Virus record (IMG/VR): IMGVR_UViG_3300005613_000351
Coordinates: 1-26,658 of that record
DNA from: a virus
DNA: 26,658 nt
Direction: 5' to 3' (one strand)
A model generated the notes under the pieces. The model was not told the origin of the DNA. It did no database searches and saw only the letters and a list, made by a program, of their open reading frames with translations. This document shows positions 1-26,658 of this stretch, in pieces. Every line of letters begins with the position of its first letter. The first letter of the stretch is position 1. A program made the position numbers and the translations under genes.

Positions 1-2
1 GA

Positions 3-110
3 GATTTAATTCCTTCTCATGTAATTAAACAATCTTCAGAAAGTCCTATCCCTCATAATGGAGCAGTAATAAGCCAAACATCTGTTACAAACGTAAATAT
101 TGGACTATAA
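3..110 (+). CDS. 3' end of an unidentified gene (partial)
   Basis: The left edge of the window cuts this gene, and only its last 35 codons and a TAA stop are present. The visible tail is polar, rich in Ser, Asn, Val and Ile, with no recognisable motif, ending in VNIGL. Its position just ahead of the tail genes suggests a structural or morphogenesis protein, but that is inference from context only. The frame is supported by being open from the window edge to a stop placed 18 bases before the TATAAATA element. Confidence 0.45.
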   Translation, partial: DLIPSHVIKQSSESPIPHNGAVISQTSVTNVNIGL

Positions 111-127
111 AAAAAGTTCTCAATTTT

Positions 128-135
128 TATAAATA
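128..135 (+). promoter_or_regulatory. T4-late-type promoter element TATAAATA
   Basis: The octamer TATAAATA lies in the 56-base gap before the 58-aa gene. T4 late promoters consist of this sequence at -10 with no -35 element, read by gp55-type sigma. Transcription would start near 141, leaving a short leader with AAGGAG at 151-156. A gp55-like gene is present at 6639-6989. The octamer also occurs twice inside coding sequence (20255-20262 and 23241-23248), so location rather than sequence alone supports the call. Confidence 0.6.
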
Positions 136-166
136 TCTGAGGTAGATAATAAGGAGAAAAAAAGAG

Positions 167-343
167 ATGAAAAGAGTTCAAAATACCAGTTTACAAGCTT
201 TCACAGTTTATTTTAGCTCAGAAACTGGAGCAAAAGAGGTTATCATAAAACCAGGACAATCAAAAGTAGTTCCAGAAAGCTACATTACAGAACAAGTTAA
301 AACTTTAGTTAAAAGAAGGTTATTTAAAGTAACTAACGCCTAA
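167..343 (+). CDS. 58-aa small phage protein before the tail sheath
   Basis: This short gene starts at an ATG ten bases after a strong AAGGAG site and ends 12 bases before the sheath gene. The product reads as a small beta-rich domain: N-terminal strands, then a PGQS turn near residues 29-32, then a basic segment with VKRRLFKV near the C-terminus. Small proteins with a central PGQS-like turn and a final hydrophobic strand are common next to phage structural genes, but I know no assigned function for them. It is the first gene behind the late promoter at 128, so it is probably made late and may be a minor virion or assembly protein. Confidence 0.7.
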   Translation: MKRVQNTSLQAFTVYFSSETGAKEVIIKPGQSKVVPESYITEQVKTLVKRRLFKVTNA

Positions 344-355
344 TAGGATATTTAT

Positions 356-2470
356 ATGCCAAATTACGTCTCACCCGGAGTTTATGTAATAGAGAAAGAT
401 ATCTCTGATTACTTACCTTCCGTAAATACATCAGTTGTTGGAATTTTAGGATTTGCTTCAAAAGGTCCAACTGATACTCCAACCTTAATTACTAATCAAA
501 ATCAGTTGATTAGAACTTTCGGTGCTCCTTCTGAAAATATTACAGGTCAAGCTGTTGAAGGTGCTTTAGAAATTTTAGAAGAAACAAATTCAGTTTATTT
601 TGTAAGGGGTGCTGGTGCTGAAGCTGCGGATGCTTCTGCAAGCATGGCTTTTGGAGCTTGCCCTTCCGTTATACTTTCTGCTGATGGTTACGGAGTTTCT
701 TCTAATCTTTACCTTCAAGTTGATGTTTATGACAATTCTGGTGTTAATAGGTTAGAATCAAAACAATTCTCAATTCCTTCTGGAACTGTAGGTGTTGGTG
801 GAACTCAAACTGAAGCATTAAGAAAAATAATAGGTGGAGGTTTAGATTCCGATAAGATAGGCGTATTTGATGATAATGGTGCTTTAACTGCCTCTGGAGC
901 TTTAGTAGGATCTTATGCAGGTTCTGGTGCTTACATGACCATTAAAGCATACTCTGATTCTGAATTTACTACAGGTGTTTCTGCTTTATTCCCAACAGAT
1001 GCATCAGCCACTAGTTCAACTGATTATGGAAAAGGATCAGTAAATTATTCTTCAGTAACTGTATATGGAGCTACATTCAATAACACTATTACCGATGCAA
1101 AATCTGTAGTTTATCATGTTGAATCATTATATCCAGGAGCTGGGTATAATGGCGGAACAAGGACCGATGGAAGTGTTAGTGGAAACTCAGTAACTACACA
1201 GTTCCTAGGTGGTCAAAACTTTAATGTACTTATTAATCAAGATGGTGCAATAGACGAAACTTTCAAAGTAAGTCTTGTAGGTTCAGGATCCTTTATTGAA
1301 GATAAGATTAACACTGGAGAGACAAATACTACTTCAGAAATTATTAAAGCTGCTATTAAAGTTGCAGGATCAGATATTGATGCTGTATCTCTAGCAAGTT
1401 TTGGAAAAGATATTTCTGATTTAAATCTTGGGGGTGCTGTTGAGTATTCTTACAAGAACTCTGCTGGTACAGCTGCAACAACGGATACTACCACAACTGC
1501 TGGTCCAAGATGGATTAAGTTAATAGAAGCTACCAATAATTTAGCAGGTGGTGATAATGGAGACAATGATGTAACAACTTTAGTTGGAAGTACATCTGAT
1601 AAAACAGGAGCATATGCTTTTGAGGATGAATCATTAAACGTCGGAATTGCTTTAGTTCCTGGTGTCTACAATGAAGCTGTTCAAAATGAGTTAATTAGTG
1701 TAGCAGAAAGTACTCAAGCTTTCCTTGCTCTAGTTTCTCCTCCTTATGGAATCGGAACTACTCAAGATGCAATTGATTGGCATAATGGCAAATCAACTAC
1801 TACTGCTTACTCTAGAACTTCAGCTATCAACTCATCTTACGCTGCAATTTTCTTTCCTCATGTTAAAGTGTTTAGTACTTTTGATAAGAAGGATCGTTGG
1901 TATGATCCAACAATCTTTGCTGCAAGGCAGATGGCTTTCACTGATTCAGTAGCTGATAGTTGGTTCGCTCCTGCTGGATTCCGTAGAGGTAGATTAACTA
2001 AACCAACTGATGTTGAAGTCAAGATTACTCAAGGTGATAGAGATTCAATGTACAGTGGTGGAAACGCTATCAACCCAATCTCATCGTTCCCACAGCAAGG
2101 TATAACAATCTTTGGTCAAAGAACTGCTCAAAGATCACCATCTGCTCTTGATAGAATTAATGTTCGTAGATTGATGATCTACATTAGAAAAGTTCTACTT
2201 CAAGGTACTGGTCGATTTGTTTTCGAGCCTAATGATGAATTTACTTGGGAACAGCTAGAATCTGCCTTGAATCCATTCTTGGATGATATCTTAAGAAGGC
2301 GTGGTATACAGGATTTCCGTGTAATCTGCGATGAAACAGTAAATACTCCAGCCAGAGTTGATAGAAATGAACTATGGTGTAAGGTTATCTTGAAGCCAAC
2401 CAAGACTGCTGAAATAATTATCTTCGAGCTAAACCTAACCTCTCAGTCAGCAGACATAACTTCACTATAA
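356..2470 (+). CDS. Contractile tail sheath protein (gp18-like)
   Basis: The sheath forms the contractile outer tube of myovirus tails around the gp19 tube. The N-terminus (SPGVYVIEKDIS, then a VVGILGFASKGP segment within residues 5-40) and the C-terminal domain (a long basic helix near 610-625, RRRGIQDFRVICDE near 650-665, then strand-rich NELWCKVILKP) follow the T4 gp18 family pattern. At 704 aa it is close to the T4 protein length. The variable middle (about 100-430), rich in Gly, Ser, Thr and Ala, would be the surface-exposed insertion domains. The ATG at 356 has AGGA seven bases upstream. It is followed after ten bases by the tail tube gene, the usual 18-19 order, and probably shares the late transcript from 128. 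Confidence 0.95.
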   Translation: MPNYVSPGVYVIEKDISDYLPSVNTSVVGILGFASKGPTDTPTLITNQNQLIRTFGAPSENITGQAVEGALEILEETNSVYFVRGAGAEAADASASMAFGACPSVILSADGYGVSSNLYLQVDVYDNSGVNRLESKQFSIPSGTVGVGGTQTEALRKIIGGGLDSDKIGVFDDNGALTASGALVGSYAGSGAYMTIKAYSDSEFTTGVSALFPTDASATSSTDYGKGSVNYSSVTVYGATFNNTITDAKSVVYHVESLYPGAGYNGGTRTDGSVSGNSVTTQFLGGQNFNVLINQDGAIDETFKVSLVGSGSFIEDKINTGETNTTSEIIKAAIKVAGSDIDAVSLASFGKDISDLNLGGAVEYSYKNSAGTAATTDTTTTAGPRWIKLIEATNNLAGGDNGDNDVTTLVGSTSDKTGAYAFEDESLNVGIALVPGVYNEAVQNELISVAESTQAFLALVSPPYGIGTTQDAIDWHNGKSTTTAYSRTSAINSSYAAIFFPHVKVFSTFDKKDRWYDPTIFAARQMAFTDSVADSWFAPAGFRRGRLTKPTDVEVKITQGDRDSMYSGGNAINPISSFPQQGITIFGQRTAQRSPSALDRINVRRLMIYIRKVLLQGTGRFVFEPNDEFTWEQLESALNPFLDDILRRRGIQDFRVICDETVNTPARVDRNELWCKVILKPTKTAEIIIFELNLTSQSADITSL

Positions 2471-2480
2471 GGAATAAATA

Positions 2481-3062
2481 ATGGCACAATCTTATTACAA
2501 AACTAAGTATGGAAGAAACTTTACTCCAGGTCAAGGATTGCCTGTTGTATCAACTGATCTTGATTCAGTAAGGACTTATCAGTTTGAAGTTAGATTCTTA
2601 GGTCTTCCTGCAACTGTAACTAATCAACAGGATCTAACTCTAGCTGCTAAGAAGGTTACTGGTTTAGAGATGGGTGTAGAAGATATCGTTGTTAGCCGTG
2701 TTAACGATAGATTACATTACCCTGGAAAGCCTTCTCCAGGAGAGCTTGTAGTTACCTTTGATAACTTATATCTTCGTCAAACTGCAAGTGATCTTTGGAA
2801 ATACTTTAAAAGGATTTATGATCCACTTACAGGTGAAATGACTCCATTTGCTGCTCCTGGAGGTGATCCAACTTCAACATTTAAAGTTCCAAAAATGGAG
2901 ATCGTCATGTTAGATAATACTTCAAGACCTCATTCAACCATTGAAGTATATGGCGTTTACCCAAGAAAATGGGCAGCATCTGAATTTAACTACGAAACTA
3001 ACTCATTCCACACATTAGATGTAAACTTCCGTTACGATTTCTTGGATATGTACAACCTTTGA
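2481..3062 (+). CDS. Tail tube protein (gp19-like)
   Basis: This protein polymerises into the inner tail tube through which DNA passes. At 193 aa it is somewhat longer than T4 gp19. Visible family features are a beta-rich body (TYQFEVRFLGLP near 31-43, GELVVTFDNLYLR near 87-100), a helix with LWKYFKRIYDP near 105-116, and a C-terminal half with a YGVYPRKWAASEFNY segment typical of gp19 relatives. AAGGA lies seven bases before the ATG. It follows the sheath gene directly and ends 20 bases before a strong terminator, so sheath and tube form the end of a late operon. Confidence 0.93.
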   Translation: MAQSYYKTKYGRNFTPGQGLPVVSTDLDSVRTYQFEVRFLGLPATVTNQQDLTLAAKKVTGLEMGVEDIVVSRVNDRLHYPGKPSPGELVVTFDNLYLRQTASDLWKYFKRIYDPLTGEMTPFAAPGGDPTSTFKVPKMEIVMLDNTSRPHSTIEVYGVYPRKWAASEFNYETNSFHTLDVNFRYDFLDMYNL

Positions 3063-3082
3063 TGATTTGAAAAAGTCAAAAC

Positions 3083-3123
3083 GGCTCAGTCTATTCTTGA
3101 ATAGTAGACTGAGCCACTTTTCT
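3083..3123 (+). terminator. Intrinsic terminator after the tail tube gene
   Basis: An 11-bp perfect stem, GGCTCAGTCTA (3083-3093) with TAGACTGAGCC (3105-3115), is followed by ACTTTTCT. An A-rich run upstream would also give a U-run on the other strand, so it may work both ways. The loop arms CTATTC and GAATAG (3091-3096, 3099-3104) can form an alternative inner stem. It isolates the tail genes from the large gene at 3134. Confidence 0.9.
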
Positions 3124-3131
3124 ATTATAAG
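3123..3131 (+). promoter_or_regulatory. Possible -10 element immediately before the 769-aa gene
   Basis: TATTATAAG lies directly after the terminator tail and two bases before the ATG at 3134. It could serve as TATTAT (3123-3128) or TATAAG (3126-3131). No clear -35 is seen, and there is no Shine-Dalgarno sequence before the gene. It resembles the other start-proximal TATAAT sites in the window but is a poorer match. Confidence 0.35.
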
Positions 3132-3133
3132 TT

Positions 3134-5443
3134 ATGGACTACTTTAACGAACTTCTTTATAGTTATAACAGATTAAAAAAGCGCACATTTAAGCTGCGTT
3201 ATATACAAGAAGAGACTGCTGAAGAATTAAAGAAAAGAGGTTTTCAATTTAATCCTGGATCAGCGGGGGCTGGTGGAAAATATAGAGGTTTTTATTATTC
3301 TTCAGATGGAAGTATAATTTATGTTTCAGAAGATCCTCCAGGAACTGAGAATAGACAATTTTTTCAGTTACCAGAAAAAGAAAGAGGAGAGACAGCACGA
3401 GAGAAGAGAACTGTACCAGGAGAAAAGCTATATGAAGAAATTCCAGAAGAGTATAGAGAAAATATAATATCTATAAATGGAATATCAGAAGCACTTTCAA
3501 AGTTTTGTGATCAGATAACACAAAAGTTTCAACAAACTAAAAAATATGTAAGCTGCGAACAGCAAATTCAAAATTACTTAAACTTTACTAATAAGTCTGG
3601 TGATTCTTTAGGTAAGATTTTTTCAAAAAGTGGAACTACTAAAGGAATTGAAATCACAAGAGATAAAGAAGGTAATATTGATGTAAAAATTTCAGAGGGT
3701 ATGGACACTGTTGATTCTGTCACTAGGCAGAAGATTTTAGATAATTTAAATTCTGTTTTAAAAGAGGTAACATCTAAAAGTCCAAACTGTGATAATATAA
3801 AAAATAAAGTGGCAAAAACTAAACATACCGAAGGAAAAGGTAAAGCAAAAGATAGATATATAATCTATGGTGCAGATAATACTACTGGAATTGCTTTACC
3901 AGCTACAGGTAGGATGAGTGCTTTAATATTTGATTCAATTAAAAAAGTATGTCCTGATCAAATAGAAAAACTTTATGATGATGCCATTAATCAAGCTCAG
4001 ATAAATGCTAAAAGTGGAACCTTAGCAGAACGTCTTTTTGCTTTAGGTAACGATATTTATCAACTCAGTAAAACTGGAGATCGTGAAAAGTCAAAAAAAT
4101 TAGTAACTCAAATAGCTCAAGCTTTACTAGAATCTGAAAAAATAACTCAATCTTTGGTAGATGCTTTTGATACTGATATGATTACTTTAGAAGAAGAATC
4201 AGGATATCAAACTCTTCTAGAGGATAATGAACTTTTTAAAAATAAACCTGAATTATCTAAACTATTAATTTTGTTTGTAAAAGCAAATCAAGATTTATAT
4301 AGAAAAATGGGAGCAGATAAGATAGTTCCTTATGGAGCTAAAAGCAAGCAAGGAGCTAGAGCAGATAATATGCTTGTTTATACAAGTGAGGATGCTGCTA
4401 AAAAAGCTGCAAGATCAGTTGGGTTTAGTGAAGAAGAAGGATCTGCATACGAAAAAACTAATATGAAAGATTTCTTAAAGAATCTTCCAGAAAATGTGAA
4501 AAGTAAAGTACAAGAAGAATTAAAAGAACTTGGACTAGATGAATCTAGTGAATTCTATACTTTAGGGCTCGGACAAAAATTATATATAAAATTTAAAGAT
4601 GCTAAACTAGGTGAGTACAACAGAGCTGAAAGAATGTTCATGGCAGTTTTAGGAACTATTCCTGAAAGTGATCCGTATTACAGTGATGATTTTAATGAAA
4701 AATCAAATGAATATCCAATAAGTGATGAGTCAATAGCTTTTTTTGAATCTTTAGAAAATGATCATCAATTAATAGAAAATGTTCTATTAGGGGGTGAAGA
4801 GTTTTTAAATTCAGAAGGAGCTAAAAGCCTTACTCCAGAAAGGTATAAGTTTGCACAGGAAATTCTAAAAGCTGGTTCTAACCCACAAGGAAATTTAGCA
4901 AATTTAGATCCAACAAACAAAGCTGATCAACAATATATAAAAGAATATATTCAAAGAAAAAATATAGTTGATAATCTTAGAAATAGGTTTGAAGATCCAC
5001 AAACTTCATCAGATACTTTTGATTCTGTATTAAGAATGGCTTTCTTAACTGGAGGTAATTCAAAAGATTTAATGCAGTTAGTTGTTTCTAAAGCAGATAA
5101 CTCAACAAGAGTATTCAGTCAAAATGCTATCTTTGAAGAACTCAGAGATAATAAAGATAAATATACTTTAGACTTTACAGAGTCTGGTGTTAAGTTTATT
5201 GATAAAGAAAGTGGACAATTAGTTGGTAGATTTAATCTATCAAGAACAGCTAGTAAAAGTGCCAAAGAGCCTTCTGCTAGAACTAGATTCGATTTTGAAA
5301 TATCTGATTGGGCTCAAACTAATATTGCTAAGGCTGAAGAGAGAAATATACCATCAATGGAAAATAGCAGTAAAATAAGTGAATTACTTGCAAATCAGAT
5401 TGAGTTATTAACTGAATTATTTAATCAAACCAAAAAGAATTAG
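3134..5443 (+). CDS. Large unidentified phage protein (769 aa)
   Basis: I do not recognise this protein. It is long, highly charged and mostly helical, with few Cys and no signal peptide or membrane segment. The N-terminus (LLYSYNRLKKRTFKLRYIQEE, about 7-27) is basic and followed by a Gly-rich GSAGAGGKYRGFYYS stretch near 42-56 that could be a short beta domain. The region 95-400 has long amphipathic helices, and the C-terminal 60 residues are helical and coiled-coil-like. In T4 the portal gene follows 18 and 19, but this protein does not look like a portal. A large internal virion protein or an injected protein are possible roles by position only. It lies between a terminator and a convergent nuclease gene, has no ribosome binding site, and overlaps the nuclease gene by 23 bases. 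Confidence 0.85.
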   Translation: MDYFNELLYSYNRLKKRTFKLRYIQEETAEELKKRGFQFNPGSAGAGGKYRGFYYSSDGSIIYVSEDPPGTENRQFFQLPEKERGETAREKRTVPGEKLYEEIPEEYRENIISINGISEALSKFCDQITQKFQQTKKYVSCEQQIQNYLNFTNKSGDSLGKIFSKSGTTKGIEITRDKEGNIDVKISEGMDTVDSVTRQKILDNLNSVLKEVTSKSPNCDNIKNKVAKTKHTEGKGKAKDRYIIYGADNTTGIALPATGRMSALIFDSIKKVCPDQIEKLYDDAINQAQINAKSGTLAERLFALGNDIYQLSKTGDREKSKKLVTQIAQALLESEKITQSLVDAFDTDMITLEEESGYQTLLEDNELFKNKPELSKLLILFVKANQDLYRKMGADKIVPYGAKSKQGARADNMLVYTSEDAAKKAARSVGFSEEEGSAYEKTNMKDFLKNLPENVKSKVQEELKELGLDESSEFYTLGLGQKLYIKFKDAKLGEYNRAERMFMAVLGTIPESDPYYSDDFNEKSNEYPISDESIAFFESLENDHQLIENVLLGGEEFLNSEGAKSLTPERYKFAQEILKAGSNPQGNLANLDPTNKADQQYIKEYIQRKNIVDNLRNRFEDPQTSSDTFDSVLRMAFLTGGNSKDLMQLVVSKADNSTRVFSQNAIFEELRDNKDKYTLDFTESGVKFIDKESGQLVGRFNLSRTASKSAKEPSARTRFDFEISDWAQTNIAKAEERNIPSMENSSKISELLANQIELLTELFNQTKKN

Positions 5444-5945
5444 GTTCTTTTTTTAGTAACTCATCAAATAAGTATATTTTATATTTTCTTGTTTTATCTT
5501 TATCTTCTATAGTTATACAATAATAAGCATTATCTATCCATATATGATAGGGTACTATGGCTAATGTTGGTTGTCTATCTTGTTTAAATATAACCATTGG
5601 ATATTTTCCGCACTTCTCAGAATCTTTCTCACATTGTTTTATAAATTTCCAAGTGTCGGAACTATCATTATATAAACTATATAAGTTTTCTTTGTTATAT
5701 CCTTTCTTACACTCTATACAATATTTAAAGTTTTTAGGGGTTATTAAATCTCCATATATCTTTAAATGATCTGGTAAGGAGTGTGTGGTGGCAAATGCAC
5801 CAGATCCAGGAGTTCTTGAAAATTCCTTGGTATCGAATCTATCATTGAACACCTTGGCAATGTTGCGCTCAAATGAGCTACCTTTTGTACGGCTATTAAC
5901 CTTCTTTTTCTTTTTTAAAGCAGAAATATCATAATCATCTTGCAT
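5421..5945 (-). CDS. PD-(D/E)XK nuclease, probable Holliday junction resolvase
   Basis: The 174-aa product has the layout of small phage and archaeal-type junction resolvases. These features are a basic N-terminus (ALKKKKKVNSRTKG), GSSFERNIAKVF with Glu26 as the helix-one acidic residue, RTPGSGAF (44-51), then GDLI with Asp66 and ECKK with Glu78 and Lys80. The Asp-x11-Glu-x-Lys core is the metal-binding catalytic signature of the fold. It would cleave branched DNA during recombination-dependent replication and before packaging. The gene faces its neighbours: it converges on the 769-aa gene and diverges from the gene at 5975. AGAGG lies about eight bases before the ATG on the minus strand. The nuclease fold is clear; the exact substrate is inferred from the RTPGSG-type match. 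Confidence 0.75.
   Translation of the reverse strand: MQDDYDISALKKKKKVNSRTKGSSFERNIAKVFNDRFDTKEFSRTPGSGAFATTHSLPDHLKIYGDLITPKNFKYCIECKKGYNKENLYSLYNDSSDTWKFIKQCEKDSEKCGKYPMVIFKQDRQPTLAIVPYHIWIDNAYYCITIEDKDKTRKYKIYLFDELLKKEPNSFWFD
5432..5454. terminator. Weak AT-rich hairpin between convergent genes
   Basis: AAAAAGAA (5432-5439) can pair with TTCTTTTT (5445-5452) across a five-base loop, with T-runs on the exit side. It sits at the overlap of the 769-aa gene and the minus-strand nuclease gene, where a terminator is expected. The stem has a single G-C pair, so it would be weak. Confidence 0.3.
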
Positions 5946-5968
5946 GATTCAAACCTCTAGACTATAAT
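5940..5968 (+). promoter_or_regulatory. Sigma70-like promoter for the 5975 gene, leaderless
   Basis: TTGCAT (5940-5945) is followed by a 17-base spacer and a perfect TATAAT (5963-5968). The ATG at 5975 is where transcription would be expected to start, six bases after the -10, and there is no Shine-Dalgarno sequence. The -35 overlaps the start codon of the opposing nuclease gene. On the minus strand the same stretch gives CTATTATAG, a possible -10 for the nuclease gene. Confidence 0.65.
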
Positions 5969-5974
5969 AGACAA

Positions 5975-6322
5975 ATGACAGAATCAAAAGAAGAAATTCA
6001 TTTCAATACGGATTCTTGGAAAGTTAGAATTAACGAAAGGCGAAACGGTAGAATGCAGTTACGATTTAATTTAGACAAGGATGAGGCCCTTGGTTTTAAG
6101 GGCTTTACTGAGATGGTCAAGCCAGAGCATGTCTCAGAAGAGATGTTCATCAAAAGTATCTTCCTTCAAGGTGTAAAAACTATGCAAGAGCAGCTTGCTG
6201 AACTTGTAAAGCAGTATGCTGAAGCTAACGCTGAAGAGTTAGAAAAAATGGGTGTTGAAGTCGTTGAAGGAAACGATGGAAGCGTGTCTTTAGAAGAAAC
6301 TTCATCTGACGAAGAAGAATGA
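5975..6322 (+). CDS. Acidic 115-aa hypothetical protein
   Basis: I do not recognise the family. The first 45 residues are strand-forming (SWKVRINERRNGRMQLRF), the middle is helical (about 50-95, with a QEQLAELVKQYAEANAEELEKM coiled-coil-like helix split over two turns), and the C-terminus is strongly acidic (SLEETSSDEEE). Such acidic tails occur in DNA mimics, in proteins that contact SSB or polymerase partners, and in chaperone-like phage proteins; nothing decides among these. It begins at an SD-less ATG next to TATAAT and overlaps the next gene by four bases, so it is co-translated with the thioredoxin-like protein. Confidence 0.8.
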   Translation: MTESKEEIHFNTDSWKVRINERRNGRMQLRFNLDKDEALGFKGFTEMVKPEHVSEEMFIKSIFLQGVKTMQEQLAELVKQYAEANAEELEKMGVEVVEGNDGSVSLEETSSDEEE

Positions 6323-6642
6323 AATTTAAAAATTTCAACGTAGTAAGATTACTAAAAGAGAATGACCTCTCGAAAGTCATTAAGACCCACAAGAAAAGCA
6401 AGGAAGACTTTAGTATTCTATTCGTTTCTTTGTGGGACCAAAACTCAGAGAAGTTATTGTCAAAACTATACGAGTCCTCACAAGAGGAGGCAGAAAAGAT
6501 CTACATTGTAGATAGCTTCAACATGCCACATAGTTTTGTAATCTACAATACTAAGGTAGTACCTGCTCTAGTAAACGTAAAAAAAGAAAATACCGAAGTT
6601 ATAGATTATCTTCCAAAAGTTTACGAGTACTTGGAAGCTTAA
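6319..6642 (+). CDS. Thioredoxin-fold-like protein lacking the CxxC motif
   Basis: This 107-aa protein has the order of elements of a thioredoxin. Strand FSILFVSLW (31-39) is followed by a helix where WCxxC would stand but reads LWDQNSEKLL. Then comes strand IYIVDSF (61-67), a VVPALVNV segment with Pro82 in the cis-proline position, and a closing helix VIDYLPKVYEYL. No cysteine is present, so it cannot be a thiol-disulfide reductase, and a binding or scaffold role is more likely. It overlaps the upstream gene by ATGA and its TAA stop shares the palindrome TTAA (6639-6642) with the stop of the minus-strand sigma factor gene. The fold assignment rests on pattern only. Confidence 0.6.
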   Translation: MKFKNFNVVRLLKENDLSKVIKTHKKSKEDFSILFVSLWDQNSEKLLSKLYESSQEEAEKIYIVDSFNMPHSFVIYNTKVVPALVNVKKENTEVIDYLPKVYEYLEA

Positions 6643-6989
6643 AGTAAATCATCATATTTCTTTACTTCTCGATCCATATAAGCCTCAATTTTCTCCCTAT
6701 ACCTTTTATCTTTGGTATAAAGAAACTTGAGGTTATTTAATATAACCGTCGTAAAATAGTTAAAGGCGGTTCCTTTCTTTGCTTTGAAGTTTTTTATAGT
6801 CTTTAATATTAGAGCAAAGCAGTCTTGTTTGGCGTCCTCGTCGTCCACGTTGAACTTAAATGATGCGAGTATGTTAGAAATTAATAAATCAAAAGTTTCT
6901 ACCAGTTCTTCTTCATAAGTTTCTGGATCTTCCTTGTATAATAGGATGAGGTCTTCAAACCTTTTGTTGTCGATATAGTTTTTACCCAT
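6639..6989 (-). CDS. gp55-like late-transcription sigma factor
   Basis: The 116-aa product matches the region-2 part of T4 gp55-type sigma factors, which bind core RNA polymerase and read TATAAATA late promoters. The visible core is DDEDAKQDCFALILKTIKNF (about 49-68), KKGTAFNYFTTVILNNLKF (71-89), then a basic YTKDKRYREKI helix; AF-YFT followed by a basic helix is the characteristic core of this group. It is shorter than T4 gp55 (about 185 aa), lacking most of the C-terminal extension that contacts the sliding clamp in T4. It stands alone on the minus strand between plus-strand genes. Its ATG has no Shine-Dalgarno sequence and lies two bases from a shared palindromic ATTATAAT. A TATAAATA site at 128-135 provides a plausible target. 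Confidence 0.78.
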   Translation of the reverse strand: MGKNYIDNKRFEDLILLYKEDPETYEEELVETFDLLISNILASFKFNVDDEDAKQDCFALILKTIKNFKAKKGTAFNYFTTVILNNLKFLYTKDKRYREKIEAYMDREVKKYDDLL

Positions 6990-6991
6990 AC

Positions 6992-6999
6992 ATTATAAT
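6992..6999. promoter_or_regulatory. Bidirectional palindromic -10 element ATTATAAT
   Basis: ATTATAAT is its own reverse complement, giving TATAAT on both strands (plus 6994-6999; minus 6997-6992). It fills the 12-base gap between the divergent starts of the sigma factor gene (6989, minus) and the polymerase gene (7002, plus). In both directions the start codon begins two bases after the hexamer. No -35 is evident on the plus side, and neither gene has a Shine-Dalgarno sequence. Confidence 0.55.
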
Positions 7000-7001
7000 A
7001 G

Positions 7002-8012
7002 ATGGATAATCTAGATAAGTTATTCGCAAATTCAGAGTTAAGGTGCAGCAACGAGGTATGTAATGGCTGCTCAATCTTAAATAAGGATAAACCAGCACAC
7101 TCCATAATGGACTATGAGAATAAATCTCAGTCCGATATCCTCTTTCTATCAGACTCTTTGAACTACAAGTTCGGATCCGCAAAAGCTTTTAACGCACAGG
7201 AGCTTGCTCTAATTGAGGAAAGCTGTAAGGAAAAGTTTGAAACCGCTGCGTCTGTAAAATGTCCCTCTGTTAGAGAAGCGGATATGAAGACTGCTGATTT
7301 CCACAAATGCAGAAACCACTTGGAGCAAACGATTCTAAAGATCCGTCCTAAGCTGGTATTTACCTGTGGAAACCTCGCTATGAAGATGCTTATCAAGAAA
7401 AGCGGAATCAATTCAAAGAGGGGAAACGCATATGAATATGAGATTGAAGATCATAAGTGCGTGGTAGTTCCAATCTATCATCCCTTTTCAGTAATCAAGG
7501 AACCTAGGTTTAAGCATCTCTTTCAGAAAGACATTTCTAACGGATTAGATACTTACATTTATGGAAATACTAACAAGCTAGAACTTAATTATGATTTGCT
7601 AATGACATTAGAAGAGGTTAAGGCTTGTAGGCGTATTTTGAAAGATACTGATAAAACTCTTGCTGCTGATGTTGAGACAACAGGTTTAGATTTTACGAGA
7701 CATAAAATTACTACAGTATCTTTTACTACCCACGATAATACATGGGTTATACCAATAGATCATAAAGACTCACCTTTTAAAGATGATCTTGATGATGTTC
7801 TTGATTGTTTGAGGGATATTCTACAAAATCCAAAAAACAAGAAGGTCATGCACAATGCGAAGTTCGATTTGAAGTTCTTTTATAAGTATGGAATTGAGCC
7901 AGTCAACGTCTATGATACTAAGTTGATGTACCATACTCTTGACGAGAACTCTCCAAAGGGTTTGATGGATCTTGTTAAAATTTACTTCCCACACGAACTT
8001 AGTAGACTCTAA
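7002..8012 (+). CDS. Family A DNA polymerase part 1: UDG-like domain plus 3'-5' exonuclease N-half
   Basis: Residues 1-190 resemble family 4 (iron-sulfur) uracil-DNA glycosylases: Cys15, Cys20 and Cys23, then Cys87 and Cys103 in VKCPSVREADMKTADFHKCR, then IYHPFSVIKEPRFK with His160-Pro161. The usual catalytic GEAPG motif is replaced by SDSLN (50-54), so glycosylase activity is doubtful. Residues 205-336 are the DEDDy exonuclease of family A polymerases, with Exo I DVETTGLD (Asp223, Glu225) and Exo II HNAKFDLKFF (Asp289). The frame stops at 8012 before Exo III, which is encoded by the next ORF. The TAA overlaps the next ATG (TAATG). The SD-less ATG at 7002 lies two bases after a TATAAT. UDG-like domains joined to family A polymerases are known in other phages. 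Confidence 0.85.
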   Translation: MDNLDKLFANSELRCSNEVCNGCSILNKDKPAHSIMDYENKSQSDILFLSDSLNYKFGSAKAFNAQELALIEESCKEKFETAASVKCPSVREADMKTADFHKCRNHLEQTILKIRPKLVFTCGNLAMKMLIKKSGINSKRGNAYEYEIEDHKCVVVPIYHPFSVIKEPRFKHLFQKDISNGLDTYIYGNTNKLELNYDLLMTLEEVKACRRILKDTDKTLAADVETTGLDFTRHKITTVSFTTHDNTWVIPIDHKDSPFKDDLDDVLDCLRDILQNPKNKKVMHNAKFDLKFFYKYGIEPVNVYDTKLMYHTLDENSPKGLMDLVKIYFPHELSRL

Positions 8013-8497
8013 TGCTTACAGTAAATGATCCCTCAAAGGTTGATTGGGAGAACATGCCTCTGCATGAAGTTGCAAGAGGTAATGCGATGGATACTTATTT
8101 CACGCTTAAATTGTTTGACCTGATCAATGAAAAGATTCAAAACGAGGAAAATAATCTTCCAGTTCTAGTTGATCACGTTCTTTCTCCTGGTCTTTCTGTG
8201 TTTGCTAAGGCTGAGTTTAGAGGAATCAATATTGATCCTAAAGAACTTGATGAGACAGGAAGACTTCTGAAATCTCATATTGTAAATCTAGAGGATGATT
8301 TACATGAGAGTGTAGGTCTGATTCCTACAGATAATGTATATTCCACTAAATGTTTGATTGAAATCTTCTATACTAGAGAAGGTGCGCTGGAGCTTTATCC
8401 TCCTGCTCGTACAGGTAAAGGAGCACCATCAACTGATGCTGATACTATTAAACTTTTGCTTGAACTCATTGAAGAGGAGTTAGAACGTCGTGGGTAA
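8012..8497 (+). CDS. Family A DNA polymerase part 2: end of exonuclease and start of polymerase region
   Basis: The 161-aa product continues the polymerase in another frame. ARGNAMDTYFTLKLFD (about 22-37) is the Exo III region with the third aspartate (D-xx-xT-L pattern), although the tyrosine usually four residues before the Asp is Gly here. The segment LSPGLSVFAKAEFRGINID is the usual lead-in to the polymerase part, and PSTDADTIKLLLEL matches the family A stretch before the thumb. It lacks its own ribosome binding site; the ATG overlaps the previous stop, so it would be translated by re-initiation. At its 3' end GAGGAG (8474-8479) serves the next ORF. Alone it has neither a complete exonuclease nor any polymerase catalytic motif. 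Confidence 0.8.
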   Translation: MLTVNDPSKVDWENMPLHEVARGNAMDTYFTLKLFDLINEKIQNEENNLPVLVDHVLSPGLSVFAKAEFRGINIDPKELDETGRLLKSHIVNLEDDLHESVGLIPTDNVYSTKCLIEIFYTREGALELYPPARTGKGAPSTDADTIKLLLELIEEELERRG

Positions 8498-9614
8498 ATG
8501 GGATAGCAGACTTAGAGAAAAGTCTATTGCGGTACAACACCTTAAGAGTAAGAAAAAAGAAGATCTTGTTCGAGCAAGAAACTTCATGACGAAGCTTCTT
8601 GAGCTTCGCAACGTAGACAAACTTTACAAGACTTATGTTAAGGGTGTTAAGAAGTCTATTGAATACAATGAGAAGAATAAAGTATTCGTAGATTTCCGAA
8701 TGGAAGGAACGACCTCAGGACGTTTGAGCTGTGCTGGATATAAGAATGGTAAGCATCCTATGGGCGTATCCTTCCACACTCTTCCTAGAGAGAAGGTAAA
8801 CAATATTCGTAACTCTTTTGTAGCTCCAAAGGATTGGGTATTCTTGCAGGCGGACTATTCTGCTATGGAGCTGCGAGTTCTTGCCCACCTCTCTAAAGAA
8901 GAGAACATGCGTAAAGCATTTCGAGAAGGGTTAGATCTTCATACATATTCTGCACAGCTTACATTCAAACAAGATAGGACTAGCAAAGAGCAAAGACAGC
9001 TTGCTAAGACAACATCATTCTTGATTGTGTATGGAGGAGGAGCGTTTAACCTTTCTCAGACTTTCGGATTGTCTGTGGATGAAGCACAAAGGATTATTGA
9101 TTCTTACTTTGAAGCTTTCCCTGCTATTCCTGCATACATGGATTTCATTGGAAATCACATTCTAGAGAATGAGTACGCTTATACGATCTTTGGCAGACGT
9201 AGACACTTGATTGATGTAAGAAGTAAAGATAATAAAGTAGTTCAAAGAGCCTTACGTCAAGGAATAAACTTTACTATTCAAAGTACAGCCTCAGACGTTC
9301 TTCTTATTGCAATGATTTACATTGCGAGAGAGATGGAACATAGAGGAATGAGAGGCTTTCCAGTAGCTACTGTTCACGACTCAATTGAGATTGTCTGCCC
9401 TAAGGATGAAGTAGAGGAGACTCTTACCATTATGAGAAAACATATGGTCGAGTATCCAGTTATTAAAGAACTGTTTGGGATTGAGTTTGAGGTTCCTTTG
9501 GAGATTGAAGCAGAAATAGGACCTTCATTTGGAAAAGCAAAAGCAGTTGGCTATAATGAATATGGGATGCCAATTATAACAAAGGAAGAACTTAATGAAG
9601 CTGTATATTCATGA
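8490..9614 (+). CDS. polA: Family A DNA polymerase part 3: polymerase domain
   Basis: The 374-aa product holds the whole catalytic polymerase domain. It has the GTTSGRLS segment (73-80), motif A DYSAMELR (Asp122), and O-helix motif B RQLAKTTSFLIVYG (Arg169, Lys173, Phe177, Tyr181, corresponding to E. coli Pol I Arg754, Lys758, Phe762 and Tyr766). It also has QSTASDVLL (264-272) and motif C VHDSI (His296-Asp297), where Ser replaces the usual Glu. Phe at the 762 position is the wild-type-like form of this lifestyle-linked residue. It starts at GTG 8490, ten bases after GAGGAG, and overlaps the preceding ORF by GTGGGTAA. The thumb begins in part 2, so the enzyme probably needs the other two parts. 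The 3' end overlaps thyX by 20 bases. Confidence 0.92.
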   Translation: MGKWDSRLREKSIAVQHLKSKKKEDLVRARNFMTKLLELRNVDKLYKTYVKGVKKSIEYNEKNKVFVDFRMEGTTSGRLSCAGYKNGKHPMGVSFHTLPREKVNNIRNSFVAPKDWVFLQADYSAMELRVLAHLSKEENMRKAFREGLDLHTYSAQLTFKQDRTSKEQRQLAKTTSFLIVYGGGAFNLSQTFGLSVDEAQRIIDSYFEAFPAIPAYMDFIGNHILENEYAYTIFGRRRHLIDVRSKDNKVVQRALRQGINFTIQSTASDVLLIAMIYIAREMEHRGMRGFPVATVHDSIEIVCPKDEVEETLTIMRKHMVEYPVIKELFGIEFEVPLEIEAEIGPSFGKAKAVGYNEYGMPIITKEELNEAVYS

Positions 9615-10320
9615 TGAAATCGGTTTTGTAGAAGATATATCTTCTACTCAAGATGGGGATTTACTTGTAGTAAATGCAGCTAGATGTTCCTTTGATAAAC
9701 AGCATGAAGATTTTGATGAGAAGAAAGATACTCGACTCATCAATTATCTGGCGAGAGAGAAGCATGTCCTTCCCTTTCGCCATCCACAACTCACTGTGAG
9801 GATGTATCTACCTATCTTCATATTGCGGCAGATAGGTAAACATCAGGTGGGGATGAGTTTATCTGAGGTCTCGCGTCGATATATTAGATCAGAGCCTCAA
9901 TTTTATGTTCCTAATATAGTAAGGAAATACGCTGAAGATAAAAAGCAAGGATCTTCTGAGGAATTATTAGATTCTATTTTGAGTGATAGTTTTGATGTAC
10001 AAAATCAATCTTGTTTATATCAGTATACTCGACTATTAGATCAAGGGGTAGCTCCTGAGCAAGCCCGCATGGTTCTGCCTCAGTCGATGTACACCACTAT
10101 TGTTTGGACCGGATCTTTGCTTTCTTGGTTTCATGTTTGGAATATGCGTACAGAACTTCATGCTCAAAAAGAAACACAAGACTATGCTTGGTTAATCGGT
10201 GAGATATGTAATAATCTTTTTCCTGTTTCTTGGAAGGCTTTAACTCTTTATGCATCTACATATACTAGAGAAGATAGACATGAAGGAGTCTCTTGGTATG
10301 AAGACCTGTACGAAGTGTAA
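9595..10320 (+). CDS. thyX: Flavin-dependent thymidylate synthase ThyX
   Basis: ThyX makes dTMP from dUMP using methylene-tetrahydrofolate, NADPH and FAD. The 241-aa length is normal. The sequence has VVNAARCSF near 25-33, LPFRHPQLTVRM (59-70), the FAD/dUMP site ILRQIGKHQVGMSLSEVSRRYI (76-97, in two pieces around KHQ), and the C-terminal RTELHAQKETQDYAW with the conserved Arg and AQ-E pattern. The classic RHR-x7-S motif is changed: KHQ takes the place of RHR and the spacing before SRRY is one residue longer, a variant I have met in other phage ThyX proteins. The ATG lies inside the end of the polymerase gene, and the 3' end overlaps a tiny ORF at 10298. It belongs with the RNR and MazG genes in dNTP supply. 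Confidence 0.9.
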   Translation: MKLYIHDEIGFVEDISSTQDGDLLVVNAARCSFDKQHEDFDEKKDTRLINYLAREKHVLPFRHPQLTVRMYLPIFILRQIGKHQVGMSLSEVSRRYIRSEPQFYVPNIVRKYAEDKKQGSSEELLDSILSDSFDVQNQSCLYQYTRLLDQGVAPEQARMVLPQSMYTTIVWTGSLLSWFHVWNMRTELHAQKETQDYAWLIGEICNNLFPVSWKALTLYASTYTREDRHEGVSWYEDLYEV

Positions 10321-10354
10321 TAAAGAAAAGAACTTATTGGAATGCCCTCAATAA
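10298..10354 (+). pseudogene. 18-codon remnant resembling the start of a zinc-ribbon/HNH protein
   Basis: A short reading frame encodes MKTCTKCNKEKNLLECPQ and stops. The CxxC plus CNKEK opening is very like the N-terminus of phage HNH endonucleases and small zinc-ribbon proteins, which normally continue for 60 to 150 residues. A strong AAGGAG (10283-10288) lies nine bases before the ATG although it falls inside thyX. The frame overlaps the end of thyX by 23 bases and the start of the next gene by 13. It may be the surviving 5' end of a lost gene, a tiny translated leader coupling thyX to the next gene, or chance. Confidence 0.4.
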
Positions 10355-10563
10355 TTACACAAGCTAAGACTTTTTTAACAGGACTGTGGAGATGGGCTAG
10401 AGCTGGTTTTCCTACCTCTAGTGATATATCCAAACAAAGAATGGATATTTGTAGAAAATGTTATTTCTATAATAAACCAAGTGGACGTTGTAATCACTGT
10501 GGTTGTTATCTAGAACTAAAAACAAAAATGCTAAATCAGAAATGTCCAATAGATAAGTGGTGA
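10342..10563 (+). CDS. Small six-cysteine zinc-binding protein (73 aa)
   Basis: The N-terminal third is an amphipathic helix with two Trp (FLTGLWRWARAGF). The rest is a compact zinc domain: CRKC (37-40), then C50, CNHCGC (50-55) and a final C68 in KCPIDKW. This arrangement, ending in CP-x-x-x-W, matches a family of uncharacterised phage and bacterial small zinc proteins (DUF6171-like, by pattern). No enzymatic residues are visible, and a nucleic-acid or protein-binding role is the cautious guess. It ends three bases before the gp47 gene and lies 21 bases after thyX, with no clear Shine-Dalgarno sequence of its own. Confidence 0.78.
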   Translation: MPSIITQAKTFLTGLWRWARAGFPTSSDISKQRMDICRKCYFYNKPSGRCNHCGCYLELKTKMLNQKCPIDKW

Positions 10564-10566
10564 TAT

Positions 10567-11592
10567 ATGGCTACTTTAGTAATTGGTGATTTGCATTTTG
10601 ATACTAAACCTGTTGGAATTCTTGAAGCTCAAGAAAATGCAGTAAAGCAACTCATATGGAGATACAAAGATAAAGTAGATGATTTTGTATTTCTAGGGGA
10701 TCTGATGATGCACAGAAGACCTTATCCTTCTGTATTGCTTGCATTGCAAAGAGTATTAGACGAGATTCCTATTAGTAAAAATGTATACATACTAAGAGGA
10801 AACCACGACAGCGAAAATAAAACAGACGACGGTATTACAGCATTATCTCTGTTTAGACAAAATCATATATGGGTAATAAAAGAAACTTCAGCAAGTTTAG
10901 ATAAAAAGAAATGGCTTATTCCGCACTATGAAAGTGAAGAACGTATTATCTCTGATTTGGAACGTGCTCCTGATAACAGTGTGGTTTTTGGGCACTTTGG
11001 CTATAATGGGTGTCTTAATTCCGCTGGCGATAACGACTTTAATCTTAATCTCGACCACTTTCGGAATACAACGATTCTTGGACATATACACCATTTTTCT
11101 TCTAAAAAAGGTTTCAATCAAGAAAAGCAAGTCATTACACTTGGAACCCCATACACAACCTCCTTCAACGAATCAAGAAAAGACTGCTATGTTGCTTTTC
11201 TCGAAGGGGAAGAAATCAGATTAGATTCAGTAGATTGTGGTCCAAGACATATAACCATAAACATTGAAGACATTCCTTCAAATGTTGATTTTCTAAATGA
11301 TCCAAACTACTTTACAATGCTTCGAGTAATGCTTAATTCTCTGGAAGAAAGCACCGAATCAGTTTCAGATGCATTGAAGGATCTGAAAGTAGCTTATGTA
11401 GAAACAAAGTATCGAAGAGTATATCACGAAGAGTATGATGTTGGAACATACGATACAGAAAATTCAGTAAACGAAATAACTGATGATCTGATAGAAGAGT
11501 ATATAAACTCTAGCGATACTGAGCTTCCAAAAGAAGAGTTGATGTCAGGGCTAAAAACGATTTATGAAAATCAAAAACTTAGAAGCCAATAA
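10567..11592 (+). CDS. SbcD/Mre11-type nuclease subunit (gp47-like)
   Basis: This calcineurin-like metallophosphoesterase is the nuclease half of the gp46-gp47 complex, which resects DNA ends for recombination-dependent replication and helps degrade host DNA. The metal ligands stand in the usual order: GDLH (Asp8, His10), FLGD (Asp45), RGNHDSE (Asn79, His80), FGHFGYNG (His143) and LGHIHH (His173, His175). The 341-aa length matches T4 gp47. The C-terminus, rich in acidic residues, would bind the gp46 coiled-coil base. Its last 29 bases overlap the gp46 gene, supporting coupled synthesis of the two subunits. The ribosome binding site is weak (GTGGTGA upstream of ATG), and translation probably couples to the preceding gene. 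Confidence 0.93.
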   Translation: MATLVIGDLHFDTKPVGILEAQENAVKQLIWRYKDKVDDFVFLGDLMMHRRPYPSVLLALQRVLDEIPISKNVYILRGNHDSENKTDDGITALSLFRQNHIWVIKETSASLDKKKWLIPHYESEERIISDLERAPDNSVVFGHFGYNGCLNSAGDNDFNLNLDHFRNTTILGHIHHFSSKKGFNQEKQVITLGTPYTTSFNESRKDCYVAFLEGEEIRLDSVDCGPRHITINIEDIPSNVDFLNDPNYFTMLRVMLNSLEESTESVSDALKDLKVAYVETKYRRVYHEEYDVGTYDTENSVNEITDDLIEEYINSSDTELPKEELMSGLKTIYENQKLRSQ

Positions 11593-13141
11593 CTTTTATT
11601 CAATAAAGAATGTAAAACTCAACTTTGAGAGTTACGACGGTCTTGTATTGATTGAAGGAAAGAATCTTGATACAGGAGATTCAAACGGCTCTGGTAAGAG
11701 TTCTATTATTGAGGCAGTAGTTTGGGGATTATTTGGAAAAACTATCAGGAAGTCTAATGAATCAGCTTTAATAAATATAAGCAACCCTAAGAACTGCTAT
11801 GTTAGGATGCAAGTTGATGATGTAGTTATTGATCGAGGCAAGAAGCCTGCGTATCTTCGCATATGGATTAATGGCGAAGAGAAGACTCAAAACAGTATTA
11901 TTAATACTCAAAGGCTATTAGAGGAACATCTTAATACCAACTATAAGATTTTCCTAGCATCGACTGTGTTTGGTCAAGAGAACAACATACACTTCGTAGG
12001 ATCTACTCCAGAAGATAAAAGAACTATCATCAAAAATTTCCTAGATCAAGGTCAGTTATTTGAATACAGAGAATCAGTAAAATATCTCAAGTCTGAATTC
12101 AATCAAGAGATTAAAAACTTAGAAGCAGTTATTAATGAGTATGACAGGACTATTTCTGAGATAGATGATAAGATTATAAACTTAGAAAAACTTAAAAAGG
12201 AACTCACAGACGAGTTCGATGAAGGTGTTCTTAGTACTCCCTTTGATGAAGTAGTAAAAGAAGAAAGAGAATATCACAACCTAGTCTCACAAAAAGAGAA
12301 TAAGGAGTATTCTATAAGATCTTTGACTAAAAAGCTACATTCTATAGAAAATAGTATAAAAAATCCCAAAGATTCTTGTACAGAATGCGGTAAACCACTA
12401 GACAACATACAAGAACACTTAGCCAAACTAGAGACAAATAGAGATAAAATTATTGAGGAAATTGAACTAGAAAAGAGAGAACTATCTAAAATAAAGAAAA
12501 AGATTAAGTCTCCAAAGATAACTTCTTCTGATTATAAGAAATTAATGCATTTTCAGAATTTAAAAAAGGAAGAAGACACTTTGGAACTCATTAGAGAATC
12601 AAGCGTAGATAAAATGGACGCTGCATATCAGAAACAAAAAGAAGCATCTAAGAGTTATGATATTATGCGTTTCTGGGAGAAAGCATTTTCTGAATCAGGG
12701 CTGGTACGTTTCTTAATAAGAAATATATTAAAGTATTTCAATGATAGAACAAACTTTTATCTATCCCATCTTTCTAGAGGTAAGTTCAACATAGAGTTTA
12801 ATGAGGAGTTGAATGAAACTATCACTCATTATGGAAGAGAAATTGATTTTATCTCAATGTCTGGAGGTGAAAAGAAAAAAGTGTCGCTTGCTGTGACGCT
12901 TGGTTTGCAATCTCTTCTAACTCGAACATCAAGGTCTGAAAATAATTTAATCTTTTTCGATGAAATTGCTGAAAGTTTAGATCAAGATGGTATCTATGGT
13001 CTCTACATACTACTACAAGAATTGAAGAAAGATAAGGTTTTGTTCGTAATTACACATAATAATTACCTTAAATCTTTACTTGATAATTCAAAAACCCTCA
13101 CTATAATGAAACGTGACGGAATAAGTAGCTTAAAGGAATAA
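11564..13141 (+). CDS. SbcC/Rad50-type ATPase subunit (gp46-like)
   Basis: This SMC-like ATPase pairs with gp47 at DNA ends. The N-terminal half carries Walker A GDSNGSGKSS (38-47). Two coiled-coil arms (about 165-265 and 280-365) flank a zinc hook CTEC (Cys272, Cys275). The C-terminal half carries the ABC signature SMSGGEKKK (431-439), Walker B NLIFFDE (461-467) and a switch histidine in FVITHNN. At 525 aa it is slightly shorter than T4 gp46, with short arms. The ATG is inside the gp47 gene and the stop lies two bases before the RNR start. Confidence 0.94.
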   Translation: MKIKNLEANNFYSIKNVKLNFESYDGLVLIEGKNLDTGDSNGSGKSSIIEAVVWGLFGKTIRKSNESALINISNPKNCYVRMQVDDVVIDRGKKPAYLRIWINGEEKTQNSIINTQRLLEEHLNTNYKIFLASTVFGQENNIHFVGSTPEDKRTIIKNFLDQGQLFEYRESVKYLKSEFNQEIKNLEAVINEYDRTISEIDDKIINLEKLKKELTDEFDEGVLSTPFDEVVKEEREYHNLVSQKENKEYSIRSLTKKLHSIENSIKNPKDSCTECGKPLDNIQEHLAKLETNRDKIIEEIELEKRELSKIKKKIKSPKITSSDYKKLMHFQNLKKEEDTLELIRESSVDKMDAAYQKQKEASKSYDIMRFWEKAFSESGLVRFLIRNILKYFNDRTNFYLSHLSRGKFNIEFNEELNETITHYGREIDFISMSGGEKKKVSLAVTLGLQSLLTRTSRSENNLIFFDEIAESLDQDGIYGLYILLQELKKDKVLFVITHNNYLKSLLDNSKTLTIMKRDGISSLKE

Positions 13142-13143
13142 AT

Positions 13144-15075
13144 ATGGTAATAAAAGAATTAGAAGGTGTTGGTCAAGAAATCTTTGAAGCGAGATACGCT
13201 TACCCTGGTGAGACCAAGTGGTCAGAAAGAGCAAAAGCCATTGCAAAATTGATGGCTTCAGCGGAGCAAGATGAAGATGTTGAAAAGTATTACAGCACAT
13301 TCTATGATATCATCGGAAGTGGAGACTTCATCCCAGGTGGCAGAATTATTTTTGGCTCGGGTCGTAACAGGGGTCGCCACAACCTACTTAATTGCTACGT
13401 TATTATTCCAGAAGATAATGTAGATAGCATCGGAAAAACCATTCAGGACATGTATAGAATCTCATGTGCTGGTGGAGGTGTTGGGTTTAACGTATCAAAG
13501 ATTCGTCCAAGAGGTGATTCTATTGGTAGTGTTTCTAACTCTGCTCCTGGTGCTGTTTCTGTTCTTCAAATGATTAATGAAGTTGGAAACCATGTGAAGG
13601 CTGGTAAGAACAGAAGAACTGCCCTTATGGGTATTCTGAATGTTACTCACCCAGATCTTCTTGAGTTCCTTCATGTAAAGCTAGATCAAGGTCAGCTAAA
13701 CAACTTCAACATTTCCGTCGCAATTACTAACAGATTCTTAGAAGCTGTTGAATTGAATGAGGATTGGTACTTTACTTTTAACAATAAGCAATACCACTCC
13801 TACGATATTCGTAGATTCAATGAAGCTAAAGGAAGAGATGAAATTATTCGTGTTCTTGGTCTAGACGAAGAAGATGTTCTTGGTAGAGCAAAGAACTTTC
13901 ACTTAGTAGATTGGAATGATAGTTTTGAAGTTATTGGACAAAATGATATCAAAGCTCGTGAGCTTTGGGACCTCATTTGGACTAACTCTGTGGAATCTGG
14001 TGATCCTGGTATTTACAATATCGACCTTGCTAATTCTTACACTAATGTCTCGTATTTTGAGAGATTAGATTCCACCAATCCATGTGGGGAGATCAGCTTA
14101 CCTTCATACGGTAACTGCTGCCTAGGAAATGTGAACCTATCTAACATGGTTCTTGAGGATGGATCTGATGTTGATTGGAAGCGTCTTGCTAGGACTGTAA
14201 GAGGTGGCATTCGATTCTTGGATAACGTGCTCACCGTCAACTCATTCCCAACAGAAGATTGCCGATTAGTGGGCGAAAGATCACGCAGGGTTGGGCTTGG
14301 CGTTACAGGTCTACACCACATGCTAATCAAGCTCGGGATCGTTTACGGATCAGAAAAGTGCTTAGAATTTTTAGAGCGTCTATTCTCTACCATTCGAGAT
14401 GAAGCATATAAGCAATCAGCTTACTTGGCAAGAGACAAGTCACCATTCCCTGAGTTTGATCGTGAAAAGTACTTGAACGAAGAGTTTGCTAAGACGCTTC
14501 CAACTAGAATTAGAATGCTAATTCGTCAGCACGGTATTCGTAATGCGGTAATGCTTACGATTCCACCATGCGGAACTATCTCTATGCTTCACAATGTTTC
14601 TAGCGGTATTGAGCCCATCTTCGCAGCTATGTATATGCGTCGATGGAGGATGGGTAATACTTGGAAAGAGGAGTTAATGGTTGATCCTCTATTCCAACAG
14701 TATTATAATGAAGGTAAAGACATCAATTCTTTTGTTGGAGCTTACGATGTAACTCCTGAGCAACATATTGCTGTACAAGCTTGTATTCAGAAGTATATTG
14801 ATTCTTGTATCTCTAAAACTATTAACCTTCCTGCTGAATCAAAGCCAGAAGATTTTAGTAGAGCTACGTTAGACTTTGCACCTTACTTGAAAGGAATGAC
14901 AGTATATAGAGCTGGATCAAAAGGAGATGAACCTTTAAGAGCAATACCATTAAATGAAGAAAACATTAGAAAATATATGGAAAGAGAAGTTGGAGAAAAT
15001 GAGGAAGAAAATGTCAACGTCGGAGTTGGAGTTGGCGACGCTTGCACTCTTGGCTCAGGAGATTGTGGAGCGTGA
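13144..15075 (+). CDS. nrdJ: Adenosylcobalamin-dependent (class II) ribonucleotide reductase
   Basis: The enzyme reduces ribonucleotides to deoxyribonucleotides with a radical made from coenzyme B12, so it needs no separate radical subunit, and none is seen nearby. Visible features are LLNCYVIIPE (Cys84, first disulfide Cys), GGGVGFNVSKIRPRG, the radical motif NPCGEISLPSYGNCCLGN (Asn312, Cys314, Glu316, with the partner Cys at 325/326), and GERSRRVGLGVTGLH. The swing-arm cysteines end the protein (Cys634 and Cys641 in CTLGSGDCGA). The usual PTGTIS loop reads PPCGTIS. The length of 643 aa is normal for phage NrdJ. AAAGGA precedes the ATG by six bases. The last 65 bases overlap a small ORF in another frame. 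B12 must come from the host or surroundings. Confidence 0.93.
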   Translation: MVIKELEGVGQEIFEARYAYPGETKWSERAKAIAKLMASAEQDEDVEKYYSTFYDIIGSGDFIPGGRIIFGSGRNRGRHNLLNCYVIIPEDNVDSIGKTIQDMYRISCAGGGVGFNVSKIRPRGDSIGSVSNSAPGAVSVLQMINEVGNHVKAGKNRRTALMGILNVTHPDLLEFLHVKLDQGQLNNFNISVAITNRFLEAVELNEDWYFTFNNKQYHSYDIRRFNEAKGRDEIIRVLGLDEEDVLGRAKNFHLVDWNDSFEVIGQNDIKARELWDLIWTNSVESGDPGIYNIDLANSYTNVSYFERLDSTNPCGEISLPSYGNCCLGNVNLSNMVLEDGSDVDWKRLARTVRGGIRFLDNVLTVNSFPTEDCRLVGERSRRVGLGVTGLHHMLIKLGIVYGSEKCLEFLERLFSTIRDEAYKQSAYLARDKSPFPEFDREKYLNEEFAKTLPTRIRMLIRQHGIRNAVMLTIPPCGTISMLHNVSSGIEPIFAAMYMRRWRMGNTWKEELMVDPLFQQYYNEGKDINSFVGAYDVTPEQHIAVQACIQKYIDSCISKTINLPAESKPEDFSRATLDFAPYLKGMTVYRAGSKGDEPLRAIPLNEENIRKYMEREVGENEEENVNVGVGVGDACTLGSGDCGA

Positions 15076-15127
15076 CGAGTATAGAGATCCGCTACCTTAT
15101 GAAGATGATCCTTATTGGGAAGAATGA
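15011..15127 (+). CDS. 38-aa acidic small protein overlapping the end of nrdJ
   Basis: An ATG six bases after GAGG (15001-15004) opens a frame that runs through the end of nrdJ in another frame and fills the gap to the next gene. The product begins with a hydrophobic helix-like segment (LELATLALLAQEIVE) and ends in an acidic, Pro- and Tyr-rich tail (RDPLPYEDDPYWEE). Its TGA overlaps the ATG of the next gene as ATGA, the overlap style used throughout this genome. Both ends thus look like a real translated gene, though it is too short to recognise. The alternative is a chance frame in low-complexity sequence. Confidence 0.5.
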   Translation: MSTSELELATLALLAQEIVERDEYRDPLPYEDDPYWEE

Positions 15128-15315
15128 TGCAATTTTTTAAACCTGGAACTATTTGGTATAACAGTAGAACTAACCACTTATATGCTATTATTTCCGTCAC
15201 AGATGATCTTGTGGCTTATTTCACGCCATACGAGAAAGAGATAAGACACAAGGCATTTAAAGAGTTTGAAACCATGTACAATAGAGGAAATTTTAATATC
15301 TATGCCGAAGTTTGA
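15124..15315 (+). CDS. 63-aa hypothetical protein
   Basis: I place the start at the ATG at 15124, where it overlaps the stop of the small upstream ORF; an upstream TTG at 15115 and a second ATG at 15127 are alternatives. The product is a small beta-rich protein: FFKPGTIWYNSRTNHLYAII at residues 4-23, then LVAYFTPYEKE and a helix KAFKEFETMY. The opening resembles small SH3-like barrel domains seen in phage genes, but the match is too weak to name. It overlaps the zinc-ribbon gene at 15302 by 14 bases. Confidence 0.65.
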   Translation: MMQFFKPGTIWYNSRTNHLYAIISVTDDLVAYFTPYEKEIRHKAFKEFETMYNRGNFNIYAEV

Positions 15316-15811
15316 ATGGATATGCCGTGATTGTGATATCTTTTGGGATAAGGAGTGCGCTATAGGTAAAGCCCCTCAAAGAACCAAGTGTCCTGAATGT
15401 GGAAAACTCTGTGAAAAGTTTTGGCAAAACCAAAATGTAGGTGTTTCCTTTGGAGATGATGGTGCTGGTAATAGAGGAAACAATGCTATGGACTTCCATA
15501 CTGTTCGACAGAGATATAAAAAGCACGCACAAAAAGGGTTCGATAAGGATTCAGCCAATCGTTTCTTGAATAGAAGCATTAGAGAAACTAAAGAAAGAAT
15601 GGCTGATGAGACAGGTCGATATAAAAAATATGATATAAATTGGGAGAAGATGGCCCAAGATGGAAAAGCTAGAAAGCTTAGTGATAAAGAGACTTTAGAA
15701 AGAGTTGAGTCTCATAAAAAACTTACAGCAGATGCTGTTGAAAATGCAAATAAGAGAGGCTATAATTTAGACGTAACGACTGGTAAACGCAAAAAGAACG
15801 ACACCCCATGA
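15302..15811 (+). CDS. Zinc-ribbon protein with helical C-terminal region (FmdB-like N-terminus)
   Basis: The first 37 residues form a zinc ribbon: FEWICRDC (Cys8, Cys11) and KCPECGKLC (Cys30, Cys33), in the style of FmdB-type ribbons that begin MP-(x)-(F/Y)-x-(F/W/Y)-x-C. The remaining 130 residues are basic, Lys-, Arg- and Asp-rich and helical, with no motif I recognise. I choose ATG 15302 (169 aa) over the upstream ATG 15266 because the zinc-ribbon opening starts there and GAGGAA lies 12 bases upstream. It directly precedes and overlaps (ATGA) the helicase gene, so a role in DNA replication or transcription is a fair guess, nothing more. Confidence 0.78.
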   Translation: MPKFEWICRDCDIFWDKECAIGKAPQRTKCPECGKLCEKFWQNQNVGVSFGDDGAGNRGNNAMDFHTVRQRYKKHAQKGFDKDSANRFLNRSIRETKERMADETGRYKKYDINWEKMAQDGKARKLSDKETLERVESHKKLTADAVENANKRGYNLDVTTGKRKKNDTP

Positions 15812-17091
15812 CATACGATTTTTCAGAGAACATTCAAAGAGGCATTCTTTATATTGTTAAATCAAACAAAGATAGCTTCTTAGAAGTTTCTAACCTTGTA
15901 AAGCCCGAATACTTTGAGTTTCCTATTCATGGAAACATTTACAACATAATCTCAAACTATTATGAGAAGTACAAGAGACTTCCTAATGATGAGATTATTT
16001 TACAAGAGTCTAAGGAGATTGCAACTTCTCGTATTCCATACTCTGAGTATGAGGATGAAGTGCTATGTATTAATAATCTTGATACTAGTAGTATTGCTAA
16101 TACAGACTATATTATTGATATAGTTGAGAAGTTTGCAAAGAAAGAGGCGATGAAGTGTGCAATCGCTGAGAGTGTACACTTGATCAAAGAGGATCGTTTT
16201 GGTGAGGTAGAAGATAAAGTTAAAAAGGCACTACAGGTTAATAGAGACGTAAACCTAGGCTTGTCTTACTTTAACTCTCTTAAAGACAGATGGGATAGGA
16301 TCAACAACAAAAAGAACGACGACAAGTTTAAAACTATTCTACCCAAGGTTGATGAAAGCCTTGAAGGTGGTTTGAATAGAAAAGAGCTTGCTATGGTTGT
16401 TGCTCCTCCTGGAGTCGGAAAGAGTTTGTATCTAGTGAACCAAGGCGTTAAATCTATGACTGAAGGAAGAAAGGTTCTTTACATTTCACTCGAAATGAGT
16501 GAAGACAAAATCGCTCAAAGATTTGATTCTGTAATGACCTTGATTCCTCAGTCACGTCTCAAAGATCCTGCAACTCAGCTAACTCTTAATGAGAGAATTA
16601 AAATCTTCCAGACTGAGTTTCCTAACAGCAGGTTGATGATTAAAGAGTTTCCAACAGGAACAGCCTCTGTGAACAATATTCGTAGCCTCCTTACTCAGAT
16701 TCAAAACTACGAAGAGTTTATTCCAGATGTATTGATTGTAGACTACTTAGAGCTTCTGAGATCTGTTCGTGATATTGATGCAGAATATCAAGCTCAACAG
16801 AGAATTGCAGAGGAGCTTCGAGGATTAGCTATGGAGTACAATCTTCTGGTCTGGACTGCTACTCAGACAAACAGGCAGGGTGCAAAAGTAAATGTTATTA
16901 CTGATGCAGAGCTTGGGGATTCCTACGGAAAGATTAGAACTTGTGATTTCTCTATGTCGTTGAACCAAACAACAGAAGAGTTTGATAATGGAGAAATGCG
17001 AGGATATATAATGAAAAGTAGAAACGGTAGAGCACGATGGATGTGTCCAATGAAGGTTGACTACTCCACCCTAAGAATTTCACAAAACTAA
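15808..17091 (+). CDS. Replicative DNA helicase (DnaB/gp41-like)
   Basis: This RecA-fold hexameric helicase would unwind DNA at the fork. The N-terminal domain (1-150) is helical and DnaB-N-like. The ATPase domain has Walker A APPGVGKS (199-206), SLEM with Glu229 (227-230), Walker B VLIVDYLELL (Asp312), TATQTNRQG as the glutamine sensor, and ELGDSYGKIRTCDFSMSLN, the usual DnaB motif 4 region. At 427 aa it is close to DnaB family length. The ATG overlaps the previous stop, with no Shine-Dalgarno sequence, implying translational coupling. No DnaG/gp61-type primase is encoded in the window, so priming must be encoded elsewhere or by the host. Confidence 0.94.
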   Translation: MTYDFSENIQRGILYIVKSNKDSFLEVSNLVKPEYFEFPIHGNIYNIISNYYEKYKRLPNDEIILQESKEIATSRIPYSEYEDEVLCINNLDTSSIANTDYIIDIVEKFAKKEAMKCAIAESVHLIKEDRFGEVEDKVKKALQVNRDVNLGLSYFNSLKDRWDRINNKKNDDKFKTILPKVDESLEGGLNRKELAMVVAPPGVGKSLYLVNQGVKSMTEGRKVLYISLEMSEDKIAQRFDSVMTLIPQSRLKDPATQLTLNERIKIFQTEFPNSRLMIKEFPTGTASVNNIRSLLTQIQNYEEFIPDVLIVDYLELLRSVRDIDAEYQAQQRIAEELRGLAMEYNLLVWTATQTNRQGAKVNVITDAELGDSYGKIRTCDFSMSLNQTTEEFDNGEMRGYIMKSRNGRARWMCPMKVDYSTLRISQN

Positions 17092-17092
17092 A

Positions 17093-17521
17093 ATGAAAGA
17101 ATTAGAAGAAATATTTAGAAATCTCACAATCGGAGAGTATTATGAACTACAGAAACAAGCTGTAGCTTTTGATGATAACAACATCGAAGAGGAAATGACA
17201 AAACAAGCCTCTAATTATGCACAATATCATGCTCTGCTTATGATAGGTAAGCGTGAGTTGGATACTGCCACGAGAGAGCTTGATAGAATTTCAGCACAAC
17301 TTAGCCAAGAATATAGAAAGACTGCGGCTAAGGCTACTGCTAAGGCAGTAGAGGATTATGTCTTCTGTCACCCTGATTATGTTGAACAAAGAAGAGTGAT
17401 GGATGATATTTCTTTTCGGTACGGACTACTTAAGGGTCTTGTGAAAGCAATTGAGCAACGAAAAGATATGCTACAACAATGTAGCGCAAACAAACGAGAA
17501 GAATCTAAACTATACAAATAA
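17093..17521 (+). CDS. Helical 142-aa protein, possible UvsY-like recombination mediator
   Basis: The product is almost entirely helical. Between residues 38 and 75 it has a pattern NYAQYHALLMIGKRELDTA-x-REL. It then has a basic stretch (EYRKTAAKATAKA) and a second part DYVEQRRVMDDISFRYGLLKGLVKAIEQRKDMLQQ, of which the last portion is a long amphipathic helix. This order of a Tyr/Ala-rich helix, a basic helix and a C-terminal helix ending in a run of Arg/Lys resembles T4 UvsY, which loads UvsX recombinase onto gp32-coated DNA. Its position between the helicase and gp32 genes suits that or a helicase-loader role. No sequence motif is decisive, so the assignment is tentative. Confidence 0.5.
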   Translation: MKELEEIFRNLTIGEYYELQKQAVAFDDNNIEEEMTKQASNYAQYHALLMIGKRELDTATRELDRISAQLSQEYRKTAAKATAKAVEDYVFCHPDYVEQRRVMDDISFRYGLLKGLVKAIEQRKDMLQQCSANKREESKLYK

Positions 17522-17535
17522 CACAAGGATATACA

Positions 17536-18270
17536 ATGGCTATTGATCTAGACGCACTACGACGTAAACACGAAGAACTTAACAGTCAGGGTGGAAATAA
17601 CTCTGCTGACATTCTTGATAAATTTTATCAACTAAACATGGGAACCAATGTGGTTAGAATCCTTCCTTGGAAGGATGATACTCACGAGTTCTACGCAGAG
17701 ACTAAGATTCACCGCATACCTCAACCTGACGGCAAGATTAAAAACTTCCATTGCCGCAAAGTTCATGGAGAGTCTTGCCCTCTTTGCGATCTTTACTACG
17801 CTCTATGGAAGACTGGTCGCAAAGAAGACGAGAATCTAGCTCGTCAAATCAAGCCTCGCGCTCGTTACTACATGAACGTATTTGATCGTGATAACGAAGA
17901 AGTTAAGATTCTTTCAGTTGGAGTGATTATCTACAAGAAGATTATCGCTACCATTCTAGATGAGGATTATGGTGATATCACCGATATGGAGAACGGATTT
18001 GATTTCAAGATCGTTAAGGAAATGGATGGTGATTTCCCCAAGTATGATCAATCTCAAGCTCGTCCAAAATCAACCCCACTAGGAAGCAAGCAACTCATGG
18101 CAAGTATTCCTGAACAGCTTCATGAGATTCATGATCTTGTTCGTCTTGAGGATTACGATGAAATGAGGAAGCAAGTTGATATGCTCACTGGTATTCAAAA
18201 TTCAGTAGAAGATACCAGCGAGCAGTCCGAGACTTCGGACGATAATTATTTGGAGAAATTACAATCATGA
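17536..18270 (+). CDS. Single-stranded DNA-binding protein (gp32-like)
   Basis: This protein coats single-stranded DNA and organises replication and recombination proteins. The basic N-terminus (LRRKHEELN) resembles the gp32 cooperativity segment. The core has the zinc site His59, Cys73, Cys81 and Cys84 (HCRKVHGESCPLC), the same order as in T4 gp32 with slightly different spacing. The OB-fold strands follow (ARYYMNVFDRD, VKILSVGVIIYKKI). The C-terminus is acidic (EDTSEQSETSDDNYLEKL), as in SSBs that recruit partners through their tail. At 244 aa it is shorter than T4 gp32 (301 aa). AAGGA lies six bases before the ATG. The gene overlaps the next one by four bases. Confidence 0.9.
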   Translation: MAIDLDALRRKHEELNSQGGNNSADILDKFYQLNMGTNVVRILPWKDDTHEFYAETKIHRIPQPDGKIKNFHCRKVHGESCPLCDLYYALWKTGRKEDENLARQIKPRARYYMNVFDRDNEEVKILSVGVIIYKKIIATILDEDYGDITDMENGFDFKIVKEMDGDFPKYDQSQARPKSTPLGSKQLMASIPEQLHEIHDLVRLEDYDEMRKQVDMLTGIQNSVEDTSEQSETSDDNYLEKLQS

Positions 18271-18839
18271 ATTTTATTAAATCACTTATCGTAGCAGCAG
18301 TTGTCGCTACTGCTACTTTCACTATGACTGGTTGTGCTGCCTTAGAAGAGTTCTTTGGTGGTCAAGATGTTGTTCTAACTACTTCCGATCAGGTAGTAGA
18401 TGCTGATAGAGCAGAAGTTGTACCAGCTACAGCAGTTCCAGACGAACTAGAAGCTGAACTTCCAGATGGTGCTACACTTGTTATTACCGATCGTGATAAC
18501 GTAGTTCCTGGTGGCAAGGCTGTTTCTGTAGCTGACCCAGCAGGAGATCAATCTTTTGAAACTTTGATTGATACTCTTATTGCAACCGCAGGTGCTTTTA
18601 TTCCTGGCCTAGCTGCTTGGGAAGGTGTGCTTGCACTACTGTTCCGTCGTAAGCGTTCACACTACATGAATGCTGCCAAATCACTTGTTCCTTACGATAA
18701 GAACATTGATCTTGGCGGAGCAGTAACTTCTGTTCTTGCAGGTCTAGGTGTTACCCACTCTACTCCTGAAACCGAAGCTGTTTTCGAGGGTAAAGCTGCT
18801 GCTATTGAAGTAGAAGAAGATCAGATTTTAGAGGGCTGA
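18267..18839 (+). CDS. Predicted lipoprotein with an internal membrane segment
   Basis: The first 22 residues form a lipoprotein signal peptide: a Lys near the start, a hydrophobic core (LIVAAVVATATFTM) and a lipobox-like MTGC with Cys23 as the predicted lipidated residue. Residues 24-98 are acidic and probably extracytoplasmic. Residues about 100-126 (TLIDTLIATAGAFIPGLAA and on) form a membrane-spanning stretch, followed by RRKR (127-130), and the rest ends in an acidic tail. An outer-membrane anchor plus a transmembrane segment recalls unimolecular spanins, but the long C-terminal part does not fit well, and a superinfection or envelope protein is also possible. It overlaps gp32 by ATGA and is followed by a terminator. 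Confidence 0.75.
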   Translation: MNFIKSLIVAAVVATATFTMTGCAALEEFFGGQDVVLTTSDQVVDADRAEVVPATAVPDELEAELPDGATLVITDRDNVVPGGKAVSVADPAGDQSFETLIDTLIATAGAFIPGLAAWEGVLALLFRRKRSHYMNAAKSLVPYDKNIDLGGAVTSVLAGLGVTHSTPETEAVFEGKAAAIEVEEDQILEG

Positions 18840-18855
18840 TCTAACTAGATAGAAC

Positions 18856-18861
18856 TATAAT
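18856..18861 (+). promoter_or_regulatory. TATAAT -10 element abutting a terminator
   Basis: AACTATAATAGAG carries a perfect TATAAT one base upstream of the terminator hairpin. Initiation about seven bases downstream, near 18868, falls inside the left arm of that hairpin. It would serve the glycosyltransferase operon beginning at 18896. No convincing -35 is visible. Confidence 0.55.
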
Positions 18862-18862
18862 A

Positions 18863-18895
18863 GAGGGAGGTCTTTTGATCTCCCTCTTCTTTTTT
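18863..18895 (+). terminator. Intrinsic terminator after the lipoprotein gene
   Basis: GAGGGAGGTC (18863-18872) pairs with GATCTCCCTC (18877-18886) through ten base pairs including one G-T wobble, with a TTTT loop. It is followed by TTCTTTTTT (18887-18895), which runs directly into the ATG at 18896. It ends the replication operon. The left arm contains GGGAGG, so the hairpin also hides a Shine-Dalgarno-like sequence. Confidence 0.88.
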
Positions 18896-20116
18896 ATGGA
18901 TACTAGAGAAGTACAATCAATTAGCGTTCAAAACACCATTGACTGGAAAACACAAGACGGGTTTCCAGGATTAGGTCGTAAACTTAGGATACTTGCTGCT
19001 CCTGCTAACGAGGGAGGTTGTGCTCAATACAGAGTTATTCAACCTTATAAAAAGCTTGCAGAGTTGTATCCTAATGTAGTAGAAGTTAGGTTTGACCTAA
19101 ACCCATTAGGTGCAGATACTAAAACTGCCCGTTGGATTCCTGATTGGGAATTCGAGAATCTAAAGTGGTGTGATATTGTAGTTCTAAATAACCTTTCAAA
19201 CTTTGGTGCTAACTATACTGCGAGAATTGTAGGTAAAGCAAAAGAGTTTGGTAAGTTTGTACACTACGACACCGATGATCTTCTTACTAATCTTTATGAA
19301 GGTCACAGATTGTATAACGTATACAAGGAACAAAAGCTGGGTGAGATTACTAAGTTCATTTATAGCAACTCTGATCTTACAACAGTAACACAAAATAAGT
19401 TTGCAGAAAGGGTTATGCCTTTCATAAGTAAACATTTGACTGTAGTTCGCAACTGTGTAGATTACAAACTACCTGCTTGGAATCATCCAAAAAAAGAAAC
19501 CAAGTTTTGTAGATTTGGATGGGCAGGAGGTATTCACCACGAACAAGACGTTCGCTACTTCTCTGGTGTTCCTCATCTTGTAAATCAAAGAGTAGGTGTT
19601 AAAAACTGTCGCTGGGATCTTTATGGCGCTCCTCCTCCAAACGTGGATAAATCAGATTGGCAGCATGAGGTTTGGAAGAATTACCACAACATAATCTTCG
19701 CTGGGATGAAAGGTCAAAGAAACTATACAGTTAATTGTGCTAAAGCTATTGAAGACTATGGAGTTTTCTTCTCTTTGATGGATGTAGCTCTAGCTCCTCT
19801 AGAACCCAATGAGTTCAATGACTCAAAGAGTGAGATTAAAGTAGCAGAAGCAGGAAGATACAAGATACCTTTGGTAGCCTCTAATGTAGGTTGCTATGAT
19901 GAATGGATAATTAATGGAGAAACAGGCTTCCTTATTGATCCTGCCAAGGGAAGGTCTGAATGGGTTAAGGTGCTGACGCGAGTAGCCAAGGATAAAAAAC
20001 TAAGGGAAACTATGGGAGAAAATCTCCATCAAGTTACAGAGGTTAACTTTGACCTTAACAAGAGAGTGCATGATAGACTTGATGTATACAAGGAGCTTTT
20101 GAAAATTGAAAGTTAG
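18896..20116 (+). CDS. Glycosyltransferase, GT-B/GT4-like
   Basis: The 406-aa product has a GT-B fold pattern. N-terminal Rossmann-like strands begin RKLRILAAPANEGGCAQYRV, followed by FVHYDTDDLL near 118-127. The C-terminal domain carries FGWAGG (a strand plus Gly-rich loop), LYGAPPP, VALAPLEPNEFNDSKSEIKVAE with the Glu-x7-Glu-like donor-binding element, and SNVGCYDEWIINGETGFLIDP. Such enzymes transfer nucleotide sugars to glycans or lipids. I prefer ATG 18896; an in-frame TTG at 18875 would add seven residues encoded by the terminator tail. No Shine-Dalgarno sequence precedes the ATG. It opens a tightly overlapping glycan operon. Confidence 0.88.
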   Translation: MDTREVQSISVQNTIDWKTQDGFPGLGRKLRILAAPANEGGCAQYRVIQPYKKLAELYPNVVEVRFDLNPLGADTKTARWIPDWEFENLKWCDIVVLNNLSNFGANYTARIVGKAKEFGKFVHYDTDDLLTNLYEGHRLYNVYKEQKLGEITKFIYSNSDLTTVTQNKFAERVMPFISKHLTVVRNCVDYKLPAWNHPKKETKFCRFGWAGGIHHEQDVRYFSGVPHLVNQRVGVKNCRWDLYGAPPPNVDKSDWQHEVWKNYHNIIFAGMKGQRNYTVNCAKAIEDYGVFFSLMDVALAPLEPNEFNDSKSEIKVAEAGRYKIPLVASNVGCYDEWIINGETGFLIDPAKGRSEWVKVLTRVAKDKKLRETMGENLHQVTEVNFDLNKRVHDRLDVYKELLKIES

Positions 20117-20891
20117 GATCGTAAGTGGCTGGTCCAATCCAGGAGGAAGCACTATTCACCATATCAATTTAACTAATCTTTTAAATGATAATGGTTATGA
20201 TTGCATTTTCTATGGCCCTCATGAATGGCATATGGATAAATGTAAGGCAGATCATATAAATAGATTCTACACAACAAAAGAAGATATATTGATCAGTCAT
20301 TTTATAAAACTCCCACCAATGCCTGCAAAGAAGCATATATTGAGTTGTCATGAGACAAATTTATTTCCTCTGAAGCAGCTTCCTCTTCAAAACTACGATG
20401 TAATTCACTTTGTCAGCCAGTATCAAAAAGAATGGCATGGTGTGGACCACCCTAGTGTAGTTATCCCAGGGATCATTGATGACATCTCTTGGTCTAATCC
20501 AAATAATGGAACGGCTGGGGTTGTGGGTAGTATTGATGAGCACAAGCAGACTCATGTTTCTATTCAGAGAGCCTTCGACGACGGATATAATAAAGTTCTA
20601 TTATTTGGACAGATAAACGATAAGCCTTACTTTGATAGTGAGATCGAACCCCTACTACGCACAGGGAAGGTCAGCATCAAAAACTATTGTGAAGATAAAG
20701 AGGAGATGTACGGTAGCGTCGAGGCAGTATATCATTCATCAAAAAGAGAGTGCTTACCTACTGTGCAAGGCGAGTGCTTGAAAGCAGGTATTCCTTACTT
20801 TGGTATGCAGCGCAATATGCGAGGACCAGAAGATTACCTGTTCGATAATCAACAGATACTAGACAAATGGAGAGGTATTTTAAGTGAGTGA
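20106..20891 (+). CDS. Glycosyltransferase-like protein (GT-B fold, 261 aa)
   Basis: The N-terminal part has MKVRIVSGWSNPGGSTIHHINLTNLL, the typical GT4 opening with a Gly-rich loop after the first strand. The C-terminal part has VVIPGIID, a donor-domain opening TAGVVGSIDEHKQTHVSI, KVLLFGQIN, and HSSKRECLPTVQGECLKAGIP, which matches the Glu-containing donor motif of the family. At 261 aa it is shorter than most GT4 enzymes, so it is a compact version. It overlaps the previous gene by 11 bases and the next by eight. The acceptor and donor cannot be told from sequence. Confidence 0.75.
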   Translation: MKVRIVSGWSNPGGSTIHHINLTNLLNDNGYDCIFYGPHEWHMDKCKADHINRFYTTKEDILISHFIKLPPMPAKKHILSCHETNLFPLKQLPLQNYDVIHFVSQYQKEWHGVDHPSVVIPGIIDDISWSNPNNGTAGVVGSIDEHKQTHVSIQRAFDDGYNKVLLFGQINDKPYFDSEIEPLLRTGKVSIKNYCEDKEEMYGSVEAVYHSSKRECLPTVQGECLKAGIPYFGMQRNMRGPEDYLFDNQQILDKWRGILSE

Positions 20892-21603
20892 ACTTGTGCA
20901 GACTCTGTGGATTGGCGATACCTTATCACCTGTAGAAAGGATGTGCCTAAGTTCCTTTGTTAAAGTAAATGGAGGAATAGTTCTATACACTTACTCTGAC
21001 ATTAAGAATGTTCCTGAGGGGGTAGAAGTTCGTGATGGTAATGATATTCTAGATAAGAGCGAGATCTTTTCCTACAAGGTGGGAGAGGGTAAAGGTTCCG
21101 TGTCTGCCTTCTCAAACTGCTTCCGATACAAGATGCTTCTGGAGCAGGGAGGCTGGTGGGTTGACACGGATGTTCTATGCCTACAACCTCTGCCAGAAGG
21201 GGATGACTATGTTTTCTCTACTGAGTATCAGCAAGACGGAACGCCTCATGTAGCTACAGGAATCATCAAGTGTAAAGCAGGTTCTGATATCATGAAAGAG
21301 TGCTTCGACTACAGCATGACTCAAGATAGAGAGAAACTAGCATGGGGTCAGATCGGCCCAAAGCTCCTTCACAGAAAAGTTCAAGAGCTAGGTATGGAGG
21401 AGTATAGAGTAGATCCCAAAGAGTATAATCCCCTCTTCGGTCCTGAGGTTGGGAAGCTGTTCGACCCTAGGATCGACCTTGAATATCCAGAGTCCAAAAC
21501 TGTTCATCTGTGGAATGAAATCTGGAGAAGATTCGGTATAGATAAAAATGCCACTTACCATCCTGATAGCTTCATAGAAAAAAACAAGAGGAAGTATTTA
21601 TGA
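20884..21603 (+). CDS. GT32-like glycosyltransferase with DXD motif
   Basis: This 239-aa GT-A enzyme has the opening VQTLWIGDTLSP, AFSNCFRYKMLLEQGGWWVDTDVLCL (75-100, given in two halves around GG) with the metal and sugar-nucleotide ligands Asp94 and Asp96. It also has ATGIIKCKAGSD and a C-terminal TVHLWNEIWRR that often closes the family. The GGxWxDxD pattern is characteristic of the alpha-glycosyltransferases related to Och1 and the TcdA/TcdB sugar-binding region. Translation starts at a GTG overlapping the previous stop. It probably adds a single sugar to a host or virion glycan. Confidence 0.85.
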   Translation: MSELVQTLWIGDTLSPVERMCLSSFVKVNGGIVLYTYSDIKNVPEGVEVRDGNDILDKSEIFSYKVGEGKGSVSAFSNCFRYKMLLEQGGWWVDTDVLCLQPLPEGDDYVFSTEYQQDGTPHVATGIIKCKAGSDIMKECFDYSMTQDREKLAWGQIGPKLLHRKVQELGMEEYRVDPKEYNPLFGPEVGKLFDPRIDLEYPESKTVHLWNEIWRRFGIDKNATYHPDSFIEKNKRKYL

Positions 21604-22526
21604 AATTACTAATGATCAAAGACTGCGAAACTCCGAAAGAGAAAAACTACAGGCTTAACGCCTACGATAATTTTTCTAAGAAGATAAAGGAGGTTCCAAA
21701 TCTAGAGGTGGTATCTTACGGTCTGGGACACAAGGATTATTCCCCAGACAAAACTATACAAGATGTGATCTCCCTGCTCTACGGTGATGAGTGCCCAGAT
21801 GTTATTTATATCTGGAGACCTGAAGTATTAGCAGCTTCTAATTTCTATAGTGTGCCTTGCAAAAAGTATGCATTTTGGACAGACACCCATATTACAAATC
21901 CTGTGGTAACGCAAGGGATGCTCAAGCACTCTATTGATCTTGATTTAGTTCTTCACAACTACACATATGAGCTAGATTCATTCAAGGCTACAATCGCTGC
22001 TAAGGAGTATATTCACTTTCCTTGTTGGAGTAGTGATATTTACAAATATGATGGAAGGCAGAAGCCTATTGATTTCCTACTTACGGGAACATACACACCT
22101 GAATATGAGTTTAGGGCGAGGTATAGAAATCTACAATTAGAGGGCACCATTGTTGACAGGCTGCATCAGCTTACGGACACCGCTGAGGACAATAACCTGT
22201 TTAGGGATAATCTACTTTCTTCTAAATTTAGTTTGCTTGATGGGGGAGTGAATGGTAGAGTGGTTCCTCGATACTTTGAGTCGTGCCTAGCAAAATCTGT
22301 CGTGGTTTCACCAGACTTGGGAGAAGAATTAGCTTCTGATGGTTTTAAGGATGGTGTGAATTGCGTGCTATTTGATAGGCGAGATAGTTATGAAAATATC
22401 TCTGCTAAAATAAATGAAGCTAAAAGTAACTGGCAAGTTCTTTCAGAGAACGCTTACGACTTAGCGTATAATAATCATACAACAGACAAGAGAATACAGA
22501 AGCTCTTGGAGGTGCTTAATAAATGA
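21600..22526 (+). CDS. CgeB-like glycosyltransferase family protein
   Basis: The 308-aa product looks like the CgeB/GT1-type proteins found in surface-sugar clusters. Features are MKLLMIKDCETPKEKNYR at the start, CPDVIYIWRPEVL (65-77), KYAFWTDTHI (89-98), LDLVLHNYTYEL, then a second domain with PIDFLLTGTYTPEYEFRARY, SKFSLLDGGVNGRVVPRYFE (200s) and ACL-x-SVVVSPDLGEE. The RVVPRYFESCLAKSVVVSP part corresponds to the donor-binding region that often reads RxFExxAxGxPxLT. It overlaps its neighbours by four bases on each side. Activity is inferred from this pattern and from the cluster. Confidence 0.75.
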   Translation: MKLLMIKDCETPKEKNYRLNAYDNFSKKIKEVPNLEVVSYGLGHKDYSPDKTIQDVISLLYGDECPDVIYIWRPEVLAASNFYSVPCKKYAFWTDTHITNPVVTQGMLKHSIDLDLVLHNYTYELDSFKATIAAKEYIHFPCWSSDIYKYDGRQKPIDFLLTGTYTPEYEFRARYRNLQLEGTIVDRLHQLTDTAEDNNLFRDNLLSSKFSLLDGGVNGRVVPRYFESCLAKSVVVSPDLGEELASDGFKDGVNCVLFDRRDSYENISAKINEAKSNWQVLSENAYDLAYNNHTTDKRIQKLLEVLNK

Positions 22527-22981
22527 ATCCACATGATGAGTTGCTACACGAGACACTTAAAGTGCTCGGAGATAAAAACTGGGTAGAGATCTCATATGTA
22601 AATCCTTTTGGTTTTAGAGAGGTATCCTACCCAACACGAATGAATGTGTCGATCACAGAATTTTTAGAAGATTCTGTTGCTATTGATACAAATATTTATG
22701 ACACTTGTGTTCTTCACATATTACTAGGCTGCGGTGTCAAATTTGATATACTGGAAAAAGTTATTAATAAGTGTTTAGATACTTTCTCTAGCGTTGTGGT
22801 TTTAGAGCACGATAGGACCTCATCTGATTGGAGTAACGATTCCATAAGAAGGGAGCACTCGATTGATAATTGTCTATCAGGAGAAGAATTACTTAAAGTT
22901 GCTGATAAAAATAACTGGAATTATTCCGACATACTTTACATGGCTAATAATAGAAACTTAATTGTGGAGTTGAGTCGATGA
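22523..22981 (+). CDS. Hypothetical protein, weakly methyltransferase-like (152 aa)
   Basis: I do not recognise this protein with confidence. Its middle and end (YDTCVLHILLGCGVKFDILEK at 59-79, then CLDTFSSVVVLEHD at 84-97, and SGEELLKVADKNNW) resemble the second half of class I SAM-dependent methyltransferases, where the fourth strand is followed by a helix and then an lvi-E strand. A glycine-rich SAM-binding motif I is missing. It may be a degraded or partial methyltransferase or an unrelated Rossmann-like protein. It lies between glycosyltransferase and methyltransferase-like genes with ATGA overlaps. Confidence 0.6.
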   Translation: MNPHDELLHETLKVLGDKNWVEISYVNPFGFREVSYPTRMNVSITEFLEDSVAIDTNIYDTCVLHILLGCGVKFDILEKVINKCLDTFSSVVVLEHDRTSSDWSNDSIRREHSIDNCLSGEELLKVADKNNWNYSDILYMANNRNLIVELSR

Positions 22982-23772
22982 CTTATCCTGATATTACAAG
23001 CGTTCTCCCTCAAGGTGTCTTCAGTGAGATACCCTCTCACGGAGCTTCATTCTCAAACCTAAGAGATGTATACTTGGGAACAGCAGACGACAGTAACTTG
23101 TCACAAGACCTGTTAGGAAAAATTTCAGAGTCTTATGAAACTTCATCTACTTCAGTTTACGCTAGTTGCGGAGGTTTCTTAAGTCTAAACTTACTAAATG
23201 CTTTAGTAGGAAAAAAGGTAAAAAGTATTTCTTTTTTTGATATAAATAAACACTCTGTAGAATTTTCTAAAAGCGTAGTTAATCTAATAAAAGCCTCCAA
23301 TAGTGTGCAAGACTTCATACAAAATTATTTTATGATCTCTGTGGGTAGGATAGCAGATCGCTACTTCTTCACTCCCACACTACAAGAGGATAGAGACAGT
23401 ATGTTCTCTAAAAATAAAGAACATTATAATGAAGTATCACAACTGATATTTGAAGCCATATCAAAATCTCCTTATGATCGGGATCAACTTTACATAAACG
23501 GATTCATGCATGTAGGTGGTTGTGGCGTTGGCAGAGTGAGTATTTACCCAGAAGGCAAACACTATAGCACCTCAAACTCCCTTGCTGTAGGGGATGGTTG
23601 GCTAAAGAATGATGAAGTATTTTTAAAGATGAGAGATTGGCTTGCAGCTACAGATATAAATCACTTTGCTATTGATATTAAAGATCTGATCACAGAGCCT
23701 CAGGACATTGTATTTGCTTCAAATATTGATGTTTGGACTCCATTTAGTTGTCACGGTAAGGTATTTCCTTGA
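22978..23772 (+). CDS. SAM-dependent methyltransferase-like protein (264 aa)
   Basis: Residues 58-100 contain a Rossmann-type opening, SVYASCGGFLSLNLL-x-ALVGKKVKSISFFDINKHS, in which FFDIN may supply the acidic ribose ligand of SAM methyltransferases. IVFASNIDVWTP near the end (about 244-255) looks like the strand-four motif. The central part (110-180) is helical and has no family I recognise. The long segment GFMHVGGCGVGRVSIYPEGKH is distinctive but unassigned. The reaction is unknown; context suggests modification of a sugar or lipid. It overlaps both neighbours by four bases. Confidence 0.6.
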   Translation: MTYPDITSVLPQGVFSEIPSHGASFSNLRDVYLGTADDSNLSQDLLGKISESYETSSTSVYASCGGFLSLNLLNALVGKKVKSISFFDINKHSVEFSKSVVNLIKASNSVQDFIQNYFMISVGRIADRYFFTPTLQEDRDSMFSKNKEHYNEVSQLIFEAISKSPYDRDQLYINGFMHVGGCGVGRVSIYPEGKHYSTSNSLAVGDGWLKNDEVFLKMRDWLAATDINHFAIDIKDLITEPQDIVFASNIDVWTPFSCHGKVFP

Positions 23773-24173
23773 AGCGCATTTACCAGAAAGATAAACTACT
23801 GCACCTTGTTTGCACACCAGAGGACTTTTCTAAAGAAAGAACAGATATAGTTGATGCAAATCAGTTTATACAATGTTCATTTCTTAGGATGGAAAATGGT
23901 AAAACTTTTAGACCACACAAACACATTTGGAAGGAGCCAAGTTTTACTAAAACTATAGCCCAAGAAAGTTGGGTGGTAATCAGGGGTAGTGTAAAAGTGC
24001 ATTTTTTTGATACAGAAATGCAGCTTTTGGAAACACACATTCTTCAAGCAGGGGATGCTTCTTTTACTTTAGAAGGTGGGCATACCTACGAAATTCTAGA
24101 AGATGATACTCTAGTTTATGAGTACAAGACTGGACCATACGAAGGCCAAGAGAAAGACAAGGTGTTTGAATGA
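23769..24173 (+). CDS. Cupin-fold protein of the sugar-locus type (WbuC-like)
   Basis: A single cupin barrel of 134 aa is seen. Cupin motif 1 is FRPHKH (about 49-54) and QESWVVIRGSVKVHFFD (65-81), motif 2 is LQAGDASFTLEGGHTYEILED with His, and the tail is YEYKTGPYEGQEKDK. The PHKH and Gly-His residues would hold a metal. Proteins with this VxxGxVKV-xx-FD and GPYxGxEKDK layout are common in O-antigen and nucleotide-sugar loci; the reaction is usually unknown. Translation starts at a TTG overlapping the previous TGA. The context agrees with a role in glycan synthesis. Confidence 0.75.
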   Translation: MKRIYQKDKLLHLVCTPEDFSKERTDIVDANQFIQCSFLRMENGKTFRPHKHIWKEPSFTKTIAQESWVVIRGSVKVHFFDTEMQLLETHILQAGDASFTLEGGHTYEILEDDTLVYEYKTGPYEGQEKDKVFE

Positions 24174-24697
24174 AACTTCATTTAGGTTGTGGAAAAAGAG
24201 ATTTTGGTGAGGATTGGATTCATGTAGATATGGCAGACTTTCCTCATATTGCATCGAAGGATGTCACGAGGCTACCTTATGATAACGATACCTGCGATCT
24301 GATATATGCTAGTCATCTTTTAGAATACTTTGATAGAGTTGAAGTAGTCGAAGTGCTTCAAGAATGGAAGCGTGTTTTGAAACCATCAGGAGTATTGAGG
24401 CTGGCTGTTCCTGATTTTGAAAAGCTGTGTAGCTTGTACACAAGTGGACACGGCATAGAAAGGGTGCTAGGGCCGTTATATGGAAAGTGGGGAACTCCTC
24501 CAGTGTACCATAAAACTACTTATGATTTCTCTTCTCTTTCAGAGCTACTACACAGTGTAGGATTTCAAGATGTTGCTAGGTATGATTGGAGAGACACAAA
24601 GCACTCTCATATAGATGATCACTCTCAAGCATACTTTCCACACATGGATAAAGAAAATGGAATGCTTATTAGTTTAAATGTTGAGGCGGTGAAATGA
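24170..24697 (+). CDS. Class I SAM-dependent methyltransferase
   Basis: At 175 aa this is a compact class I methyltransferase. Motif I is LHLGCGKRDF (3-12), WIHVDM (16-21) supplies the acidic ribose ligand, TRLPYDNDTCDLIYASHLLEYF (34-55, motifs II-IV, read in two halves) follows, and LKPSGVLRLAVPDFEKL is the usual post-motif strand. This is the pattern of methyltransferase 11-like enzymes found in LPS and capsule loci. The substrate is unknown, but a sugar or lipid-linked glycan is likely from the neighbours. It overlaps neighbours by four bases on both sides. Confidence 0.85.
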   Translation: MKLHLGCGKRDFGEDWIHVDMADFPHIASKDVTRLPYDNDTCDLIYASHLLEYFDRVEVVEVLQEWKRVLKPSGVLRLAVPDFEKLCSLYTSGHGIERVLGPLYGKWGTPPVYHKTTYDFSSLSELLHSVGFQDVARYDWRDTKHSHIDDHSQAYFPHMDKENGMLISLNVEAVK

Positions 24698-25296
24698 GTT
24701 TCGAGACAGTAAAAAAGTTTGAAGATGCCATAGCAGAGTTTTATGGTGCTCCTTATGCGGTGGCTACTGATTGTTGTACTCACGCCATCGAGCTATGTCT
24801 TCGATATACAAAACCTGAGCACCCTGTCATGATACCCAATAGAACCTATATCTCCATACCTTTCACACTAGAGAAGTTAGGGCTAGATTGGCAGTTTCAC
24901 AGCATTCCTTGGAGTAACTACTACTCTATTTTAGACACAAATATCATTGATGCAGCAGTATTTTGGAAAGAAGGCGGATATGAGCCTAATACCTTCATGT
25001 GCCTTAGCTTTCAATATCAGAAGCATCTTAGCTTGGGGAAGGGCGGGATGATCCTGACAGATGACAAAGAAGCAGCCGAGGAATTGAAGAAGATGTCTTA
25101 TGACGGCAGAACGCCCGACAAGCCGTGGAGAGAGCAGAACATCTCAAGTATAGGCTATCATTATTACATGACCCCAGAGACAGCACAGAAGGGCTTAGAT
25201 GCCTTAGAGGAAGCCAAACACCGCCAACCTAGGAAGTGGGTGTGGGAAGACTGGCCCGACCTAAGAAACATGGAAGTATTTAGATCTAATAACTAG
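24694..25296 (+). CDS. Half-length DegT/DnrJ/EryC1/StrS-type aminotransferase
   Basis: The fold-type I PLP enzyme signature is present: FYGAPYAVATDCCTHAIEL (16-34) corresponds to the usual ATxSGTxAL segment, IPNRTYIS to the wP-F pattern, and SFQYQKHLSLGKGG (105-118) to the SF-x3-K-x-(x)-GEGG motif with Lys110 as the PLP-binding lysine. The usual DegT length is 370-400 aa; this is 200 aa, with shorter strands between motifs and no C-terminal small domain. The cofactor site seems kept but the substrate-binding C-terminal part is missing, so it may act with a partner or on a small sugar substrate. In the same operon a GDP-mannose dehydratase follows, which could feed it. Confidence 0.75.
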   Translation: MSFETVKKFEDAIAEFYGAPYAVATDCCTHAIELCLRYTKPEHPVMIPNRTYISIPFTLEKLGLDWQFHSIPWSNYYSILDTNIIDAAVFWKEGGYEPNTFMCLSFQYQKHLSLGKGGMILTDDKEAAEELKKMSYDGRTPDKPWREQNISSIGYHYYMTPETAQKGLDALEEAKHRQPRKWVWEDWPDLRNMEVFRSNN

Positions 25297-25303
25297 TATC
25301 GAC

Positions 25304-25309
25304 TATAAT
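25304..25309 (+). promoter_or_regulatory. TATAAT -10 element before the GDP-mannose dehydratase gene
   Basis: GACTATAATA lies in the 18-base gap after the aminotransferase gene, five bases before the ATG at 25315. No Shine-Dalgarno sequence and no clear -35 are present, so the transcript would be leaderless or nearly so. Confidence 0.5.
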
Positions 25310-25314
25310 ATACC

Positions 25315-26280
25315 ATGACTAAAACAGCACTTATTACGGGAGTTGCGGGCCAAGATGGAAGTTATTTGTCAGAACTTCTTGTTTCTAAAGGATATGATGT
25401 TCACGGCATTGTTAGAAGGAACTCTATTCCTGAAAATCAAGATAGCAGAATTAAGGGAATGGGGATCACCACTCACTACGGAGACCTTCTAGATCCTTAC
25501 TCACTTACTAGAATCCTACAAGAAGTTAACCCTGATGAAGTTTATAACTTAGGGGCGCAGAGCCATGTGAGAATTAGTTTTGATATGCCCTCCTTCACTA
25601 TCCAAACTAACGCTTTGGGAGTCCTGAATATATTAGAGGCGATCAGACAGTTTAATCTTAAAATTAAATTTTATCAAGCAAGCTCCTCTGAGATGTTTGG
25701 CAACTCCGTAGACCCAGATGGTTATCAAAGAAAAACTACAACCATGACCCCAACCTCTCCCTATGGTTGTGCAAAGGTCATGGGCTACAACCTAGTTCGC
25801 CATTACCGTGCAGCATACGATATGCACGCTTGTAATGGTATTCTATTTAATCATGAATCTCCTCGCCGTGGTTCAAACTTTGTCACCAATAAAATTGTGA
25901 AGGGCGCTGTAGAGATCAAGAAAGGCAAAAGGGATAAGCTCGCACTTGGCAATCTAAACGCTTCTAGAGATTGGGGTCACTCCAAAGATTATGTTCGTGC
26001 TATGTATATGATTGTCAATCACGATAGTCCTGATGATTGGGTAGTAGCTACAGGACAGAGCCGAACGATTCGTGATATGTGCAAAGTAACCTTTGAGGCT
26101 TTGGGTTTAAACTACGAGGATTATGTAACGGTAGACCCTAAGTTTTTCAGACCACAGGAGCTAGACTTTCTCAAGGGCGATTCAAGTGAAATTCGTGAAA
26201 AGCTAGGCTGGAATCCTGAATATACCTTCGAGTCTATGGTGCAAGAAATGGTAGATCATTGGATGAGAATTATTGATTAA
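25315..26280 (+). CDS. gmd: GDP-mannose 4,6-dehydratase
   Basis: This short-chain dehydrogenase converts GDP-mannose to GDP-4-keto-6-deoxymannose, the precursor of GDP-fucose, GDP-rhamnose and GDP-perosamine. It has the NADP-binding motif GVAGQDGSYLSELL (9-22), GIVRRNS, YGDLLDP, YNLGAQSHV (77-85), the SSSEMFG stretch with Ser and Glu126 near the active site, and the SPYGCAK motif (Tyr150, Lys154). NHESPRRGSNFVTNKI and ASRDWGH are the family substrate-binding motifs. The length of 321 aa is close to typical. It lies behind its own TATAAT site, and follows the aminotransferase gene, which suggests a pathway towards an amino sugar such as perosamine. Confidence 0.95.
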   Translation: MTKTALITGVAGQDGSYLSELLVSKGYDVHGIVRRNSIPENQDSRIKGMGITTHYGDLLDPYSLTRILQEVNPDEVYNLGAQSHVRISFDMPSFTIQTNALGVLNILEAIRQFNLKIKFYQASSSEMFGNSVDPDGYQRKTTTMTPTSPYGCAKVMGYNLVRHYRAAYDMHACNGILFNHESPRRGSNFVTNKIVKGAVEIKKGKRDKLALGNLNASRDWGHSKDYVRAMYMIVNHDSPDDWVVATGQSRTIRDMCKVTFEALGLNYEDYVTVDPKFFRPQELDFLKGDSSEIREKLGWNPEYTFESMVQEMVDHWMRIID

Positions 26281-26284
26281 GCTC

Positions 26285-26290
26285 TATAAT
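26285..26290 (+). promoter_or_regulatory. TATAAT -10 element before the MazG-type gene
   Basis: CTCTATAATAAAGC lies in the 15-base gap between the dehydratase gene and the ATG at 26296, five bases from it. No Shine-Dalgarno sequence precedes this ATG and no good -35 is visible, so the mRNA would be leaderless. Confidence 0.5.
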
Positions 26291-26295
26291 AAAGC

Positions 26296-26625
26296 ATGAA
26301 CTTCCAAGAATATCAAGCAGAAGCAACTAAGACCGCAATCTACCCGAATAAAGGGAACAACCCCTACTACCCCACTCTAGGACTTTGTGGTGAGGCAGGG
26401 GAAGTTGCTGAGAAGATTAAAAAGGTTATGCGTGACGATGGTGGGGATATCTCCATTGAAAAATCAGCAGAGATCATGAAAGAGGTTGGTGATGTTCTAT
26501 GGTATATCGCTACGCTTTGTGAGGAGCTAGATATTGACATGGAAACCTGCGCTATTTTAAATATCGAGAAACTTCGAGATCGTCAGACTCGCGGGACTAT
26601 AATGGGTTCAGGAGACAATCGCTGA
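26296..26625 (+). CDS. MazG-like nucleotide pyrophosphohydrolase
   Basis: This all-alpha NTP pyrophosphatase hydrolyses nucleoside triphosphates to monophosphates. The motif LCGEAGEVAEKIKK (30-43) supplies the Glu33-x-x-Glu36 metal ligands, and KEVGDVLWYIATL (62-74) supplies the Glu63-x-x-Asp66 pair. At 109 aa it is a single-domain form common in marine phages, where roles in nucleotide-pool cleaning or in lowering host alarmone have been discussed. It begins at an SD-less ATG next to TATAAT and ends overlapping the next gene. It complements ThyX and RNR in nucleotide control. Confidence 0.9.
   Translation: MNFQEYQAEATKTAIYPNKGNNPYYPTLGLCGEAGEVAEKIKKVMRDDGGDISIEKSAEIMKEVGDVLWYIATLCEELDIDMETCAILNIEKLRDRQTRGTIMGSGDNR
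26598..26603 (+). promoter_or_regulatory. TATAAT -10 element inside the MazG-type gene
   Basis: GGGACTATAATGGG occurs near the 3' end of the MazG-type gene, 21 bases before the ATG at 26625. The expected start near 26610 coincides with AGGAG (26610-26614), which serves that ATG. This is the only such site in the window followed by a normal Shine-Dalgarno leader. Because TATAAT also encodes Ile-Met or Tyr-Asn by chance in coding DNA, this is less certain than the intergenic sites. Confidence 0.35.
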
Positions 26626-26658
26626 TGCCTACTTACGATTACGAATGTTCATCTTGTG
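26625..26658 (+). CDS. 5' end of a FmdB-type zinc-ribbon gene (partial)
   Basis: The last 34 bases open a frame reading MPTYDYECSSC, the hallmark opening of FmdB-family zinc ribbons, which read MPxYxYxCxxCG. AGGAG lies ten bases before the ATG, which overlaps the previous TGA. The right edge of the window cuts the gene, so its length and C-terminal part are unknown. These proteins are small and often of unknown regulatory role. Confidence 0.8.
   Translation, partial: MPTYDYECSSC

Follow-up and report, generated by a model that had tools for sequence, protein, structure and literature searches.

A T4-like phage lineage appears to have permanently divided its family A DNA polymerase (PolA) into three genes, the products of which assemble into one polymerase. 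We place the probability of this reading at roughly 0.8; the assembly is inferred, with no biochemical or proteomic evidence. Specifically, analysis of a phage fragment from IMG/VR (the window, meaning the whole stretch of 26,658 bases) and of its relatives demonstrates three separate open reading frames (ORFs) with constant breaks, which evolve under purifying selection and encode the sole PolA or PolB detected in long records. The split is best read as an ancient, fixed three-subunit family A replicase, again with assembly as an inference. We also consider it probable, at somewhat lower confidence, that this is an obligate three-subunit replicative PolA of a deep T4-like clade, in which the proofreading site and the thumb are each built from two chains and terminal extensions serve in docking.

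Results

A polymerase laid out in three reading frames

The polymerase locus of the window comprises the following features.

6994–7001, plus strand: promoter-like box TATAATAG, immediately preceding the ORF1 ATG; it lies within the 12 bases that separate ORF1 from a divergent sigma-like gene
7002–8012, plus strand: ORF1, 336 aa, ATG to TAA, frame 0; UDG-like domain and first part of the 3′-5′ exonuclease, with Exo I (D223/E225) and Exo II (N285/D289)
8006–8014, plus strand: junction 1, a 7-base joint opening that ends in the TAATG stop/start overlap
8012–8497, plus strand: ORF2, 161 aa, frame 2, ATG inside TAATG; Exo III (D27), the connector from exonuclease to polymerase, and the beginning of the thumb
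8474–8497, plus strand: junction 2, a GAGGAG Shine-Dalgarno sequence in ORF2 codons, then the GTGGGTAA start/stop overlap
8490–9614, plus strand: ORF3, 374 aa, frame 0, GTG inside GTGGGTAA; N-terminal extension of ~33 residues, rest of the thumb, palm and fingers, with motif A (DYSAMELR), motif B (R169, K173) and motif C (VHD297)

The ORF list and the sequence bear out the coordinates, order and frames that the initial annotation had given for this polymerase. The first break lies, as described there, between Exo II (ORF1 N285 and D289) and Exo III (ORF2 D27), and the second ahead of polymerase motifs A–C; it is likewise correct that no single product carries a full DEDD exonuclease, the D, E and D being in ORF1 and the last D in ORF2. 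The overlaps amount to 1 base (ORF1/ORF2) and 8 bases (ORF2/ORF3). Of the two stretches said to be open jointly in both frames, that at junction 2 (8484–8497) was recovered as proposed, whereas that at junction 1 is 7 bases long (8006–8012) and not 9, being limited by the ORF2 frame stops TAG at 8000–8002 and 8003–8005. A start codon is indeed present in each: ATG in TAATG, and GTG in GTGGGTAA with GAGGAG at 8474–8479. The argument that an indel artifact would usually leave long read-through tails also held, as single indels simulated in the window ORFs gave a median joint opening of 47 bases. The simulated opening was ≤9 bases in 4.2% of cases and ≤14 bases in 10%, and only 1.3% combined an opening of ≤14 bases with an ATG or GTG inside it.

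The three products tile one Klenow-like enzyme

In Pfam searches, ORF1 matched UDG at residues 83–168 (PF03167, E = 2.6e-7) and DNA_pol_A_exo1 at residues 208–329, where the profile stops at position 128 of 173, and ORF3 matched DNA_pol_A (PF00476, E = 1.7e-78). ORF2 had no convincing Pfam family match, so annotation pipelines are likely to miss it. Its family profile nevertheless aligns with residues 159–294 of the Klenow chain (5e-12), a span that opens shortly ahead of Exo III and runs into the thumb, while ORF1 aligns with chain residues 6–131 and ORF3 begins to match at chain residue 302. Together, the three pieces thus cover a single Klenow-like enzyme with an added UDG domain. ORF3 D122, R169, K173 and D297 are invariant, and family A motifs A, B and C are all present. 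The polymerase domain is, however, not contained in a single polypeptide, because the thumb is shared between ORF2 and ORF3.

The exonuclease residues provide the main argument that the ORF1 and ORF2 products assemble. D223, E225 and D289 of ORF1 and D27 of ORF2 are invariant in the split relatives, and ORF1 and ORF2 must be taken together to give the full set of four DEDD acids; D27 has been kept in ORF2 even though a lone Exo III would be useless. Proofreading may nonetheless be altered or lost, because the Exo III tyrosine, four residues before the last Asp (ORF2 residue 23), is Gly in all 25 split members of a joint alignment in which 45 of 60 fused homologues have Tyr. The two junctions also differ in how they compare with the fused homologues. 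Across junction 1, the Exo II–Exo III distance is 74 residues in both groups, which indicates a clean cut without added residues. Across junction 2, the corresponding thumb distance is 62 residues in split versus 24 in fused proteins, so that ~38 residues were gained at the new termini.

Structures were predicted for ORF1 alone and for ORF3 alone. In the predicted ORF3 structure, the palm and fingers superimpose on the Bst fragment (Z 27.9, rmsd 1.4 Å, 246 residues). The model has two N-terminal helices and a mean pLDDT of 76, with residues 48–100 poorly defined; this weak prediction would fit a missing partner and equally well a shallow alignment. The UDG part of the predicted ORF1 structure resembles the family 4 UDG fold (Z 17.3, rmsd 3.0 Å, 167 residues). 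The usual glycosylase catalytic motif was not evident by eye, and the domain may therefore be inactive.

Relatives share both breaks

A single-sequence search of IMG/VR with ORF3 returned no match, and relatives were retrieved from that collection by an alignment-based search together with a YGGGAFN DNA pattern. This yielded 96 loci whose ORF3 homologue is 45–60% identical; 74 of them have all three parts, and clustering at 97% of ORF2 reduced these to 53 nonredundant relatives. Further loci came from an ORF2 search, many on contigs already counted. In a phage collection, neither ORF1 nor ORF3 had a match at ≥60%, the best for ORF3 being ~35%. Wherever a relative has the parts concerned, the protein is interrupted at these same two positions, and none is fused. 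The initial annotation had named the same layout in related contigs as a test, which these 53 relatives pass, and its preference for a genuine three-polypeptide enzyme gains support accordingly, with assembly still inferred. Throughout the relatives, ORF2 encodes 157–165 aa from an ATG, except in the broken copy L153, where it is interrupted (L153:2396–3874, 92 aa plus a 47-aa piece) through either decay or an assembly indel.

Contiguous homologues are known here only among distant relatives (22–38% identity), UDG-exo-PolA proteins in which ORF1-like and ORF3-like parts share one frame (71 loci). None of the loci examined was a two-piece intermediate. In an ORF3 tree, a branch with support 100 separates the 49 split rows from the fused outgroups; the tree was made by a quick method with long outgroup branches, and its root was not inferred. 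One split ancestor is the simplest account, because bacterial PolA and the other phage UDG-PolA proteins examined are fused. The clade is deeply diverged, and no tree member is more than 58% identical to the window. Median dN/dS was 0.061 for ORF1, 0.067 for ORF2 and 0.046 for ORF3, which denotes strong purifying selection (Nei–Gojobori, pairs with dS 0.2–1.2; only 9 to 24 pairs were available, many near saturation).

Junctions vary in sequence and carry initiation signals

Most relatives have a TAATG overlap at junction 1, with TGATG or a difference of a few bases in some, and in 22 of the 53 this junction holds an insert of 173–2403 bases, many with opposite-strand genes. The inserted genes include small opposite-strand genes, a glycosyltransferase (L134) and a membrane-protein-like gene (L145). 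An opposite-strand lipoprotein-like gene was also observed in L196, and several inserts (L177, L146, L196, L156, L191 and others) have a near-constant length of 486–502 bases. The junction 2 overlap is 8 bases (GTGGGTAA) in most relatives and 4 (ATGA), 1, 20, 23 or 26 elsewhere, classes that differ in frame relation, and a kinase-like gene lies inside junction 2 of L013–L015. Mapped on the tree, the junction 1 insert requires a minimum of 9 changes, and the junction 2 overlap class a minimum of 10.

Among overlap-class members, 22 of 32 have a Shine-Dalgarno tetramer ahead of ORF2 (expected 8.1 ± 2.0), and 39 of 47 have one ahead of ORF3 (expected 21.7 ± 2.8). The expectations were obtained by redrawing codons synonymously, and the members are related and so not independent trials; the window's own junction 1 has no clear Shine-Dalgarno sequence. 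Of the 22 loci with an insert in junction 1, 18 have a TATATAG box or a near match to it immediately ahead of the ORF2 ATG. The translational coupling proposed initially thus describes the commonest arrangement, with conserved Shine-Dalgarno sequences, but it is not obligatory, given these boxes.

In most of ~45 relatives, a TATAATAG/TATTATAG box likewise lies 0–5 bases upstream of the ORF1 ATG, in a gap of ~12–15 bases between divergent genes. We infer that the ORF1 and ORF2 boxes are promoters that give leaderless mRNAs, and the ORF1 box region (6990–7001 in the window) may be a compact bidirectional promoter of this kind. The small divergent gene (6639–6989, minus strand) has a weak match to sigma-70 region 2 (E = 0.003) and is perhaps a gp55-like late sigma factor.

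The phages are T4-like and the split enzyme appears to be their only replicase

A contig of 130,604 bases (G002) from the Prochlorococcus single-cell assembly AG-409-P03 shares the three-gene layout, its junction 1 being occupied by an ORF on the opposite strand, and 19 window ORFs have matches on it in conserved order. It carries T4-type genes (Portal_T4, 6e-78; phrog_138 major head, 2e-78; phrog_207 protease; terminase), its head protein being ~30% identical to those of cyanophages, and sheath similarity was found in the window. The split clade is a large, uncultured T4-like phage group known mostly from metagenomes. The single-cell assembly suggests Prochlorococcus as a host; it does not prove this, as it is one genome, and relatives may infect others. 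In the window, a run of glycosyltransferase-, methyltransferase-, aminotransferase- and sugar-nucleotide dehydratase-like genes was noted at 18875–26280 from reading the translations only.

Each of nine long clade records encodes one PolA. No match to PolB (PF00136) was detected in seven of these nine (59.7–130.6 kb), in a search that also took in two records not shown to be in the clade; an undetected polymerase cannot be excluded, because no long clade record is shown to be complete. In this T4-like lineage, PolA appears to have replaced the usual T4-type PolB.

Discussion

Four other accounts of the locus have to be weighed, two of which would leave a single chain. One metagenomic contig cannot by itself rule out that an ordinary single-chain enzyme has been interrupted by indels from sequencing or assembly, given that ~4–10% of random indels leave overlaps this short, but the relatives refute this explanation beyond reasonable doubt: both breaks, with conserved starts, recur in a single-cell genome and in dozens of contigs assembled separately. 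Very improbable, too, is one gene decoded with programmed frameshifting at both junctions, the second of which would restore the original frame. Such decoding would be consistent with frames that overlap by a few bases and with the lack of missing residues at junction 1. It is contradicted by junction 2 overlaps of 8, 20, 23 and 26 versus 4 and 1 bases, a class for which the tree requires 10 or more changes, and by the genes lodged in junction 1 of 22 of the 53 relatives and in junction 2 of L013–L015. The varying frame at junction 2 and the inserts cannot be explained by a conserved shift site but can be by separate initiation, and it is the start codons and Shine-Dalgarno signals that are conserved instead. 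Of the two possibilities that the initial annotation had kept, frameshifting is thus disfavoured and assembly error refuted.

The third account accepts the separate pieces and denies that they form one enzyme: ORF3 would polymerize alone, deficient in proofreading, with ORF1 and ORF2 in other roles, or another polymerase would replicate the genome. That all polymerase motifs lie within ORF3, and that the Exo III tyrosine is replaced by Gly in all split members examined, speak for it. We nevertheless regard it as unlikely, without dismissing it, because the four exonuclease acids are invariant across ORF1 and ORF2, these two ORFs have a dN/dS little higher than that of ORF3, the three genes stay ordered and close together despite the inserts, and half the thumb is absent from ORF3. 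The remaining account concerns origin and is compatible with our preferred explanation of function: the breaks may have been made by a homing endonuclease or an intron, as in Aeh1 nrdA or phage 25 gene 43, a known route to phage genes-in-pieces (PMC2988022), and both breaks do fall between conserved blocks. This remains doubtful, for no Rfam intron was found in the window, L177, L204, L178 or L015, and among the five inserted genes searched in Pfam there were a kinase-like gene, a glycosyltransferase and three without a match, but no homing endonuclease. An ancient endonuclease that has since been lost cannot be excluded in so deeply diverged a clade.

Under the three-subunit reading, ORF1 would be started from its own promoter, and ORF2 and ORF3 would be translated from the same mRNA by termination–reinitiation, at TAATG and at GAGGAG...GTGGGTAA, respectively. 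Where a gene occupies junction 1, ORF2 would usually be started from its own box. The products are envisaged to assemble such that the exonuclease active site is formed by ORF1 with ORF2 and the thumb by ORF2 with ORF3, with the extra residues on both sides of junction 2 possibly docking the pieces. Most likely, the clade descends from a single-chain UDG-exo-PolA phage enzyme that replaced the usual T4-type PolB.

Such single-chain enzymes are found in Lysinibacillus phage LysYB1, Manatee Spring Caudoviricetes MW202455 and Bacillus phage phi18 (Okubovirus), with the same domain order and 22–38% identity. Unlike the split enzyme, each is one polypeptide, and most have the normal Exo III tyrosine and lack the extra residues at the thumb junction. 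The UDG and exonuclease parts of ORF1 also align, weakly, with the solved phiLo family A polymerase (9qhs), for which a literature search found no relevant paper. Outside the clade, Weizmannia phage Youna2 (L367, 2965–6234) has its polymerase annotated as ORFs 2965–4986 and 5668–6234 with a small ORF between them, perhaps another split or intron-bearing PolA.

Polymerases in pieces have precedents. In the OM43 phages MEP401 and MEP402, PolA lies in separate ORFs, an arrangement conserved in most of the group (PMC10580990); there, however, a single break just before motif A (corresponding to about residue 117 of the window ORF3) is occupied by a small ORF, and gp13 begins at the exonuclease, with no UDG-like domain seen. 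In Aeromonas phages 25 and 44RR, gp43A and gp43B are, as in the window, a T4-like replicase in pieces, but of an unrelated polymerase family and with one break and two pieces; the phage 25 proteins, a split PolB, copurify and are active (PMC2988022). Similarly, NrdA of Aeh1, a different enzyme, assembles from its split chains into a functional form; its gene was split by the homing endonuclease mobE (PMC2988022). Rhodothermus phage RM378, also T4-related, has DNA-polymerase-like parts annotated on p012, p024 and p092, with the genes far apart. It was rejected as a sharer of this split, as p012, p024 and p025 show no convincing similarity to ORF1–3 (p092 was not compared).

Two-piece phage polymerases are thus already known, whereas a three-piece PolA is apparently unreported. 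Our literature search found no paper on the clade, on a three-piece PolA or on an exonuclease site divided between chains, and no mention of AG-409-P03; this is weak evidence, since most subscription journals were not covered.

Family A polymerases are textbook single-chain enzymes. With its PolA in three pieces and an active site spanning two chains, this phage clade is a natural test of the extent to which a polymerase can be subdivided. Its natural split points could be used for engineered split polymerases, and the role of each part could be addressed by omitting one subunit.
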